Below are positions 1 to 64,000 of a stretch of 64,000 bases of DNA, in pieces. How positions within the stretch are numbered: position 1 is the first letter of the stretch; each line of letters opens with the position of its first letter. A program made the position numbers and the translations under genes. The notes beneath the pieces were generated by a model. It was given only the letters and a program-made list of their open reading frames with translations, did no database searches and was not told where the DNA came from. Origin of the DNA: Rhodovulum sp. 12E13 (GTDB lineage Bacteria; Pseudomonadota; Alphaproteobacteria; Rhodobacterales; Rhodobacteraceae); NCBI RefSeq assembly GCF_003340565.1, contig NZ_QPLK01000001.1, positions 1 through 64,000 on the forward strand, given 5' to 3'.

Positions 1-127
1 CTTCAACAAGCTCAAGCATTTCCGAAAGATCGCGACCCGCTACGAGAAGTCGGCCACCAACTACCTCGCCGCGGTCCTGATTGCCTGCTCCAGGCTCTGG
101 GCCAGGCATTATGAGTCCGCATCCTAG
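1..127 (+). mobile_element. 3' end of an IS5-family transposase (truncated by window edge)
   Basis: Reading from base 2, the sequence encodes 41 residues ending at a TAG at 125-127. The peptide contains FNKLKHFRKIATRYEKSA, which matches the C-terminal block of IS5-family DDE transposases (typically ENxFxKLKxFRRIATRYDK), followed by a short helical tail. The catalytic Glu would lie just left of base 1. This is therefore the end of an insertion sequence whose body lies outside the window. I could not define a terminal inverted repeat between 128 and the purE start at 204. It cannot be told whether the copy is intact. Confidence 0.75.
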
Positions 128-203
128 GCCGTGCCGGCCCCGGCCCCGCCCTTGTGCCTGTGGGCTGCGCGGGTAAGGTGCGCGCTCCACCGGGGGAGGG
201 GCC

Positions 204-689
204 ATGGCGCCGAAGGTCGGAATCATCATGGGCAGCCAGTCCGACTGGCCCACCCTGCGCGGCGCGGCCGACATCCTCGCCGAGCTCGACGTGCCGCACG
301 AGGCGCGGATCGTCTCGGCCCACCGCACCCCTGACCGGCTCTGGCGCTACGGAGACCAAGCGGCCGGGCGCGGGCTGATGGCCATCGTCGCCGGGGCGGG
401 CGGCGCGGCCCACCTGCCGGGCATGGTCGCCTCGAAGACACGGGTGCCGGTGATCGGCGTGCCGGTCCAGACCAGGGCGCTGGGCGGGCTCGATTCCCTG
501 CTGTCCATCGTGCAGATGCCCCGCGGCTACCCCGTCGCGACCATGGCGATCGGCGCCGCCGGCGCGGTGAATGCCGGGCTGATGGCGGCACAGATCGTGG
601 CGCTGTCCGACCCGGCGCTCGCCGGGCGGATCGAGGCGTGGCGCGCGGCGCTGACCGACTCGATCCCCGAGGAGCCCGTCGATGAGTGA
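204..689 (+). CDS. purE: N5-carboxyaminoimidazole ribonucleotide mutase (PurE class I)
   Basis: This enzyme converts N5-CAIR to 4-carboxy-5-aminoimidazole ribonucleotide in de novo purine synthesis, acting on the product of PurK. At 161 aa it has the family's normal length. Visible class I signatures are GSQSDW at residues 10-15, SAHRTP around 38-43 (catalytic His40), the glycine-rich [11 protein letters not shown] phosphate-binding loop, and [14 protein letters not shown]. The ATG at 204 is preceded by GGGGGAGGGG, a strong Shine-Dalgarno. The gene overlaps purK by 8 nt, so the two are almost certainly one transcript and translationally coupled. The only thing upstream is the end of an insertion sequence, so the promoter must lie in the roughly 75 bases between. 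Confidence 0.97.
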
Positions 690-1752
690 GCCGCTTGCCC
701 CGGGCAGCATGATCGGCATCCTCGGCGGCGGGCAGCTTGGACGGATGCTCTCGGTCGCGGCCGCGCGCCTTGGCTACCGCTGCCACGTCTACGAGCCGGG
801 TGCCGCGCCCGCCGCCGACGTGGCCCATGTGGTCACCCGCGCACCCTACGAGGACGATTCGGCGCTCGCCGCCTTCGCCGGCGCGATCGACGTCGCGACC
901 TACGAGTTCGAGAACGTGCCCGCAGCCGCGCTCGACGCGCTCGAGGCGCGGGTGCCCCTGCGCCCCGGCCGCCGCGCCCTCGCCACCGCGCAGGACCGGC
1001 TGGACGAAAAGACCTTTCTCGCCGGTCTCGGCCTCACCGTCGCGCCGTATGCCCCTGTCGATGACGCCGCCTCGCTCGACGCCGCCCTGGAGCGGATCGG
1101 GACACCCGCCATCCTCAAGACGCGCCGGCTGGGCTATGACGGCAAGGGGCAGGCGCGCATCGACCGCGCCGACGACGCGACCGCGGCGCTCGCCGCGATC
1201 GAGGGGGCGCCGGCGATCCTCGAAGGGGTCGTGCCGTTCTCCGCCGAGGTGTCGGTCATCGTGGCGCGGGGCCTTTCAGGCGAGGTCGCGGCCTACGACC
1301 CGGGCGAGAACGTGCACGAGGGCGGAATCCTGCGCCGCACGACCGTGCCCGCCCGCCTCACGACCGCGCGGCGCACCGATGCGGTGCTGCTGGCGGGACG
1401 GATCGCCACTGCGCTCGACTACGTCGGCGTGATGGGCGTCGAGCTGTTCGTCACGCCCGCCGGCCTCGTGGTCAACGAGATCGCGCCGCGAGTTCACAAC
1501 TCGGGTCACTGGACGCAGAACGGCTGCGCGGTCGACCAGTTCGAGCAGCACATCCGGGCCATAGCGGGCTGGCCGCTCGGCGATGGACGGCGGCATGCCG
1601 ACGTGACGATGGAGAACCTGATCGGCGACGACGTGTTCCGCGTGCCGGCGCTCGCCGCCGAGCCGGGCACGGCGCTTCACCTCTACGGCAAGGCCGAAGC
1701 GCGGCCGGGCCGCAAGATGGGGCACGTCAACCGCATCATGCCTCGCGCCTAG
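682..1752 (+). CDS. purK: N5-carboxyaminoimidazole ribonucleotide synthase (PurK)
   Basis: This ATP-grasp enzyme makes N5-CAIR from AIR, bicarbonate and ATP, feeding PurE. At 356 aa it is of ordinary size. The N-terminal pre-ATP-grasp Rossmann unit shows [11 protein letters not shown] (about residues 12-22). The central ATP-grasp domain contains [14 protein letters not shown] (about 149-162). The metal/phosphate-binding end shows [14 protein letters not shown], and the C-terminal domain ends in [16 protein letters not shown], all diagnostic of PurK. The start overlaps the end of purE by 8 nt. Downstream is a convergent 208-bp spacer before the Mla-type lipoprotein gene. Confidence 0.97.
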
Positions 1753-1879
1753 CCCGCGCCACCGCCCGATGCCTGCGCAGGGCGGGCAACGGGGCGAGGA
1801 TCGGCGGCGCGTGACAGGCGCTCGCGCCGGGCGTCGGCTGGCCGTCGCGCCCACCGGGCGGGGAACGGCCCCGACCGAA

Positions 1880-1901
1880 AGAGCGCGGCCGCCGGCGCTC
1901 T
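1880..1901. terminator. Possible bidirectional hairpin between convergent genes
   Basis: AGAGCGC and GCGCTCT form 7-bp arms around an 8-nt GC-rich loop, in the 208-bp gap between purK and the convergent lipoprotein gene. No U-tract follows on either strand, so this is at best a weak or factor-assisted terminator. Three imperfect copies of ggtcagcgc lie just to the right (about 1933-1960). Confidence 0.3.
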
Positions 1902-1960
1902 GCACGAGGCGACGAGGCGGCCAGCCGCCCCCGGTCAGTGCCCGTGGTCAGCGCCCCCGG

Positions 1961-2578
1961 TCAGCGCGCCCGATCCAGCAGCCAGCCGGCGAGTTCGCCC
2001 AGCACCGCGTCGGAGGCGGTGGAGTAGCCATCGAGGATCGCCTCAGCCGAGGTGTCGGGCACCGGCACCGCTTGGCGGAAGGTGCGGCTCGCGATCACGG
2101 CGGCGTCGCGCTCGCGCACGAGCCGGGCGACCAGCGTCACCTCCACCGTTGCGGCCTCGCCCCCCGGCGCCACCACCGCCCCGAAATCGAGCAGCGTCGC
2201 CACGAGCGCGAGGTCGCCCGTCGCCGCCAGCGGCGCGCGTCCGACATGCGCGAACGCGCCGGTGCGCAGCGCGGTCTCGACCGTCGCGGTGCGCAGCATC
2301 TCGGGGGCTGGCGCGCTCCACCGCGCCTCGGGCAGGTAGGCGACCTGCGTCGGCCCGGGGCGCACGAGAATGCTTTCGGTGTCGATGGCGCCCCCCGTCG
2401 CGAACGGCTCGACCGTGAGTTCGAGGCCGGTGGCGCGCCCCGTGGGCACCTCGGCCGGAGCGCGCAATTCGTGCACGTCCTGCGGGGCGGACGCGCGGTC
2501 GAGCGCGGCGAGGGCGGCGCAGCCCGACAGGGCAAGGGGGGCCAGAAGAGGCAACAGGCGGATCATGGCGCGTCTCAT
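1961..2578 (-). CDS. ABC-type transport auxiliary lipoprotein (PqiC/DUF330-like)
   Basis: A 205-residue exported lipoprotein. The first 20 residues carry a hydrophobic signal ending in the lipobox LSGC, so Cys19 would be acylated. The body is a mixed alpha/beta domain of the kind found beside MCE transporters (ABC_trans_aux family). It is the last gene of the permease-ATPase-MCE-lipoprotein operon and probably anchors or bridges the MCE needle at the outer membrane. Its ATG (2576-2578) overlaps the stop of the MCE gene in an ATGA arrangement, which favours this start over the in-frame ATG at 2566. Family assignment rests on context plus lipobox and is good; the exact role is inferred. Confidence 0.85.
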   Translation of the reverse strand: MRRAMIRLLPLLAPLALSGCAALAALDRASAPQDVHELRAPAEVPTGRATGLELTVEPFATGGAIDTESILVRPGPTQVAYLPEARWSAPAPEMLRTATVETALRTGAFAHVGRAPLAATGDLALVATLLDFGAVVAPGGEAATVEVTLVARLVRERDAAVIASRTFRQAVPVPDTSAEAILDGYSTASDAVLGELAGWLLDRAR

Positions 2579-4311
2579 CGTCTGAAGGCCGGCTCGCCGC
2601 GGCCGAGGAAGCGGGCGGGGTCGCGCTCGATCTGGCGCACGAGGTCGTCGAGGCGGTCGACCAGTTCGCGCGCCTCCCGGGCGAGGCGGGTGTATTGCGG
2701 CAGGCCCTCGGAGGCGAAGGCGCCGAGCGGCGGCGCGACCTCGCCCGCCGCCCGCTCCAGCCGGCCGAAGGCCGAGCTCGCGCTTTCTGCCGCCGCGCGC
2801 AGCTCCTCGGCGATGACGGGCGCATCCTCGGTCACGCTGGCGATGGCGTCGTCGAGGCTGGCGAGCGTGGCGCGCAGATCGCCCGCGAGCGCGCCCACCT
2901 CCTCGTTCAGCACCCGGTCGGCAGATGCAAAGGCGCCCTCGGCCGTGGTCAGCGCCGCCTCGCCGGTCTCGAGCGCGGAGTCGAGCCGGGCGAGCGTGCC
3001 GTTGGCCCGCTCGAACGTGTCGGCCACGGTGGCGAGCGTCTCCGACACGTCGGACGAGATCGCCTCGGCCCGGCTCGCGGCAGACGACAGGTCGGCGCTG
3101 ACGCTCTCGACGGCCTCGGCGGCGGTGGCGGTGGCCTGCCGCACGTCGTCGAGGATGGCGGGCAGCTCGGTCTCGGCCACGGCGAGGGCCGCTTCGGCGA
3201 CCGCGTCGGCGTCGGCGATCAGGTCGCGGGCCTCGGCCACCGCCTCGGTGCCCGCCCCGCTCACCAGCGTCTCGACGCTCACCGCCGCCGCCTCGACAGA
3301 GGCGGCGGCCTCCGTCGAGGCGGCGAGGGCGTCGTCGGCGGCGGCGATGGTGGCCTCGGCCTCGCGCAGGCGCTCGGAGGCGAGCGTGCCCGCGCTCCGC
3401 ACCTCGTCGAGCGCGGTGCGCGCCTCGGCCGCCACCGCCTCGGCCTCGGCCCGCAGCGCGGCCATCGTCTCCTCGGCAGAGGTGGACAGGCGCGGCAGAT
3501 CCTGCGTGACGAAGCCCTCCGCCGCGTCGAACGTTGCCTCGGCGCTGGCCAGAGCCGACTCGCCGGCGGCCAGCGTCTGCTCGGTGCGCGCGGCGAGCTC
3601 GCGCACCTGCGCCATGGTCGCGTCGGCCGATTCCAGCGTGGCGGTCGTGCGCGCCGACAGGGCGTCGAGCCCCTCGGTGAAGCGCGCGATATCGTCCGTG
3701 GCCTCGGCGACCGTCTGCGTGACGGACGAGAAGTCTTCGAGCGCGCGGTCGAAATTGGCCGACGAGGAGGCCACGTTCTCGAGGATGGCGCTCACCTGGT
3801 CCTGCGTTTCGGGGCCCAGCAGGTCGGAAATGCTGCGCGTGATGTCGAGCACCTCCTCGAAGATCAGCGGGGCGTCCTCGGTGAGCGTCTGCAGCGGCGA
3901 GCGGGACGAGGGGATGTCGGGGATCGGGTCTTCGGAAACCTCCGCGAGCAGCGGATCGCGCGGATTGCCCGCCGAGATCGCCACGTGCGAGACGCCGGTC
4001 ACCCCGAGGCTCTCCACTGTTGCCACGCTCGACGTGCGGACCGGCGTTCCGGCCTGTATCTCGATCCGCACGCGCACCAGCCCCGTCTGTTCCTCATCGA
4101 GCGCCACCTCGACGACCTGCCCCACGGGCAGCCCAGCGAAGCGCACCTCCGAGGCGTTGGACAGGCCCGAAACCGAGGTGAACAGCACGTCGTAATAGTC
4201 GAACTGCCGGTCGAGCTCGACGCGCGCGAACCAGAGGAAAAAGCCGAGCATTCCGAGGAAGCCGGCGAGCGTGAACGCCCCGATCAGCAGGTAGTTGGCG
4301 CGGGTTTCCAT
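2575..4311 (-). CDS. mlaD: MCE-domain protein MlaD-like with a very long helical C-terminus
   Basis: Periplasmic, inner-membrane-anchored substrate-binding component of an Mla-type phospholipid transporter. The N-terminus has one membrane helix (about residues 8-28). A single MCE domain follows (about 38-118), with the typical GLSNASEVRFAGLPVGQV strand-turn and GVTGVSHVAISAG. From about residue 130 to 530 the protein is a low-complexity Ala/Glu/Thr/Ser-rich helical repeat with recurrent TLASAEAT/ALEDF-like heptads, predicted as a long coiled coil. E. coli MlaD is about 180 aa, so at 578 aa this is a greatly extended version, closer in concept to PqiB/LetB needles. The gene lies 9 nt downstream of the ATPase gene and overlaps the lipoprotein gene. 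Confidence 0.9.
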   Translation of the reverse strand: METRANYLLIGAFTLAGFLGMLGFFLWFARVELDRQFDYYDVLFTSVSGLSNASEVRFAGLPVGQVVEVALDEEQTGLVRVRIEIQAGTPVRTSSVATVESLGVTGVSHVAISAGNPRDPLLAEVSEDPIPDIPSSRSPLQTLTEDAPLIFEEVLDITRSISDLLGPETQDQVSAILENVASSSANFDRALEDFSSVTQTVAEATDDIARFTEGLDALSARTTATLESADATMAQVRELAARTEQTLAAGESALASAEATFDAAEGFVTQDLPRLSTSAEETMAALRAEAEAVAAEARTALDEVRSAGTLASERLREAEATIAAADDALAASTEAAASVEAAAVSVETLVSGAGTEAVAEARDLIADADAVAEAALAVAETELPAILDDVRQATATAAEAVESVSADLSSAASRAEAISSDVSETLATVADTFERANGTLARLDSALETGEAALTTAEGAFASADRVLNEEVGALAGDLRATLASLDDAIASVTEDAPVIAEELRAAAESASSAFGRLERAAGEVAPPLGAFASEGLPQYTRLAREARELVDRLDDLVRQIERDPARFLGRGEPAFRR

Positions 4312-4320
4312 CGGCCTCGC

Positions 4321-5112
4321 CTACCTCATCCCCGTCCGCGGCGCATCCTCCTTGCGCGCGGCGCGGGCGCGCGGGCCGCGAAAATACTCCTGAACCCACG
4401 GATGGTCGACCTCCAGCATGTCGTCGAGGGTGCCGGCCGCGAGCACACGCTTTTCGGCCAGCACCGCCACCCGGTCGCAGGCGGCATAGAGCGTGTCGAG
4501 GTCGTGCGTGACGAGGAACACCGTCAGCCCCAGCGAATGCGACAGGTCGCGGATCAACGCGTCGAAAGCCGCAGCCCCGATCGGGTCGAGGCCCGCGGTC
4601 GGCTCGTCGAGGAACACGATCTCGGGGTCGTGGGCCAGAGCGCGCGCCAGCCCCGCCCGCTTGCGCATGCCGCCCGACAGCTCGGCAGGGTACTTGTCGC
4701 CTGCATTCCAGGGCAGGCCCGACAGCGCGATGCGGAACCGCGCGAGGCCGTGCCGCGTCTCGGCCGAGAGGCCCGCGACCGAGCGCAGCGGCACCTCGAC
4801 GTTCTCGACCACCGTGAGCGAGGAGAACAGCGCCCCGTCCTGGAACATCACCCCGATCCGGTGCGACAGCGCCTCGCGCGCGGCCTCGTCGCCGGCCAGC
4901 ACATCGGTGCCCAGGAGCGTGATTCGGCCGGCGGCGGGGCGCTCCAGCCCCGCGATGGCGCGCAGCAGAACCGACTTGCCGGTGCCCGAGCCGCCGACCA
5001 CGCCCAGGATCTCGCCGCGCCGCACGTCGAGGTCGAGCCCGTCATGCACCACGTGCCGGCCGAACTGCATGCGCAGGTCGCGCACCTCGATCACCGTCTC
5101 CGCCCCGCTCAC
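4321..5112 (-). CDS. mlaF: ABC transporter ATP-binding protein, MlaF-like
   Basis: Cytoplasmic ATPase powering the MlaE permease. It is 263 aa with Walker A GGSGTGKS (about residues 36-43), Q-loop MFQDGALF, a signature that in this family reads LSGGMRKRAGLARALA, Walker B IVFLDEPTAGLDP, and the H-loop VTHD. The GMRKR variant signature is typical of MlaF/Ttg2A. Translation is taken from the GTG at 5110-5112, which overlaps the permease stop codon (GTGA). No in-frame ATG lies near the N-terminal beta strand. It sits between the permease and MCE genes in one tight minus-strand operon. Confidence 0.95.
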   Translation of the reverse strand: MSGAETVIEVRDLRMQFGRHVVHDGLDLDVRRGEILGVVGGSGTGKSVLLRAIAGLERPAAGRITLLGTDVLAGDEAAREALSHRIGVMFQDGALFSSLTVVENVEVPLRSVAGLSAETRHGLARFRIALSGLPWNAGDKYPAELSGGMRKRAGLARALAHDPEIVFLDEPTAGLDPIGAAAFDALIRDLSHSLGLTVFLVTHDLDTLYAACDRVAVLAEKRVLAAGTLDDMLEVDHPWVQEYFRGPRARAARKEDAPRTGMR

Positions 5113-6236
5113 ATCCCGACCTGTTCGAAGAAGATCGAGAACAGCGCGTCGGCGACGATGACGGCAAAGATCGCCGCCACCACCGCGGCCGAGGTCATCC
5201 GCCCCAGCGATTCGGCCGTGTCGCCCACCCGCAGCCCCGCCTCGCAGCCGATCACCCCGATCAGCACGGCGAAGACGGGTGCCTTGATCATGCCGACGGT
5301 CAGGTTCGACACGTCCGTGCCCTCGGCCAGCCGGGTGACGAACATCGCCGGCGAGATGCCGAGCTCGAGCCACGCCATCAGGCCGCCGCCGAAGAGGCCC
5401 GCCAGGTTGGCGACAAGGCCGAGGATCGGCAGCATGAGCACGAGAGCCAGGATGCGCGGCACGATCAGCGCCTGCCCGGGGTCGATGCCCAGCGTGCGCA
5501 TCGCGTCGATCTCCTGGCGCATCTTCATCGAGCCGATGGCGGCAGTATAGGACGAGGCCGTCCGCCCCGCCACGATGATCGCGGTCAGCAGGATGCCCAG
5601 TTCGCGCAGGATCGAGATCGAGATCAGTTCGACCACGAAGACCTCGGCCCCGAAGGGCCTGAGCTGCGCCGCCCCCTGGAAGGCGAGGACGATGCCGATC
5701 AGGAAGGCCATGAGCGCCACGATGGGCACCGCCCGCACGCCCGCGTCCTGGCAATGGTGGACAAGGGCGGTGAGCCGCAGTTCGCGCGGGCGGATCACGC
5801 ACCGCGCCAGCCGCGCGACGAAGAGGCCGAGCACGCCGGTGAAGGCGGCCGCCGCCTGCGCCGTATCGACCACCTCGCGCCCCACCCGCTCCAGCCAGGC
5901 CGCGAAACCACGCCGGCCCGGCGCCTCGGTCGCCGGTACGGGCATCGCCTGCCGGACGGTCTCGAGGATGCGCGCGACCGAGTCGTTGGCGCCGACGATG
6001 GCAAGCTGCCCGCCGCCGTCCTCCATCCGGTCGGCGGTGGAGAGCAGCGCCCAGGCCACGCTGGTGTCGATGCGCCCGGCGCCCGAGAGGTCGATCTCGG
6101 CAGGCGCCCTGGCGTGCCATCCCGACAGCCGGCTCTCGATCTCGGGAAGGTCGGCAAGGCCGACCTCGCCCGAAAGGCTGAGGCTCTGCTCCCCCGCCCC
6201 GGTCTCGATCCGCCCCGCCGCCTGTGCCTTGCTCAT
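5109..6236 (-). CDS. mlaE: MlaE-family lipid ABC permease with fused N-terminal STAS (MlaB-like) domain
   Basis: Inner-membrane permease of a retrograde/anterograde phospholipid transporter. Residues 1-105 form a STAS-like domain (SLSLSGEVGLADLPEIE; IDLSGAGRIDTSVAWALL) equivalent to the separate E. coli MlaB. After a linker, residues 115-375 are a MlaE permease with five to six hydrophobic segments, including LMAFLIGIVLAFQGAAQL and the conserved coupling region MRTLGIDP. The fusion explains why no free mlaB gene is present. This is the first gene of the operon permease-ATPase-MCE-lipoprotein. The upstream spacer of 57 nt contains a hairpin ending the previous gene. Confidence 0.95.
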   Translation of the reverse strand: MSKAQAAGRIETGAGEQSLSLSGEVGLADLPEIESRLSGWHARAPAEIDLSGAGRIDTSVAWALLSTADRMEDGGGQLAIVGANDSVARILETVRQAMPVPATEAPGRRGFAAWLERVGREVVDTAQAAAAFTGVLGLFVARLARCVIRPRELRLTALVHHCQDAGVRAVPIVALMAFLIGIVLAFQGAAQLRPFGAEVFVVELISISILRELGILLTAIIVAGRTASSYTAAIGSMKMRQEIDAMRTLGIDPGQALIVPRILALVLMLPILGLVANLAGLFGGGLMAWLELGISPAMFVTRLAEGTDVSNLTVGMIKAPVFAVLIGVIGCEAGLRVGDTAESLGRMTSAAVVAAIFAVIVADALFSIFFEQVGM

Positions 6237-6275
6237 TGCGCCGTTCTACGCCGCCCGCGGGCAGGAGGGAAAGCG

Positions 6276-6291
6276 CCTCCGCCGGCGGAGG
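6276..6291 (-). terminator. Hairpin after the small exported-protein gene
   Basis: CCTCCGCC/GGCGGAGG is a perfect 16-bp palindrome starting 3 nt past the stop codon of the minus-strand gene at 6294. On that strand it is followed by CGCTTTCCC, a short T-run. It plausibly separates the upstream hypothetical pair from the Mla operon, though the weak U-tract means readthrough is likely. Confidence 0.4.
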
Positions 6292-6293
6292 GG

Positions 6294-6641
6294 CTAGCCC
6301 GAGGCGTCGTCGCAGGCCCGGCGCAGCGCGTCGCGCACGGCAGCGTCGATGTCGGCGGCACCGACGCCCTCCGTGCTGTCGGCCACGGCGTCGCGCGCCT
6401 TGAGATAGTGCCCCAGCACGCCCCATCGCTCGTAGACCCGGGCAAGGATGTCACCGCCGGTTGCCGTCGCATCGGCCGTGTCGATGAGCGTCTTCATGTC
6501 GCTGCGTGCCAGACGCTCCAGCGCGAAGCCGGGGCTGCACAGCTCCGCGTCGCTATAGCTCGCCCCGGCAGGCCCGGCGGCGAGCGCCGCGAGTCCGAGC
6601 ATCGCCGCGACGTGCCCGGCGCATGCCCGGGCGCGGCTCAT
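6294..6641 (-). CDS. Small exported protein of unknown function
   Basis: A 115-residue protein whose N-terminus has two Arg, a hydrophobic core (MLGLAALAAGPAGA) and a likely signal-peptidase site after AGAS, so it should be periplasmic. The mature part is mostly helical and acidic, with two cysteines (one in LCSPGF, one near the C-terminus) that could form a disulphide. I do not recognise a family. Its ATG overlaps the stop of the upstream gene (ATGA), so the two are co-translated. It may belong with that gene rather than with the Mla operon downstream. Confidence 0.7.
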   Translation of the reverse strand: MSRARACAGHVAAMLGLAALAAGPAGASYSDAELCSPGFALERLARSDMKTLIDTADATATGGDILARVYERWGVLGHYLKARDAVADSTEGVGAADIDAAVRDALRRACDDASG

Positions 6642-7120
6642 CCGAACAGCCGCGCCAGAAGGCCCCGGCGCTCGGGGGGCAGGGGAACGCCGGCGCAGGC
6701 CGACCGCCGCCGCCGCAGGAACGCCCAGACATCGGGCGCGATGTCGTCGAGATCGGTCTCGATGCGGCGAGCGGTGCGGGCAAAGTCGAACTCGGTGTCG
6801 AGCCAGTCGATCACGCCCGGGCCGAGTTGCGCGTCGGCGAGCGGACAGGCCCGGCGCAGCCGGCGGAAGGCCGTGGCGGCGTCGCGGGCGCCCACCCGCT
6901 CGAGATCGGTGGCGATGCGGTCGAGCCGTTCCACGCAATCGGGGCGTATCAACGTCTCCACGATGCCCCGGGGCCCTTGCGCCCGCCGGCGCCAGATCAG
7001 CGCAGTGAGCGCCGCGTCGAGGTCGCTGTCGCGCCCGTCGCAGCCCGCGAGAGCTGCCTCGGCGCGACCGAGTTCGGCAGGATCGTCGCCCGCCAGAAGG
7101 TCGTCGAGCGTCTGCTGCAT
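6638..7120 (-). CDS. Conserved hypothetical helical protein
   Basis: A 160-residue cytoplasmic protein without signal or membrane segments. It is Arg/Asp/Ala-rich and predicted all-helical. Visible stretches such as LDAALTALIWRRRAQGPRGIVETL and VIDWLDTEFDFARTARRIETDLDD suggest a compact helical bundle; a distant DMP19/DUF4375-like fold is possible but unproven. The ATG at 7120 follows an AT-richer stretch that probably holds its promoter. The 3' end overlaps the following exported-protein gene by 4 nt. Function unknown. Confidence 0.65.
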   Translation of the reverse strand: MQQTLDDLLAGDDPAELGRAEAALAGCDGRDSDLDAALTALIWRRRAQGPRGIVETLIRPDCVERLDRIATDLERVGARDAATAFRRLRRACPLADAQLGPGVIDWLDTEFDFARTARRIETDLDDIAPDVWAFLRRRRSACAGVPLPPERRGLLARLFG

Positions 7121-7386
7121 GTCGCAAACGTATTACAATTGGCTGAAATGGCAAACGTGGGCGCCCCGGTCGCGCTGTCCGGTGCCCTCCGGGCCGGCGT
7201 CGGGGCGGCCGGGGTGACGCGCCCGCTGCACGGGTCGATCGACAGTCTGCGCTGGCCGTTTTGCGCCTCTGGCGTCACGTCGCGTGCTGCGCCATCCGCA
7301 TGGGGCTGACGTGACGTCCGGGCACGGCTTGGCGGCGCGGCAGGCTCGGATTATTGCGGTCGCTCGACCCGCGTTCCGGAGGCCGC
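7121..7386. promoter_or_regulatory. Divergent intergenic region upstream of tex and the 6638 gene
   Basis: This 266-bp gap lies between divergently oriented genes. The segment around 7125-7160 is clearly AT-richer than its surroundings (cgtattacaattggctg) and contains a direct repeat gcaaacg. It is the most promoter-like stretch for the minus-strand pair, but I could not place a convincing -35/-10 spacing. On the tex side only the GGAGG at 7378-7382 is obvious. Confidence 0.4.
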
Positions 7387-9744
7387 ATGACGAGCACCGC
7401 AGAGACCAACATCGCCCGCACCATTGCCGCAGAGATCGCGGCGGCGCCCGCGCAGGTCGCGGCTGCCGTCGCGCTGCTCGACGAGGGTGCGACGGTGCCC
7501 TTCGTCGCGCGCTATCGCAAGGAGGCGACCGGCGGTCTCGACGACACGCAGCTTCGCGTGCTGGCCGACCGTCTGGCCTACCTGCGGGAGATGGAGGCGC
7601 GGCGCGAGACGATCCTTTCCTCGATCCGCGAGCAGGGAAAGCTGACCGACGAGCTCTCCCGTGCCATCGCCGGGGCCGAGACGAAGGCGGCGCTCGAAGA
7701 CATCTACCTGCCTTACAAGCCCAAGCGCCGCACCAAGGCGATGATCGCCCGCGAGAACGGGCTCGAGCCGCTGCTGCGCGCCATCCAAGCCGATCGGGCG
7801 GCCGAGCCCGCGGCACTGGCCGAGGGGTATGTGTCGGAGGCCGTGCCCACGGCGAAGGAGGCGCTGACCGGCGCGCGCGACATCCTCGCCGAGGAACTGG
7901 CCGAGAATGCGGGGCTGCTGGGGCGGCTGCGCGCCTTCATGCAGGCCGAGGCGGTTGTCACGGCGACCGTCGTGCCCGGCAAGGAGGAGGCCGGCGCCAA
8001 GTTCTCCGACTATTTCGACCACCGCGAGGCATGGGCGACGATTCCTTCGCACCGGGCGCTCGCCATCCTGCGCGCCTCGAAGGAAGAGGTGGTGACGGTG
8101 GGCATCGTGCCGCCCGACGAGGCTGGAACGGCGCGCGCGGTGGGCATGATCGCGGCCGAGATCGGTACCGGGGGCGACGCGCCCGGCGACCGCTGGCTGC
8201 GCGAGGCCGCCGCCTGGACCTGGCGGGTGAAGCTGTCGCTTGCCATGTACATGGATCTCATGGGCGAGATGCGCCGCCGCGCCCACGAAGAGGCCATCGC
8301 CGTCTTCGCCCGGAACCTCAAGGATCTGCTGCTCGCCGCGCCGGCCGGCCCGCGCCCCACGCTCGGCCTCGACCCCGGCATCCGCACCGGGGTCAAGGCG
8401 GCGGTGGTCGACGCCACCGGCAAGGTGATCGAAACCGCCACGCTCTACCCCTTCAAGCCGCGGCAGGACGTGCGCGGCGCCGAGGCCGCGGTGCTCGACA
8501 TGGTGCGCCGGCACGGGGTGGAACTGATCGCCATCGGCAACGGCACCGCCAGCCGCGAGACCGAGCGTTTCGTCGCCGACACGCTGCGGCTGTTGCCCGA
8601 GGGCATGTCGCGGCCCGTCAAGGTGATCGTCTCCGAGGCGGGCGCGTCGGTCTATTCCGCCTCCGAACTCGCGGCGCGCGAGTTTCCCGATCTCGACGTG
8701 TCGCTGCGCGGCGCCGTCTCGATCGCCCGCCGCCTGCAGGATCCGCTGGCGGAGCTGGTCAAGATCGAGCCGCAGTCGATCGGCGTCGGACAGTATCAGC
8801 ACGACGTCGACCAGCGGCGTCTGGCGCAGGCGCTCGAGGCCGTGGTCGAGGATGCGGTGAACGCCGTCGGCGTCGATCTCAACACCGCGTCGGCCGCGCT
8901 GCTCTCGCACGTCGCCGGCCTGTCGCCGCGGCTGGCCGAGGCGGTTGTCGCCCACCGCGACGCGCACGGCGCCTTCCCCACGCGCAAGGCCCTGCTCAAG
9001 GTCGCGGGCCTCGGGCCCAAGGCCTTCGAGCAGGCGGCGGGCTTCCTGCGGATCACCGGCGGAGACGAGCCGCTCGACGCCTCCGCCGTCCACCCCGAGG
9101 CCTACGGCCTCGCCCGGCGGATCGTGGCCGCCTGCGGGCGCGACCTGCGCGAGATCATGGGCGACGGCGCGGCGCTGCGGGGGCTGCGCGCGGGGGACTT
9201 CGTCGACGACAAGTTCGGTCTGCCCACCGTGCGCGACATCCTCGCCGAGCTGGAAAAGCCGGGCCGCGACCCGCGCCCCAGCTTCAAGACCGCTGCCTTT
9301 GCCGACGGCGTGGAAGAGATCGGCGACCTGAAGCCGGGGATGCTGCTCGAAGGCACGGTGACCAACGTCGCGGCCTTCGGCGCCTTCGTCGATATCGGCG
9401 TGCACCAGGACGGGCTGGTGCATGTCAGCCAGCTCGCCGACCGGTTCGTGAAGGACCCGCACGAGGTGGTGAAGGCGGGCGACGTGGTGAAGGTGCGCGT
9501 GCTCGAGATCGACATCGCCCGCAAGCGCATCGGCCTGTCCATGCGGAGCCAGGCCGAGGCCGGCGCGCGAAAGCGCGATGGCGGCCGCGGCGAGACACGC
9601 GATGGGGCGCGCGACAAGGGCCGCGGCAAGGCAGGGCCGGGCCGGGGTGGGCCAGGCAAGGGCGGAGGCACGCCACGCGCGGCAGAGGAGGCGCAAGGTG
9701 CGTTCGGCGCCGCCCTGCGTGACGCCCTCAAGGGAAAGGACTGA
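7387..9744 (+). CDS. tex: Tex family RNA-binding transcriptional accessory protein
   Basis: Highly conserved nucleic-acid-binding protein acting with the transcription machinery. At 785 aa it has the normal Tex length. Order of domains: N-terminal Tex helical region (about 1-330, with YRKEATGGLDD near residue 40 and DIYLPYKPKRRTK near 108), a YqgF/RNase H-like domain beginning LGLDPGIRTGVK, helix-hairpin-helix repeats (ALLSHVAGLSPRLAEAVV, LLKVAGLGPKAFEQAAGFLRI), then a C-terminal S1 domain (GMLLEGTVTNVAAFGAFVDIGVHQDGLVH split across two strands). A Lys/Gly/Arg-rich tail of about 60 residues ends the protein. The ATG at 7387 is chosen because GGAGG ends 4 nt before it; the in-frame ATG 33 nt upstream lacks a site. 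Confidence 0.97.
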   Translation: MTSTAETNIARTIAAEIAAAPAQVAAAVALLDEGATVPFVARYRKEATGGLDDTQLRVLADRLAYLREMEARRETILSSIREQGKLTDELSRAIAGAETKAALEDIYLPYKPKRRTKAMIARENGLEPLLRAIQADRAAEPAALAEGYVSEAVPTAKEALTGARDILAEELAENAGLLGRLRAFMQAEAVVTATVVPGKEEAGAKFSDYFDHREAWATIPSHRALAILRASKEEVVTVGIVPPDEAGTARAVGMIAAEIGTGGDAPGDRWLREAAAWTWRVKLSLAMYMDLMGEMRRRAHEEAIAVFARNLKDLLLAAPAGPRPTLGLDPGIRTGVKAAVVDATGKVIETATLYPFKPRQDVRGAEAAVLDMVRRHGVELIAIGNGTASRETERFVADTLRLLPEGMSRPVKVIVSEAGASVYSASELAAREFPDLDVSLRGAVSIARRLQDPLAELVKIEPQSIGVGQYQHDVDQRRLAQALEAVVEDAVNAVGVDLNTASAALLSHVAGLSPRLAEAVVAHRDAHGAFPTRKALLKVAGLGPKAFEQAAGFLRITGGDEPLDASAVHPEAYGLARRIVAACGRDLREIMGDGAALRGLRAGDFVDDKFGLPTVRDILAELEKPGRDPRPSFKTAAFADGVEEIGDLKPGMLLEGTVTNVAAFGAFVDIGVHQDGLVHVSQLADRFVKDPHEVVKAGDVVKVRVLEIDIARKRIGLSMRSQAEAGARKRDGGRGETRDGARDKGRGKAGPGRGGPGKGGGTPRAAEEAQGAFGAALRDALKGKD

Positions 9745-9832
9745 CGGCAGCGATCGTCTCGTCGGCGGCCCCGGCCCGCGTCGCGCGGCCCCGGCCGATT
9801 CGCACGTGCGGCGGCCACATGGCAGTCCGTGT

Positions 9833-9850
9833 CCGCGCGCTTGCGCGCGG
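9833..9850. terminator. GC hairpin between convergent tex and small membrane-protein gene
   Basis: CCGCGCGC-TT-GCGCGCGG makes an 8-bp perfect stem with a 2-nt loop, 88 nt past the tex stop and 7 nt beyond the end of the convergent small gene. There is no T-tract on either side. It may act as a bidirectional or factor-assisted 3' end. Confidence 0.4.
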
Positions 9851-9856
9851 GCCGGC

Positions 9857-10048
9857 TCAGGTCTCGTCGTCCCTGTAGGTAATGAGCAGCATCCAGGCGA
9901 GGTAGCCGCCGATCGCGGCAAAAATGATGGCCCAGCCGGAATTGCCGAGGCTCGCTTCCACCCCCGCCCAGCCGAAACTGACCACGACAAGCGCGACGCG
10001 CCGCCACTTGGGCCGGAAGAACGGGTGAGACGGGTCGAGCAGCTTCAT
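9857..10048 (-). CDS. Small membrane protein of unknown function
   Basis: A 63-residue protein, MKLLDPSHPFFRPKWRR followed by two hydrophobic helices separated by a short SLGNSG turn, ending in charged YRDDET. The layout (basic N-terminus, two membrane spans, acidic tail) is characteristic of short conserved rhodobacterial membrane proteins, from memory of such genomes. Its ATG overlaps the stop of an upstream reading frame (ATGA), suggesting translational coupling. Function is not known. Confidence 0.7.
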   Translation of the reverse strand: MKLLDPSHPFFRPKWRRVALVVVSFGWAGVEASLGNSGWAIIFAAIGGYLAWMLLITYRDDET

Positions 10049-10266
10049 CGGAGCACCCGCCGCGCTGCCCGACCGGCGCGCGCGCGGGCAAAGGCGGCGG
10101 CCAACCGGAGCGCGGGCCGCAGGGCGGCCACGCCAAGGCGCGGCACGGCGTGGATGCGCCCGGCGCGCGCCATCTGCCGCGCGCCCGCCACCGCGGGGTC
10201 GCCGCCCCCGGACACGCGGCCGGTGTCGGCCAGGAGTATCGTCTTCGGGCCGGTGCCCGCCATCAA
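10045..10266 (-). CDS. Doubtful small reading frame upstream of the membrane protein
   Basis: This reading frame encodes about 72 residues, beginning MAGTGPKTILLADTGRVSGG and ending in an Arg/Ala-rich tail. It starts at TTG 10266 or the adjacent ATG 10263, with GGGAGG about 14-17 nt upstream, which is too far to be a good site. It ends in an ATGA overlap with the downstream small gene, the best argument that it is real. In the same frame it is preceded by a TAG (10315-10317) that closes another protein-like stretch (PRFCLALEVPAHFTADAR). It may therefore be the tail of a broken gene. No family recognised. Confidence 0.35.
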   Translation of the reverse strand: MMAGTGPKTILLADTGRVSGGGDPAVAGARQMARAGRIHAVPRLGVAALRPALRLAAAFARARAGRAARRVLR

Positions 10267-10703
10267 CCGGTCGATCTCGGCCTCCCTTTCGGCAACCGTG
10301 CCCGCCGGGTGATCCTAGCAGAGCGTGCTGCGCGCGTCGGCAGTGAAGTGCGCCGGCACCTCGAGGGCAAGGCAGAAGCGCGGCCAGGCTTCCTCGCGGC
10401 AGCGACCTGCAGCGGACCGCCCCGGTGCGATTGCCATGCACGGCCTTCGATGTCGCGCAGGGCCCGCGCGGCGCCGAGAGCGCAGGCGGCCCCAGGGGCA
10501 TCCGGCGCTGCGTCTGCAACAGCGACAGGCGCATCGCCCTGCGAGCCTGGCGCGGCATCGGCCGCGCTGTCGTCGATGTCGATCATCACGGCCGCGATCC
10601 CGACATCTGTTTCGTGTCGCGTCGCCATTCTGCTCCCGCTCGCTGCCGTGGCAGACGATGCGATTTGCCAAGGCGCGCCGGCTTGCCCGGCAAGGCCCGG
10701 ACG
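10267..10703. other. 437-bp stretch with no confident gene; possibly decayed coding sequence
   Basis: Two minus-strand frames show protein-like composition in different halves. One has IDIDDSAADAAPGSQGDAP (about 10500-10600) and the other has PRFCLALEVPAHFTADAR (about 10320-10380). Neither is coding-like over its full length and neither has a good ribosome site. The pattern is what a frameshifted remnant would give, but it could also be chance in GC-rich DNA. No RNA gene or repeat was seen here. Confidence 0.35.
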
Positions 10704-11747
10704 TCAGACACGCAGGCCGTCCGCGTCGAAGAAATGCACCGGCCCGTCGAACGCGAGGCCGACGCGCACCCCCGGCCGCAGGTCGGTGCCGCCCCCGAGG
10801 CGCGCGGTGATCCGGCCGAGTGGCCCTGCCTCCACGATGACGAACGTGTCGGCGCCGAGGAATTCTACAAGATCGACCTCGCCGTCGCAGGCGCCCTCAC
10901 CCTCGGCCACGAGGCGCACATGCTCGGGCCGCACGCCCACATGCGCCGCCGCGCCGGGGCGGTCGAAGGCGCCGCCGCGCCCGCCCTCGAGCAGGTAGCG
11001 GCCTCCCTCTGTGCGGCAGGGCATCACGTTCATCCGGGGCGATCCGATGAACTGCGCGACGAAGAGATTGGCCGGCCGGTCGTACAGCTCGCGCGGGCTG
11101 CCGACCTGCGCAATCCGGCCGAAGTCGAGGACCACGATGCGGTCGGCCAGCGTCATCGCCTCGACCTGGTCGTGGGTGACGTAGATCATCGTCCGGGTCA
11201 GCGACTGGTGCAGCTTGGCGATCTCGTAGCGCATCTCGACGCGCAGGGCCGCGTCGAGGTTCGACAGCGGCTCGTCGAAGAGGAAGGCGGTCGGGTCGCG
11301 CACGATCGAGCGGCCGATCGCCACCCGCTGCCGCTGCCCGCCCGACAGCGCCTTTGGCCGCCGGTCGAGATAGTCGCCCAGCTTGAGGATGCGCGCGGCC
11401 TCGAGGACCTTCTCGTCGATCTCGGCCCTGGGCCGCCCGGCGGTCTTGAGCGCGAAGCCCATGTTCTCGCGCACGCTCATGTGCGGGTAGAGCGCGTAGG
11501 ACTGGAACACCATCGTCAACCCGCGCTTCGACGGCGGGTCGGCTGTCACGTCGCGGCCGTCGATGGTCAGCCGGCCGCGGCTGATCTCCTCGAGCCCGCC
11601 GATCATGCGCAGCAGGGTCGATTTCCCGCAGCCCGAGGGGCCGACGAAGATGACGAATTCGCCGTCGCCGATCTCGAGGTCGACGCCCTTGATCACCTGC
11701 ACGTCGCCGAACCACTTCTCGACGCCCTCGAGCCGGATCGCCCCCAT
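10704..11747 (-). CDS. Sugar ABC transporter ATP-binding protein (MalK/UgpC/MsmX type)
   Basis: ATPase of a CUT1 carbohydrate importer, 347 aa. The N-terminal nucleotide-binding domain has Walker [12 protein letters not shown]-loop [10 protein letters not shown], signature [13 protein letters not shown], Walker [13 protein letters not shown] and H-loop VTHDQ. The remaining roughly 115 residues form the MalK-type OB regulatory domain ([10 protein letters not shown]). The ATG at 11747 is preferred because GAGGGGGG lies 7 nt upstream; a GTG at 11753 would overlap the preceding stop codon (GTGA) but sits too close to that site. Last gene of the LacI-SBP-permease-permease-hydrolase-ATPase operon. 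Confidence 0.95.
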
Positions 11748-11749
11748 GC

Positions 11750-13021
11750 TCACGCCCCCCTCGCGCGGGGCGAGGCCCATGCGAGCCAGACCGCCGCCGT
11801 CCAGGTAAAGGTGCCGCCGCCGGCGGGCGCGCCCGTCAGAGGGTCGAAATACTCCGCGAAGGCGTGCTCGGCGATCAGTTGCGCGGTGCGGCGGCGAAGC
11901 GCCTGCGCCTGCGCGGCATGGCCCATTTCGGCCAGCCCCAGCCCGATCAGCGCGTTCATGATCGCCCAGGTCGGCCCCCGCCAGTAGCGGCGCGCGTCGA
12001 ACCTTGGATCCGCGGGGTCGAGGCTGGCCACAGGGTAGGGCACGCGGCCGAGCATCCCGTCGAACTTGGCCAGCATCCGCTCGTCGTCGACGCCGCCCAG
12101 CCAGCAGAGATACGAGGCGTTGGTCAGCGCGCCGGCGAAGGCGCCGGTGCCGAGGTCGCGCCCGTCATAGGCACCGATGGCGGGGTTCCACAGGCTTTCG
12201 GCGCCGCGCTCCAGCGTGCCGATCCACTCCCCGATCTCGGCCACGTCGCGCCCCAGGCCCCGGCCGAGGGCCGCGAGGTCGCGGCAGGCGCCCATCAGGA
12301 TGAAGGTCATGCCGGGATCGGCCACGCGAAAGGGCGCGCCCTCCGCCATGGCGGCCTCGTCCCAGCCCAGCCGCCGTCCCCGCTCGACCAGCCAGATGTA
12401 GCGGTCGTAATCGGCCCTGGTGGGCCGCATCGAGGCATCGACATGGGCGGTGTCGCGGCGGGTGTAGGGCTGCACGCCCGCGGGCTCGATGGCGGCCATC
12501 GCCCCGTCCCAGTCGGGGGCGTTGTCGCGGCCCGCCTCCCAGGGATGGGTGACGAAGATCGCGCCGCCCTCGCAGCGCCACTCCATGAACCAGCGGTGCC
12601 ACGCGAGCAGCGGCTCGAAGAGCGCCTCTGCCTCGGGGCGCCCGCGGTCCTTCTCCCACAAGCGCCGCACGAAGCTCGCGGCGACCGGCGGCTGGGTGAT
12701 GCCGGACGAGGGCAGGGGGCCGCGCCCCGCCGTCCCCCACACGTCCGGCCCGGGAAAATAGCCGGGGTCGGGCCTGTGGAACAGGATGTGCGGCACCATC
12801 CCGTTCGGCCACTGGCCCGAGAACAGCCGCTCCACCTCCTGCCAGGCGCGGTCGAGATCGAACGCGGCGAAGCCCCAGGCCGCGACCATCGAATCCCAGT
12901 TCCACTGGTAGGGATAGAGGCCGTCGGTCGGCACGGTGTAGCCGCCCCGGTCGTTCAGGAGCAGGATCTCGCGGGCGCGCGCGTCGAGCGCCTGCACGTC
13001 GTTCAGGTCGCATTCGGTCAT
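11750..13021 (-). CDS. GH63-type glycoside hydrolase (mannosyl-/glucosylglycerate hydrolase-like)
   Basis: A 423-aa (alpha/alpha)6-barrel hydrolase without signal peptide, hence cytoplasmic. It carries the family landmarks [15 protein letters not shown] (about 37-51), [12 protein letters not shown] (about 71-82), [15 protein letters not shown] (about 158-172, where Asp166 matches the proposed catalytic acid of the MGH/GH63 group), [14 protein letters not shown], and a C-terminal [18 protein letters not shown]. Closest characterised relatives, from memory, hydrolyse mannosylglycerate or glucosylglycerate. Embedded in a sugar ABC operon, it probably splits the imported glycoside. Substrate identity is inferred; glucosylglycerol or another alpha-glucoside is also possible. 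Confidence 0.85.
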
Positions 13022-13046
13022 GGTCGGTTCCGTCTGTCGGGGGGCC

Positions 13047-14249
13047 TCATCCCTTCACGCTCCCCGCCGTCAGGCCCTTCGTCATGAACCGCTCGAGCGC
13101 GAGGAAGACGACCATGATGGGCACGGTGGCGACGACCGCGCCCGCCATCAGGTTCTGCCGGGGCACCTCGGAGCTGTCGAGCGCGGCGACGCCCCGCGTG
13201 AGAGTGAAGATCGAGGGATCGTCGAGCAGCATGAAGGCGAGCAGGAACTCGTTCCACGCGATCATGAACACGTAGAGCGAGACGGAGGCGAGCGCGGGCA
13301 GCGACAGGGGCAGCGTGATCTTCCAGATCACCTGCAGGCGGCTCAGCCCGTCCATCAGGCCGGCCTCCTCGACCTCGGCCGGCAGGCCCCGGAAATAGCC
13401 CTGCAGCATGTAGAGCGCGACCGGGATGGTCGTGACCGGGTAGATCATCACCAGCCCGAGGATCGTGTTGCGCAGCCCCGTCATCGAGAAGGCGATGTAG
13501 ATCGGCAGCGCCAGCACGATCATCGGCACCATGTAGATCAGCAGGATCGAGCGCGAGAACGCCGCGCGCCCCCTGAACCGCAGCCGCGCCACCGCGTAGG
13601 CGCCGGGGATCGAGAACAGCAGCGTCAGGATCACCGTCAGGAGCGAGACGTAGGTCGACGTCCAGAGGTAGGTGCCGAAGTTGAAGTCGCGGAACAGCTC
13701 CCCATAGGCGCGGAACAGCGCCCAGCCCCGCGAGATGTCGATCGAGAAGTCGAGGGGGTTGGCCAGCAGCTCCGCCTGGTTCTTCAGGCTGGTCATCACC
13801 ATGACGTAGAAGGGGATCAGCACGATCGCGACGAAGAAGATCGTGCCGACGCCGGTCAGCAGGCGGATGAGCGCGGCCTCGACCTCGTGCCGTGTCAGCG
13901 CGCCGGGGGCGAGGCCCCGCGTCATGCGCAGCGTGCCGGCGAGGGCGACGCCGGCGGTGGCGGCATGGCCCGCGAAAGCCGCCCACGGCGCGGCCGCGCC
14001 CGTCTGCAGCGGCCCGAGCCCGGCGATGCCGGCGCCCGCCATCAGCGCGGCGGCCACGGCGGCCGGCCCGCGCCCGTGAAGGGCGGCCGCGCCCAGCGCC
14101 GCGCCCCAGGCCAGCGACCACAGGCCCGAGGGGCGGAAGGCGCCTCCCGTGGCGAAGGCGAGCGTCACCGCGACGGTCAGCGCGATGACCCATGTCCAGA
14201 CCACCCCGATGCCCGGCGCGGCCACGTATCCCCGACGGATCAGGCCCAT
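13047..14249 (-). CDS. Carbohydrate ABC transporter permease (MalG-like) with long N-terminal extension
   Basis: Inner-membrane subunit of the CUT1 importer. Residues from about 125 on are a normal MalG-type permease, with six helices, an AYAVARLRF segment, and the EAA loop VEEAGLMDGLSRLQVIWKI that docks onto the ATPase. The protein is 400 aa, whereas MalG homologues are about 280. The extra N-terminal 120 residues contain three to four Ala/Gly-rich hydrophobic segments (VVWTWVIALTVAVTLAFA and others) not part of the usual fold. The extension is open, in frame and coding-like, so I take the ATG at 14249. A start near residue 125 cannot be wholly excluded. Confidence 0.88.
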   Translation of the reverse strand: MGLIRRGYVAAPGIGVVWTWVIALTVAVTLAFATGGAFRPSGLWSLAWGAALGAAALHGRGPAAVAAALMAGAGIAGLGPLQTGAAAPWAAFAGHAATAGVALAGTLRMTRGLAPGALTRHEVEAALIRLLTGVGTIFFVAIVLIPFYVMVMTSLKNQAELLANPLDFSIDISRGWALFRAYGELFRDFNFGTYLWTSTYVSLLTVILTLLFSIPGAYAVARLRFRGRAAFSRSILLIYMVPMIVLALPIYIAFSMTGLRNTILGLVMIYPVTTIPVALYMLQGYFRGLPAEVEEAGLMDGLSRLQVIWKITLPLSLPALASVSLYVFMIAWNEFLLAFMLLDDPSIFTLTRGVAALDSSEVPRQNLMAGAVVATVPIMVVFLALERFMTKGLTAGSVKG

Positions 14250-14263
14250 GCCGCGCCCCCGTC

Positions 14264-14340
14264 TTCTTCTTGCTCCAAATATCCCGGGGGAGTCGCCGCG
14301 GTACGCGGCGACGGGGGCGGCGCCCCCGCCGTCGGAGCCG
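14264..14340 (-). repeat. Intergenic hairpin repeat of rhodobacterial type
   Basis: Between the two permease genes, the minus strand shows GGGATATTTGGAGCAAGAAG preceded by two perfect hairpins. These are GTCGCCGCG-gta-CGCGGCGAC (14292-14312) and GGGGGC-ggc-GCCCCC (14313-14327). I associate this arrangement (G-rich hairpins, then a TATTTGGAGCAAGAAGAAG-like tail) with dispersed intergenic elements in Rhodobacteraceae; that link is from memory. In place it may tune or stabilise the mRNA between permease genes. Confidence 0.55.
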
Positions 14341-14352
14341 CCGGGCGGGCGC

Positions 14353-15660
14353 TCACAGCCCTTCCTCCCGGCTGATGTAGCGGAAGAACAGAACCGAGAA
14401 GAGCAGCAGGCACAGGAAGATCACCACCGCCACGGCCGCCCCGGCGCCGATGTTCGACACCGCGAAGGCCTGCTCGTAGACGTTGACGGTCAGCGTGCGG
14501 GTGCCCGCGTTGCCGCCCGTCAGCAGGAAGATGTCGTCGAACTTGTTGAAGGTCCAGATGAAGCGCAGCAGGAACAGAACCGTCAGGATGCCCATCAGCT
14601 GCGGCAGCGACAGATACCAGAATTTCTGGAAGGGCGAGGCGCCGTCCATGTCGGCGGCCTCGTAGATGTCGTCGGGCAACGACTGCATCCGGGCTAGGAT
14701 GAACAGGAAGCAGAGCGGAAAGTAGCTCCACATCGCGAAGACGGTGACCATGATCAGCGCGAAGGGGCGCTGACCGAAGAAGTTGATCGCCTCGGCCGTC
14801 ACGCCCATCTGGATCAGCAGCGCGTTGACCGAGCCCGAGAAGGGGTCGAACAGGATCACCCAGGTGAAGGCCACCGCGATGATCGGCGCCACGTAGGGAA
14901 ACAGGAAGAGCCCCCGCAGCAGGCCCTGCCCCCGCACGTCGCGGTCGAGCAGCAGCGCGGCGAAGAGGCCGAGCACGATGGCGCCGATCGTGCCGAAGAA
15001 GGTGTAGAACAGCGTGATGCCGAGCGTCCGCCAGAATTCGCCGCCGTCGAAGACGCGGGCGAAGTTGTCGAGCGTGAAGTCGAGATTGGTCAGCACGTTG
15101 TCGGCGGTGCCCGTCAGGCGCGGTGCGCTCGCCGCGACGTCGCCGCCGTCGAGATAGGCCGCGCCCACGGTCACTGGGATCTCGACCGTCGCGCGCCAGC
15201 CGCCCTCGACGGTGCCGAAGTCGCAGGTGAGGCGCACGCCCTCCAGGGTGCAGGGCTCGGGCACGGGGCCGGCGACCTCCAGCCCGGGGGGCAGCGTGTC
15301 GGTTAGCATGACGCCGCGGATCTCGGCATCCTGGCTCGAGTTGCGCAGGCGATAGCGGATCTCGGCCGCGTCGCCCGGCGCCTCGGGCCGGCCGCGCAGA
15401 TCCTCGCGCATCACCACCTCGGGCGGGCGCAGGTCGGCCAGGCCCACCGGCTTGAACGAGATCCAGAACACGGCGAGCAGCGGCAGCACCACCACCATCG
15501 CCACGATGAACAGCGTGGGAAACAGCATCCCCCAGGCCAGTCGCGCCTCGCGCCGCGCGAGCGGGCCGGTGCCCGCGGGCGGCACGGGTGCGGCGACGGC
15601 GGCCGCGTAGCGGTCGGCCCCGCTCGGTGGCGCGTCGCCGTCGGGGATCGTGTCGGTCAT
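14353..15660 (-). CDS. Carbohydrate ABC transporter permease (MalF-like) with inserted periplasmic DUF11-like domain
   Basis: Inner-membrane subunit, 435 aa. A first membrane helix (about 42-65) is followed by a periplasmic insert of roughly 120 residues (about 75-190). The insert contains beta-rich motifs IRYRLRNSSQDAEIRGVMLTDTLPPGLE (read as two strands) and GTVEGGWRATVEIPVTV, strongly reminiscent of DUF11/conserved-repeat immunoglobulin-like domains. The remaining helices and the EAA loop YEAADMDGASPFQKFWYL form the standard permease. E. coli MalF also has a large P2 loop at this topological point, but of different sequence. It pairs with the MalG-like protein encoded next. Confidence 0.92.
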   Translation of the reverse strand: MTDTIPDGDAPPSGADRYAAAVAAPVPPAGTGPLARREARLAWGMLFPTLFIVAMVVVLPLLAVFWISFKPVGLADLRPPEVVMREDLRGRPEAPGDAAEIRYRLRNSSQDAEIRGVMLTDTLPPGLEVAGPVPEPCTLEGVRLTCDFGTVEGGWRATVEIPVTVGAAYLDGGDVAASAPRLTGTADNVLTNLDFTLDNFARVFDGGEFWRTLGITLFYTFFGTIGAIVLGLFAALLLDRDVRGQGLLRGLFLFPYVAPIIAVAFTWVILFDPFSGSVNALLIQMGVTAEAINFFGQRPFALIMVTVFAMWSYFPLCFLFILARMQSLPDDIYEAADMDGASPFQKFWYLSLPQLMGILTVLFLLRFIWTFNKFDDIFLLTGGNAGTRTLTVNVYEQAFAVSNIGAGAAVAVVIFLCLLLFSVLFFRYISREEGL

Positions 15661-15680
15661 GGCCCGCCCTCCGGCCGGAC

Positions 15681-15710
15681 GGGGCGCGGCGGGCTGCGCC
15701 GCCGCGCCCC
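15681..15710 (-). promoter_or_regulatory. Stem-loop between binding-protein and permease genes
   Basis: GGGGCGCGGCG and CGCCGCGCCCC form an 11-bp perfect stem with an 8-nt loop, placed just after the binding-protein stop and before the first permease start. In ABC operons such hairpins commonly protect the upstream segment of mRNA, giving more binding protein than permease. No T-run follows, so complete termination is unlikely. Confidence 0.5.
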
Positions 15711-15718
15711 ACGCGGCG

Positions 15719-17074
15719 TCACTCGATGGCGCCCAGCTCCTCGTTCATCGCCGCCACGGCGGCCCGGGCGTCGATCTGGCCGTCGATGTACTGCCGCACG
15801 ATGCGGTTGATCGCCTGGCTGTTGATCATCTTCGAGGCCAGCGCCAGCTGCCCCTCGGCCACGCCCCAGCGCTGCGCCACGTCGAGGCCGCCGACGATTT
15901 CCTCGATCATCGACGCCTCGTAGAGATCGCCCAGCGGCGCCTTGCGGTCGACGCCCACGGGCAGCGTCGCCCAGGCCTGCTCGAACCTGTCGGGGTCGTC
16001 GGGCGTGCCCTTCCGCACGGGGAACTTGCCCTCGGGCGCGATCGAAAGCGTCTGGGTATAGCCCTCGTCCATCGAGAACTTCACGAAGTCCATCGCGGCA
16101 TCCGTGTCGGCATCGGCCGTGATCCCGAAATAGCGGATGTCGGCCCAGGCCGCGCCACCCTCGTTCGACGGGCCCGCGAAGTTGGTGACGATGCCCGTGC
16201 GCGAGGCCAGCTCGGGCGAGGTCGGGTCGTCGTTGATCGTGGGGGGCGCGCTGTCGCGCAGGCCGGCGAGCTCGTCGAGGATGAAGGGCGACCAGATGAT
16301 CATCGCCGCGTCGCCTGCGAAGTAGAGCGTGCGCGACTGGTCCCAGTAGAGCTCGCCCGGCGGCGAAGCCTCTGCGATCGCCTTGTAGAACTCGAGCACC
16401 TCGGTCGTCGCGGCCTCGTCGAGGGGTGCGAAGCCGTTCTCGTCGACCGGCGAGACGCCGTTGGCGAGGAAGACGTGCTCGAGCACCTGGGACATGAAAT
16501 TCTCGTCGACCTTGGTAGCGGCCACGAAGCCGTACATCTCGGGCGGGTTGTGCAGGGCCTCGACGGCGGCGAGCACGTTGGCGTAGCTGTTCGGCGGCTC
16601 GAGGCCCGCCTCGTCGAACAGGTCCTTGCGATAGACGATCATCTGCGTCCAGCCGTCGACGGGCACCGAGGCGTAGCCGCCCTCGACCGCGGCCATCTCG
16701 AGCGCGCCGGATGCGAAGGTGCCGGCGCCCAGATCCTCGATCACGTCGGTCGCGGCCTCGGTATCGAGGATACCCGCCTCGGCCCAGGGCAGGGCGTATT
16801 GCAGCGTGTGGTAGATCACGTCGGGCAGGTCGCCCGCAGCGAAGGCGGCGGTGGCGCGCGTGCCGAGATCGCTCTCGGTCACCGGGATCACCTCGACGGC
16901 GATGCCGGTCTGCTCCTCGAAGACGGCGGCCATCTCTTCCTGCTTGGCCAGCCGCTCGGGCTGTTCCTCGGTCGTCCAGAAGCGGATGTCGGCGGCGGCG
17001 GAGCCGGCGCTCAGCGCCAGCGCCATGGCCGCGCCGCCCATCAGGCGCGCGAGGGTCGGTCTGGATGCGTTCAT
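15719..17074 (-). CDS. Sugar ABC transporter substrate-binding protein
   Basis: Periplasmic cluster B (family 1) solute-binding protein, 451 aa. The signal peptide is MNASRPTLARLMGG followed by a hydrophobic core and cleavage near SAAA-DIRFW at about residue 28. The mature part begins IRFWTTEEQPERLAKQEEM and includes DVIYHTLQYALPW, VPVDGWTQMIVYRKDLFDEAGL and a long C-terminal helical half, as in maltose/trehalose-type binding proteins. The ATG at 17074 has a clean AGGGAGGACGACC leader and overlaps the LacI gene stop (ATGA). The substrate should be the glycoside handled by the downstream GH63-like enzyme. Confidence 0.95.
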   Translation of the reverse strand: MNASRPTLARLMGGAAMALALSAGSAAADIRFWTTEEQPERLAKQEEMAAVFEEQTGIAVEVIPVTESDLGTRATAAFAAGDLPDVIYHTLQYALPWAEAGILDTEAATDVIEDLGAGTFASGALEMAAVEGGYASVPVDGWTQMIVYRKDLFDEAGLEPPNSYANVLAAVEALHNPPEMYGFVAATKVDENFMSQVLEHVFLANGVSPVDENGFAPLDEAATTEVLEFYKAIAEASPPGELYWDQSRTLYFAGDAAMIIWSPFILDELAGLRDSAPPTINDDPTSPELASRTGIVTNFAGPSNEGGAAWADIRYFGITADADTDAAMDFVKFSMDEGYTQTLSIAPEGKFPVRKGTPDDPDRFEQAWATLPVGVDRKAPLGDLYEASMIEEIVGGLDVAQRWGVAEGQLALASKMINSQAINRIVRQYIDGQIDARAAVAAMNEELGAIE

Positions 17075-18219
17075 GGTCGTCCTCCCTTGGTGTCGTGATG
17101 TCTTGATGTGGTGGCGGCGACTCGCCGGGCGAGCGCCGCGGAGCTCAGGGCCGGCGGCCCGTCCGAGCCGCGGGGGCAGAGCCGGGCGCGGGCGGTCTCG
17201 CGCAGGGCCTCGGGCGGCTCGCCCCGGATGCGACGGATCAGCAGCGCGGCGAGGCGTGCCCCTGCGGCGCGGTTGTCGACCTCGAAGGTGGTGAGCGGTG
17301 GCGCGACCCACGCGCCCTCGGGCACCCCGTCATAGCCGATCAGCGACAGGTCGCGGCCCACCATCAGGCCGGCCTCGCGTGCGGCCCGGTGGGCGCCGAG
17401 CGCGCCCATGTCGGTGGCGCAGACGAGCGCGGTGGGCGGCTCGGCCCCTGCGAGCAGGCGCGCGGTGCCGGCGGCCCCCGTTTCCATCGTGGTGGCGCCG
17501 TGGGTCTCGAGCGCGGGGTCGCATGGCAGCCCGAGCGTGGCCAGCGCGCGGCGGTAACCCTCGAGGCGCAGCGCGTTGTAGGCCAGCCCCGCGCCGCCGC
17601 CGAGATAGCCGATCCGCTGGTGGCCGTGGGCATGCAGGCGGCGCACCGCCTCGTCCATCGCGGCCTCGCCGAGCAGGTCGAACCAGGCGCAGCCGGTCGG
17701 GTCGCCGGTGCGCCCGAACAGCACGAAGGGCACGCCGGCGGCGCGCAGCAGGTCGATTCGCGGGTCGGAGAGCCGGGTGCGCGGCAGGATGAATCCGTCG
17801 GCCTTCCGCTCGGCGATCAGCCGGGTGAGCACCGCGCGGGTTTCGCCGTCGTCCTGCGCCGTGGCGATGGTGAGCGAGCAGTTCTCGGCGCTCGCCGCGG
17901 TGGTCAGCCCCGCAAGGAAATCGGCGAGGAAGGGGCGCTGCTCGTCGGGCTCGCCCACCTGCAGGACCAGACCTATGGCGCCCACACGCCCGGTGCGGAT
18001 CGCCTTGGCCTGCGCCGAGGGGAGGTAGCCCATCCGCTCGGCCGCCTGGCGGACACGCTGCCGCGTGCGGTCCGAGATGTCGGGGTAGCCGTTCAGCGCG
18101 CGCGACACGGTGCCCTTGGATACCCCCAGCGCCTCGGCGACGTCGGTGATCGTCGCGCGCCGTGCGCCGGCGGCGGGCTGCCCGCTCCGCACGCCGTTCG
18201 GCGGCGCGTCGGTGAGCAT
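17071..18219 (-). CDS. LacI-family transcriptional regulator
   Basis: DNA-binding repressor/activator of the sugar operon, 382 aa. After about 20 non-conserved residues the LacI helix-turn-helix reads ATITDVAEALGVSKGTVSRA, with hinge helix region PSAQAKAIRTGR. A periplasmic-binding-protein-like effector domain follows (GAIGLVLQVGE; DGFILPRTRLSD; IGYDGVPEGAWVAPPLTTFEVD). The start ATG at 18219 has GGGAGGAAGACGG in front. It is the first gene of the operon and overlaps the binding-protein gene by 4 nt, an unusual arrangement that makes the regulator and transporter strictly co-expressed. The perfect palindrome 32 nt upstream is probably its own operator. Confidence 0.95.
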   Translation of the reverse strand: MLTDAPPNGVRSGQPAAGARRATITDVAEALGVSKGTVSRALNGYPDISDRTRQRVRQAAERMGYLPSAQAKAIRTGRVGAIGLVLQVGEPDEQRPFLADFLAGLTTAASAENCSLTIATAQDDGETRAVLTRLIAERKADGFILPRTRLSDPRIDLLRAAGVPFVLFGRTGDPTGCAWFDLLGEAAMDEAVRRLHAHGHQRIGYLGGGAGLAYNALRLEGYRRALATLGLPCDPALETHGATTMETGAAGTARLLAGAEPPTALVCATDMGALGAHRAAREAGLMVGRDLSLIGYDGVPEGAWVAPPLTTFEVDNRAAGARLAALLIRRIRGEPPEALRETARARLCPRGSDGPPALSSAALARRVAATTSRHHDTKGGRP

Positions 18220-18250
18220 CCGTCTTCCTCCCTGACTGCGACTGTTCGCA

Positions 18251-18266
18251 CCGAAACCGGTTTCGG
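18251..18266. promoter_or_regulatory. LacI-family operator palindrome CCGAAACCGGTTTCGG
   Basis: Perfect 16-bp palindrome with central CG, the geometry expected for LacI/GalR operators (AAACCGGTTT core). It lies 32 nt upstream of the regulator's start codon, where it would overlap the core promoter or early leader. Autoregulation and repression of the whole six-gene operon are inferred. Confidence 0.8.
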
Positions 18267-18356
18267 CAAGGGGCAAATGTGGGATTAGCCTCGCGGCGAG
18301 ACAGCAGCACGGTTCCCGAAGGGCACCGGGCCAGCGGCGCACGGGCAGAGAGACGG

Positions 18357-18394
18357 CAGAAAAAGGTGAAGGGCCGACCTCGCGGTCGACCCTT
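18357..18394 (-). terminator. Intrinsic terminator downstream of the DUF2853 gene
   Basis: On the minus strand AAGGGTCGACC-gcga-GGTCGGCCCTT forms an 11-bp stem with one A/C mismatch and a 4-nt loop. It is followed by CACCTTTTTC, a proper U-tract. It lies between the end of the DUF2853 gene (18550) and the LacI promoter region, so it insulates the sugar operon. This is the clearest rho-independent terminator in the window. Confidence 0.75.
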
Positions 18395-18549
18395 CTCCCA
18401 CGCGTCCTCGCACCGAACGCACTCTGAAAGGCCCACCATACTGATCGGGTCCTGTCAGAGGTACTGCACTCTCCCGGAGATTGCAAAGCTGCGCTGCGTC
18501 GAATTTGACGCGATTCCAGTATGTTCGGCGCGCCCCGTCGTGCGGGCTG

Positions 18550-18891
18550 TCAGGCGTATACGCCTTGCTTGCCGAAATGCGTCGTCAACAGATAATAGAC
18601 CACCGCGCGATACTTGTTGCGCTCCGATTTGCCGTAGAGTTCAATCACCGTGTCGATGGCGGCGTCGAGCTCGGGGCCGTCGGGCAGGCCGAGCTTGCCG
18701 ATCAGGAAGTTCTTGCGCACCGTCTCGATCTCGCCCGGCTGCGTGGCCGCCACCGTCTCGGAATCGGCGTTGTAGATCGAGGGGCCGAGACCGATGACCA
18801 CCTTGGTCAGCAGGTCCATGTCGGGCTCGACCCCGCATTTCGTGCGCAGGTCGCCCGCGTACTTCTCGATCAATTCGTCGCGCTGGCTCAT
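18550..18891 (-). CDS. DUF2853 family protein
   Basis: A 113-residue cytoplasmic protein with no signal or membrane segment. The sequence MSQRDELIEKYAGDLR, KCGVEPDMDLLTKVVIGLGPSIY, and the C-terminal YGKSERNKYRAVVYYLL match the short DUF2853 family common in Alphaproteobacteria. The biochemical role is unknown. The ATG at 18891 is followed by a monocistronic-looking unit with its own terminator about 155 nt past the stop. The upstream spacer of about 120 nt contains no obvious motif. Confidence 0.88.
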   Translation of the reverse strand: MSQRDELIEKYAGDLRTKCGVEPDMDLLTKVVIGLGPSIYNADSETVAATQPGEIETVRKNFLIGKLGLPDGPELDAAIDTVIELYGKSERNKYRAVVYYLLTTHFGKQGVYA

Positions 18892-19010
18892 TGTCTCTGA
18901 TCTCCCTTGACCGGCAGCCTTGCCGCAGGGGCAAGAATGACCGCCACGAATCGCTCGCTCAAGCGTTAATGCAATCCTCCGGCGGAATTCGGCGTGGGCG
19001 GGGCGCGGGC

Positions 19011-20441
19011 TCAGCCGCGGCCGTAGACGTCTTCGTAGCGCACGATGTCGTCCTCGCCGAGGTAGGAGCCGGTCTGCACCTCGATGAGATACATCGGCAG
19101 GCGCCCGGGGTTGGCCATGCGGTGCACCATGCCGAGCGGGATGTAGACCGACTGGTTCTCGCTCAGCAGGCGGGTCTCGTCGCCGATCGTGACCTCGGCG
19201 GTGCCCGCGACCACCACCCAGTGCTCGGAGCGGTGCATGTGCGATTGCAGCGACAGCACGCCGCCCGGACGCACCATGATCCGCTTCACCTGAAAGCGGG
19301 CGTCGATGCACAGCGTCTCGTACCACCCCCACGGTCGGTGAAAGCGGGGATAGTCGTCGGCCTGCCGCACCTGCGCGTCGCGCAGGGCCGAGACGACCTG
19401 CTTGACCTCCTGCGCGCGGTGACGGTCGGCCACCAGCACCGCGTCGCGCATCGCCACGGCAACCACATCCTGCAGGCCAAGGCCGACAAGGTGCATGCCC
19501 GGCTCTTCCGAGCGCAGGTAGGACCCGGTGCAGCCGAGTGCGGTCGCCGGGCCGAGGGTCACGTTGCCGTCGCCGTCGGCCTCCGGCTCCGCGGCCTGCC
19601 AGAGCGCGTCCCACGCCCCGAGATCGGACCAGGGGCAGTCGAGCGGAACGGCTGCGACGCGCTCGGCCTTCTCCATGATGGCGAAGTCGATGGAGATGGC
19701 GCGCGCCTGCCGGAACGGCTCCTCGGCGAGACGGAAGATCGACAGGTCGTCCTCGCCGCTCTCGACGGCCGCGCGCACCGGCGCCACGAGGTCGGGCGCG
19801 TGCGCGTCGAAGGCTGCGAGAAGGTCCCGCACCCGGAACAGGAAGATGCCCGCGTTCCAGAGATAGGTGCCAGCGGCGAGGAAACGGCCTGCCGTCTCGG
19901 CATCGGGCTTTTCGCGGAAGCTCTTGAGCGGAATGGGCGTGCAGCCCGCGGGCGCGGCCGAAAGTTCGAGATAGCCGTAGCCCGTCTCGGGCCGGTCGGG
20001 CGCGATGCCGAAGGTAACGAGGACACCCTCGCGCGCGGCCTCGGCCCCGGCCGCGACCGCCGCGGCGAAACGCTCGGGCGCGCCGATGACGTGGTCGGAG
20101 GGGGCGACGAGCATCAGCGCGTCCTCGCCTTCCTCGGCCTCGCGGGCGATCATCAGCGCGGCGGCGAGGATGGCGGGCGCCGTGTCGCGGCCCACCGGCT
20201 CGACCACGACGCGGGCGTCGGTCTGGCCGATCCCGGCCGCCTGCTGCGCGGCGAGAAAGCGGAAATCGACGTTGGTGATGGCGACAGGGCGGGTGAAGTC
20301 GGGCCCGGCGAGGCGGCGGAGCGTCGACTGGTAGAGGCTCTCCTGCCCGAGAAGCGGCGCGAACTGCTTCGGGAACGCCTTGCGCGAGGCAGGCCAGAGC
20401 CGCGTGCCTGAGCCGCCGCAGAGAATGACGGGGTGGATCAT
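19011..20441 (-). CDS. Mannose-1-phosphate guanylyltransferase / mannose-6-phosphate isomerase
   Basis: Bifunctional type II PMI-GMP enzyme (AlgA/ManC/XanB class), 476 aa. It converts fructose-6-P to mannose-6-P and mannose-1-P plus GTP to GDP-mannose, a precursor for exopolysaccharide. The N-terminal nucleotidyltransferase has the pyrophosphorylase signature LCGGSGTRLWPASRKAFPKQF (as a split motif, residues 6-26) and ITNVDFRFLA. The C-terminal cupin isomerase shows RPWGWYETL, VKRIMVRPGGVLSLQSH, HWVVVAGTAEVT and YIPLGMVHRM. The start at 20441 has AAGGAAGG upstream. It probably supplies the exopolysaccharide locus at 22085-31312. Confidence 0.95.
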   Translation of the reverse strand: MIHPVILCGGSGTRLWPASRKAFPKQFAPLLGQESLYQSTLRRLAGPDFTRPVAITNVDFRFLAAQQAAGIGQTDARVVVEPVGRDTAPAILAAALMIAREAEEGEDALMLVAPSDHVIGAPERFAAAVAAGAEAAREGVLVTFGIAPDRPETGYGYLELSAAPAGCTPIPLKSFREKPDAETAGRFLAAGTYLWNAGIFLFRVRDLLAAFDAHAPDLVAPVRAAVESGEDDLSIFRLAEEPFRQARAISIDFAIMEKAERVAAVPLDCPWSDLGAWDALWQAAEPEADGDGNVTLGPATALGCTGSYLRSEEPGMHLVGLGLQDVVAVAMRDAVLVADRHRAQEVKQVVSALRDAQVRQADDYPRFHRPWGWYETLCIDARFQVKRIMVRPGGVLSLQSHMHRSEHWVVVAGTAEVTIGDETRLLSENQSVYIPLGMVHRMANPGRLPMYLIEVQTGSYLGEDDIVRYEDVYGRG

Positions 20442-20589
20442 GTGGCCTTCCTTCGCCGTGCCGCTTCCGGCTGCCAATGCCACGACCCGGCTGCGCTGTC
20501 ACCCTGCAGGGCTGCCGGCGTGGGCGGTAGGGCGCTGTCCGTTGCAGCGGCGGCCCCTTTCGGCCCCGCCGGCCGCGTTCGCCCGGTGC

Positions 20590-21357
20590 TCACTCATCCG
20601 CTCCGGTCTGCAGGAATCGCGGCGGGGCGCCATCGGGCGTGAACACCGCCGCCGTCAGCCGCCCCGACCGCCACGCGCCCGTGTCGACGGCGACATGCCC
20701 GGCGCGCACCCGCGGCTCGGGCACGATGGTGTGTCCGTGCACCACCCAGGCCCCGTCGGTCCGGGCGACCGGGCTGCGCCCGGGCCGCGCCCAGGTCAGC
20801 GTTTCGGGGTCCTGCGCCTCCATCGGCTTTTCCGGATCGGTCAGCGCATGCACCGCCACAAGGTCGCCCGAGCGCCACCAGAGCGGCCGCCCGGCGAGCC
20901 ACGCCCGGAGGTCGTCGCCCAGCGCCCCGGCGAGGCGCGCGGCGAGGTGCGCGGCCTCCCCTGCATCTGACGCGGCCCGGCCGGGGAGGAGGCCATAGCT
21001 GTAGACCGTCTCCTGCCCGCCGACCGCGAGCCAGTGCGCCGCGGCCTCGGGGTCGTCGAGGAAGGCAAGCAGCATCCGGTCGTGGTTTCCCGCGAGGCAC
21101 GTGACATGCGCCGCGGCCTCGTCGACCGCCTTCAATCGGTCGAGCAGGGCGGCGCTGTCGGGGCCGCGGTCGATGTAGTCGCCGAGAAAGACGAGGTCGT
21201 GGGGCGCCCCGCCGGCATCGTCGGCCACCGCCTCGAGCATCGCCTCGAGCAGGTCGAGCCGGCCGTGCAGGTCGCCCACCGCGTAGGTCGGTCGCGCGGG
21301 GCGGGGCGGCCGGGGCGGGGGCGCCGCGCGCCGTGACAGGAGCCGGCGCAGGATCAT
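20590..21357 (-). CDS. Metallophosphoesterase (serine/threonine phosphatase-like)
   Basis: A 255-aa calcineurin-like phosphoesterase of the PP1/PrpA/ApaH-related bacterial group. Metal-binding motifs are complete: AVGDLHGR (GDxHG), LGDYIDRGPDS (GDxxDRG), LAGNHD (GNHD), and late histidines in VAVHAL and VVHGHT. The short basic N-terminus has no membrane span. Its ATG overlaps the rhomboid gene stop (ATGA), so the two are co-translated. Substrate (phosphoprotein, Ap4A or cell-wall precursor) cannot be told from sequence. The neighbouring exopolysaccharide locus contains a BY-kinase whose phosphate might be a target, but BY-kinase phosphatases usually belong to other folds. Confidence 0.9.
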   Translation of the reverse strand: MILRRLLSRRAAPPPRPPRPARPTYAVGDLHGRLDLLEAMLEAVADDAGGAPHDLVFLGDYIDRGPDSAALLDRLKAVDEAAAHVTCLAGNHDRMLLAFLDDPEAAAHWLAVGGQETVYSYGLLPGRAASDAGEAAHLAARLAGALGDDLRAWLAGRPLWWRSGDLVAVHALTDPEKPMEAQDPETLTWARPGRSPVARTDGAWVVHGHTIVPEPRVRAGHVAVDTGAWRSGRLTAAVFTPDGAPPRFLQTGADE

Positions 21358-22028
21358 CGCGCCGGCCCCTGATCGAGCGCGATGCCCAGCACCCAGCCCG
21401 CGAGGAAGCCGCCGAGGTGGGTCTGCCAGGCAAGTTGTCCCGCGAGCAGCACGTGCAGCGCCACGTTGACCGCCAGCAGCAGCAGAACCGCGCGCCCGGC
21501 GAAGCGAAGGGCGTCGCGGAGCGTGGGCTGGTCTTCCCACATCCACGCGAGCAGGGCGCCCGCGAGGCCGAACAGGGCGCCCGAGGCGCCGACCATCGGC
21601 TGCCCCGACTGCGCCAGAAGGCCGAACACGCCGGCGCCCCCGACCGCCGCGCCGAGATAGATGGCCGAGAAGCGCCAAGGGCCCACGCGCTCCAGCGTGG
21701 CGAGGCCGAGCGACCAGAGCGTGACCATGTTGAGCGCGAGGTGCCCCAGCCCGCCGTGCAGGAAGGCGTAGGTCAGGAACATCGCCTCGGTCTGCCCGGG
21801 GTAATTCGCCTGCCAGTCGCGCAGGAGCCCCGGCCAGAAGGCGCCATGCTCGTAGGCCCAGCCGCGCAGGCGGGGCCTGCCGAGCAGCCCCTCGTCGCCT
21901 GCCACGAGCGCCAGCTCGACGCCGACGCATATCACGGTCAGGCCGGCGAGGATCGCCAGGCCGGCCCTGTCAGGCCCGTGCCCGGCCGGGCCGCCGCGGT
22001 CGATCATGAGGGATGCGCGCCACGTCAT
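21354..22028 (-). CDS. Rhomboid-family intramembrane serine protease
   Basis: A 224-aa membrane protease with about six hydrophobic segments. The rhomboid core is visible: HGGLGHLALNMVTLWSLG (oxyanion His/Asn region), GASGALFGLAGALL with the nucleophile Ser of GASG, and a C-terminal THLGGFLAGW carrying the catalytic His. There is a roughly 100-residue segment before the core with one membrane helix and a periplasmic loop (RPRLRGWAYEHGAFWPG). It precedes and overlaps the phosphoesterase gene. A second ATG at 22007 is possible; neither has a strong ribosome site. Substrates unknown. Confidence 0.92.
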   Translation of the reverse strand: MTWRASLMIDRGGPAGHGPDRAGLAILAGLTVICVGVELALVAGDEGLLGRPRLRGWAYEHGAFWPGLLRDWQANYPGQTEAMFLTYAFLHGGLGHLALNMVTLWSLGLATLERVGPWRFSAIYLGAAVGGAGVFGLLAQSGQPMVGASGALFGLAGALLAWMWEDQPTLRDALRFAGRAVLLLLAVNVALHVLLAGQLAWQTHLGGFLAGWVLGIALDQGPAR

Positions 22029-22084
22029 GGGAGATCATTGGGGGCAGGCGGCGCCGGCGGCAAGGGGACGCGGCGCAGCGCCGC

Positions 22085-23509
22085 TCAGGGCAGCAGGTCG
22101 AACCGGCGCGACACGGTGGCAAAGACCGCGTTCTCGATGATCGGGTCGAGTCCGCTTTCGCGCGAGGTGGAGTGGCGCAGGCCGAGGTTGACGTTCCAGT
22201 CCTCCGTCAGGCGCCGAGAATACGCGACCTGCAGGCTGGTGCGCTGGCGGTCGGTCTCGTCGGGGTCGACCGCGTCGGTCGCGGCGAGCCCGAGAGAGAG
22301 CGACACCTGCGACAGCCGTGAAAGCTCGTGCCGGTAGCCGAGGTTGGCCGTGGTCGAGAGGATGTCGGTATCCTCGTCCGAGGAGACCTGCTGCGACAGG
22401 CGCAGCGTCAGTGCGCCGCTCCGGGTCGGCCGGGAATAGTCGAGGGTGCCGACGAGGCGGAGCTCGTCGTCCGATTCTCCCCCGCTGATCCCGAGGGTCG
22501 CGTCGATGCTGCTGCGCGGCAGCTCCAGCGCGCGTCCGAAGCGCAGGGTCGTGCGCGTGCCCTGCTCGCCGAGCTGGCGCGACAGGCTGGCCGAGATCGC
22601 GCCGTTCGGCCGCTGCTGGTTGAGCGACAGGGAAAAGACCGGCGCATCCTGCCGCTCGGTGGTGCGCGCGCCGTCGCGCGTGCGGGTAATCTCCTCGATG
22701 GAGTAGCCGAAGCGCGCCGAGGCTCTCAGCCCCGTGTTCCAGGCATGGCTCAGCCCGACCGTCGCCGCGATGTTCGACTCGAACGTGTCCTCGGCGTCGT
22801 CCTCGTCGCGCTCGCGGTAGTCGAGATCGAGCAGCAGGCGTGTGGTGCGCGTGAGCGCGAGGCTCAGGCCCTGGTCGAAAGAGAGGGTGACGGAATCGTT
22901 CAGGTCGGGGTCGGTCGTGTCGGAATAGCGCTTGTCGGAATAGTCGAGCTCGACAGAGTATGTGGCCGGCCCGTCGCGGCCGAGGACGAGCGCCGCGCCG
23001 AGGCGCGTGTCGGCGCGGGTGCCGCGGTCGAGGATGAGGTCCTCGGGCTCGCCGTCGCCGTCGAGATCCCCGAACTCGACGCGCTCTCGGCCGACATCGG
23101 TGACCGAGTAGGCGGCATCGAGCGAAAGCTGCGCGGATCGGGTCTGGCGCTGGTAGGCGACGCGCAGGAACGGCGACCTCAGCCCCGGATCGGCGATTTC
23201 CTCGTCGGCGTAAGCGCCGAATTCGAGCTGCACCCCGCCCGAGATCGTCAGCCGCTCGGTGCGCGTGCGAGAATCGTAGGTCGCGCGCAGATTGGTCTGC
23301 GAGAGCACCGAGGTGCCGGCCGGCTCGCGTTCGCGGTCGATGTTGTCCGAGGCGGTGACGCCGCTTGTCACGTTGAGCCGCAGGACAGGGCCGGGCACGG
23401 TTTCGGCGCCCTGCTGGGCGGCCGCCGGCAGCGCGGCCAGCACCACGGCGAGGGTCAGCACGCCGCGCGAGCGGGGGCGTCGTTCCGGGCGCCGCGCCGC
23501 CATGGTCAT
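22085..23509 (-). CDS. Outer-membrane beta-barrel protein of exopolysaccharide locus
   Basis: A 474-aa exported barrel. After an Arg-rich n-region, the signal peptide VLTLAVVLAALPAAAQ ends near residue 32. The mature chain is an alternating-strand barrel: many Arg/Asp/Thr-rich amphipathic strands of 10-12 residues separated by acidic turns (for example FGDLDGDGEPEDLI, a calcium-loop-like turn), ending in an aromatic-terminated strand VSRRFDLLP. Similar barrels (BBP2-like, or the XrtA/PEP-CTERM-associated outer-membrane protein family) accompany Wza-type export genes. It lies 7 nt after the SLBB export protein gene and probably forms or assists the outer-membrane exit. ATG at 23509 or 23503. 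Confidence 0.85.
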   Translation of the reverse strand: MTMAARRPERRPRSRGVLTLAVVLAALPAAAQQGAETVPGPVLRLNVTSGVTASDNIDREREPAGTSVLSQTNLRATYDSRTRTERLTISGGVQLEFGAYADEEIADPGLRSPFLRVAYQRQTRSAQLSLDAAYSVTDVGRERVEFGDLDGDGEPEDLILDRGTRADTRLGAALVLGRDGPATYSVELDYSDKRYSDTTDPDLNDSVTLSFDQGLSLALTRTTRLLLDLDYRERDEDDAEDTFESNIAATVGLSHAWNTGLRASARFGYSIEEITRTRDGARTTERQDAPVFSLSLNQQRPNGAISASLSRQLGEQGTRTTLRFGRALELPRSSIDATLGISGGESDDELRLVGTLDYSRPTRSGALTLRLSQQVSSDEDTDILSTTANLGYRHELSRLSQVSLSLGLAATDAVDPDETDRQRTSLQVAYSRRLTEDWNVNLGLRHSTSRESGLDPIIENAVFATVSRRFDLLP

Positions 23510-23516
23510 GGGCGGG

Positions 23517-24131
23517 TCACTCGAACAGGCGGCGCTCGGGCACGAGGAGGACATCGCCCTCGCGCAGCAGCGGCTCGTTGACGATCCTGGCGCCACGCGA
23601 GATGGCCCGGTAGTCGATCACGAAGAGACGCTGCGCGCCGGTCTGCGGATCGCTGCGGCGCAACTGCAGACGCTTCGTCGCCGCGAAGGGGGTGAACCCG
23701 CCCGACTGCGACAGGAGTTGCAGCACGCTGGTGCCCGGCAGCACGGCCTTCGGCCCCGGCGCGTTGACCTCGCCCAGAAGGTAGACGGTGAGCGTCTCGT
23801 CGGCCTCGGCCTCCGCGTCGCTCTCGGAGACGCGGGCGACGGACACGAACACGGTTGGCGGATTGGTGAAATTGGGGGAAAGCGCCGACGAGAGCGCCCG
23901 CTCGACCTGACCGACCGTGCGCCCCCCGGCGGCGACGGTGCCGGCGAGCGGGAAGCTGAAGCGACCGTCGGGCAGGATCAGCACCTGCCGGTTGAGGTTG
24001 GGATCCTCGAGAACCTCGATGGCAAGCTGATCGCCCGGCTGGATCTGGTAGTTGCCGCCCTGCGCGGCGGCGAGGCTCGCCCAGACGAGGGTGCAGGCCG
24101 TCACCATGAAGACGAGCAAAGCGCGAACCAT
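23517..24131 (-). CDS. Polysaccharide export protein (Wza-type, SLBB domain)
   Basis: A 204-aa periplasmic/outer-membrane polysaccharide export protein. Signal peptide at residues 1-24 (ALLVFMVTACTLVWASLAAAQ), without a clear lipobox at the usual place. Poly_export domain: YQIQPGDQLAIEVLEDPNLN and LPDGRFSFPLAGTVAAGG. An SLBB-like unit follows: VYLLGEVNAPGPKAVLPGTSVLQLLSQSGGF (two pieces) and VNEPLLREGDVLLVPE. Start ATG at 24131 has GGAGG 6 nt upstream; the in-frame ATG 45 nt earlier lacks one. It works with the barrel protein downstream and the chain-length/BY-kinase pair encoded divergently. Confidence 0.95.
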   Translation of the reverse strand: MVRALLVFMVTACTLVWASLAAAQGGNYQIQPGDQLAIEVLEDPNLNRQVLILPDGRFSFPLAGTVAAGGRTVGQVERALSSALSPNFTNPPTVFVSVARVSESDAEAEADETLTVYLLGEVNAPGPKAVLPGTSVLQLLSQSGGFTPFAATKRLQLRRSDPQTGAQRLFVIDYRAISRGARIVNEPLLREGDVLLVPERRLFE

Positions 24132-24203
24132 GAAGTGCCTCCGGCTTCCGTTGCGAGGGCCGCACGAGGCGGGCACGGACGCCGCCGCGCGCGCGGCGAG
24201 TGC

Positions 24204-26714
24204 CTACTCGACTACAACGCCGGGAGTCGCCTGCGGAAGGGCGTCGAGCGTCTCCGCGGAAGAACCCTCCCCGGTATCGCGGTTTTGCAACTCCTGCAGC
24301 AGCGCCCGCGCCTCGTCGAAGGCCGGTCTCGGGTCGGCCCCGGCGAGCTCGATCGCTCGTTCCAGCTGGCGAATCGCGTCGTCGGGGCGCTCGAGCGCCG
24401 CATAGGTGCGGCCGAGATGGTATTGCACCAGGGGATCGTCTGGCAGGCCGCGGGCCGCAGGGCGAAGGTATTCGAGCGCCGCCTCGTAGTTCCCGAGGCG
24501 GAACTGGATCCAGCCGTAGGTGTCCTGGTAGGGTGGGAATTCCGTGCCCCTCAGGCGCCGGGCGATGCGCGCCGCGCGATCGAGGCTCTCGGCGTCCTCG
24601 CGCTGGGTCGAGAGCAGGCTTGCGAGGTTGTTGGCGATCACGCTGGTCGCGGTGTTGCGGGCGTAAAGCTCCTCGTAGATGTCGATCGCCGCATCATAGT
24701 CGTGCTGGCGCTCGAGGAAGGTGGCGCGCATCCACATCAGGTCGGCCGCCTCGGGGATGGCCGTCAGGCCCGCCTCGAGGGCCTCGCGCGCTTCGTCGGC
24801 CTTGCCCGCCTCGTTCAGGGTGCGGATCAGCTCGAGCCAGACGCGCTCGCCGCCCGCGCCGTCCTCGATCAGGCCGCGGAAGCCGGCCTCGGCCGCCGCG
24901 AGATTGCCGTCGGCCGTCTCGATCGTGGCGAGCAGGAAGCGCAGGGCGGGGTCGTCGGGGCTCTCGTCGAGCAGGCGTTCGAGGTAGGCGCGCGCGTCGT
25001 CGATATTGCCGCGTTCGAGCTGGGTGGTGACGATGGCGATTTCCGCGGCGCGATAGCCGTCCTGGTTGTCGGCGAGCTCACGCAGGAAACCGATCGCCTC
25101 CTCGTCGCGGCGCTGCGCGCGCAGCACGGTCAGGCGCAGCTGGTCGGCGGTCAGCCGCGCCGCCTCGCCCGGCAGGCCGCGCAGCGCCTGCTCGACGCTC
25201 TCGGCCCGGTCCCAGTCGCGCAGGGCGACGTAGACGTTGCCCAGCTCGGCCAGGAGCTGGGCGTTCTGCGGCGTGATCCGCAGCGCGTCGATCAGCACGG
25301 CTTCGGCCGGCTTGTACCGGTCCTCCGAGACGAGGAAGCGCGCGTAGACGAGCGAGGTCTCCGGCGAGCGGTTCGACGCCTCGGTAGCCAGTGCCAGCAT
25401 CTCGCCCGCCAGGTCGCGGTCGCCGTTGCGCAGATGCGCTTCGGCGAGACGCGAGAAGATCTCGGCGTTTTCGGGTTCCTGGTCCTGCGCGCGGCGCAGC
25501 GCGACGATCGCCTCGTCGACGAGGTCGGCCTCGATCATCCACTCCGCCCGCATCACGAGCGACGCGACATGCGACGGATCGGCCTCGAGAACGTCCTCGA
25601 TGATCGCGCGGGCGCCCACCTCGTTGCCGTCGCGCCCGAGAAGCCGGGCGTAGGACGCCTTGATGTCGTTGGTCTGGGGGCCCGGCTCGGCGTTGGCGAC
25701 GATGTCCTCGAACTCGCGCAGCGCCTCGTCCCGCCGCCCCTCGTCGTAGAGCAGGGAGGCGCGCAGCGACCGGAACAGGTCGTCGTTCGTGCCCTCCTGC
25801 ACGAAGGTCTCCGCCTCTTCCATCGCCGCCTCGGGCCCGCGCGTCTCGGTGAGGAACTGCAGCAGCGACAGGCGCGCCTCGTCGTTCTCCTGCCCGGGCA
25901 CGATGCGGTCGCGCAGGAAGCGCTCGGCGCCGTCGAGGTTGCCCCGGCTGGCATAGAACTGCATCAGCGAGCGCGGCAGCTCCCGGTCCTCGGGAAAGAC
26001 GCGGATCATGTCGCGCAGCGTCTCCTCGATCCCGTCGTCGTCCTGCAACTGCCCGTATATGCCGAGGCGCATCTGGAAGAAGCGCCGGTCGCGCGGCGCC
26101 AGCTCCTGGACTTCGTCGATTTCCTCGAGCGCCGCGGCGAACTCGTTCTCGAGCATCAGGTTGTCGATGATCACGGCCCGGTTGATCACGCTGTCGGGCA
26201 GCTCGTCGCGCAGCGCCTCGGCGCGACGCGCCGCCTCGCGCCGGGCGGCGGGCGACTCGTTCACGACCGCCTCCTGGTAGTCGAGCGCGGCCGAGATGAC
26301 CCGGGCGCGCACGCTCTCGGGGGCGAGTTCGACCACCGTCTCGCCATGCACGCGAGCGGTTTCGAAATCGTTGGCGAGCAGGCTCAGCTCCGACAGGATG
26401 AGCCGCGCCTCGACATCGTTGGGGAACTGCTCGACGAGCCGAAGGTATTGCTGCGCCGCCGCGTCGGTGGCGCCCTCGTCGAGCAGCAGGCGAGCGATCG
26501 TCGCCCGGGCGTCGCGGTGGCGCGGATCGAGCTCGAAGACACTGCGAAGCTCGACCTTGGCGCGCGCGATGTCACCGTCGTCGATCAGGGCGAGGGCATT
26601 CTGGAAATGCGCCTCGGCTCGCTCTTCGGCGGTGTCGCACGCGGCAAGGAACAGGGCGAGCGCGCCGCAGCCGACGAGCGTGCGGACGCGCCTGGATACG
26701 GATCGAGAACTCAT
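24204..26714 (-). CDS. TPR-repeat lipoprotein (PrsT-like) of exopolysaccharide locus
   Basis: An 836-aa exported lipoprotein. The signal VGCGALALFLAAC ends in a lipobox with Cys26. The rest is a continuous superhelix of roughly 20 tetratricopeptide repeats (AEAHFQNALALIDDGDIARAKVELR is the first as two helices; A.A..L....L...P motifs recur throughout), ending in a 25-residue Gly/Thr/Pro tail. Such giant TPR lipoproteins accompany exosortase/PEP-CTERM exopolysaccharide loci (PrsT) and cellulose/alginate secretion systems, where they scaffold the periplasmic assembly. Start at 26714 with GGAGGG upstream. Located between the sugar transferase and the export protein genes. Confidence 0.88.
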   Translation of the reverse strand: MSSRSVSRRVRTLVGCGALALFLAACDTAEERAEAHFQNALALIDDGDIARAKVELRSVFELDPRHRDARATIARLLLDEGATDAAAQQYLRLVEQFPNDVEARLILSELSLLANDFETARVHGETVVELAPESVRARVISAALDYQEAVVNESPAARREAARRAEALRDELPDSVINRAVIIDNLMLENEFAAALEEIDEVQELAPRDRRFFQMRLGIYGQLQDDDGIEETLRDMIRVFPEDRELPRSLMQFYASRGNLDGAERFLRDRIVPGQENDEARLSLLQFLTETRGPEAAMEEAETFVQEGTNDDLFRSLRASLLYDEGRRDEALREFEDIVANAEPGPQTNDIKASYARLLGRDGNEVGARAIIEDVLEADPSHVASLVMRAEWMIEADLVDEAIVALRRAQDQEPENAEIFSRLAEAHLRNGDRDLAGEMLALATEASNRSPETSLVYARFLVSEDRYKPAEAVLIDALRITPQNAQLLAELGNVYVALRDWDRAESVEQALRGLPGEAARLTADQLRLTVLRAQRRDEEAIGFLRELADNQDGYRAAEIAIVTTQLERGNIDDARAYLERLLDESPDDPALRFLLATIETADGNLAAAEAGFRGLIEDGAGGERVWLELIRTLNEAGKADEAREALEAGLTAIPEAADLMWMRATFLERQHDYDAAIDIYEELYARNTATSVIANNLASLLSTQREDAESLDRAARIARRLRGTEFPPYQDTYGWIQFRLGNYEAALEYLRPAARGLPDDPLVQYHLGRTYAALERPDDAIRQLERAIELAGADPRPAFDEARALLQELQNRDTGEGSSAETLDALPQATPGVVVE

Positions 26715-26948
26715 GGAACCCTCCAACTTCGGCGCGACTATCGCAGGTGTCCTGGCGAATTTCCATATCGCGCGACCATGCCGTCGGGCGGGACGCCGGC
26801 GCCGTGGATCACGGTTTCGTGCGTGGGCTCCGACCCCGCCGATCGGCGGGCCGCGGGCGCGCTTTTCGCAGGCCGGCGAGCGATCTGGCAAGCCAGCGCA
26901 TACGGGCCGCGTCCCGGCGACATGGGGGTTGACCGGGCAGGGTGGGGG

Positions 26949-27650
26949 TCAGCACCCCGTGCCGCGCACAACCACCACGAGCGTGCGGGCGAGCGTCGCG
27001 ACGTCCAGCCTGAGCGACAACTCGGCGGCGTAGAGATCGTCATAGCAGGCCCTGCTGGCGAAGCTGTTGTCGTTGCGCTCCGAGACCTGCCAAAGCCCGG
27101 TGATTCCGGGCCGAAGCGAGTAGTAGGCACGGCCGGGGTAAAGCGACCGCTGGTTCGGCATCATCGGGCGGGGGCCGACGAGCGACATGTCTCCGCGCAG
27201 CACGTTCCAAAGCTGCGGCAGTTCGTCGAGCGAGGTCCGGCGGAGGAAGGCCCCGAAGCGGGTTACCCGCGGATCCCGGCGCAGCTTCTGGCGCTCTTTC
27301 CACTCGGCGGCCGCGTCGGGGTCTCGCTGGATGAGGTCGTGAAGCGCCCGCTCTGCATCGGGCACCATCGTGCGCAGCTTCATGATGGTGAAGGGGCGAC
27401 CGTCGCGCCCCACGCGCTTCTGCCGAAAGAGGGGTGTGCCCCCGTCAAGGGCGACGACGAGAAACAGCAGGCCCAGCAGCGGCGCCACGAGCGGCGCGAG
27501 GGCGATGACGGCGACCAGGTCGAGCGCGCGCTTCCCGAAATCGCGATAGAGCCGCGGCGCGGGGGCCGCGGTCTGCGATGCGGCGGTGGACGACCGGCCA
27601 TGCATGGCCCCGACACCTTGGCGAGCGGCGACATCTACGGTGTCGGTCAC
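26949..27650 (-). CDS. Undecaprenyl-phosphate sugar transferase (WcaJ/PglC-like, short form)
   Basis: Initiating phosphoglycosyltransferase placing the first sugar-1-phosphate on undecaprenyl phosphate. 233 aa: one membrane segment (VAVIALAPLVAPLLGLLFLVV) followed by the bacterial sugar-transferase domain with KRVGRDGRPFTIMKLRTM, RRTSLDELPQLWNVLRGDMS, LVGPRP and LRPGITGLWQVSERND. The catalytic Asp-Glu pair is in SLDELPQ. The GTG at 27648-27650 is chosen since TTGAGGGG precedes it at good spacing; an internal ATG (27605) is also possible. First gene of the minus-strand exopolysaccharide unit, divergent from the AAA ATPase gene. Confidence 0.93.
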   Translation of the reverse strand: MTDTVDVAARQGVGAMHGRSSTAASQTAAPAPRLYRDFGKRALDLVAVIALAPLVAPLLGLLFLVVALDGGTPLFRQKRVGRDGRPFTIMKLRTMVPDAERALHDLIQRDPDAAAEWKERQKLRRDPRVTRFGAFLRRTSLDELPQLWNVLRGDMSLVGPRPMMPNQRSLYPGRAYYSLRPGITGLWQVSERNDNSFASRACYDDLYAAELSLRLDVATLARTLVVVVRGTGC

Positions 27651-27942
27651 GGCATACCCCTCAACGAACGTGGTCTCCCACCGCCTTGTTGCGCAGCGTG
27701 GCCCATGGGTAAAGGTTTTTCTGGAATGCCCCGGTCGCAAACCTGCACGTGCAGCATTTGGCGGCACTGATGTTCACGAAGGCGGCTCTTGCCGTGTTGC
27801 GTCCAGAACCTCGCTCCATGTAGAAGCCTGCTATATACAACGGCTGAGCCGGTCATTACGCCCGTCGTCGACGACGCACCGCCGTCGGCCCAATGCGGGT
27901 GGCGGGCGCAGGGCGGGCGACCCGATATTGCGAGGGGCTCAC
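27651..27942. promoter_or_regulatory. Divergent control region of the exopolysaccharide locus
   Basis: This 292-bp spacer separates the two exopolysaccharide transcription units and contains the lowest-GC DNA in the neighbourhood, notably ggtaaaggtttttctgg (about 27713-27730) and ctatatacaa (27831-27840). The latter is a good -10-like box for either strand, but I cannot place a matching -35. A ribosome site GAGGGG (27932-27937) precedes the GTG of the plus-strand gene. No clear palindromic operator was found. Confidence 0.5.
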
Positions 27943-28797
27943 GTGTTAGGCGGTGACATTTACCAGGGGTTCTACGGGTTCTCGGAGCGCCCCTTCACTC
28001 TATTGCCGGATCCCGACGCGCTGTACTGGGCCGACGGGCACACGGCGGCGTTCACGGTCCTCGAATACGGTATCGTCTCGCGCGCCCCGATCACCGTGCT
28101 CACCGGCGAGATCGGGGTCGGAAAGACGACGGTGCTGCGCAAGCTCCTGGAGCAGCTCGATGAATCCACCACGGTCGCGCTTGTCTCGAACGCGCAGGGC
28201 GGCCGTGCCGAGATGCTGCGCTGGATCACCAACGCCCTCGGTCTGCGGCCCGAGCCCGGGGCCGATTACGTGTCGCTCTTCCAGGGGCTGCAGGACTTTC
28301 TGGTCGAGGAATACGCGGCCGGGCGCTTCGTCACGGTGATCATCGACGAGGCGCAGAACCTCACTGTCGAGGCGCTCGAAGAGCTCCGGATGCTGACCAA
28401 CATCAACTCGGGCAAGGACGAGCTGCTGCAATTGATTCTCGTGGGGCAGTCGGAGTTGCGCAACCGCATCATGCGCCCCGAACTGCAGCAGTTCGCGCAG
28501 CGGATCGTGGCCGCCTACCACCTGCTGCCGCTGGACCACGCCGCCACGGCCGCCTATGTGCGTTTCCGGCTGGCACACGCGGGCGGGCGCGCGGACTTGT
28601 TCTCCGATTCGGCGCTTCAGGAGATATCGCGCCTCACGGCCGGTGTGCCGCGCCTGATCAACAAGTTGTGTGAATTCTGCCTCGTCTACGGTGCGATAAA
28701 CGAGGAGGATCCGGTAACGATGGAGACGGTCCGGCAGGTCGTCGACGACGGGATCTTCGTGACCGGGTTCATCGAAAGCGGAAAGGCCGCCGAATGA
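27943..28797 (+). CDS. AAA ATPase of exopolysaccharide locus (XrtA-associated ATPase / ExeA-like)
   Basis: Cytoplasmic 284-aa ATPase. It begins with the characteristic FYGFSERPFTLLPDPDALYW. Walker A is TGEIGVGKTT (about 54-63), Walker B VIIDEAQNL, and sensor/arginine region VGQSELRNRIMRPELQQFAQRI. A C-terminal winged-helix-like GVPRLINKLCEFCLVYG follows. It matches the GspA/ExeA-related ATPase family linked to exosortase-type exopolysaccharide gene clusters. The GTG at 27943 is preferred for its GAGGGG site at 5-nt spacing; the long upstream open frame has no such signal. Its stop overlaps the chain-length gene (ATGA). Confidence 0.92.
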   Translation: MLGGDIYQGFYGFSERPFTLLPDPDALYWADGHTAAFTVLEYGIVSRAPITVLTGEIGVGKTTVLRKLLEQLDESTTVALVSNAQGGRAEMLRWITNALGLRPEPGADYVSLFQGLQDFLVEEYAAGRFVTVIIDEAQNLTVEALEELRMLTNINSGKDELLQLILVGQSELRNRIMRPELQQFAQRIVAAYHLLPLDHAATAAYVRFRLAHAGGRADLFSDSALQEISRLTAGVPRLINKLCEFCLVYGAINEEDPVTMETVRQVVDDGIFVTGFIESGKAAE

Positions 28798-30332
28798 ACG
28801 CCGAAATCAGATACTACCTCTCCATCGCCTTGAGGCGGCTGCCTCTCTTCCTGCTGGTGTCGCTCACGGTGACGTCTGTCGGCTTCGCCATCGCCGTCAT
28901 CCTGCCGACGATCTACACCGCGCAGGGACGGCTTCTGGTGGAGGATGCGCAGATCCCCGACAGCCTCGCCAGATCGACCGTCCAGGTCAACGAGCAGGAG
29001 CAGCTGGCCATTCTCCAGCAGCGGGTCCTGACGCGCACGATCCTGCTCGAGGTTGCCCGCGAGCATGAGGTTTATGAGGGGATCTCCGAGATGAACGCCG
29101 ATGAGATCGTCTCGCGCATGCGGGCCGACAGCCGGTTCGCCGTGAGCGGGCGGCGCAACTCGGCGACCCTGATGGACATCAGGTTCGAGGCGCGCACGGG
29201 CGAGATCGCCGCCGACGTCACCAACGACTTCATCACGCGAATCCTCGCCGTGAACGCCACCCAACGCCAGTCTCGCGCCAGCGAGACCCTCAGCTTCTTC
29301 CAGCAGGAGGTCGAACGGCTGGAGACGGAACTCGCCCTGCGCAACGAGGAGATGCTGCGCTTCCAGAACGAGAACCGCGAGGCGCTGCCCTCGACCCTGT
29401 CTTACCGGCTGAGCCAGCAGGCCAACCTGCAGGAGCGCGTCGCCCAGCTGCAGCGCGACCGTTCCACGCTCGAGCAACAGCGCGCCCGCCTGTTCGAGTT
29501 GCAGCAATCCGGCGTGTCGCGCGCCCCTCTCGATGGCGGGCAGGCCACGCCGCAGGAGCGTCAACTGGCCAGCCTGCGTAACGAGCTGACCTCGATCCGC
29601 GCCATCTATGCGGAAGAGAGCCCGCGGGTCCGCCTGCTGCGGACGCGGATCGAGACGCTGGAGGAGCAGATCGACGCGCAAGTGGCGGTCGATCTTGCAT
29701 CTGCCGACGGCGAAACCCGGATCGACCCGATACAGCTCGAGATCGACGGGATCGACACCGAGGTCGAGCGCATCGACGGGGAACTCGCGCGGTTGCAGAC
29801 CGAGCTCGCGCGACTCGAGCGCACGATCGACCGCACGCCCTCCAACGCCATCACCCTCGAGGCGCTGCGCCGCGACTACGATCACGTTCTGCAGCAATAC
29901 CAGGGGGCGCAGGCGCGTCTGGCCCAGGCCTCGACCGGCGAGCGGATCGAGACGCTCCGGAAGGGGCAGCGCATCACGGTGATCGAGCAAGCGACCGCGC
30001 CCAGCGAGCCCTCCGACCCGAACCGGCCTCTGATCGCGGGGATGGGGGCCGCGATGGGGATCGGGCTCGGCAGCGCCCTCGTGGTGCTGCTCGAGCTTCT
30101 CAACCGGTCGATCCGTCGCCCTGTCGACCTGACGAACCGGCTCGGCATCACGCCGATCGCGACCGTTCCCTACATCGCAACGCCGTGGGAGCGGCTCCGC
30201 AAGCGGCTCGTCGGCCTCCTGTTTGTGCTGGTGGTTCTTGCGGGCATTCCCGCGGGGTTGTGGTTCGTGCATTACGAGGTGATGCCGCTCGACCTCGTCT
30301 ATGACAGGATCCTGTCGGAAATCCTGCCCTGA
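28794..30332 (+). CDS. Exopolysaccharide chain-length determinant (Wzz/GumC-like)
   Basis: Inner-membrane polysaccharide co-polymerase, 512 aa. A first membrane helix spans about residues 16-38. A Wzz domain follows (YTAQGRLLVEDAQIPDSLA), then a long periplasmic coiled coil from about 160 to 405 (LSFFQQEVERLETELALRNEE; ERVAQLQRDRSTLEQQRARL). A second helix lies at about 412-434, preceded by the proline-rich PSEPSDPNRP motif, and a further C-terminal helix at about 470-492. That third helix is an addition relative to simple Wzz and is seen in XrtA-type chain-length proteins. It has no kinase domain; the separate BY-kinase gene follows 35 nt later. Confidence 0.93.
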   Translation: MNAEIRYYLSIALRRLPLFLLVSLTVTSVGFAIAVILPTIYTAQGRLLVEDAQIPDSLARSTVQVNEQEQLAILQQRVLTRTILLEVAREHEVYEGISEMNADEIVSRMRADSRFAVSGRRNSATLMDIRFEARTGEIAADVTNDFITRILAVNATQRQSRASETLSFFQQEVERLETELALRNEEMLRFQNENREALPSTLSYRLSQQANLQERVAQLQRDRSTLEQQRARLFELQQSGVSRAPLDGGQATPQERQLASLRNELTSIRAIYAEESPRVRLLRTRIETLEEQIDAQVAVDLASADGETRIDPIQLEIDGIDTEVERIDGELARLQTELARLERTIDRTPSNAITLEALRRDYDHVLQQYQGAQARLAQASTGERIETLRKGQRITVIEQATAPSEPSDPNRPLIAGMGAAMGIGLGSALVVLLELLNRSIRRPVDLTNRLGITPIATVPYIATPWERLRKRLVGLLFVLVVLAGIPAGLWFVHYEVMPLDLVYDRILSEILP

Positions 30333-30367
30333 CGAGGTGCGCGGCCGTGGAGAGGATCTGAGCCGGG

Positions 30368-31312
30368 ATGGAACGTCTGAAGGCCGCGCTCGACAAGGCG
30401 CGAGAGACCCGCGCCGCAACGGCAGCCCCGGCGCCCGCATCCGGAGCGCGCCCCGAGCCGGCGGCGAATCCCGCGCGGCGCGGCGCCGGACAGGCCGGTG
30501 CCGTTGCCGGTGCGGTGCGTGGCCCGCAGGCCGCAGGCTCCGGGGCGGCCCCGTCCACTGGCCCGTCCACGGGTTCGTCCGGGGCCGTGGAGGCGGCGTG
30601 GGCGGATATCCAGAAGTCGGAGATCGACACCCGCCGCCTGGTGAAGAGGCGCCTGATCTCGTTCGGTCGGCAGGCCGAGGCCACCGCCTTCGACGTGCTG
30701 CGCACCAAGGTGCTGCAGTTGACGGGCGCCAACGGGTGGAAGCGCGTCGCCATAACCTCTCCGCTGCCGGGATCGGGCAAGACCACCACGTCGATCAACC
30801 TGGCGGTGGCGCTGGCCCGTCAGGTGGACCTGCGCATCATCCTCATCGATCTCGACATGCGTCGCCCGGCGGTTGCCCGCTCGCTGGGCATTTCCGGCAA
30901 GACGGGCGTGGCGCCGGTGCTGGAGGGGCGTGAGAGCTTCGGGCGACAGGCCCGCCGGCTGGGCGACAACCTCGCCGTCGCGATGAACTTCGCCGCCCTG
31001 CGCGACCCCTCCGACCTGTTCCTGCGCGCCCGCACGTCGGAGGTGCTCGACGAGATCGAGGCCACCTATCGCCCCGACCTGATCCTGTTCGACATGCCGC
31101 CGCTGCTGGTCAACGACGATGCCTCGGCGTTCCTGCGCAATGTCGACTGCGCCCTCATGGTCGCCGAGGCGGGCGCCACGACGATCTCCCAGGTCGATGT
31201 CTGCGAAAAGGAACTTGCGGAGCAGACCAACGTGCTGGGCGTCGTGCTCAACAAGTGCCGCTTCTTCTCCGACGGCTATTATCGCTACTACTATGCCTAC
31301 GGCGACGACTGA
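30368..31312 (+). CDS. BY-kinase, tyrosine autokinase of exopolysaccharide locus (CpsD/CapB family)
   Basis: Cytoplasmic bacterial tyrosine kinase, 314 aa, partner of the preceding chain-length protein. Residues 1-90 are a Pro/Ala/Gly-rich linker beginning MERLKAALDKARETR. The MinD-like P-loop domain has Walker A PLPGSGKTTTSINLA, Walker A' ILIDLDMRRP and Walker B LILFDMPPLL. The C-terminal tyrosine cluster holds six tyrosines in the last 11 residues (304, 305, 307, 308, 309, 311), the expected trans-autophosphorylation tail. Phosphorylation state would control polymer length. The start ATG at 30368 has a weak site; spacing from the upstream gene is 35 nt. Confidence 0.94.
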   Translation: MERLKAALDKARETRAATAAPAPASGARPEPAANPARRGAGQAGAVAGAVRGPQAAGSGAAPSTGPSTGSSGAVEAAWADIQKSEIDTRRLVKRRLISFGRQAEATAFDVLRTKVLQLTGANGWKRVAITSPLPGSGKTTTSINLAVALARQVDLRIILIDLDMRRPAVARSLGISGKTGVAPVLEGRESFGRQARRLGDNLAVAMNFAALRDPSDLFLRARTSEVLDEIEATYRPDLILFDMPPLLVNDDASAFLRNVDCALMVAEAGATTISQVDVCEKELAEQTNVLGVVLNKCRFFSDGYYRYYYAYGDD

Positions 31313-31379
31313 CGCGCGCTAATCCAATCTTCACCCCTCGCGCCTAGCCCTTGCGGTGGGTGTGTGAAGAGGTGGTGAT

Positions 31380-32192
31380 ATGGGCGCGAACGCGAATGCG
31401 CCGATCGTCATCAAGCGCAAGAAGGTCGTCGCAGGCGAGGGGCACCACGGCGGTGCCTGGAAGGTCGCCTATGCCGACTTCGTGACCGCGATGATGGCGT
31501 TCTTCCTTCTGATGTGGTTGCTCAACGCGACCACCGAGAAACAGCGCAAGGGGCTGGCGGATCACTTCAATCCGACGGTGCCGATCGCGCGCGTGACCGG
31601 CGGGGGCGACGGCGCGCTTGGCGGCGATAGCGTCTTCACGGAGGAGACGCTCGCGCGGATGGGAGTCGGTGCGACCAGCCCCCAGGAGTTCGAGCGCAAC
31701 GCCGCCGACATCCGTGCGACCGAGGAGGCCGCGTTCGAGGAGCTTGAGAAGACGCTGCTCGGCCGCGGCGCCGAGGCGCTGCTGACCGAGAACGAACTGC
31801 GCCACATCGTGACGCGCATCACCGATGCCGGTCTGGTCGTGGAGGTGTTCTCGCTGCCCGGCGCGCCGATCTTCGACCCCGAGACCGAGGCGCCGACCGA
31901 GCTGCTCGACAGGCTGCTCGACGTCGTGGGCCGGCTCTTCGCGATGGCCAGCAACCGCGTCGCGGTCGATGGCTACAGCCGCGCGCGCCCCGTCGTTCTG
32001 CGCGACAATCCGGTGTGGGAACTCTCGATAGAGCGCGCGGAAGGGGCACGCGACGCGCTCGAGGCCCGCATCGCCGATGATCGCATCCACCGGGTGACCG
32101 GCCATGCCGACCGGCGCCCGGCGATCGCCCCGCCCATGGCCGTTCGCAACGACAGGCTCGAGATGACGCTGTTGCGCAGCGACGTCGAGTGA
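31380..32192 (+). CDS. motB: Flagellar motor stator protein MotB
   Basis: Stator subunit, 270 aa. The single membrane helix contains AYADFVTAMMAFFLLMWLL with the proton-carrying Asp (equivalent to Asp32 of E. coli). The C-terminal OmpA/MotB domain is present (NRVAVDGYSRARP; WELSIERAEGARDALEARI; HRVTGHADRRPAI). The usual peptidoglycan-binding GHTD motif is GYSR here, lacking the Asp, whereas the later Arg of LSxxRA is kept. Start ATG 31380 with GAGGTGGT upstream. It opens a flagellar run in which no motA is present, so the partner gene is elsewhere. About 120 nt precede flgE. Confidence 0.9.
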   Translation: MGANANAPIVIKRKKVVAGEGHHGGAWKVAYADFVTAMMAFFLLMWLLNATTEKQRKGLADHFNPTVPIARVTGGGDGALGGDSVFTEETLARMGVGATSPQEFERNAADIRATEEAAFEELEKTLLGRGAEALLTENELRHIVTRITDAGLVVEVFSLPGAPIFDPETEAPTELLDRLLDVVGRLFAMASNRVAVDGYSRARPVVLRDNPVWELSIERAEGARDALEARIADDRIHRVTGHADRRPAIAPPMAVRNDRLEMTLLRSDVE

Positions 32193-32312
32193 GTGGCGCG
32201 GACACGGCGAAACCGGGGCGCAAACTCCGACGAAGTTTAGCTGTTAGTGCGGCCTTAAGCGCCCGGTCGCCATAAGGGAGGTGTCCGAGGCCAACGCAAG
32301 AAAGGCGTCCCG

Positions 32313-33758
32313 ATGACCATTTCCTCCTCGCTCAACGCCGGCGTCTCTGGCCTGGCGAGCAACGCCAGCCGGCTTTCCACGATCTCCGACAACATCGCCA
32401 ATTCCAGCACGATCGGCTACAAGCGCGCCGAGACGACGTTTCGCGCGCTCGTCACCTCGCCGGGATCGGGCAGCTACACGGCGGGCGGGGTCAGCGTGGT
32501 CACGAGCCGCGCGATCGACCAGGAGGCGGGGCTGCGCACCACGTCGAACTCTACCGATCTCGCCGTGCGCGGCCGCGGCTTCCTGCCGGTCACGCCGATC
32601 TCGAGCCTCGGCACGCCGCTCGCGAATTACCCGCTCAACCTTGCGACCACAGGCTCCTTCCGGACCGACGACGAGGGTTACCTCGTGACGGACACGGGTT
32701 TCGTCCTGATGGGCTGGCCCGCCGCCGCCGACGGCTCGATCCCCGATTTCGCGCGCGATACCGGCGACGGGCTGCGCCCGGTGCAGATCAACGTCAACCA
32801 GGCCACGGGGGAGCCGACGACCGAGGTCTCTCTCGGGCTGAATCTGCCGGCCACGGAAACCGAGTTTCCGGAAAACCCGCTGACCGGCCCCCTCGAGCCA
32901 TTCGTGCTTCCGGTGGAATACTTCGACAACCTCGGCCGTTCTCAGACGCTGAGCATGGAGTTCCTGCCGTCACAGCCCGCAGCGGCCGGCGACCCTGCGA
33001 CCAACGTCTGGAACCTGACGATCCGCGACAGTGCCTCGACGTCGAACGCCGACCCCAACGGCAACGCCATCGTCGGGCTCTTCCGGGTCGAATTCAACAA
33101 CGACCGTGCGACCGGCGGCACGATCGACAACGTGACCGCGGTGAACGCCTACGAGGACGGCACCGCCCTGGCCGCTGCCGACTTGCCGGCGACCCTCGCG
33201 GGCGGCCCCACCGTCGACTGGACATGGGACACGGCGAACGGCGACCTGTCGATCAACGTAGGCGCGACGAACGATGTCGCCCAGGGCATCATCGGCGGGC
33301 CGATCACCCTCAACATCGGCGCGCCCGAAGAGCCCGGCAAGCTGACCCAGTATTCCGAGAGTTTCTCGCCGAATTTCGTCGGCAAGGACGGCTCCCCGGT
33401 GGGCGGCCTGCAGAACGTCGAGGTCGATCGCAACGGCTTCGTCAAGGCCAACTTCGACAACGGGCTGACGCGCACGGTCTTCCAGATTCCGCTCGTCGAC
33501 ATGCCCAATCCCAACGGCCTGGTGCCGCAGGACGGGCAGACCTACCTGCCGTCCACCGATTCGGGCAGTTTCTTCCTCTGGCGGGCAGGCGATGGCGCCA
33601 CCGGCGACATCGTGAGCTACGCTCTCGAGGAATCGGCCACCGACGTCGCGGGCGAACTCACCGCCCTGATCGAGACGCAGCGCGCCTACTCGTCGAACGC
33701 CAAGGTCATCCAGACCGTCGACGAGATGCTGCAGGAGACCACCAACATCAAGCGGTGA
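32313..33758 (+). CDS. flgE: Flagellar hook protein FlgE
   Basis: Secreted structural protein of the hook, 481 aa. N-terminal heptad region SSLNAGVSGLASNASRLSTISDNIANSSTIGYKRAE shows the classical rod/hook signature (given here as its first and last parts, residues 4-40). The centre is the beta-rich D1/D2 region (TLSMEFLPSQPAA; VNAYEDGTAL). The C-terminus ELTALIETQRAYSSNAKVIQTVDEMLQ, as a helical pair, is diagnostic. The 120-bp leader contains AAACT-ccgacga-AGTTT, but no sigma-28 or sigma-54 site I would defend. The following flgK starts 23 nt after the stop. Confidence 0.96.
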   Translation: MTISSSLNAGVSGLASNASRLSTISDNIANSSTIGYKRAETTFRALVTSPGSGSYTAGGVSVVTSRAIDQEAGLRTTSNSTDLAVRGRGFLPVTPISSLGTPLANYPLNLATTGSFRTDDEGYLVTDTGFVLMGWPAAADGSIPDFARDTGDGLRPVQINVNQATGEPTTEVSLGLNLPATETEFPENPLTGPLEPFVLPVEYFDNLGRSQTLSMEFLPSQPAAAGDPATNVWNLTIRDSASTSNADPNGNAIVGLFRVEFNNDRATGGTIDNVTAVNAYEDGTALAAADLPATLAGGPTVDWTWDTANGDLSINVGATNDVAQGIIGGPITLNIGAPEEPGKLTQYSESFSPNFVGKDGSPVGGLQNVEVDRNGFVKANFDNGLTRTVFQIPLVDMPNPNGLVPQDGQTYLPSTDSGSFFLWRAGDGATGDIVSYALEESATDVAGELTALIETQRAYSSNAKVIQTVDEMLQETTNIKR

Positions 33759-33781
33759 TCCGCCAGCCCCGGGGGTGATTC

Positions 33782-35269
33782 ATGAGCCTGTCCTTCGCCC
33801 TGTTCAACGCCGCGAGCGGCCTGCGTGCCCAGGGGCGCGCGGCCGAACTCGTCTCGGGCAACGTCGCCAACGCTCTCACGCCCGGCTACGCCCGGCGCGA
33901 ACTGATGCTCACGACCGATATCGTGGGCGGCAATGGCGGCGTGCGCGTCTCGGGCATCTCGCGGGTCGTCGATCCGGTCGTGCTGGCCGACCGGCGTCTG
34001 GCCGAGGCCGGTGCCGGCCGCGCCGACACGCTCGCCCGGGCGCTCAAGTCGGTCGAGCAGGCCATCGGCGAGCCCTCCGACCCGGGTTCCCTGTCCGAGC
34101 TGGTCGCGCGGTTCTCGTCTCGACTGATCGAAGCGTCGAGCCAGCCGGACTCGGAGTTGCGCCTGCGCCAGGCGGTCGCCGCGGCACGCGGGCTGGCAGA
34201 GGGGGTCGCCTCGACCGGTGCCGCGATACAGCAGATGCGGAGCCGTGCGGACACCTCGATCGCGGGGATGGTCGAGCGGGTGAACACGGCGCTGCAGCAG
34301 GTCGACACGCTCAACGACCAGATCCTGCGCCTCGGCGCGAAATCGCGCGACAGCTCCGCCCTGCAGGAGGCGCGCCAGCAGGCGATCGATTCCATCGCCG
34401 AGATCCTGCCGATCCGTGAAGTGCAGCGCGCCAACGGGGCGGTCGCGCTCTTCACGGGCAACGGCGCCACCCTGCTCGACGGCCGCGTCTGGGAGCTCGG
34501 CTTCACCGCGGCCGGCACGGTCCAGCCCGAGATGACGGTGGAGGCCGGGGCGCTCTCCAGCCTCACCATCGGGGGTGTGTCGGTCGACCCGACCGGCGAC
34601 CGCTCCCTCCTCGGCGCGGGCGCGCTGATGGCCCAGTTCGAGCTGCGCGACATTGCCGGCCCGGAGGCGCAGCGCGCCATCGACGCGATCGCCCGCGATC
34701 TCGTCGAACGGTTCCAGGATCCCGCGGTCGACCCCAGCCTCGGTGCGGGCGTGCCCGGCCTCTTTACCGATGGGGGCCTTGCCTTCGACCCCGCCGCTCC
34801 GCCGCCGCCGTTGCCGCGCCCCTATCCCGAGGAAGGGCTGGCGCAGCGGTTGTCGATCAACCCCCGCATCGCCGCCGACGGGGCGGACGAGGTCTGGCGA
34901 CTGCGCGACGGCCTCGGGCCGGCGGCGGCACCCGGGCCGGTGGGCGACCCATCGCTGATCGTCGCGCTCGGCGAGCGCCTGGGCGAGGCCAGGCCGGTCG
35001 CGTCCGGCCCCCAGCAGGGGCAGGAACGCGGCTTCGCCGAGCAGGTCGCGCTTTTCCTCAGCGGCGTCGCCACGACGCGGCAGGCCCGCGAGGGCGAGGC
35101 CGCGTTCGAGGGGGCCCGCCTCGCCGGCTATCGCGAGGCCGAGGCGGCCGGCGGCGTCGATACCGACGACGAGATGCAGAAGCTGCTGGTGATCGAGCAG
35201 AACTATGCTGCCAACGCCCGGGTGATCCAGACGATCGACCTGCTGATGGACGAATTGAGGAGGATCTGA
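33782..35269 (+). CDS. flgK: Flagellar hook-associated protein 1 FlgK
   Basis: Junction protein between hook and filament, 495 aa. The N-terminal rod signature is FALFNAASGLRAQGRAAELVSGNVANALTPGYARRE (residues 5-40; motif split). A helical D1 region has VEQAIGEPSDPGSLSELVARF and QVDTLNDQILRLGAKSRDSS, and the C-terminus reads LLVIEQNYAANARVIQTIDLLMDEL. FlgK proteins in this order run about 480-500 aa, so it is complete. It sits 23 nt after flgE and 1 nt before flgL, forming an obvious translational unit. Confidence 0.94.
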   Translation: MSLSFALFNAASGLRAQGRAAELVSGNVANALTPGYARRELMLTTDIVGGNGGVRVSGISRVVDPVVLADRRLAEAGAGRADTLARALKSVEQAIGEPSDPGSLSELVARFSSRLIEASSQPDSELRLRQAVAAARGLAEGVASTGAAIQQMRSRADTSIAGMVERVNTALQQVDTLNDQILRLGAKSRDSSALQEARQQAIDSIAEILPIREVQRANGAVALFTGNGATLLDGRVWELGFTAAGTVQPEMTVEAGALSSLTIGGVSVDPTGDRSLLGAGALMAQFELRDIAGPEAQRAIDAIARDLVERFQDPAVDPSLGAGVPGLFTDGGLAFDPAAPPPPLPRPYPEEGLAQRLSINPRIAADGADEVWRLRDGLGPAAAPGPVGDPSLIVALGERLGEARPVASGPQQGQERGFAEQVALFLSGVATTRQAREGEAAFEGARLAGYREAEAAGGVDTDDEMQKLLVIEQNYAANARVIQTIDLLMDELRRI

Positions 35270-35270
35270 C

Positions 35271-36278
35271 GTGACGCCCGACTTCATGACCGTGGGTGAT
35301 TACGCCCGCCAGCTCGTCCAGCGCCGCCAGAACGCCGAGGTGCGCGCCCAGATGGATCGCCTGCTCGCCGAGACCGGCAGCGGAAAGACGGCCGACCTGC
35401 CCGGCGCGCTGCGCGGCGACTTCACCCGCCTCGCCGCGTTCGAGCGCGACCTCGCCGATCTCGCCGCCTTCGAGACCGCGGGCGCCGAATTGCGCATGCG
35501 GATGGAGGCCGCGCAACGTGCGCTCGGCAGCGTGCAGGACGACACCAAGGCCTTCGCCGGGGACCTCATGAACGCGCCCATCGGCCAGGCGCTGGGCCTC
35601 GACGTTCTGGCCGACGACGCGCGCGGCCGTTTCGAGGCGACGGTCTCGCGGCTGAACACCACGGTCGCCGGGCGGACGGTCTTTGCCGGCATCGCCACCG
35701 ACGGCCCGGCACTCGCCCCGGCGGAAGGCATGCTCGCGACGCTCGAGGCGCTTGTATCGGCCGCGCCGGATCCTGCCTCGGCCGAGAGCGCCGTCCGCGA
35801 CTGGTTCGCTCCCGGCGGTGGGTTCGACACGGCGGGCTATCTTGGCGATACGACGCCCGTGCCCGACCAGCCGATCGGCCCGGGCGCGCGGCTTGGCCTG
35901 TCGGTCACGGCCGAGGATGCAACGATCCGCAACACGCTCGCCGCGCTCGCAGTTGCGGCGTTTTCGGGCACCGGTCCGATGGCCGGCTCGCCATCGGCAC
36001 AGCAGGAGCGCCTCGTCAACGCAGGCCTTGCGCTGCACGACGCGCAGACGGGCCTGTCGGAGCTGCGCGGCCGTATCGGCGCCGGCGAGGCGCGACTCGA
36101 CGAGGTGGCGACCCGCAACGCCGCCGAGACCTCGGCTCTCGAGATCGCCCGCAGCGGCCTGACCGACGTCGACATCTACGACAAGGCGACCGAACTCGAG
36201 GCGGTCCAGGGCCAGCTCGAGCTGCTCTATGCCATCACCGCGCGCAGCGCCCGGCTGAGCCTGGTCTCCGCGCTCTGA
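35271..36278 (+). CDS. flgL: Flagellar hook-associated protein 3 FlgL
   Basis: Second hook-filament junction protein, 335 aa, flagellin-like. The N-terminal helix is FMTVGDYARQLVQRRQNAEVRAQMDRLLAE. The C-terminus, IARSGLTDVDIYDKATELEAVQGQLELLYAITARSARLSL, is the flagellin_C type pairing helix (described as a block, residues about 285-325). The GTG at 35271 is taken as start since AGGAGG lies 7 nt upstream (35258-35263); an ATG five codons later is the alternative. The short N-terminal conserved helix compared with enteric FlgL is usual for this order. Confidence 0.9.
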   Translation: MTPDFMTVGDYARQLVQRRQNAEVRAQMDRLLAETGSGKTADLPGALRGDFTRLAAFERDLADLAAFETAGAELRMRMEAAQRALGSVQDDTKAFAGDLMNAPIGQALGLDVLADDARGRFEATVSRLNTTVAGRTVFAGIATDGPALAPAEGMLATLEALVSAAPDPASAESAVRDWFAPGGGFDTAGYLGDTTPVPDQPIGPGARLGLSVTAEDATIRNTLAALAVAAFSGTGPMAGSPSAQQERLVNAGLALHDAQTGLSELRGRIGAGEARLDEVATRNAAETSALEIARSGLTDVDIYDKATELEAVQGQLELLYAITARSARLSLVSAL

Positions 36279-36343
36279 GGCCCGACACCTGTCGCCGGCC
36301 CGCCACGCGGGACCGGCACGCTTCCAGAAAGGGGGCATCGCCG

Positions 36344-37516
36344 ATGCGATATGGAACGATACCTGCAGAGGGTCGCACGTCGCGCCCTCTCTGGCGGCAG
36401 ATTGCGACAGCGGCGGCGGTGGCCGCGCGGATGTGCCTCGCTCTCGCCGTGTGGTCGGCGGCCGCGACGGCCTCGCCCATCCGCCTGAAGGACCTCGTGG
36501 AATTCGACGGCGTGCGCGGCAACGACCTCGTGGGGTACGGTCTCGTCGTCGGTCTCAACGGCACGGGCGACGGTATCCGCAACTCGCCCTACACCGAAGA
36601 GATCATGTCGAACATCCTCGAGCGCCTCGGGGTGAACGTGACAGGCGAGCAGTTCCGGCCCGCCAACGTGGCTGCGGTCTTCGTCACGGCGACCCTGCCG
36701 CCCTTCGCCCGCGCCGGCTCGCAGATCGACGTGACCGTCTCTGCCATAGGCGATGCGTCGAGCCTGCTCGGCGGAACGCTCGTGATGACGCCGCTCACCG
36801 CGGCCGACGGCCAGATCTACGCGGTGAGCCAGGGTACGGTGATCGCCGGTGGCGCGGCGGCCGAGGGCGAGGCAGCCGCAGTGGTACAAGGCGTGCCAAC
36901 TTCCGGCGTGATCCCTGCCGGCGCGCGAGTCGAGCGCGAGATCGACTTCGATTTCTCGCAACTCGCGACCATGCGGCTGGCCCTGCGCGAGCCCGATTTC
37001 ACCACTGCCGGCCGGATCGAGACGGTCATCAACGGGGCCTTCGGCGCGCCGGTGGCCCGGATGCTCGACGCCGGCACCGTTCAGGTCGACGTGTTGTCGA
37101 CCGGCGCGCGCTCCCCCGCCCACGCGATCGGCCTGATCGAGAACCTTGCCGTCGAGCCGCAACGGCGCGCGCGCGTCGTCGTCGACCAGCGTTCGGGCAC
37201 GATCGTGATGGGCGAGGACGTGCGGATCAGCCGCGTGGCGGTCGCCCAGGGCAACCTCACCCTCCGCATCGAGGAGACGCCGCTCGCCGTGCAGCCCAAC
37301 CCCTTCGCGCCCGGCCAGACCGTGATTGTGCCGCGCACGCAGGCCCAGATCGAGGAGGAACCGGGGATCGGTCTCGCCGAGGTGCCGACGACCACCTCGC
37401 TGTCGGACGTGGTCGAGGGCCTGAATGCGCTGGGCGTGGGGCCTCGCGACATGATCGACATCCTCAAGAGCATCAAGGCCGCGGGCGCCCTGCACGCCGA
37501 GTTCATCGTGCGGTGA
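36344..37516 (+). CDS. flgI: Flagellar P-ring protein FlgI
   Basis: Periplasmic P-ring subunit, 390 aa, exported by Sec. The signal peptide CLALAVWSAAATAS ends near residue 44 of this start, then the mature SPIRLKDLVEFDGVRGNDLVGYGLVVGLNGTGDG, and the conserved IRNSPYTEEIMSNILERLGVN, VTATLPPFARAGSQIDVTVSAIGDA and C-terminal TTTSLSDVVEGLNALGVGPRDMIDILKSIKAAGALHAEFI (all listed as motif blocks). The 29 residues before an internal ATG (36431) are Arg-rich; that ATG gives a more normal signal peptide and may be the true start. Last flagellar gene here, convergent with the dgcN-like gene. Confidence 0.95.
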   Translation: MRYGTIPAEGRTSRPLWRQIATAAAVAARMCLALAVWSAAATASPIRLKDLVEFDGVRGNDLVGYGLVVGLNGTGDGIRNSPYTEEIMSNILERLGVNVTGEQFRPANVAAVFVTATLPPFARAGSQIDVTVSAIGDASSLLGGTLVMTPLTAADGQIYAVSQGTVIAGGAAAEGEAAAVVQGVPTSGVIPAGARVEREIDFDFSQLATMRLALREPDFTTAGRIETVINGAFGAPVARMLDAGTVQVDVLSTGARSPAHAIGLIENLAVEPQRRARVVVDQRSGTIVMGEDVRISRVAVAQGNLTLRIEETPLAVQPNPFAPGQTVIVPRTQAQIEEEPGIGLAEVPTTTSLSDVVEGLNALGVGPRDMIDILKSIKAAGALHAEFIVR

Positions 37517-37661
37517 CGGTCGCGGCCCGCGTGCGGCGCGGATGCGGCGTGCGACGCCGGTGGCGCGTCCCTGCACCGATCGTGCGGGCGCCGGTCTGCG
37601 GTATCGGGCTTCGGCCGGCCGGGCCGGGTCCGCGCGTGCCGAGGGCCTGAATCGCGCGGGA

Positions 37662-38696
37662 TCACCCGGCCAGGGCATCGGCCAGCGGGGCGGCGCCGAA
37701 GCGCACCGGGTCGGTCGCGGGCAGTCCGGTCTGCGCGGTCACCCGTTCGGTCGCCTGCCAGGCCTCCTCGTCAGACAGGCCACGGGTGTTGAGCGCGATG
37801 CCGACGACGCGCGCCTGCGTCAGCGCCCCGGCCGCACCGGCCAGCGCCTCGTAGAGGGCGACCACCTCCGGTAGCGGCGGCACGCGCACATGCTCCAGCG
37901 TGTCGAGATGCTCCATGTGGGCGCGGTGGCACAGGATCATCCGGTTCGCGCAGGAGCCGCGCAGCAAGGGCAGCGTCGCCGTCGAGCCCGGGTGCAGGAG
38001 CGAGCCCTGCCCCTCGATGATCTGGATGGCGCGCTCGCCCGCCTCGAGCACCATGCGCTCGACCGCGCCGCTGGCGTGATCCACGCGGAAGGCGTCGAGC
38101 GGGATGCCACCGCCGCTGATCGCGATGCCGATCTGGCCGGTGGCGAGAAACGCCGCATCGTCGCCCCGCTCGCGCAGGCAGCGCCAGAGCTCGAGCCCCG
38201 CGGTCATCTTGCCGATGGCCATGTCGGTGCCGACCATGAGACAGCGGATATTGCCGAGCCCTGCCGCCCGGCCCGAGGCGATGGGCGGCGGCTCGCCCGG
38301 CGGCGTGCGGATGTCCCATACCCACTGGCCGTGGCGCAGGCGGCCCTCGAACCGCGGCGCGAGCGCGTCGTGCAGCCCGTTGACGACCGACAGGCCCCGC
38401 GCCACCGCCTCGTCCAGCATCGCGACCCAGTCGGGCGGCAGCCGTCCGCCCGAGGGCGCGGTGCCGAGCACGAGCACCTGCGCCCCCCGGTCGATCGCCT
38501 CCGACAGCGCGGCGACCACGGGGATGTCGTGGCCCACCCCGAAGAAATCGCCGGCCGTGCGGCCCGCGGCGTGGCTGTCGATCACCGCGGCGACCGGGTT
38601 TTTCCCGTAGCGAACGATGCCCTCCGACATCTTGGCGTTCAGCTGGCCGAGGGTGGCCTCGGTGAAGAGGGCGATGCGCAGGTCGGGGTCAAGCAT
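37662..38696 (-). CDS. dgcN: DgcN-like DUF1611 protein (N-acetyltransferase of D-glutamate catabolism type)
   Basis: A 344-aa P-loop protein of the DUF1611 family. Visible are an N-terminal Rossmann half (PVAAVIDSHAAGRTAGDFFG) and a P-loop VGTDMAIGKMTAGLEL, followed by FLATGQIGIAISGGGIPLD and IIEGQGSLLHPGSTATLPLL. In marine bacteria a dgcN-dgcA pair was reported to acetylate D-glutamate and then racemise N-acetyl-D-glutamate (established elsewhere, from memory). The downstream position after the dgcA-like gene with an 8-nt overlap reproduces that pairing. Assignment of substrate here is inference; older names for the family are misleading. Confidence 0.82.
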   Translation of the reverse strand: MLDPDLRIALFTEATLGQLNAKMSEGIVRYGKNPVAAVIDSHAAGRTAGDFFGVGHDIPVVAALSEAIDRGAQVLVLGTAPSGGRLPPDWVAMLDEAVARGLSVVNGLHDALAPRFEGRLRHGQWVWDIRTPPGEPPPIASGRAAGLGNIRCLMVGTDMAIGKMTAGLELWRCLRERGDDAAFLATGQIGIAISGGGIPLDAFRVDHASGAVERMVLEAGERAIQIIEGQGSLLHPGSTATLPLLRGSCANRMILCHRAHMEHLDTLEHVRVPPLPEVVALYEALAGAAGALTQARVVGIALNTRGLSDEEAWQATERVTAQTGLPATDPVRFGAAPLADALAG

Positions 38697-39729
38697 CGTG
38701 CAGGCGCCCTCCGTGGCCGGGTCTCTCGCCCGGCAGCACGCGGCCGCCCTCGAGGGGCACGCCGGTCGCGGGATCCGGGGCGAGGTTGAGGTGGGAGTCG
38801 AGGTCGATGTAATCGAACAGTTCCGACAGGGCGGCGCCGGCGGCGATGGAGATCGAGCTTTCGCCCATGCAGCCGATCATCGTCTCCAGCCCATGGGCGC
38901 GGGCCGTGGCGACGATGCGCAGCGCCTCGGTGAGGCCGCCGCATTTCATCAGCTTGAGGTTCACCCCGTCGACGGCCTGCGCGAAGGCCGGAATGTCGCC
39001 CGACATGCGGCAGGATTCGTCGACGAAGATCGGCAGGGGACGGTTCGCGAACAGGGCGGGAAGCTGATCCTCCGCCCCCCGCACCAGAGGTTGCTCGACA
39101 TACTCGACGCCGCGCTCGGCGAGCCACGCCATCATGTGCCGCGCCTGTTCCAGCGACCAGCCGCCATTGGCGTCGACCCTCAGGACGACGCCGGAACCCG
39201 CGGCGGCCTCGAGGACGGCGGCGAACATGGCCTTGTCGGCGTCGAGCCCTTCGGGCACGCCGAGCTTGATCTTGAGCGCGCGGGCGCCCTGGGCGAGCAG
39301 GAGGGGCACGCGCTCGCGCACCACTTCGGGCGGGTTGATGCCGACCGTCAGCGATGTGGGCACGGCCCGCCGGCCAAGGCCCAGCAGACGGTAGAGCGGC
39401 AGGCCCGCCTGCTTCGCGCGCAGATCCCAGAGCGCCATGTCGAGCGCCGCCATCGCGCAGGGCGCCACTCCGGCCGCGCGCATCGTCGCCCATGTCGCGT
39501 GGATCGACCCGGCGTCGAGCCCACCATCGGCCACGAAGGCGCGAAGCTGGCGCTCGCCCTCGTCGGGGCTGCCCGCGCCCTCCGTGTCGCCGGGCGCCAT
39601 CTCGCCCCAGCCCGTCAGGCCGCCCTCCGAGACCGAGACGAACAGGTTGTCGGACCCGGTGATCGTGCCGCGGCTGATCGCGAGCGGGAACCGCTTGTGC
39701 AGGTGCAGGGTCCGAAAGCCGACATCCAT
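38689..39729 (-). CDS. dgcA: DgcA-like enolase-superfamily racemase/epimerase
   Basis: A 346-aa enolase-superfamily enzyme of the muconate-lactonizing/dipeptide-epimerase subgroup. Metal and acid-base motifs are complete: LKIKLG (KxK), RVDANGG (Asp), VEQPL (Glu), VDES (Asp), and NLKLMKCGG (second Lys). In the D-glutamate pathway DgcA racemises N-acetyl-D-glutamate, the product of DgcN, and the adjoining gene is the DUF1611 partner. An L-Ala-D/L-Glu dipeptide epimerase activity is the main alternative. ATG 39729 follows GGGAGGG. The gene is divergent from adenine deaminase across a 179-bp gap. Confidence 0.85.
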
Positions 39730-39908
39730 GCGTGCTGTCCCTCCCTGCTGCCCTCCGCCCCTTCTCCTTAACGGCCTCTGGCGGCGAGCGCGAGGGGCCG
39801 CCGGGCGCACCGACCGCGCCGGCGACCCTCGTGAGGCGCAGGCCGCTGGACGGGGCGCCCACGCTCGGGGATGCTGCAAGCGATCAGGCCGGGAGCGGAG
39901 GCGGGCGC

Positions 39909-41603
39909 ATGGCGCAACTGGAACGCAGGATCGCGCAGGGGCGAGGCGACGAGGCGGCCGACCTCGTGCTCCGGGGCGGGCGGGTGTTCGATGTCGTGAC
40001 GGGAGACATGCTGGAGGGTGACGTGGCGATCTGCGGCGACACGATCGTGGGCACCTGCGCGCCTTACGAGGGGCGCGAGGTGATCGACGTCTCGGGGCTG
40101 ATCCTCGTGCCCGGCTTCATCGACACGCACCTGCACATCGAATCCTCCCTTGTCACGCCGCTCGAGTTCGACCGCTGCGTGACGCCGCGCGGCGTGACCA
40201 CCGCGATCTGCGACCCCCACGAGATCGCCAACGTGATCGGGGCCGAGGGCGTACGCTACTTCCAGGAGGCAAGCGGGCACACGCTGATGGACATCCGCGT
40301 GCAGCTCTCGTCCTGCGTGCCGTCGACCCACATGGAGACGGCCGGCGCCGAGCTGACGGCCGACGATCTCGCCGGGCTCAGGGGCCACCCCGCGGGGATC
40401 GGGCTGGCGGAATTCATGAATTATCCCGGCGTGATCCACCGCGACGCGGGCGCGATGGCCAAGCTGGCGCTGTTCGAGGGGGCGCATGTCGACGGGCACT
40501 GCCCGCTTCTCGCAGGCCGCGACCTCAACGCCTACATCGCTGCCGGCATCCGCACCGAGCACGAGGCGACGAGCGCGGAGGAGGCGCGCGAGAAGCTGGT
40601 CAAGGGGATGCGCGTGCTGATCCGCGAGGGCTCGGTCTCGAAGGACCTGCACGCGCTCCAGCCGCTGCTCACGGAGCGGACGAGCGCCTACATGTGCCTG
40701 TGCACCGACGACCGGAACCCGCTCGACATCGCCGAGCACGGGCATCTCGACTACATGATCCGCACGCTGATCGCGCTCGGCACCCCGCCGCTCGCGGCCT
40801 ACCGCGCGGCGACCCTGTCGGCGGCCGAGGCGTTCGGGCTGAAGGACCGGGGGCAGATCGCGCCCGGAAAGCGCGCCGATATCGTGGCGCTGCCGTCGCT
40901 CGAAGACTGCCGGGCCGTGCTGGTGCTGGCCGGGGGGCGCGTGGCCGACGCCGCCGCCTTCGCCATGCGGGAGGAGGTGGCGGCGGTCGGCCGCGCCTCG
41001 GTCAAGGCGCCGCGCGTCTCGGCCGAGAGCTTCGCCGACCGGTCGAACCGGGCCGAGACGCATGTGATCGGCATCCGCGAGGGGCAGATCCTGACCGATC
41101 ACCTCCTGGAGCAGGTCGAGCCCGTCGACGGCGACAAGTGCCCCGACCCGGCGCGCGATCTCGTGCGGATTGCCGTGGTGGAGCGGCACGGGAAGACCGG
41201 CAACATCGCCTGTGGCTTCGTCAAGGGGTTCGGGCTGAAGTCGGGGGCCATCGCCTCGACCGTCTGCCACGATCACCACAACATCGCCTGCGTCGGCGTC
41301 GACTATGCCGACATGGCTCTGGCGGCGAACCGGCTGGGCGAGATCGAAGGCGGCTTCGTCGTGGCACACGGCGGCGCGGTGCTGGCCGAGCTGGCGCTGC
41401 CGGTGGCGGGGCTGATGAGCCTCGCGCCCTTCGAGGAGGTCGAGGCGCGCCTGCGCGAGTTGCGCGGCGCGGCGCGGTCGCTCGGGGTGACGCTGGAGGA
41501 GCCCTTCCTGCAACTGGCCTTCCTCGCCCTGCCGGTGATCCCGGCGCTCAAGATCACCGACCGCGGCATGGTCGACGTGGAGCGCTTCGAGGTCATCGGG
41601 TGA
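39909..41603 (+). CDS. ade: Adenine deaminase
   Basis: Amidohydrolase-superfamily adenine deaminase (adenine to hypoxanthine plus ammonia), 564 aa. The metal-binding strand is [16 protein letters not shown], followed by [15 protein letters not shown] and [20 protein letters not shown]. The late Asp ligand lies in [12 protein letters not shown]. The C-terminal family domain is present ([24 protein letters not shown] and [12 protein letters not shown]), typical of the AdeC/Ade type. The ATG at 39909 has GGAG about 10 nt before it; an upstream extension is open but has unlike composition. It could supply purine nitrogen; it is not co-directional with its neighbours. Confidence 0.94.
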
Positions 41604-41610
41604 GACCGGA

Positions 41611-41680
41611 CAACGCCCTTGGAAGGGCGTTGCACGCGCCGCGCGGCGCGTGACAAGGCGCTTGCAAGCGCCTTCCGCCC
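41611..41680. repeat. Three-hairpin palindromic element, copy 1
   Basis: Three back-to-back perfect palindromes: 41611-41632 (10-bp arms starting CAACGCCCTT, 2-nt loop), 41633-41652 (CACGCGCCGC and its complement) and 41655-41674 (AAGGCGCTTG and its complement), then CCGCCCGG-like bases. It lies 8 nt after the adenine deaminase stop and just before the end of a convergent gene, so it may act as a bidirectional terminator. A second copy is at 54138. Differences between copies are compensatory (see findings). Confidence 0.8.
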
Positions 41681-41691
41681 GGCCCGCTCCG

Positions 41692-43086
41692 TCAGGGGCG
41701 GACGGCCGCTGCGTGGGTGCCGGCGAGCCAGCCGAAGGAGATGGCGGTGAGCAGGCCGTTGCCGCTGAGATAGCCCTCGACCTGCGGACCCGAGACGCCA
41801 CAGGCCGCGCCGCCGCCGGCGAAGAGGTTGGGGAAGGCGGCACCGTCCTTGCGAAGAACGCGGGCATCGTCGCCGATCACGAGGCCGCCCTGGGTGTGGA
41901 AAAGGGCGCCCGTGACCTTGACCGCGTGAAAGGGCGGCCGGGGTGGCGCGATACCCGACCAGTCGCGGCCGAAGGCGTCGGTGCCGCCCTCTCTGGCGAG
42001 GCGGGCGACCTCCTCCAGCGTCTCGGCCAGCGCGTCCCCGGGCAGCCCGCAGGCGGCGGCCAGTTCCGCCGCATCCGCTCCGCTGCGCACCGCGCCCGCC
42101 TCCACCGCCTCGCTGTAGTCGGGGAAGCCCTCCAGCCCGAACCGGTGGCGCGCCTCGTCGTAGACGTCCCACGCGACGCCGCCGGGCTGCGCCAGCACCT
42201 TGACGGCGGCCTCGGAATACCCGCCCGTCTCGGCGGCGAAGCGGCGCCCTTCGGCGTTCACCTGCACCCCGCCCTGCATCATCAGCGCCCAGGAGATCAG
42301 GATGCCGTGCGGGTGCGCGAGCGAGCCGTGGCCCTGGTAGCCTGACAGATGCTGGAGCTGCGCGCCGAGCGCCTCGCCCCAGCTGACGGCATGGCCCGTG
42401 TTGCCGGCATGGCCGTAATAGGTGCCGGCGGCGATCTCGGGGGCGTGGCGGGCGACCATCTCGGTGTTTCCGCCGTAACCGTTGCAGGCGAGGATCACCG
42501 CCCCCGCGCCGACGACTTCTTCCGAGCCATCGGGGCGGAGGGCGCCAATAGCGGCGATCCGGTCGCCCTCGGTGTAAAGCGTCTCGGCGCGGGCCTCCGT
42601 CACCACGGGGATCCCTGCCTCTGCCACGGCGGCCAGCAGGCGGGCCTCGAGCGCCGCGCCGGTCTTCTCCGGCACCGCGTGCATGCGGTGGCGGGAATGG
42701 CCGGGATAGAGAAAGTCGTCGAGCACGTGCCACTCGGTGCCCGCGGTGTCGTCGAGCCATTCGAGCGCCGGGCCGATATGGGTCGCGGCGAGGCGGGCGA
42801 GGCGGGCATCGGAGGTGTCGTACGACTTGGCGAGGATGTCGGCCTCCAGCCGCTCGGGGCTGTCCTCTATCCCCTTGTCCGCCTGAAAGCGCGTGCCGCC
42901 CGCCGGCACGAAGCCCGACGACATGGAGGTGGAGCCCGACGGCGAGGCGTCGCGCTCCAGCACCACCACCTCGGCGCCCTGCGACGCTGCGCGCAGCGCC
43001 GCCGTGAGCCCGCACGCACCGGCGCCGATCACCACCACGTCGGCTGCAAACGCCGTGTCGGGGGCCCCCTCCACCACGCGGGGCAT
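41692..43086 (-). CDS. FAD-dependent oxidoreductase, fumarate-reductase/tricarballylate-dehydrogenase-like (paralogue 1)
   Basis: A 464-aa flavoprotein. Dinucleotide fold VVVIGAGACGLTAALRA (GxGxxG at 21-26) and VVVLERD lie near the N-terminus. The central cap domain has TYYGHAGNTGHAVSWGEALG. The C-terminal FAD/active-site motif ALFHTQGGLVIGDDARVL resembles the His-x-Thr-x-Gly-Gly of fumarate reductase flavoproteins, and the end reads YLSGNGLLTAISFG. No signal peptide, so probably a cytoplasmic dehydrogenase or reductase of a carboxylated substrate. It overlaps the upstream amidase gene by 1 nt (TGATG) and ends the nine-gene unit. It is clearly paralogous to the protein at 58040. Confidence 0.88.
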   Translation of the reverse strand: MPRVVEGAPDTAFAADVVVIGAGACGLTAALRAASQGAEVVVLERDASPSGSTSMSSGFVPAGGTRFQADKGIEDSPERLEADILAKSYDTSDARLARLAATHIGPALEWLDDTAGTEWHVLDDFLYPGHSRHRMHAVPEKTGAALEARLLAAVAEAGIPVVTEARAETLYTEGDRIAAIGALRPDGSEEVVGAGAVILACNGYGGNTEMVARHAPEIAAGTYYGHAGNTGHAVSWGEALGAQLQHLSGYQGHGSLAHPHGILISWALMMQGGVQVNAEGRRFAAETGGYSEAAVKVLAQPGGVAWDVYDEARHRFGLEGFPDYSEAVEAGAVRSGADAAELAAACGLPGDALAETLEEVARLAREGGTDAFGRDWSGIAPPRPPFHAVKVTGALFHTQGGLVIGDDARVLRKDGAAFPNLFAGGGAACGVSGPQVEGYLSGNGLLTAISFGWLAGTHAAAVRP

Positions 43087-43703
43087 CAGGCGGCCTCGAC
43101 CAGCGCCCGCGCCTCGGCGCAGGTTATCACCGGGCCGATGGTGGAGAGGTCGGCGATGGAGCGCTCGTGCACCTCCGGCTTGAAGGCCGCGCAGCCGTCC
43201 GACAGCACCGCCACGCGGAAATCGCGCACATGCGCCGAGCGGACGGTGGAGGCGACGCCGCCGTTTGTGACGATGCCGCAGACCAGCAGCGTATCGATGC
43301 CGGCCTTGCGAAGAACGAACTCCATCCGCGTCTGGTAGAAGGCGGAATAGGCGACCTTTTCCACCACGATGTCGGCCGGCTGCAACTCGTCCACCAGCCG
43401 GTGGCCCCACTCGCCCGGCGCGAAATCCCCCGTGCCGAGAAAGGGGCGCAGCGCCTTCAGATGCGGCGAGATGAAAGGCACGCCCCCCTTGCCCGGCACC
43501 AGAGTGAACTGGGTGGAGACGACCCAGCCGCCCTTCTCGCGCAGCGCCTCCGCGACCGGCAGCACGCGGGCGGGGAGCGCCGCGATGGCCTCCGACGTCT
43601 GGCCGCCGCGGGCATAGGCGCCTTGCGCGTGCAGGAAGTCGTTCTGCAGATCGACGATCAGCAGGGCCGTGGTGGCTGGGTCGATGCTCTCGAGCGTGCT
43701 CAT
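43086..43703 (-). CDS. Isochorismatase-fold cysteine hydrolase (amidase), copy 1
   Basis: A 205-aa cysteine hydrolase. Catalytic triad visible: Asp18 in LIVDLQNDF, Lys116 in VVEKVAYSAF, and Cys142 in LLVCGIVTNGGVAST with the conserved cis-peptide region before it. This fold covers nicotinamidases, N-carbamoylsarcosine and maleamate amidohydrolases and ureidoacrylate hydrolases; the context of HyuA/HyuB suggests cleavage of an amide or carbamoyl group. The ATG overlaps the HyuA stop (ATGA) and the stop overlaps the flavoprotein start by 1 nt. Confidence 0.9.
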   Translation of the reverse strand: MSTLESIDPATTALLIVDLQNDFLHAQGAYARGGQTSEAIAALPARVLPVAEALREKGGWVVSTQFTLVPGKGGVPFISPHLKALRPFLGTGDFAPGEWGHRLVDELQPADIVVEKVAYSAFYQTRMEFVLRKAGIDTLLVCGIVTNGGVASTVRSAHVRDFRVAVLSDGCAAFKPEVHERSIADLSTIGPVITCAEARALVEAA

Positions 43704-45742
43704 GCGGTCCTCTCGATGACCAGGTTGCCGAAGCGGTCGACCCGGGCGGTCAGCCCGGGATCGACGAAGATGGTCGTGTCGGGCTGTTCGAGGATCGCGG
43801 GGCCGGCGATCGCCTCGCCCGTGGCGAGCGACAGGCGGTCATAGATGCCCGCCTCGTGCCATGCCCCCTCGGCCCAGACCCGCCGCGTGCCGGTGCGGGC
43901 CTCGGCCGCGCCGACGCCGCCCTCTGGCGCGAACAGGGCCATGTCGAAGGCGGGGCGGCGCCCTATCACCGTCACGCGGTAGTTCATCACCCGCATCGGG
44001 ATGCCCTCGAGCAGGCGGCCGAAGGCGGTGCGGTAAGCGGCATCGAAGGCGGCCTGCATGGCCTCGCGCGTCAGCCCCTCGCCCATCTCGACCGGCACCG
44101 CCACCGTGTGCGTCTGCCCGAGATAGAGCATGTCGAACTCGTAGGCGCGGTCGATGCGGTCGAAGGTGGTGCCGGAGGCCAGCACCAGCGCCTCGGTCTC
44201 GTCCGCCGCCTGCGCCATCTCGGCGCCCAGCGCGCCCGCGTCGATCTCCGGCAGCAGGCGGTTCACCGTCTGCACCCGGTCGTGGCGCATGTCGGCCACC
44301 ACGCAGCCCAAGGCCGAGGTCACGCCCGGAAAGCGCGGCACGAGGGCCGAGCGCAGGCCGACATCCTTGATGAGCGCCCCGGTATGGAGCGAGCCGCCCC
44401 CGCCGAAGGGCATGGCCGAGAACTTCGCCGGGTCGTGGCCCTTCTCGATGGAGACGAGGCGGATCGCGCCGGCCATCTTGGCGTTGGCCAGAGCCAGGAT
44501 CGCCTCGGCCGCCGCCTCGACCGAAATGCCCAGCGGCTCGGCCACGTCGCGGGCGATGGCGGCGCGGGCGGCGTCGATGTCGAGCCGGTCGAGCTTGCCG
44601 CCGATGGGACGGTCGGGGTTGATGCGGCCGAGCACGAGGTTCGCGTCGGTCACGGTGGGCCGGTCGTTGCCGAGCCCGTAGCAGACGGGGCCGGGGTCGG
44701 ACCCCGCGCTTTCGGGGCCGACGCGCAGCAGACCGGAGGCGTCGACCGTGGCGATCGAGCCGCCGCCCGCGCCGATGGTGGTGATCTCGATCATCGGCGA
44801 GCGCACGACGAGGCCGAAGTCGATGGCGGTCTGCGGCGCGAGCGCCGGGGTGCCGCCCGCCACGAGCGAGACGTCGAAGGAGGTGCCGCCCATGTCGCAG
44901 GTCACGATGTTCTCGACGCCCGCGGCCGTGGCGATGGCCTGCGCGGCGATCACCCCCGCGGCGGGGCCGGACAGCGCGGTGCGCACCGGCGTGCGCTTGG
45001 CGCTGCCCACGCTCATCACGCCGCCGTTCGACTGCACGATCAGCACCTGCCCAGCAAACCCCTGCGCGTCGAGGCCGCTCTCCAGCCGGTCGAGGTAGGA
45101 CGACACGACGGGCTGGAGGTAGGCGTTGAGCGTGGCGGTCGAGAGCCGCTCGAACTCGCGGATCTCGGGCAGGATCTCGGTCGCCGCCGTGACATAGGCG
45201 TTGGGCCAGACGGAGCGGACGGCCTCGACCGCGATGCGCTCGTTCTCGGCGTTGGCGTAGCCGTTGACGAAGAAGACGCAGAGCGCCTCGCACCCGGCCT
45301 CGCGCAGCGCCTGCGCCTCGGCCTTCACGGCGTCGGGGCTGACCTTTTCCATCACCGTGCCGTCGGCCAGCACGCGCTCGGCCACCTCGCGGCGGTCGGG
45401 GCGGTCGACGACGGGCGTGTAGGCGCCCCGCAGGCCCCAGGTGGTGGGCCGGTCGCGGCGGCGCATCTCCAGCACGTCGCGGAAGCCTGTCGTGGTCACG
45501 ATCCCCGTGCGCGCGCCCTTGCGCTCGAGCAGGGCGTTGGTGCCGACCGTGGTGCCGTGAACGACCGTGCGAATGTCGCCAAAGGTGGCCACGAGCTGGC
45601 CGATCCCCTCGATGAAGCCTTTCGACTGGTCGCCGCGGGTGGAGGGCACCTTGGTGGTGGTCACGCGGCCCTCGGCCTCGTCCCACACGAAAACGTCGGT
45701 AAAGGTGCCGCCGACATCGACGCCGATGACGTAGGCGCTCAT
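43700..45742 (-). CDS. hyuA: Hydantoinase/oxoprolinase subunit A (HyuA)
   Basis: ATP-dependent ring-opening subunit, 680 aa, of the hydantoinase/5-oxoprolinase/acetone-carboxylase superfamily. The N-terminal ASKHA-type phosphate loop is VIGVDVGGTFTDVFVWD, then HGTTVGTNALLERKGARTG and a second motif CDMGGTSFDVSLV in the middle. The C-terminal beta-rich tail has VIGRRPAFDMALF and GPAILEQPDTTIFVDPG. It is encoded directly after hyuB (ATGA overlap); together they normally form one enzyme hydrolysing cyclic amides with ATP. Substrate (hydantoin, N-methylhydantoin, oxoproline or a cyclic imide) is not determined by sequence. Confidence 0.94.
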   Translation of the reverse strand: MSAYVIGVDVGGTFTDVFVWDEAEGRVTTTKVPSTRGDQSKGFIEGIGQLVATFGDIRTVVHGTTVGTNALLERKGARTGIVTTTGFRDVLEMRRRDRPTTWGLRGAYTPVVDRPDRREVAERVLADGTVMEKVSPDAVKAEAQALREAGCEALCVFFVNGYANAENERIAVEAVRSVWPNAYVTAATEILPEIREFERLSTATLNAYLQPVVSSYLDRLESGLDAQGFAGQVLIVQSNGGVMSVGSAKRTPVRTALSGPAAGVIAAQAIATAAGVENIVTCDMGGTSFDVSLVAGGTPALAPQTAIDFGLVVRSPMIEITTIGAGGGSIATVDASGLLRVGPESAGSDPGPVCYGLGNDRPTVTDANLVLGRINPDRPIGGKLDRLDIDAARAAIARDVAEPLGISVEAAAEAILALANAKMAGAIRLVSIEKGHDPAKFSAMPFGGGGSLHTGALIKDVGLRSALVPRFPGVTSALGCVVADMRHDRVQTVNRLLPEIDAGALGAEMAQAADETEALVLASGTTFDRIDRAYEFDMLYLGQTHTVAVPVEMGEGLTREAMQAAFDAAYRTAFGRLLEGIPMRVMNYRVTVIGRRPAFDMALFAPEGGVGAAEARTGTRRVWAEGAWHEAGIYDRLSLATGEAIAGPAILEQPDTTIFVDPGLTARVDRFGNLVIERTA

Positions 45743-47466
45743 TCCGCCGCCTCCTTGCGGATAGTCTTGGTTGCCGCGTCGTCCACCGCGCCGCCCGAGA
45801 TCGCCACGCCGTAGAGGTCGCGCGCCGCGGCCTCGCTCACGTAGCCCCGTGCCACGTCGGCCAGCACCTCGTCGGCCGGCCGCGCGAAGGCGTCGCCGTA
45901 GCCGCCGCCGCCGGGCGTCTCGAGCCGCACGCGCTGGCCGCGCGCGATGTGGATGCCGATCATCTTCGACACCATCGGCGGCGAATGCTCGCCGTCCGCC
46001 TGCTGGTAGAAGAAGCGGTTGGGCGCCCCCTCGTCGCCGCCGACCACGCCGCGCGGCGGCACCTTGCCCCGCTCGCCGAAGAGGAACACGTCGGCCCTCT
46101 CCTCCAGCAGTTCTATCTCGTAGACCGCGCCCAGGCCGCCGCGCCAGCGCCCCGGCCCCCCCGAATCCTCCCGCAAGGCCCACTGGGTGAAGCGCACCGG
46201 GTAGGCCGCCTCGAGGATCTCCAGCGGGGGGATCGTGGCGGTGGAGATCGGCGCGTTGCCGTGGTTCAGCCCGTCGCCGGCGCCGTGCGCCCCGTGCCCG
46301 CCGCCGAAGAACGAGAACATCACCCAGCGCCGACCGTCGGCCCGGTGGCCGGCCAGCGACAGCGCGTTGATCGTGCCGTAGGCGCAGGCCATCGCCGGCC
46401 CGGGCGCGATCTGCGCCACCGCCTGGAACACCACGTCGATCAGGCGCAGGATCGTCTCGGTATAGCCGCCCACGGGCTTGGGCGCGGTCACCGAAAGGAG
46501 CGAGCCCTCGTCGATCACGAAGTCTACCGGCTCCAGCACCCCGGCATTGGCCGGCACCTCGCCGAAGATGTGCTTGAGCGCGACGTAGCAGGCCGCCACG
46601 CAGGTCGAGCGCGAGATGTTCACCGGCCCCGCGCAGGCGGGCGAGGAGCGGGAGAAATCCATCACCATCCGGTCGCCCTCGATCCGCAGGTCGAGCGCGA
46701 TCCTGAGAGGCTCGTCGGTGATCCCGTCGTTGTCGAGCCAGTCCTCGGCCGACACCGTGCCGTCCGGGAGCTGTGCGATCTGGGCGCGCATCATCGTCGC
46801 GGCGCGGTCCTTCAGCGCGGCCAGCGCCTCCTCGGCCCGGTCGCGCCCGTATTCGTCGAGCAGCTCGTGCAGGCGCCGCTCGCCCAGCTCCAGCGCGTTG
46901 ATCTGCCCGTTGAGGTCGCCGTAGAGCGACAGCGGCAGGCGCGAATTGGCCGAGAGGATGTCCACCACGTCCTGCCGGAACGTGCCCCTGTCGTAGAGTT
47001 TCACCGGCGGGATCAGCATCCCCTCCTGGAAGCTCTCGGTCGCGGCGGGGTTGTAGTTGCCCGGCACGTTGCCGCCCACGTCGTGCCAGTGGCCGACCGA
47101 GGCGAGCCAGCAGAAGAGCCGCCCGTCGCGGAACACCGGCTTCACCAGTCGGAAATCCGACAGGTGCGTGCCGCCGTCGTAGGGGTCGTTGAAGATCCAG
47201 ACGTCGCCCTCGGCCACGCCGTCGCGCTCCGCCGCCTTCTCGATCACCGCCTTCACCGCGAAGGCCATGACGCCCACGAAGATCGGCAGGCCCGACTTGC
47301 CCTGGACCAGGGTCTCGCCTGTCTGCGCGTCATACAGGCCGTGCGAGGCGTCGTGCGCCTCGGCGATGATCGGGTTGAAGGCCGAGCGGAACAGCGTGGC
47401 GTCCATCTCGTCGGCGATCTGCTCGAAGCGGCCCTTGAGGATCGCGAGCGTAACCGGGTCGATCAT
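45739..47466 (-). CDS. hyuB: Hydantoinase/oxoprolinase subunit B (HyuB)
   Basis: Partner of HyuA, 575 aa. Family blocks: IDPVTLAILKGRFEQIADEMDATLFRSAFNPII at the N-terminus (split motif), GDVWIFNDPYDGGTHLSD, ASVGHWHDVGGNVPGNYNPAATESFQEG, and the late REDSGGPGRWRGGLGAVYEI and VRLETPGGGGYGDA. No signal peptide. ATG 47466 overlaps the upstream lyase stop (ATGA), and the 3' end overlaps hyuA. The order lyase-hyuB-hyuA-amidase suggests nitrogen removal is integrated with carbon-skeleton cleavage. Confidence 0.94.
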   Translation of the reverse strand: MIDPVTLAILKGRFEQIADEMDATLFRSAFNPIIAEAHDASHGLYDAQTGETLVQGKSGLPIFVGVMAFAVKAVIEKAAERDGVAEGDVWIFNDPYDGGTHLSDFRLVKPVFRDGRLFCWLASVGHWHDVGGNVPGNYNPAATESFQEGMLIPPVKLYDRGTFRQDVVDILSANSRLPLSLYGDLNGQINALELGERRLHELLDEYGRDRAEEALAALKDRAATMMRAQIAQLPDGTVSAEDWLDNDGITDEPLRIALDLRIEGDRMVMDFSRSSPACAGPVNISRSTCVAACYVALKHIFGEVPANAGVLEPVDFVIDEGSLLSVTAPKPVGGYTETILRLIDVVFQAVAQIAPGPAMACAYGTINALSLAGHRADGRRWVMFSFFGGGHGAHGAGDGLNHGNAPISTATIPPLEILEAAYPVRFTQWALREDSGGPGRWRGGLGAVYEIELLEERADVFLFGERGKVPPRGVVGGDEGAPNRFFYQQADGEHSPPMVSKMIGIHIARGQRVRLETPGGGGYGDAFARPADEVLADVARGYVSEAAARDLYGVAISGGAVDDAATKTIRKEAAE

Positions 47467-48323
47467 GCACCCCCTCCATCGTATGTCTTGCCGAGCGCCA
47501 GCATGGCGTCGGTGCCCAGCACCGCGTTCAGCCCGGCGAAATCGTGCATCCGGTCGCGGAAGCCGTCGTTGGAGCCGGTGGCGACGAGGTTGCCGTAATA
47601 GTCCTGCGCGGTGCGGGCCAGCGCGCGGACGATGCCGCCCGGGAAGATCACGAGCGAAAAGCCCATTTCCTCAAGGCCCTTCGTGTCCTGCAGGGGGGTC
47701 TTGCCCCCCTCCACCATGTTGGCCATCAGCGGCACCCGATCCCCGAACCGCTCCACGATGGTGCGGAGCTGGTCGACCGATTGCGGCGCCTCGACGAACA
47801 GCACGTCGGCGCCGGCCTCGACGATCAGCTCGGCCCGCTCTAGCGCCCGGTCGAACCCCTCCACCGCGATGGCGTCTGTCCGCCCGATCACCAGCGTCTC
47901 GGCCCGCGCGTCCACCGCGGCGCGGATCTTGCCGGCCATCTCCTGCGGCGAGACGAGCGTCTTGCCGTCGAGGTGGCCGCACCGCTTGGGCAGCGTCTGG
48001 TCTTCCAGCTGGATCGCCGCGGCGCCCGCCCGCTCGAAGGCGCGCATCGTGCGCTGCACGTTCAGCGCGTTGCCGTAGCCGTTGTCGGCGTCGACGATCA
48101 GCGGCAGGTCCACCCGGTCGCGGATCGCGGCGATGGTGTCGGCCACCTCGGCCATCGAGACGAGGCCGATATCGGGCCGGCCGAAGCGGGTATAGGCGAT
48201 GGCCGCGCCCGACAGGTAGGCGGCCCGCGCCCCCGCCTGCTCGGCGATCAGCGCGGTCAGCGCGTCATGGACGCCCGGGGCGAGAGTGATGCCCGGGCCT
48301 TGCAGCATCTCGCGCAGGCTCAT
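47463..48323 (-). CDS. Isocitrate lyase/PEP-mutase family C-C lyase (PrpB / dimethylmalate-lyase-like)
   Basis: A 286-aa TIM-barrel lyase. Metal-binding LIVDADNGYGN holds Asp78 and Asp80. The catalytic loop LPKRCGHLDG has Cys115 in the KRCGH motif that marks C-C bond lyases (methylisocitrate lyase, 2,3-dimethylmalate lyase, isocitrate lyase) rather than phosphonate mutases. VIGRTDAIAVEGFD is also conserved. Likely product set is pyruvate or glyoxylate plus a second acid. Immediately upstream are small and large LeuCD-like subunits, a pairing that recalls dimethylmaleate hydratase plus dimethylmalate lyase, or aconitase plus PrpB. Substrate inferred only. Confidence 0.88.
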   Translation of the reverse strand: MSLREMLQGPGITLAPGVHDALTALIAEQAGARAAYLSGAAIAYTRFGRPDIGLVSMAEVADTIAAIRDRVDLPLIVDADNGYGNALNVQRTMRAFERAGAAAIQLEDQTLPKRCGHLDGKTLVSPQEMAGKIRAAVDARAETLVIGRTDAIAVEGFDRALERAELIVEAGADVLFVEAPQSVDQLRTIVERFGDRVPLMANMVEGGKTPLQDTKGLEEMGFSLVIFPGGIVRALARTAQDYYGNLVATGSNDGFRDRMHDFAGLNAVLGTDAMLALGKTYDGGGA

Positions 48324-48820
48324 GGCGCCGCCGCGAAGCGTTTCTTGAGGTGGGGCACGAGGCCACCGTCGGCGATGATGCCGCGCAGGTTCTCCGGGAT
48401 CGGCTCGGTCGGGATGTCGATGCCCTTCTCCGTCAGCCGCAGCATGCCTGTCTCGGGGGCGAGCGTCGCGCGGTCGCCGTCTGCCACGCCCGCGAGGTCG
48501 GGCGCGGTCAGCACCGGCAGGCCGAGATTGATGGCGTTGCGGTAGAAGATCCCGGCGAAGGAGCGGGCGACGACGCCGGCGAGGCCGAGATGGCGCAGGG
48601 CTTCGGCCGCCTGCTCGCGCGAGGAGCCCATGCCGAAGTTCTTCCCCGCCACGAGGATGTCGCCCGGCCGCACGCCCGCGGCGAAATCGGGCCGGGCGGC
48701 CTCGAGGCAGTGGGCGGCCAGCTGCTCGATGCCGCCGCGCATGTAGCGGCCGGGGGCGAGCTGATCGGTGTCGATGTCGTCGCCGAAGAGCCAGACGCGG
48801 CCCGGTTGGGTCTCGGTCAT
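48320..48820 (-). CDS. Aconitase-family hydro-lyase small subunit (LeuD-like)
   Basis: A 166-aa swivel-domain subunit. Motifs: VWLFGDDIDTDQLAPGRYM at the N-terminus, GDILVAGKNFGMGSSREQAAEALRHLG (the GSSRE substrate-binding block), and VVARSFAGIFYRNAINLGLPVL. Length is normal for archaeal-type LeuD/homoaconitase small subunits. ATG 48820 overlaps the large-subunit stop (ATGA) and the stop overlaps the lyase start. No leuA/leuB is near, so leucine synthesis is unlikely; it should hydrate or isomerise an alkylated di- or tricarboxylate. Confidence 0.92.
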   Translation of the reverse strand: MTETQPGRVWLFGDDIDTDQLAPGRYMRGGIEQLAAHCLEAARPDFAAGVRPGDILVAGKNFGMGSSREQAAEALRHLGLAGVVARSFAGIFYRNAINLGLPVLTAPDLAGVADGDRATLAPETGMLRLTEKGIDIPTEPIPENLRGIIADGGLVPHLKKRFAAAP

Positions 48821-50091
48821 TCCGTCACCTCGCGGGGGTCGGTGATGCGGCCCGTCACGGCCGAGGCGGCGACGGTCAGCGGCGAGCCCAGCCAGACCTT
48901 CGACTCCGGGTCGCCCATGCGGCCCTTGAAGTTGCGCGCGGTCGACGAGATGCACGTTACCTCGGCGCCCAGCCGGTGCGCGCCGTAGCCCGCGCAAATG
49001 CCGCAGGCGTTGGGCAGGAGCTTCGCCCCCGCCGCTTCCAGCACGCCCAGCGTGCCGTCGTCCGCCGCCCTGTCCTGGTCGCGCCTCGAAGACGGCGCGA
49101 CCAGGATCTCGACCCCCGGCGCGGCCGTGCGGCCCTTCAGGATCGAGGCGGCGGCGGCGAGATCGTCGTATTTCGCGCCGGTGCAGGCGCCGATATAGGC
49201 GACGTTCACGGCTGTCTTCCCGGCCTCCGTCGCCGGCATGGCGTTGGCGGGCGAATGCGGCGCGGCGACCTGCGGTGGCAGGGCGGCCGCGTCGAAGACG
49301 TGGTGCTCCTGCAGTTCGGCCCCCGGATCGGTGCGCAGCCACGCCCAGTCCTGCTCCCAGCCGGTCACGTCGGCGCCGGTGCCGCGAAGGAAGCGCGCGG
49401 TCTCGGCGTCGGGGGCGATCATGCCTGTCTGACCGCCCAGTTCGGCGGCCATGTTGGCCATTGTCATCCGCTCCTGCATCGACAGCGCGGCGACGGCCTC
49501 GCCGGTATATTCCACCGCCTGGTACTTGCCGCCGTCCATGCCCAGACGCCCGCAGAGTGCGAGCATCATGTCCTTGGCCATCACGCCGGGGCCAAGCCGC
49601 CCCTGCCACTCGATCAGGATCGTGCCGGGCACGCGCACCCAGATCTCGCCGGTGGCCAGCACGCCGGCCATCTCGGTCGCGCCGATGCCGAACATGTAGG
49701 CGCCGAAGGCCCCGCCGGTGGGTGAATGACTGTCGCCGCCCACGACGAACATGCCGGGCCTGAGCGCGCCGCTCTCGGGCAGCACGACGTGGCAGATGCC
49801 CACCCCGTCGTGGAAGCGCACGCCCTTCTCCCGCGCCCAGGCGCGCGTCAGGTCGAGAATGCGCGCGCCCTCGTCGGTGTCGCCCGGCACGAAATGGTCG
49901 GAGATCAGCACGACCTTCGCCGGGTCGAACAGCCCGACGCCAAGCTCCTTGAGGATCGGCTCGACGCGCCGCGGCCCGCCCGAGTCGTGGATCATCGCGA
50001 GGTCGACCCGAGCGGTCACCACATCCCCTGCGGTCACGCTCTCGCGCCCGCAGGCGCGGGCGATGATCTTTTGCGCCAGCGTCGCGGTCAT
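48817..50091 (-). CDS. Aconitase-family hydro-lyase large subunit (LeuC-like, 4Fe-4S)
   Basis: A 424-aa large subunit that binds a 4Fe-4S cluster. Visible: ISDHFVPGDTDEGARILD, GGDSHSPTGGAFGAYMFGIGATEMAGVLATG, cluster ligands in YIGACTGAKYDDLAAA and in PNACGICAGYG (CxxC), then SSTARNFKGRMGDPESKVWLGSP (all given as motif blocks). All three cluster cysteines are therefore present and the enzyme should be active. It belongs to the archaeal-type LeuC/HacA/DmdA branch. ATG 50091 overlaps the stop of the GntR gene (ATGA), linking regulator and enzyme expression. Confidence 0.93.
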   Translation of the reverse strand: MTATLAQKIIARACGRESVTAGDVVTARVDLAMIHDSGGPRRVEPILKELGVGLFDPAKVVLISDHFVPGDTDEGARILDLTRAWAREKGVRFHDGVGICHVVLPESGALRPGMFVVGGDSHSPTGGAFGAYMFGIGATEMAGVLATGEIWVRVPGTILIEWQGRLGPGVMAKDMMLALCGRLGMDGGKYQAVEYTGEAVAALSMQERMTMANMAAELGGQTGMIAPDAETARFLRGTGADVTGWEQDWAWLRTDPGAELQEHHVFDAAALPPQVAAPHSPANAMPATEAGKTAVNVAYIGACTGAKYDDLAAAASILKGRTAAPGVEILVAPSSRRDQDRAADDGTLGVLEAAGAKLLPNACGICAGYGAHRLGAEVTCISSTARNFKGRMGDPESKVWLGSPLTVAASAVTGRITDPREVTE

Positions 50092-50963
50092 TCCTCGCCT
50101 CCTGCATGGCCCGGAAGGGCTGGGGCCGGCGACCACTGCATGCCGCCGTCGCCCTCGATCCGGGTCATCGTCATGGCCATCTGGTAGCGGTCGGGGTGGT
50201 AGAGCGCGCGCAGATACTGGACCGCCCGCCCTTCGGCGTCGCTCACCACCCGGCGCACCTCGAGCAGCGGCGCACCGGCGTAGAGTGTCAGGGCCTGCGC
50301 GACGTCTGGCGCGGCGAGCGTGGCCGAGACGGTCTGCCGGGCCGCGTTCACCCTCACGCCTGCTCGTTCGATCAGCTTGAGCAGCGGCACGGCCTCGAGA
50401 TCGGCCGCGGTGATGCCCTCTGCGACGGGTTCCGGCAGCCATGCCGTGAGATGCGAGAGAGGCGCACCGTCGAGCGAGCGCACCCGCACCGTGCGCAGCA
50501 GCCGCGCCCCCGGCGCCACCCCGAGCGCCCCGGTGACCGAAGGCGGCGCCGCGGCCGGCCCGAAGTCGAGCAGGCGCACCTCGGTCGTGCGCTGCATGTG
50601 CGCCATCTGGTCGAGCCAGCCCTCGATCGAGCTCTGCATCGGCGGCGCCGATGTCGGCGCGAGCAGGCGCGTGCCGCGACCCCGCTCGCGGGTGACAAGC
50701 CCCGCCCCGGCCAGCTCGTCGAGGGCGCGCTTGGCGGTGATGCGCGAGACGCCGAATTCCTCCGAGAGGTCGTGCTCGCCCGGCATCCGCGCGCCCACCT
50801 CCCACTCGCCGGCCGCGATGCGGCTCGTCAGCACGGCGACGATCTGCTGGTAGAGGGGCAGCGGGCTGGAAGGGTCGAGCGCAGGGCCGCCGGCGCCCGT
50901 CGCGCCGGCGGCCGCCCCATCGCCCCTGGCCGGTCGCGCCGGCTTCTGCACCACGTCACCCAT
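50088..50963 (-). CDS. GntR-family regulator, HutC subfamily (UTRA domain)
   Basis: A 291-aa transcription regulator. A Pro/Ala-rich 30-residue leader is followed by the GntR winged helix: LPLYQQIVAVLTSRIAAGEWEVGARMPGEHDLSEEFGVSRITAKRALDELAGAGLVTRERGRGTRL (as blocks across residues 35-100). The C-terminal UTRA effector domain carries LLRTVRVRSLDGAPLSHLTAWLP and LYAGAPLLEVRRVV. Ligands of this subfamily are small carboxylates, imidazoles or sugars. Its gene is the second of the nine-gene operon. A perfect 14-bp palindrome sits 8 nt before its start, consistent with autoregulation. Confidence 0.94.
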   Translation of the reverse strand: MGDVVQKPARPARGDGAAAGATGAGGPALDPSSPLPLYQQIVAVLTSRIAAGEWEVGARMPGEHDLSEEFGVSRITAKRALDELAGAGLVTRERGRGTRLLAPTSAPPMQSSIEGWLDQMAHMQRTTEVRLLDFGPAAAPPSVTGALGVAPGARLLRTVRVRSLDGAPLSHLTAWLPEPVAEGITAADLEAVPLLKLIERAGVRVNAARQTVSATLAAPDVAQALTLYAGAPLLEVRRVVSDAEGRAVQYLRALYHPDRYQMAMTMTRIEGDGGMQWSPAPALPGHAGGEE

Positions 50964-50970
50964 GACGCGG

Positions 50971-50984
50971 GTTGATATATCAAC
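50971..50984. promoter_or_regulatory. GntR operator candidate GTTGATATATCAAC
   Basis: Perfect 14-bp AT-centred palindrome in otherwise GC-rich DNA, located between the racemase-like gene stop and 8 nt before the GntR ATG. Size and symmetry fit HutC/FadR-type GntR sites. As it is inside the operon, binding would partition the GntR and downstream genes from the racemase-like gene. Confidence 0.7.
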
Positions 50985-50995
50985 AGGTCATTCAG

Positions 50996-51760
50996 TCAAG
51001 CGGATTTCGCCGCCACCGCGTCGAGCATCGCGTGCAGCACGTCGCGCCGGGGCGCCGGGCTGGCCGGCCATGCGGCGCGGCTGTGGGTCAGCCCCAGCCC
51101 CAGCACTGCCTCGGCCAGCTTGTAGGTCAGCGGGCCGGGGTTCACCACCGGCACGGGCAACCGCTCGGCGAGGTAGCCGTGCGCCTCGTGCATCGTGGTC
51201 GACCCGAGCAGGATCACGTCGGCGCCGTCTTCCTCGATGCAGCGGCGGGCAACGGCCTCGAGCTGCGGGAAGATCTCGCTCTCCTTGCCAGCCAGAAGCG
51301 ACTGGTTGTCGGGCGTCGCGTCGATCCAGCGGATCGAGGCGCAGGCATGGGCCACGCCCAACTCGCCCAGCACCTTCTCGTAAAGGTGCTTCCAGTGCGG
51401 CCACATGGCGACGTAGGAGAACCGCTTGCCCAGCATCATCGCCATGAGAACCGAGGCGCGGCCCGGCCCGATCACGGGAATCGACAGTTCCGCCCGCAGC
51501 GCCGCCAGCCCGCTGTCGCTCATCGTGTCGATGCAGACGGCGTCGTAGCCCTCTGCCTCGGCCTCGAGCCCGGCCTCGAGCGCGCCGACCTCGGCCAGCA
51601 CCATGTCGGAGGCCGAGACGTAGTTCTTCGGCGCCGCCCGAACCGGGCGAAACTCGAACGCGATGTCGGGGCCGAGTTCCACCGCGTCGAGCTGCGCGCG
51701 GCGCTGGGCAAGGTTCCGCTCGTCCATCGGGAAGGGCACGATCACCAGAACCCGCTTCAT
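50996..51760 (-). CDS. Asp/Glu/hydantoin racemase superfamily protein lacking both catalytic cysteines
   Basis: A 254-aa protein with the two-lobed Asp/Glu racemase fold. The first active-site strand reads AVCIDTMSDSGLAAL, where hydantoin racemases have IACFDDPGL, so Thr79 replaces the catalytic Cys. The second reads VILLGSTTMHEAHGYL, where LGCAGM is expected, so Ser187 replaces the second Cys. All other landmarks (PVIGPGRASVLMA, VPVVNPGPLTYKL) are retained. It probably does something other than two-base racemisation. ATG 51760 has GGGAGG 6 nt upstream. First gene of the minus-strand operon, divergent from an MmgE/PrpD gene across 67 bp. Confidence 0.86.
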   Translation of the reverse strand: MKRVLVIVPFPMDERNLAQRRAQLDAVELGPDIAFEFRPVRAAPKNYVSASDMVLAEVGALEAGLEAEAEGYDAVCIDTMSDSGLAALRAELSIPVIGPGRASVLMAMMLGKRFSYVAMWPHWKHLYEKVLGELGVAHACASIRWIDATPDNQSLLAGKESEIFPQLEAVARRCIEEDGADVILLGSTTMHEAHGYLAERLPVPVVNPGPLTYKLAEAVLGLGLTHSRAAWPASPAPRRDVLHAMLDAVAAKSA

Positions 51761-51827
51761 CTTGTGCCTCCCCACCGGCTGCCCCTAACGTCCCCGAACG
51801 AAGCAGGAGAGGCGGGGAGATACAAGG

Positions 51828-53195
51828 ATGGACCATCTGGGCACGCTCGCGGCCTTCTGCGCCGAGACCCCGTCCGAGGCGATTCCTGCCGACGTGCTGA
51901 CGCGGACGGCGCTGATCCTGGCGGATTCGGTCGGCGCCATCGTTGGCGGCGCGGCCGAGCCCGACATCGCCGCCCTGCGCGCCCGGCCCTTCCTCGCGCC
52001 GCCCGGCCCGGCGCTGCTGCTGGGCACGGAGGTGACGACCACGCCCGCCGCCGCCGCGCTGATCAACGGGACCGCGGGCACCGTGCTGGAGATGGACGAG
52101 GGCAACCAGTTCGCCCGCGGGCATCCCGGCATGCACGTCGTTCCCGCCGCGCTCTCGCTCGCCGCCGCGCGGGGCGCGGTGTCAGGGCGCGATCTGCTGG
52201 CCGCGGTCGCGCTCGGCTACGAGGCCGCCGCCCGGGTTGGCATCGCCACGCGGCCCAACCCCGCGATGCACCCCCACGGCACATGGGGCGCGATCGGCGC
52301 GGCGGTCGCCGTGCAGCGGCTCATGGGGGCCAACGCGGCGCAGATGCGGACGGCGATGAACATGGCGGCGAGCCTCGGGCTGACCACCTCGCGCCGCACG
52401 ATGCTCGAGGGGGGGACGGTGCGCAACGCCTTCACTGGTCTTGCCGCGCAGGCCGGCGTGATCGTGGGCGACATGGTGGCGGCGGGCTTCACCGCAGACG
52501 CGGAGGGCGTCGCGCATGTCTACGGCCACGTCGCCGGGTCGAGCTTCGACGCGGGCGCGCTGACCGTCTCGCTCGGCGTGCGGTGGGAGGTGGCGCGCAA
52601 CTACTTCAAGATGCACTCCTGCTGCCGCTACAACCACGCCGCCCTCGACGCGCTGGCGCAGATCAGGGCAGAGCGGCCGGGCCTGTCGCCGGACGAGATC
52701 GAGCGGGTCGAGGTGGCGACCTATTCGCTGGCGGTCGAACTCGACGATCCGGCGCCGGCCAACGTGCTGGGGGCGAAGTTCTCCGTGCCCTTCGCGGTGG
52801 CGACGGCGCTGGTGACGGGCTCGACCGGGGTGGAGAGCTTTACCCAGGAGCGGGTCGACGATCCCGAGATCCGGGCGCTGGCTTCACGCGTCGGCGTGCG
52901 CGAGGACAAGGGCATGACCGCTGCGCTGCCGGACAAGCGCCCGGCGCTGGTCACGCTGCACCTCGCGGGCGGAGAGACGCTGACCGCGGCGACCGAGACC
53001 AACCGGGGCGACTGGGCCGACCCCTACCCGCCCGGCGAGATTCGCGACAAGTATCTCTCGCTTACCCGTCGCCTCTGGCCCGAAGGCGCGGCGATTGCCG
53101 TTTGGGACGATCTGACGGGCCTGTCGGGGGGCGAGGCCGACGCGCTTTTCACGCGCATGGCACGCGCCGCGACGCCCGAGACGGAGGCGGTCTGA
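51828..53195 (+). CDS. MmgE/PrpD-family protein, copy 1
   Basis: A 455-aa all-helical MmgE/PrpD protein (2-methylcitrate dehydratase/cis-aconitate decarboxylase superfamily). Typical pieces: TALILADSVGAIVGGAAEPD, LINGTAGTVLEMDEGNQFARGHPGMHVVPAALSLA (usual EMDD/GHPG block), NPAMHPHGTWGAIGAA, and the C-terminal beta domain with YFKMHSCCRYNHAALDAL. Chemistry in the family is dehydration, isomerisation or decarboxylation of carboxylated substrates. Here the block reads EMDEGN rather than the common E(Y/H)DDT. Start ATG 51828 (aggcggggagatacaagg leader). The stop overlaps the carbamoylase start by 1 nt. Confidence 0.88.
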   Translation: MDHLGTLAAFCAETPSEAIPADVLTRTALILADSVGAIVGGAAEPDIAALRARPFLAPPGPALLLGTEVTTTPAAAALINGTAGTVLEMDEGNQFARGHPGMHVVPAALSLAAARGAVSGRDLLAAVALGYEAAARVGIATRPNPAMHPHGTWGAIGAAVAVQRLMGANAAQMRTAMNMAASLGLTTSRRTMLEGGTVRNAFTGLAAQAGVIVGDMVAAGFTADAEGVAHVYGHVAGSSFDAGALTVSLGVRWEVARNYFKMHSCCRYNHAALDALAQIRAERPGLSPDEIERVEVATYSLAVELDDPAPANVLGAKFSVPFAVATALVTGSTGVESFTQERVDDPEIRALASRVGVREDKGMTAALPDKRPALVTLHLAGGETLTAATETNRGDWADPYPPGEIRDKYLSLTRRLWPEGAAIAVWDDLTGLSGGEADALFTRMARAATPETEAV

Positions 53196-54133
53196 TGCGC
53201 GAGATTGTCATCGGTGCCGCCCAGTTGGGCCCCATCCAGCGGGCCGAGCCGCGCGCGGCGGTGGTCGCGCGCCTCGTCGCCTTGCTCGACCGGGCGAAGG
53301 CGGCGGGGTGCGATCTGGTCGTCTATCCCGAGTTGTGCCTGACCACCTTCTTCCCGCGCTGGGTGATGGAGGATCAGGCCGAGGTCGACGCGTGGTTCGA
53401 GCGCGAGATGCCCAACGCGGCGACGCAGCCGCTCTTCGACCGGGCGCGGGAGCACGGGATCGCGCTGTCGCTCGGCTATGCCGAGTTGACGCCGGAGGGG
53501 TGCCATTTCAACACCCAGATCCTGACCGACCGCGCGGGCAGGATCGTCGGCAAGTACCGCAAGGTCCACCTGCCGGGCCATGCCGAGTTCGACCCCGAGC
53601 GCGCGTTCCAGCACCTCGAGAAGTGCTATTTCGAGCCGGGCGATCTGGGTTTTCCCGTCTTCCGCAACCTGGGCGCGTGGATGGGGATGCTGATCTGCAA
53701 CGACCGGCGCTGGCCCGAGGCCTACCGCGAGATGGGCCTTCAGGGGGTAGAGCTGGTGATGCTCGGCTTCAACACGCCCTCGGTGAACTCGCAGAACGCG
53801 GGCGAGGGGCCGGAAATGCGCCGCTTCCACTCCGACCTGTCGGTGCAGGCGGGCGCCTACCAGAACGCGACCTGGGTCGTCTCGGTCGCCAAGGCGGGGG
53901 TGGAGGACGGCCACCCGCTGAACGCGGGCACCGTGATCGTCGATCCGAACGGAGTGATCGTGGCGCGCGGCGAGACGGAGGGAGACGAGCTGGTCGTCCA
54001 CCCCTGCGACATGGACGCGACCGTATTCGGAAAGTCGACCATCTTTGACTTCAAGCGCCATCGTCGGATCGAGCACTACACGAGGATCGCCGCCCAGACT
54101 GGGGTGATCCACCCCGACGGCACGGCAGGGTAG
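53195..54133 (+). CDS. N-carbamoyl-D-amino-acid hydrolase-like nitrilase-superfamily amidohydrolase
   Basis: A 312-aa CN-hydrolase. Catalytic Glu46 (VVYPELCLTTFFPRW), Lys123 (VGKYRKVHLPGH) and Cys168 (MLICNDRRWPE) are all present. The additional blocks RAFQHLEKCYFEPGDLGFPVF and QAGAYQNATWVV closely track the Agrobacterium D-carbamoylase family from memory, as does the length. It would hydrolyse an N-carbamoyl-D-amino acid or a related ureido acid to the amine, carbon dioxide and ammonia, completing hydantoin-type ring degradation. It is coupled to the MmgE/PrpD gene by a TGATG overlap. Confidence 0.93.
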   Translation: MREIVIGAAQLGPIQRAEPRAAVVARLVALLDRAKAAGCDLVVYPELCLTTFFPRWVMEDQAEVDAWFEREMPNAATQPLFDRAREHGIALSLGYAELTPEGCHFNTQILTDRAGRIVGKYRKVHLPGHAEFDPERAFQHLEKCYFEPGDLGFPVFRNLGAWMGMLICNDRRWPEAYREMGLQGVELVMLGFNTPSVNSQNAGEGPEMRRFHSDLSVQAGAYQNATWVVSVAKAGVEDGHPLNAGTVIVDPNGVIVARGETEGDELVVHPCDMDATVFGKSTIFDFKRHRRIEHYTRIAAQTGVIHPDGTAG

Positions 54134-54137
54134 GGCG

Positions 54138-54206
54138 CAACGCCGTTGCAACGGCGTTGTCCCGCGCCGCGCGGCGCGGGAAGGCGCTTGCAAGCGCCTT
54201 CCGCCC
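54138..54206. repeat. Three-hairpin palindromic element, copy 2
   Basis: Three consecutive perfect palindromes: 54138-54159 (11-bp arms starting CAACGCCGTTG), 54161-54180 (CCCGCGCCGC and complement) and 54181-54200 (AAGGCGCTTG and complement, identical to copy 1), then CCGCCCGG. It begins 4 nt after the carbamoylase stop, in a convergent gap before a SnoaL-like gene. Copy 1 is at 41611. Possible function: transcription end or mobile palindromic unit. Confidence 0.8.
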
Positions 54207-54223
54207 GGCGGCACCGCCGCGCC

Positions 54224-54607
54224 TCAGGTGCCGATGCTGTTCGCGCCGGCCATGTAGACCTGCACCGCGGCGATCCGGGCATCGCGCAGGGTGAAGACGT
54301 TGGCGTTCGATTTCTCGTCCACGACCTCGCCGCCCTGCGTGTAGGTCACCCTGAACTGGCTCGCGATCCGGCCGTGCGCTGGCGCGGGCGTGTGGATGAA
54401 GGCATGGTGCTGCGCCCGAGGCCCGTCGCCAGCCCATCGCGCGGCGAACAGCTCCGCGATGGCGGCGCGGCCCTCGGTGCGGGTGCCGTGCGTCTCGATC
54501 GTCAGCACGCAGTCGTCGGTCAGCACATCGGCCAGCGCCTGCGCGTCGAACGCGTCGAGCGCGGCGAACCACGCCTCGGCGAGGGCGATCGCCTCGGCGT
54601 CGGTCAT
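54224..54607 (-). CDS. SnoaL-like (NTF2-fold) protein, tandem copy 2
   Basis: A 127-aa single-domain protein with the NTF2/SnoaL cone fold: an initial helix pair AEAIALAEAWFAALDAFDAQALADVLTDDCVLTIETHG (as blocks), then beta-sheet segments HHAFIHTPAPAHGRIASQF and a terminal AAVQVYMAGANSI. Many such proteins are enzymes of small cyclic substrates or simple binding proteins; active-site acids cannot be assigned. It overlaps the upstream paralogue by 4 nt (ATGA), and its end lies close to the palindromic element. Confidence 0.85.
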   Translation of the reverse strand: MTDAEAIALAEAWFAALDAFDAQALADVLTDDCVLTIETHGTRTEGRAAIAELFAARWAGDGPRAQHHAFIHTPAPAHGRIASQFRVTYTQGGEVVDEKSNANVFTLRDARIAAVQVYMAGANSIGT

Positions 54608-54990
54608 GTCTCGCCTTTCAGCGTGTTCGGCCCCGCCATGTAGACGGCCACCGCCGAGAAGCGCTCGCCCGCGATCTCGAAGAAATTGCAGTTGGATTTC
54701 CGGGTGAGCGCGCCGTCGCGCTCGGTGTTCTCGACCGAAAAGCGCGAGGCGATGCGCCCGCCCCCAGGTTCGGGGACGTGGGTGAAGCGATGGTGGCGAA
54801 CCGCCGCATGCTCGGCCCACAGACGGCGGAACATGGCGGCGATCTGCGCGTGGCGCTGCAGCCGCACACCGTGGGTCTCGACGGTGAACGCGCAGTCCTC
54901 CGTCAGCGTGGCGAGCAGGGCCGCTTCGTCCTCGCCGTCGACGGCGGCGAAATAACGCTCGACCAGCGCGATCTGCTCTGCGCGGGTCAC
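54604..54990 (-). CDS. SnoaL-like (NTF2-fold) protein, tandem copy 1
   Basis: A 128-aa NTF2-fold protein paralogous to the next gene: shared ERYFAAVDGEDEAALLATLTEDCAFTVETHGVR-type start (in parts), HHRFTHVPEPGGGRIASRF and AVAVYMAGPNT near the end. The GTG at 54988-54990 is chosen because it overlaps the deacetylase stop (GTGA) and aligns with the paralogue's N-terminus. Two adjacent related copies suggest either a heterodimer or subfunctionalisation after duplication. Confidence 0.83.
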   Translation of the reverse strand: MTRAEQIALVERYFAAVDGEDEAALLATLTEDCAFTVETHGVRLQRHAQIAAMFRRLWAEHAAVRHHRFTHVPEPGGGRIASRFSVENTERDGALTRKSNCNFFEIAGERFSAVAVYMAGPNTLKGET

Positions 54991-55874
54991 GGCACCACCC
55001 CCTCGGGAAGGCCCGCCACATGCTCGGCCACCTGCCCCGGCGTCGCCAGCCAGATATCGTCGCGGTGCGCGAGGATATGCGTCAGCGCCCGCCGCAGCGC
55101 CCGCAGGCGGAAAGGCTGGCCGATGACGAAGGGGTGCAGCACGGCGGTATAGACCAGCGGGCGGCGCGCCGATTGGGCCAGCATCTCGTCGAACTGGTCG
55201 ATCATCATCGCCTCGAAATCGCGCGCCGTCTCGTGGCGAAAGACGAGGGCGGGCGAGTCGTTGACCTCGATGGAATAGGGCACCGACAGGATAGGCCCGG
55301 AGCGCGTGCGCATCCGGAACGGCTGGTCGTCGGCCGGCCAGTCGAGGTGGTAGGCGTAGCCCGCCTCCTTCAGCAGGTCGAGCGTGACGGGCGACTGCAC
55401 GATGTAGGGGCCGAGCCAGCCCCGGGGCGGCGTGCCGAAGGCGCTCGCGATCGCCTCTGTCGTCTCTGCGATGAGCGCGCGTTCCTCGTCCTCGCCCATC
55501 ACGTCCTGCCGCTCGGAATTGGTGCGGCCGTGGCCGATGGGCTCGTCGCCGCGCGCCCTGATCCGTTCCACGATCTGCGGCGCGTTGCGGATCGCCTCGG
55601 CATTGAGGTTGTGCGAGCAGGGCAGGCCCAGATCGTCGAGCAGGTCGAAGAGATACCACATGCCCACGCGGTTGCCATAGTCGCGCCAGGCGTAGTTGCG
55701 CGTGGTCTGGGCGGCGCCGGGCACGGTATGGTCGCTGCCGAGCCCGGTCATGAAGCTGAACCATTCGACGTTGTTGCAAAGGCAGACGGCCAGCCGCCTG
55801 CCGCCCGGCCACGTGTAGTCTGCCCGGTCGGACAGGGGCACGTAGTCGTAGCGATCGTGCCGGGCGATCTCCAT
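54987..55874 (-). CDS. Polysaccharide-deacetylase-fold hydrolase (PuuE allantoinase / imidase-like)
   Basis: A 295-aa NodB-fold hydrolase without signal peptide. N-terminus RHDRYDYVPLSDRADYTWPGGRRLAVCLCNNVEWF; instead of the metal-binding TFDDG it has NNVEWF, and the second motif is PIGHGRTNSERQ. Lack of the canonical deacetylase metal triad and its cytoplasmic location fit the PuuE-allantoinase/imidase subgroup, reported to open hydantoin or cyclic-imide rings (from memory). Its length, about 295 residues, also fits. ATG 55874 follows GGGAGGG. First gene of a three-gene unit with two SnoaL-like genes, divergent from the operon at 55966. Confidence 0.82.
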   Translation of the reverse strand: MEIARHDRYDYVPLSDRADYTWPGGRRLAVCLCNNVEWFSFMTGLGSDHTVPGAAQTTRNYAWRDYGNRVGMWYLFDLLDDLGLPCSHNLNAEAIRNAPQIVERIRARGDEPIGHGRTNSERQDVMGEDEERALIAETTEAIASAFGTPPRGWLGPYIVQSPVTLDLLKEAGYAYHLDWPADDQPFRMRTRSGPILSVPYSIEVNDSPALVFRHETARDFEAMMIDQFDEMLAQSARRPLVYTAVLHPFVIGQPFRLRALRRALTHILAHRDDIWLATPGQVAEHVAGLPEGVVP

Positions 55875-55934
55875 GCGCTCCCTCCCGTCGGTCAACGCTG
55901 GGCGCGACCTTGACAACGACCGGGCGCAGCCGTC

Positions 55935-55948
55935 AACTGTCGACAGTT
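55935..55948. promoter_or_regulatory. Operator-like palindrome AACTGTCGACAGTT
   Basis: Perfect 14-bp palindrome in the 91-bp divergent region between the deacetylase-like gene and the amidase gene at 55966. A near-identical copy (one central change) lies at 63911 in front of the TRAP operon. The shared sequence implies a common regulator, most likely a GntR/FadR-type protein. Confidence 0.75.
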
Positions 55949-55965
55949 TTCCGCGGAGGCGCATC

Positions 55966-56655
55966 ATGGCTGTCTGGGGCGGCATCGTCACCGACGAGGA
56001 GGAGCGGCGCTACGAACGGGCGGGCTTCGGCGGCGCGGGCGCCATCGGGACGCGGCCCGCCCTGCTGATCATCGACGTGCAATACCGGACGGTCGGCACC
56101 GAGCCGCGCCCCTACTGGGAGGCGATCGAGGAATACCCCACATCCTGCGGCGACGTCGGCTGGGCGGCCGTGGCGCGGATCGCAGAGCTGCTCGCGCTGT
56201 TCCGCGAGAAGGGGTTCCCGGTGCTCTACCCCCATGTCGCCCCCAAGAACGTGGCGACCGATGCGGGGCGGCTGGCCGAGAAGATTCCCTCGATCATGGG
56301 GATCGACGCCAAGGGCTACGACTTCGTGGCAGAGGTCGCGCCGCAACCGGGCGACGTGCTGCTCCCCAAGAAGCACCCCTCGGCCTTTTTCGGCACGCCG
56401 CTGGTCAGCCACCTGATCGACCTGCGCGCCGACACGCTCGTTGTGACGGGCTGCACCACGTCGGGCTGCGTGCGCGCCTCGGTGACCGACGCCTTCGCAT
56501 ACAACTTTCACGTCGTCGTGCCCGAGGATGCGGTGTACGACCGCGCGCCTACCTCGCACGCGGTCAACCTGTGGGACATGAACGGCAAATATGCCGACGT
56601 GATGCCGACCGACGCGGTCATGGATGTCATCGGACGAGTGGAGACCACGGCATGA
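55966..56655 (+). CDS. Isochorismatase-fold amidase (N-carbamoylsarcosine amidohydrolase-like), copy 2
   Basis: A 229-aa cysteine hydrolase. Triad: Asp37 in ALLIIDVQYRTVG, Lys135/136 in LPKKHPSAFFGT, and Cys168 in VTGCTTSGCVRAS. The GCTTSGCVRA string is the hallmark of the carbamoylsarcosine-amidase branch. An N-terminal 25-residue extension (DEEERRYERAGFGG) is also typical of that branch. It could release ammonia and carbon dioxide from an N-carbamoyl compound, or hydrolyse maleamate-type amides. ATG 55966 has GGAGG at 55955-55959. It opens the four-gene plus-strand operon amidase-MmgE-flavoprotein-MmgE. Confidence 0.92.
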   Translation: MAVWGGIVTDEEERRYERAGFGGAGAIGTRPALLIIDVQYRTVGTEPRPYWEAIEEYPTSCGDVGWAAVARIAELLALFREKGFPVLYPHVAPKNVATDAGRLAEKIPSIMGIDAKGYDFVAEVAPQPGDVLLPKKHPSAFFGTPLVSHLIDLRADTLVVTGCTTSGCVRASVTDAFAYNFHVVVPEDAVYDRAPTSHAVNLWDMNGKYADVMPTDAVMDVIGRVETTA

Positions 56656-58043
56656 ACATGCGCGAGACGACGAGCGCGGCGCCGGACGCGGCGGCAGCGG
56701 TGGGCGCGGCGCTAAGCCGGCTGGTGGCGCACCTGGCGGCGACCGGGTGGGACGACCTGCCCGAGGCGGTGCGCACGCGGGCCGCCCTGGTCATGGCCGA
56801 CGATCTCGCGGCGATGGTCGCCGCGCGGGACGAGCCCGAGGTGGTCGCGCTGCACGACGGCCTGGCCCGAGCCGCCGGCCCGGCGGAGGCGACGGTGTTC
56901 AACGGGCGGGGGATGCGGCTCGACCGCTACTCGGCGGCCCTGGCCAATGGCTGCGCGGGCGACTGGGCCGAACTCGACGAAGGCTACCGGCGAGTGATCT
57001 GCCATGCCGGCCTCTACTGCCTGCCGGCGCTGCTCGCCGAGGGCGAGGCCGAGGGGCACGCCACGCGCGACATGCTGCGCGCGCTGGTGCTGGGGTACGA
57101 GGTGGCGGCTCGGGTGGCGCGCTGCTTCATCTTTCCCAACCTCGTGCTGCACCCGCATGGCTCGCTCGCGGCGGTGGGCGCGGCGGCGGCGGTGGCCTTC
57201 CTGCGCCGCGTGCCGGCGGATCACGCGGTGGCCGCGATCTCGTCGGCCGCGACCATGGTGCTGCCCGGCCCTTACACCCACCCGATCGAGGGCTCGCTGG
57301 TGCGCAACGTCTGGCCGGGCGTGGCGGCGCAGACCGGGCTGCGGGCGGTCGACTGGGCCGGCATCGGCATTGCCGGCCTGCCGACCGCGCTGCACGACGT
57401 CTACGCCGACGCCTTCGGCGCCACGCCCGATGCGTCGCAGCTCGACGGCGGGCTCGGCGAGGAATGGGCGATCTCGGACGGCTATCACAAGGTCTTTGCC
57501 TGCTGCCAGTATGGCCACGCGACCATCGAGGCGACGCTCAAGCTACTGGAGCAGACCCCGCAGGAACGCATCCGGTCGATCCGGCTCGACACCCACTACA
57601 AGGCGCGGGTGATGGACAACCCCGACCCGCCCACGACCATCGGCGCCAAGTTCTCGATCCAGCACATCGCGGCGACGGCGGCGGTGCATGGCTCGGGCGG
57701 GGCGGAGGCGTTCTCGGCGGCGTCGCTCTCGCATCCGCGCGTGGCCGAGCTGCGCCACAAGGTGCAGATCGCCGCGTGGGAGCCGGTGCCAGAGTGGCCC
57801 AACGACCGCCCGACCCGCGTGACGTGGGAGCTCGACGACGGCTCGACCGTCTCGGAAGAGGTGCTGTCGGCGCGCGGCGGCCCCGACCTGCCGTTCACGC
57901 CGGACGAGATCCGCGCCAAGGCGCAGGCGATCGTGGCCGCACCCTACCCGGCGATGCCCGCCGCGCTCGACGCGCTGCTGGCGCTCGACGATGCGGTGCT
58001 GGCCGAAAGCTGGGACCGCGCCGCGGCGGCGATGACGGCGTGA
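56652..58043 (+). CDS. MmgE/PrpD-family protein, copy 2
   Basis: A 463-aa MmgE/PrpD protein. Helical domain: ALVMADDLAAMVAARDEPEV, ALANGCAGDWAELDEGYRRVICHAGLYCLPALLAEGE (equivalent of the acidic EMDD/GHPG block, here ELDEGYR and CHAGLY), VLHPHGSLAAVGAAAAV. C-terminal domain: YHKVFACCQYGHATIEATL and PTTIGAKFSIQH. It is moderately diverged from copies 1 and 3. The ATG at 56652 overlaps the preceding stop (ATGA). Function should be dehydration/isomerisation of an acid produced by, or presented to, the adjacent flavoprotein. Confidence 0.87.
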   Translation: MNMRETTSAAPDAAAAVGAALSRLVAHLAATGWDDLPEAVRTRAALVMADDLAAMVAARDEPEVVALHDGLARAAGPAEATVFNGRGMRLDRYSAALANGCAGDWAELDEGYRRVICHAGLYCLPALLAEGEAEGHATRDMLRALVLGYEVAARVARCFIFPNLVLHPHGSLAAVGAAAAVAFLRRVPADHAVAAISSAATMVLPGPYTHPIEGSLVRNVWPGVAAQTGLRAVDWAGIGIAGLPTALHDVYADAFGATPDASQLDGGLGEEWAISDGYHKVFACCQYGHATIEATLKLLEQTPQERIRSIRLDTHYKARVMDNPDPPTTIGAKFSIQHIAATAAVHGSGGAEAFSAASLSHPRVAELRHKVQIAAWEPVPEWPNDRPTRVTWELDDGSTVSEEVLSARGGPDLPFTPDEIRAKAQAIVAAPYPAMPAALDALLALDDAVLAESWDRAAAAMTA

Positions 58044-59401
58044 GCGCCGAGGCCGAGCTCGACCTGCTGGTGATCGGCGCGGGGGCCTGCGGCCTCGCCG
58101 CGGCGATCGCGGCGCACGACGCGGGCGCCACCGTCGCGATCGTGGAAAAGCGCGACCGGCCGGGGGGCAACTCGTCCCTCTCCACCGGCTCGATCCCCGG
58201 CGCCGGGTCGAAGTACCAGAAGGCCGGCGGGGTCGCGGACAGCCCCGAGCGCATGGTGGCCGACCTGATGCGCACGGCCGGCCCCCACGAGGCGGAGGAT
58301 CTCACGCGCCTGATCGCCGAGGAGAGCGCGGCCCTTTGCGAGTGGCTGATCGACGACCTCGGCGCGCGGATGGAGTTCATCTCGGCCTACAAGCATATCG
58401 GCCACTCGGTGGAGCGGCTGCACGCGCCGAAATCCCGCCGCGGGCAGGATCTGGTCGACGACCTGCTGCGCTTCGTGGCCGAGCGCGAGATCCCGCTGGC
58501 ACTGGGGCAGGCGGCCGAGCGCCTGATCGCGGAGGGCGGCGCTGTGACGGGCGCGGTGGTGGCGGGCGAGGAGATCCGCGCGCGGGCCGTCCTGCTCGCC
58601 ACCAACGGCTTCGCCGCCGACCGGGGGCTGGTTGCGCGCTTCTGTCCCGAGATCGCGCCGGCCACCTACTATGGGGCCCCGGGCTCCACCGGCGAGGCGG
58701 TGCTCTGGGGCGAGGAGCTCGGCGCGCAGCTGGCCAACATGGGCGCTTACCAGGGCTATGCCGCGGTGGCCGTTCCGCAGGGGCAGCTCCTGTCCTGGAC
58801 GACGATCGAGAAGGGCGGCATCCTGGTCGCCCGCGATGGCCAGCGCTTCGGCGACGAGTCGCGCGGCTATTCGGGCTTCGCCCCCGCGGTCATGGCGCAG
58901 GGAGAGGTCGCCTGGGCGATCTACGACGCGCGCATCCACGCCATCGCCGAGGCCGAGGAGGAATACGCCGAGATGGCCGCGATGGGCGCGGTGACCTGGG
59001 CCGACACGCTCGAAGGGCTGGCCGAGGCAACGGGACTGTGCGCGGCTTGCCTTGCGCCGTCCGTCACCGACTACAACCGCGCTGCGGCGGGCGCATCGCC
59101 CGACCGTTTCGGGCGGCGCGACTTCGGGCTGGCGCCCCTCGTGCCGCCCTATGGAGCCGTGAAGGTGCAGCCGGGCTTGTTCCACACGCAGGGGGGGCTG
59201 CTGGTCGACCGCGACGCGCGGGTGCGGCGGCGCGGCGGCGGCGTGGTGCCGGGCCTCTACGCCGGTGGAGGCGCGGCGGCAGGGATCAGCGGGCGCGAGG
59301 GCGCGTCGGGCTACGCCTCGGGCAACGGGCTGGTGACGGCGCTGGTGCTCGGCCGGCGGGCGGGCCTCGCCGCTGCGTCGGCAGCGGTACAACCGGCATA
59401 G
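58040..59401 (+). CDS. FAD-dependent oxidoreductase, fumarate-reductase/tricarballylate-dehydrogenase-like (paralogue 2)
   Basis: A 453-aa flavoprotein paralogous to the one at 41692: LLVIGAGACGLAAAIAAHDAGA (GAGACG at 13-18), AIVEKRDRPGGNSS, ATYYGAPGSTGEAVLWGEELGAQLANM, and the active-site FHTQGGLLVDRDARV plus ASGYASGNGLVTALVLG. The GTG at 58040 overlaps the upstream stop (GTGA) and gives the correct Rossmann N-terminus. It likely oxidises or reduces a C-C single/double bond beside carboxylates. The downstream MmgE gene follows after 11 nt. Confidence 0.88.
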   Translation: MSAEAELDLLVIGAGACGLAAAIAAHDAGATVAIVEKRDRPGGNSSLSTGSIPGAGSKYQKAGGVADSPERMVADLMRTAGPHEAEDLTRLIAEESAALCEWLIDDLGARMEFISAYKHIGHSVERLHAPKSRRGQDLVDDLLRFVAEREIPLALGQAAERLIAEGGAVTGAVVAGEEIRARAVLLATNGFAADRGLVARFCPEIAPATYYGAPGSTGEAVLWGEELGAQLANMGAYQGYAAVAVPQGQLLSWTTIEKGGILVARDGQRFGDESRGYSGFAPAVMAQGEVAWAIYDARIHAIAEAEEEYAEMAAMGAVTWADTLEGLAEATGLCAACLAPSVTDYNRAAAGASPDRFGRRDFGLAPLVPPYGAVKVQPGLFHTQGGLLVDRDARVRRRGGGVVPGLYAGGGAAAGISGREGASGYASGNGLVTALVLGRRAGLAAASAAVQPA

Positions 59402-59412
59402 CGGAGGCTCGC

Positions 59413-60801
59413 ATGGCGGAGGACCAGGCGGCACAGGCCGACGCCCCGAAGGCGGCACCCGAGGGAACGGCGGCCGAGCGGATTGCGGCCTTCGCCGTCG
59501 GGCTGCGCGGGGCGGGCGTGCCCGAGCCGGTGCTGCACGCCGCGACGCTTCATTTGCTCGACGCCGTGGGCGTGGGCCTCGCCGCCTCGGCCGCGCCGCA
59601 TTGCGCGGGCTGGGCGGGGGCGGCAGAGCCGGGGGCGGTGCCTCTGCTCTCGGGGGGCACGGCATCGCCGGGCTCGGCGGCGATGCTCAACGGTGCGCTG
59701 ATCCACGCTCTCGAATACGACGACACGCATACCGGCTCGGTCGTGCACGGCAGCGCCGTGGCCGCGCCTGCGGCGCTTGCCGCAGGGGCCGAGGCGGGCG
59801 CGACGGGCCGGGAGGCGCTGCTTGCCAGCGTGCTCGCGTGGGAGGTGGCGGTGCGGATCGGGCGAGCGGCGCCCGGGGCGTTCCAGGCCCGCGGGTTCCA
59901 GGCGACGACGGTGGGCGGCGCGGTGGGCGCGGCGGCGGCATCGGCCTTCCTGCGCGGGCTCGACCCGGTGCGCATCGTGTCGGCGCTCGGCATCGCGGGC
60001 AGCGAGGCATCGGGCACCCTCGCCTTCCTGTCGGACGGCGCCACCGTAAAGGCGCTGAACCCAGGCTGGGCGGCGCGGACGGGGCTGACGGCGGCGCGGC
60101 TGGCCGAGGTGGGGATGACCGGGCCGGCCGACATACTCGAGGGCCGCTTCGGCGTGATGGCCGCCTTTGCCGGTATCGAGGACGGGCTCGGCACCGAGCT
60201 GTCGGACTTGGGTGACAGGTGGCATCTGCCCGACGCGGCGTTCAAGCTCTGGCCCTGCTGCCATTACATTCACCCCTTTCTCGAGGCGCTCGGCGGGCTT
60301 GTGAGAGAGGGCCTCGCTGCACCCGACATCCTTTCCCTCACCGTCCACGTTCCTCCGCCGATGGTGCCGCTGATCTGCGAGCCGTGGGCGCGGCGGCAGG
60401 CGCCCGCCACGGGATATGACGGCAAGTGGGGGTTGCCCTGGTGTCTTGCCGTGCTGCTGACCGACGGGGCGGTGACGGTCGAGAGCTTCGAAGCGGCCCC
60501 GCGCGCCGAGGTGACCGCGCTGGCGCGGCGGATGGAGTGGGTCGCGATGGCCGGCCACGGCTTCCCCGACCGCTTTGCCGCGCGGATCGAGGTCGAGACG
60601 GTCTCGGGCCGGCATGTGGCCGAGGTAGCGTCGGTGCTCGGCGGTCCGGGCCGGCCTGTCCCGGACGAGGCGATCCGTGCCAAGTTCCGCGCGAACGCCG
60701 CGCGCCGTCTTCCGCCCCCCTCTGTCGACCGGCTCGAGGCCGCGCTGCTCGGGCTGGCCGAGGCGCCCGACCTGTCGGAGCTGACGGCGGCCCTCGGCTG
60801 A
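59413..60801 (+). CDS. MmgE/PrpD-family protein, copy 3
   Basis: A 462-aa MmgE/PrpD protein with the most canonical sequence of the three: LLDAVGVGLAASAA, MLNGALIHALEYDDTHTGSVVHGSAVAAPAALA (the EYDDTH and VHGS active-site block), RGFQATTVGGAVGAAAASAF and FKLWPCCHYIHPFLEAL. Compared with copies 1 and 2 it keeps the EYDDTH signature, so it is the best candidate for a classical dehydratase/decarboxylase. The ATG at 59413 has GGAGG 5 nt upstream. Convergent with the TRAP large permease (2-nt gap). Confidence 0.92.
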   Translation: MAEDQAAQADAPKAAPEGTAAERIAAFAVGLRGAGVPEPVLHAATLHLLDAVGVGLAASAAPHCAGWAGAAEPGAVPLLSGGTASPGSAAMLNGALIHALEYDDTHTGSVVHGSAVAAPAALAAGAEAGATGREALLASVLAWEVAVRIGRAAPGAFQARGFQATTVGGAVGAAAASAFLRGLDPVRIVSALGIAGSEASGTLAFLSDGATVKALNPGWAARTGLTAARLAEVGMTGPADILEGRFGVMAAFAGIEDGLGTELSDLGDRWHLPDAAFKLWPCCHYIHPFLEALGGLVREGLAAPDILSLTVHVPPPMVPLICEPWARRQAPATGYDGKWGLPWCLAVLLTDGAVTVESFEAAPRAEVTALARRMEWVAMAGHGFPDRFAARIEVETVSGRHVAEVASVLGGPGRPVPDEAIRAKFRANAARRLPPPSVDRLEAALLGLAEAPDLSELTAALG

Positions 60802-60803
60802 TC

Positions 60804-62114
60804 TCAGCCCATCAGCGAGGGCAGGAACAGCACGATCGAGGGGAAGGCGATCAGCAGCCCCAGCGTCACCACGTCCATCAGCAGGAACGGCGTGACGCCG
60901 GCGAAGACCTGCTCGAGCGACATGGGCACCGGCGAGGCCGAACGCACGACATAGACGTTGAGGCCCACGGGCGGCGTGATGAGGCTGATCTCGGCCAGCT
61001 TGATGGCGATGACGCCCAGCCAGATCGGGTCGTAGCCGACGCTCGTCATGATCGGGAACATGATCGGCAACGTCATCACCATGATCGCGATCGGATCGAT
61101 CAGCATGCCGAGGATCAGGTAGAGCACGGCGAAGCCGGCCAGGTAGGCGATGGGCGGCCAGCCGAGCGCCAGCATCCACTCCGAGATGTCGCCGACGAGG
61201 CCCGTATAGGTGAGGAAGCGGGCGAAGATGATCCCGCCGATGACGATGATGAAGATCGTCGAGGTGGTGATGCCGGCGTCCTTGAACGTCTCGATCAGGG
61301 TGGCGCGGTTGAGCCGCCGCTTGGCCAGCACGATCAGGAAGGCGCCGAAGGCCCCGATGGCGCCGGCATAGGTCGGCACGAAGAAGCCGAGGTAGATGCC
61401 GCCGATCACCAGCACGAAGAGGAACGTGATGCCCCACACGCCCTTGAGCGATTCCCACTTCTCGCGCCGGGTGATGGTGACATCGGGCACGGGGGCGAGG
61501 TGGGGATAGCGCACGGCGATCAGGTAGATGCCCAGCAGGTAGACGCCCGCCGACAGCAGCCCCGGCAAGAGCCCCGCCACCAGAAGCCGTGCCACCGACT
61601 GCTCGGTGATGACGGCATAGACGATCATCAGGATAGAGGGCGGGATCAGCGAGGCCAGCGTGCCCGAGGCCGCGATGCAGCCCGCCGAGAGCCGCTTGTC
61701 GTAGCCGAACTTCGTCATCTCGGGCATCGCCATCTTGGTGAAGACCGCGGCGTTGACGATGGTCGAGCCGCAGGCCGCGCCGAACGCCGCCGAGGCGAGC
61801 GTGGTCGCCATGGCGAGCCCCCCGCGCACCTTGCCCATCCAGTTGTAGGCGGCCCTGTAGAGGTCTGTTGTCAGCCCCGCTTGCGTGGCGAGCGCCCCCA
61901 TCAGGATGAACAGCGGGATCACCGCGAGGGTGAAAGAGTTCGTCGTCGAGAACGGGACCGTGGCGACCTGCGCCAGCGCGGCCCGGTCGTTGATCGAAAG
62001 CAGGATGCCGGTGAAGCCCGACAGGCCCAGCCCCACCCCGATGTTCACGCCGCAGACCAGCATGAAGACGAGCATGGCGGCGACGATCAGGCCGGTGGTG
62101 GCAGGATCGAGCAT
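60804..62114 (-). CDS. TRAP transporter large permease (DctM family)
   Basis: A 436-aa inner-membrane ion-coupled transporter with about 12 hydrophobic segments. Diagnostic DctM stretches: FTLAVIPLFILMGALATQAGL, GLAMATTLASAAFGAACGSTIVNAAVF, CIAASGTLASLIPPSILMIVYAVITEQSVARLLVAGLLPG and LITPPVGLNVYVV (blocks). It works with the small permease (16 nt upstream) and the binding protein. TRAP systems import dicarboxylates, keto acids and related organic acids. Promoter is that of the binding-protein gene at 63735. Confidence 0.96.
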   Translation of the reverse strand: MLDPATTGLIVAAMLVFMLVCGVNIGVGLGLSGFTGILLSINDRAALAQVATVPFSTTNSFTLAVIPLFILMGALATQAGLTTDLYRAAYNWMGKVRGGLAMATTLASAAFGAACGSTIVNAAVFTKMAMPEMTKFGYDKRLSAGCIAASGTLASLIPPSILMIVYAVITEQSVARLLVAGLLPGLLSAGVYLLGIYLIAVRYPHLAPVPDVTITRREKWESLKGVWGITFLFVLVIGGIYLGFFVPTYAGAIGAFGAFLIVLAKRRLNRATLIETFKDAGITTSTIFIIVIGGIIFARFLTYTGLVGDISEWMLALGWPPIAYLAGFAVLYLILGMLIDPIAIMVMTLPIMFPIMTSVGYDPIWLGVIAIKLAEISLITPPVGLNVYVVRSASPVPMSLEQVFAGVTPFLLMDVVTLGLLIAFPSIVLFLPSLMG

Positions 62115-62130
62115 CGGGGTCTCCGGAAGG

Positions 62131-62664
62131 TTACTGGGAGCCGGACAGGTCGACCACGTCCGTCTCCAGCGGTGCGCCGGTGCGGATGCGGCCCAGATCG
62201 ACGATCAGGTGCAGCACGAGTTGCAGGATCATCAGGGCGCAGCCCGCGCAGAGCACGAAGCGTGCGGGCCAGAGCGGGAAGCGGATCAGACCCACCGTCG
62301 CCTCGCCGATCTGGTAGGAGTAGAGCGCCTCGCCCCATCCCTGCCAGAGGATCAGCCCGAAGAAGACGATGGCGCAGAGATCGGTCAGCACGTCCATCGC
62401 CGCGCGCACGCGGGGCGACATGCGAAGGTAGACGATCTCGACCCGGATGTGCGCCCGGCGGATCTGGGCATAGGCCAGTGCGCCGAACACGATCAGCACC
62501 ATCGTGCTCTCGGTCAGTTCGCGCGGCCCCGGCACGGGCACCAGCAGCAGGTTGGTGCCCACCACGTCGGCCACGCCGAGGAACATGGAGAACAACATCC
62601 CAAGCCCGCCGATCATCAGCACGGCGAGGGCCAGTCGTTCCACGATCTTCTGGATGAGGTGCAT
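62131..62664 (-). CDS. TRAP transporter small permease (DctQ family)
   Basis: A 177-aa, four-helix membrane subunit. Hydrophobic spans: LAVLMIGGLGMLFSMFLGVADVVGTNL, ESTMVLIVFGALAYAQIRRAHIRVEIV, VLTDLCAIVFFGLILWQGWGEALYS and the last near VLCAGCALMILQLVLHLIVDL (given as short blocks). The RRAHIRVEI segment is the usual DctQ landmark. It lies 51 nt after the binding-protein stop and 16 nt before the large permease. Confidence 0.94.
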   Translation of the reverse strand: MHLIQKIVERLALAVLMIGGLGMLFSMFLGVADVVGTNLLLVPVPGPRELTESTMVLIVFGALAYAQIRRAHIRVEIVYLRMSPRVRAAMDVLTDLCAIVFFGLILWQGWGEALYSYQIGEATVGLIRFPLWPARFVLCAGCALMILQLVLHLIVDLGRIRTGAPLETDVVDLSGSQ

Positions 62665-62715
62665 CTTGCCCCTGAATGCGGGCGGCGGGCCCGGAGGCCC
62701 GCCGCGTGGCGAGGA

Positions 62716-63735
62716 TCAGCTCTCGCCGGCGATCTTCGAGCGCCAGTAGTCGGCGGTTTCGTTCGCTTCCTCGGCCAGGCCGCGGCCTTCCATGTCCTCG
62801 ACCCAGTTCTGGAGCAGGTCGGGGGCCGTTTCCTTCCACTTGGCCAGTTCCGCGTCGGGGAAGGGCTTGATGGTGCCGCCGGCGGCGACGATCTGTTCGC
62901 CGGCCTCTTCCTCGATGGCGTCGATGGCGCCGATATAGGCCTCGTTGGCCTTGGCGGCCTCTTCGAGCACGACGGCGCGGTCCTCGTCCGAGAGGTCGGC
63001 CAGAACGTCCTTGTTGATGACGATCAGGTGGCCGGCGATGGCCATGACCGGGCCGCAGGAATAGGGGCCGGGCTCGTAGAGGCGGTTGGCCAGGATGTTG
63101 CCGCGGTTGAGGAACGAGTAGTCGAGCGAGCCGCGCTGCAGGGCCTCGTAGACGTCGCCCACCCCGACCGAGACCGGCACCGCGCCGATCGCCTCGTGCG
63201 CCTTGGGGATGTCGGCGCCGAACGAGCGCAGCTTCTTGCCCTCGAGCGCGGCGACGCTGTCGCAGTTCTCGTCGGGGCCGGTGAGGTAGTATGCGCCGAG
63301 CGGCTGGTGGAACAGGAACTCGACGTTGAACTTGTCGAGCTCCTCCTGGAAGTAGGGCAGATCCTCGTAGGCCTGGGCCGAGATCTCCATCGCCTGGCGC
63401 GGGGTGTCGAACACGAAGGGGATCTGGTAGGCGCGCCAGAACAGCAGTTGGTCGGCGTAGTAGCCCGGCACGACCGAGGCCATGTCGATGGCGCCGCGGC
63501 CCGCGAGCGTCAGGATCTCGTTGCCCGCGCCGAGGCCGCCCGAATAGGTGATCTCGATGTTCACGCGGCCGTCGGTGCGCTCGGCGACGGCGGCTGCGAA
63601 ATCCTTCTCGACCTGAAGATACTCCGAATCGGCGAGGTAGTGCCCCCAGCGGAGCGTCGTCTGCGCGGAGGCGGCCGTCGCCACGAGGGCGAGCGCCGCG
63701 GCGCTTGCCGCCAGGCTGCTGAAGCGGTGGAACAT
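62716..63735 (-). CDS. TRAP transporter substrate-binding protein (DctP family)
   Basis: A 339-aa periplasmic binding protein. Signal peptide LAASAAALALVATAASA ends at about residue 24, giving a mature QTTLRWGHYLADSEYL. DctP landmarks: GLGAGNEILTLAGRGAIDMASVVPGYYADQLLFW, LEGKKLRSFGADIPKAHEAIGAVPVSVGVGDVYEALQRGSLDYSF (selectivity helix region; blocks). The usual conserved Arg in LEGKKLR is kept for carboxylate binding. ATG 63735 with AGGGAG at 6-nt spacing. Upstream 243-bp gap holds the AACTGTTGACAGTT palindrome. Substrate probably an organic acid handled by the neighbouring enzymes. Confidence 0.95.
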   Translation of the reverse strand: MFHRFSSLAASAAALALVATAASAQTTLRWGHYLADSEYLQVEKDFAAAVAERTDGRVNIEITYSGGLGAGNEILTLAGRGAIDMASVVPGYYADQLLFWRAYQIPFVFDTPRQAMEISAQAYEDLPYFQEELDKFNVEFLFHQPLGAYYLTGPDENCDSVAALEGKKLRSFGADIPKAHEAIGAVPVSVGVGDVYEALQRGSLDYSFLNRGNILANRLYEPGPYSCGPVMAIAGHLIVINKDVLADLSDEDRAVVLEEAAKANEAYIGAIDAIEEEAGEQIVAAGGTIKPFPDAELAKWKETAPDLLQNWVEDMEGRGLAEEANETADYWRSKIAGES

Positions 63736-63910
63736 GATCGACTCCCTGTTATCGCGCACCATTTTCGCGGTGCGCCGGTCTCTTTGGTCGTGACGGCCGC
63801 GTCGGGCCCGCCCGGCGGCACGTCGCCCCGGGCCGTCGCCGATCACGGTAGCGCCTCGTCAACGCGGCGCAAGCGCGCGGGTGAGGCGTTCTTCCCTTGC
63901 CGGACCGGTC

Positions 63911-63924
63911 AACTGTTGACAGTT
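63911..63924. promoter_or_regulatory. Operator-like near-palindrome AACTGTTGACAGTT
   Basis: Matches the 55935 site in 13 of 14 positions (central T for C). It lies 176 nt upstream of the TRAP binding-protein start and 55 nt before a plus-strand start at 63979. It therefore lies between divergent genes, as the first copy does. Confidence 0.7.
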
Positions 63925-63978
63925 ATTCAGCAGGCGAAACTAATGTCAATTGCCGCATCCCGCGGCGGAAGGAGTGCG

Positions 63979-64000
63979 ATGGCCCGCGCCGCCCGACAGG
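63979..64000 (+). CDS. Start of a further gene, cut by the window edge
   Basis: ATG at 63979 with GGAAGGAG at 63967-63974, 4 nt upstream; only MARAARQ is visible. Divergent from the TRAP operon and 55 nt from a regulator-type palindrome, it could be the regulator of the region, but seven residues allow no family call. Confidence 0.5.

Follow-up and report, generated by a model that had tools for sequence, protein, structure and literature searches.

A conserved branch of the Asp/Glu racemase superfamily with Thr and Ser in place of both catalytic cysteines

Within a 64,000-nt stretch of the Rhodovulum sp. 12E13 genome (contig NZ_QPLK01000001.1, positions 1 to 64,000; hereafter the window), we identified a gene, racA, whose product has the fold of the Asp/Glu racemase superfamily and carries Thr79 and Ser187 in place of both catalytic cysteines. 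Because both cysteines are swapped, the branch to which the protein belongs is well preserved, and genes for the breakdown of ring-shaped amides lie around it, the racA product probably performs a different reaction from that of a Cys/Cys racemase.

RacA retains the racemase fold and lacks both catalytic cysteines

The racA gene is an intact 254-codon open reading frame (ORF) on the minus strand (50996-51760), and its description as a 254-aa racemase-fold protein draws on the ORF itself, Pfam, phmmer, AlphaFold2, and an alignment of the clade. In the translation, Thr79 lies within IDTMSDSGL and Ser187 within LGSTTM, and cysteines occur only at positions 76, 140, and 174. Computed from the ORF start, codons 77-81 (I-D-T-M-S), which form the first catalytic site of the fold, fall at 51518-51532, and codons 186-190 (G-S-T-T-M), which form the second, fall at 51191-51205, both on the minus strand. 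The plus-strand translation of 50996-51760 is an unrelated frame with no racemase likeness.

RacA matches Pfam family PF01177 at 1e-28 (101.1 bits, against a cut-off of 31), while no NCBIfam model matches it at E 0.001. A phmmer search against solved structures returned 6 sequences at E ≤0.01, led by an entry for the Klebsiella allantoin racemase (2.4e-15); in the alignment to this enzyme (KpAllR, 3qvj), T79 and S187 fall onto both catalytic cysteines. We then consulted an AlphaFold2 model, generated from 47 aligned rows that included the window protein, which has a mean pLDDT of 91.9 and a pTM of 0.88 and shows the racemase fold over its full length. The best structural match to this model by VIA-align was KpAllR (3qvk, 3qvj), with a Z score of 28.0 over 240 residues at 2.3 A, followed by PfAllR from P. 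fluorescens (5lfd, Z 27.6), the P. horikoshii hydantoin racemase (2eq5, Z 24.1), and OpaE (Z 23.3). Lower scores were obtained for arylmalonate decarboxylase (AMDase; 3dg9 and 3ixl, Z 17.8 and 17.5), maleate isomerase (2xed and 4fq5, Z 16.5 and 16.9), and EcL-DER (5elm, Z 15.2), and Foldseek agreed with VIA-align on the top of the list. On the basis of the profile match and of the VIA-align and Foldseek matches, RacA is a member of the PF01177 superfamily by sequence and fold, nearest to the allantoin/hydantoin group. The first-pass annotation had claimed, from the sequence alone, that both catalytic cysteines are replaced in an otherwise conserved fold, and the phmmer alignment to 3qvj, the clade alignment, and the fold match at Z 28.0 all confirm this.

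The allantoin/hydantoin racemases (KpAllR, PfAllR, and 2eq5) have their whole fold in common with RacA, match it in sequence at E 2e-15 to 4e-8, and carry the same DxG-motif Asp and Gly. They differ from it in the exchange of KpAllR Cys79/Cys184 for Thr79/Ser187 and in the residues G158-K159-E160, H191, N207, and Y213, which are new in RacA. Allantoin racemase is listed as a Cys/Cys enzyme in the excerpted text of PMC8142540, and Thr118, Thr119, and Asn12 are given as the allantoin-binding residues of KpAllR in that of PMC12661438. In the phmmer alignment, Thr118 and Thr119 of KpAllR correspond to Ala118 and Met119 of RacA; for Asn12, motif reading alone points to Phe10.

PF01177 matches eight times above its cut-off in the genome from which the window derives. 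Clade members encoded in four annotated plasmid records are labeled either "aspartate/glutamate racemase family protein" or "hydrogenase expression protein HupH".

The Thr/Ser pair is conserved across the clade

A scan of genome contigs yielded 151 relatives, and the best 80 of the 151 loci were kept and read. The variant, which could have been peculiar to a single genome, is not confined to this one, and its pattern exceeds chance. Among rows at least 59% identical to RacA, 86/86 carry the Thr/Ser pair (duplicates included; two fragments from locus L023 dropped), as do 32/32 rows of 50-59% identity (duplicates included), which are mostly tandem paralogs that we call RacB. Below 50% identity the pair occurs in 0/18 rows, where we instead find Cys/Cys (11 rows), Asp/Gly (5), Glu/Gly (1), and Cys/Gly (1). 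We also searched 398 genomes of the phylum for deeper members, of which 11 matched at E 1e-25, Cys/Cys relatives included; these deeper searches covered Pseudomonadota, with wider coverage from the genome-contig scan. After repeated loci were removed and plasmid and deeper members added, 120 of 121 distinct clade members, the window protein included, have Thr/Ser, and the remaining one, from Novosphingobium, has Ser/Ser. Clustering at 70% identity gave 22 clusters, 21 Thr/Ser and one Ser/Ser. The cultured species with racA include Paracoccus alkenifer (L074) and Pseudooceanicola atlanticus (L036).

At site 79, Thr is encoded by ACG (64), ACC (47), ACA (8), and ACT (1), with TCG in the Ser/Ser member; Ser187 is encoded by TCG (50), TCC (45), TCA (24), and TCT (2). 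All four synonymous codons are thus seen at each of the two sites, a spread which, with the residues fixed, fits purifying selection on Thr79 and Ser187. Between the window gene and racA of L020, the nearest named relative of the window (Rhodobacteraceae), 33 codon differences are synonymous and 12 non-synonymous. We reject decay because the ORF is intact, the motif is kept in 121 distinct proteins, and the codons drift synonymously. One locus, L023, has racA broken into two adjoining ORF pieces (L023:9647-10765), through a frameshift, a stop, or an assembly error. An apparent gene fusion at L038, where an 822-codon frame runs from racA, was rejected: Pfam sees PF01177 alone, at residues 24-210, and the frame runs on without a recognizable domain.

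A nearby cysteine might have taken over a catalytic place, the candidates being Cys76 and Cys140. Cys76 is kept in 118/121 proteins and Cys140 in 110/121, and neither aligns with the catalytic columns. Cys76 is clade-specific, yet it is also kept in 8/8 degenerate partners that lack the active-site motifs (see below). Based on the alignment, the incomplete conservation, and the retention of Cys76 in the degenerate partners, we reject a takeover by either residue.

We defined as clade-specific those residues present in at least 95% of the 121 proteins and mostly different in nine hand-picked Cys/Cys relatives. This set comprises R20, Q23, D78, T79, S81, S83, W120, Y127, P150, G158-K159-E160, S187, T188, T189, H191, N207, G209, and Y213, with counts from 115 (W120) up to 121/121. 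Y127, S187, T189, and N207 are invariant (121/121); R20, Q23, D78, T79, T188, and H191 are each found in 120/121, G158 and Y213 in 118/121, and K159 and E160 in 117/121. Each of these residues is matched in only 0-2/9 of the Cys/Cys relatives. P208 is also fixed, but it is common to 5/9 of the Cys/Cys relatives. By predicted secondary structure, D78-S83, W120, P150, G158-E160, S187-H191, and N207 are held in loops or at helix starts, which is where the cleft of the racemase family sits, and R20, Q23, Y127, G209, and Y213 lie inside helices.

Phylogeny, degenerate partners, and a second Cys-less branch

In a maximum-likelihood tree of 80 rows, all Thr/Ser proteins and eight degenerate partners fall together in a single 67-row clade with a support of 100/100. 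When the partners are excluded, the fork of the Thr/Ser rows alone (59 rows) has a support of 87/92. The stem of the clade measures 1.95 changes per column and adjoins the Cys/Cys protein of L014; this protein and other long branches may be misplaced in the tree. Together with the intact ORF and the near-universal Thr/Ser pair, the clade upholds the proposal in the first-pass annotation that RacA represents a coherent subfamily and not decay.

The degenerate partners are racemase paralogs, with motifs like LADFGDYGAN ... LAG, that stand directly after racA at some loci (L047:10760-11497, L051:10760-11425, L054:5242-6117, L064:10576-11406, L084:10772-11422, and L100, L101, and L103). Such a paralog is likely a pseudo-enzyme partner of RacA, and these tandem genes show that part of the RacA clade lacks the active-site motifs.

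A separate, well-supported branch of the tree (L113, L114, and L118) is likewise without both cysteines and has Ala/Gly at the two sites. These PF01177 proteins resemble RacA in the absence of both cysteines and differ from it in their motifs, IIAAFGDPG and GGAPL/AGAPL as against IDTMSDSG and LGSTTMH in the RacA clade. At L156, near 11978, a gene 34% identical to that of L118 adjoins a core cluster of the kind described below.

Genes around racA

In the window, racA is the first gene of a tight minus-strand run of seven genes, racA-gntR-leuC-leuD-icl-hyuB-hyuA. A GntR/UTRA regulator (50088-50963; NCBIfam, Pfam) begins 32 bp after racA and is followed by a LeuC-like large subunit of an aconitase-family hydratase (48820-50091; NF001614 above cut-off, start from translation), a LeuD/DmdB-like small subunit (48320-48820; TIGR02087 above cut-off, start from translation), a C-C lyase of the isocitrate lyase/PEP mutase family with a KRCGH motif (ICL, 47463-48323; methylisocitrate-lyase-like), and the HyuB/caprolactamase-beta-like (45739-47466) and HyuA/caprolactamase-alpha-like (43700-45742) subunits. 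Divergent from racA across 67 bp, an MmgE/PrpD family gene (51828-53195, plus strand; Pfam) leads into a gene for a nitrilase-superfamily (CN_hydrolase) protein (53195-54133, plus strand; profile matches). Two SnoaL-like proteins (54224-54607, by Pfam, and 54604-54990) and a polysaccharide-deacetylase-fold, PuuE-like protein (PDA, 54987-55874) are encoded beyond it on the minus strand. The plus strand then carries an isochorismatase-family cysteine hydrolase (55966-56655; nearest models RutB and biuret amidohydrolase), a second MmgE/PrpD family protein (56658-58043, start approximate), an FAD oxidoreductase of the flavocytochrome c/fumarate reductase type (58040-59401), and a third MmgE/PrpD family protein (59404-60801, start approximate), and the minus strand the DctM subunit of a TRAP transporter (60804-62114). 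The PuuE, caprolactamase, methylisocitrate lyase, and RutB labels hold at the family level only, since the model matches, like that to biuret amidohydrolase, fall below their cut-offs.

To describe this gene company more widely, we used tblastn to look for nine families in those 54 of 90 Thr/Ser loci that measure at least 18 kb and in 14 control loci that surround other PF01177 genes (7 from the genome of the window; one control only 11 kb long, and one around a Cys-less gene). At least three of the nine families were found in 45/54 Thr/Ser loci and 0/14 controls, a comparison that favors the Thr/Ser loci, given that its reference proteins were taken from the window and from five of these loci. 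Five families were prominent: FAD (39/54 vs 0/14), ICL (38/54 vs 0/14), PDA (32/54 vs 1/14), LeuC (29/54 vs 0/14), and MmgE (28/54 vs 0/14). The LeuC and MmgE counts support the earlier suggestion that homologs with the DTM..GSTTM signature keep company with LeuCD-like or MmgE genes. Against this small control set, differences were not significant for the cysteine hydrolase (17/54 vs 1/14, Fisher p 0.092), HyuA (15/54 vs 2/14, p 0.49), HyuB (13/54 vs 1/14, p 0.27), and SnoaL (8/54 vs 0/14, p 0.19). A ring opener, either HyuA or PDA, is present at 45/54 Thr/Ser loci vs 3/14 controls. We note that the Thr/Ser loci are not independent; thinned to 20 loci of <75% identity, they show each family in 5-9/20, a ring opener in 13/20, and LeuC or ICL in 10/20, with none of the nine families at two of them (L042 and L104).

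Within 600 bp upstream of racA, we found FAD in 29/74 loci and a divergent MmgE gene in 17/74. Downstream stand RacB (30/77), a degenerate partner (6/77), or SnoaL (7/77), and rhizobial loci hold racA and racB inside an enzyme operon, FAD-racA-racB. At the deep loci L119-L122, a SnoaL gene adjoins the Thr/Ser gene in 4/4, HyuAB is found in three, and LeuCD in L119. L121 (13445-14386 and 18342-19535) and L122 (7763-8683 and 2538-3746) encode an HMGL-like lyase and a family III CoA-transferase, which stand with HyuAB near the Thr/Ser gene as if replacing the ICL-type lyase.

The core cluster often occurs without racA

Relatives of the core lyase of the window were detected at E 1e-75 in 58/380 genomes of the order. 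RacA at ≥53% identity was detected in 5/390, four of these five being among the 58 with the lyase, and matches to RacA at E 1e-25 are found in 10 genomes of the order, Cys/Cys relatives included. From the 58 lyase genomes, leaving out the window, we hand-picked 17 further core loci (L151-L167). HyuA, HyuB, ICL, the cysteine hydrolase, and LeuC are present in 17/17 and FAD in 15/17, and a Thr/Ser gene is present within the fetched stretch in 0/17; three of these genomes (G021, G042, and G326) carry RacA elsewhere.

The core pathway is thus commoner than racA, and the core is common in the order of the window. Because it often occurs without an adjacent racA (0/17), racA looks like an optional addition to the core and not a required step. 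Most likely, RacA feeds an additional substrate or isomer into the common core; in view of the 0/17 count and of 58/380 vs 5/390, it may act on something outside the core. The proposal that the pathway needs RacA as an isomerase linking the FAD enzyme to LeuCD is weakened, as all 17 core loci are without a Thr/Ser gene in the fetched stretch. The first-pass annotation had placed racA at the head of a hydantoinase operon; this describes the seven-gene run of the window well, but the core often has no racA beside it.

Among open-licence PMC papers, we found no literature on the Thr/Ser branch or on the hydantoinase/LeuCD/lyase core cluster. The nearest lead is the Ti plasmid pTiEU6, which carries HyuAB and mmgE, whose opines include lactams, and for which a role in opening the opine lactams is proposed for HyuAB-like proteins (excerpts of PMC6733357); caprolactamase is treated in PMC8453981 and PMC6061476.

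Discussion

We consider it somewhat better than an even chance that RacA is an active thiol-free enzyme, and not a two-thiol racemase, that serves an optional step where cyclic amides, imides, or lactams are broken down to (alkyl)dicarboxylates. We infer its catalytic role, its acid-base residues, its substrate class, and its place as an optional feeder from conservation, fold, and gene company. The allantoin/hydantoin-racemase fold would be kept without the two-thiol 1,1-proton transfer, and Thr79 and Ser187 would occupy the cysteine places, where their hydroxyls would form hydrogen bonds. Any proton transfer would then fall to the new near-invariant residues, the best candidates being His191, Lys159/Glu160, and Asp78. 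As a guess from residue type, Arg20, Lys159, and Asn207 may bind an anionic substrate. The likeliest reaction would be the isomerization/tautomerization or the elimination/decarboxylation of an unsaturated dicarboxylate or half-amide, the product of which would enter the common core of FAD oxidoreductase, LeuCD hydratase, and methylisocitrate-lyase-type lyase. If RacA is such an enzyme, an isomerase or tautomerase is a tentative proposal, a decarboxylase or lyase a doubtful one, and a hydrolase improbable.

Judging from family chemistry, the core itself may work in five steps: HyuAB or a PuuE-like protein would open the ring, the cysteine hydrolase would deamidate the product, the FAD enzyme would oxidize or reduce an acid resembling succinate or fumarate, the DmdAB-like LeuCD would add water, and the lyase of the ICL/PEP-mutase family, which has the KRCGH motif, would cleave a C-C bond. 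We take this order of steps to resemble that of dimethylmaleate degradation.

Other readings start from particular relatives of the fold. RacA could act as a maleate-isomerase-like cis-trans isomerase, converting an E-alkene made by the FAD enzyme into a Z-alkene for LeuCD through a non-thiol nucleophile or an acid-base route. The presence of maleate isomerase within the fold superfamily (Z 16.9) and the frequency of FAD and LeuCD/ICL genes as neighbors, with FAD directly upstream of racA in 29/74 loci, are consistent with this idea. However, the resemblance is a fold match only, maleate isomerase passes through a succinylcysteine intermediate according to the title of PDB 2xed, and the catalytic cysteines needed for such an adduct are absent in RacA. 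Such an isomerase is also not generally needed, given that LeuC and ICL occur without an adjacent Thr/Ser gene in 17/17 core loci, and FAD in 15/17, and we regard the proposal as unlikely.

A second possibility, which we rate as distinctly unlikely, is an AMDase-like decarboxylase, in which the cleft would stabilize an enediolate after CO2 loss and a residue other than cysteine would donate the proton. Among solved families, AMDase (Z 17.8) ranks directly behind the allantoin/hydantoin racemases and OpaE, and it has in common with RacA the fold and a Ser/Thr-rich first-site loop. The excerpted text of PMC4996985 describes an AMDase dioxyanion hole with Thr75/Ser76 and one Cys, Cys188 as the only proton donor, Gly74, and mandelate-racemase company for AMDase genes; Thr79, Ser81, Ser187, Thr188, and Thr189 of RacA lie in the matching loops. 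The donor Cys188 is nevertheless Ser187 in RacA, and Gly74 and Gly189 are replaced by Thr79 and Thr188, as placed by fold and motif and not by pairwise alignment.

RacA might also be a true racemase or epimerase that uses Thr and Ser instead of the thiols, its substrate being an activated compound, for example a hydantoin or imide. Its closest fold is that of allantoin racemase, and ring openers are present at 45/54 Thr/Ser loci vs 3/14 controls. The E. coli L-Asp/Glu-specific racemase EcL-DER works with Thr83/Cys197, cited as an unbalanced pair in the excerpted text of PMC12661438, and so has Thr at the first site, as RacA does; however, it keeps a Cys at the second, where RacA has Ser. The excerpted text of PMC8142540 makes no reference to Thr83. 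In the fungal homolog OpaE, according to the same excerpts, C90S keeps 4.8% activity while C199S and the double mutant keep ≤0.3%. Since a second-site Cys-to-Ser exchange leaves so little activity in OpaE, Ser187 is, by analogy, unlikely to support a racemase mechanism. Among open-licence PMC papers, we found no precedent for a natural Ser at this site. The ligand residues of KpAllR are also replaced in RacA, and we hold a true racemase to be improbable on this evidence.

Finally, a non-catalytic RacA, serving as a ligand sensor or as a scaffold/regulatory subunit, would be in keeping with the loss of both thiols, the GntR regulator after racA in the window, and the degenerate paralog directly after racA in 6/77 loci, but it is very improbable given the many polar residues conserved at or near the cleft loops and the rhizobial racA and racB inside the enzyme operon FAD-racA-racB.

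Returning to the thiol-free enzyme, we tentatively extend it to the clade as a whole: a thiol-free class may have arisen once in the Asp/Glu racemase superfamily, with a new set of Asp78, Lys159-Glu160, and His191, performing an undescribed reaction in a proteobacterial pathway, likewise undescribed, that converts cyclic imides, lactams, or ureides into substituted malates, and sometimes working as a two-gene pair (two Thr/Ser proteins, or one with a pseudo-enzyme). The neighborhood points to a catabolic core of ring opener, amidase, FAD oxidoreductase, LeuCD, and C-C lyase. A thiol-free branch would correct automatic labels such as aspartate/glutamate racemase and HupH. The Asp/Glu racemase superfamily serves as a textbook example of acid-base chemistry by a pair of cysteines, and a sizeable conserved branch without both thiols and with its own conserved set would, if true, be a natural experiment in active-site re-tooling.
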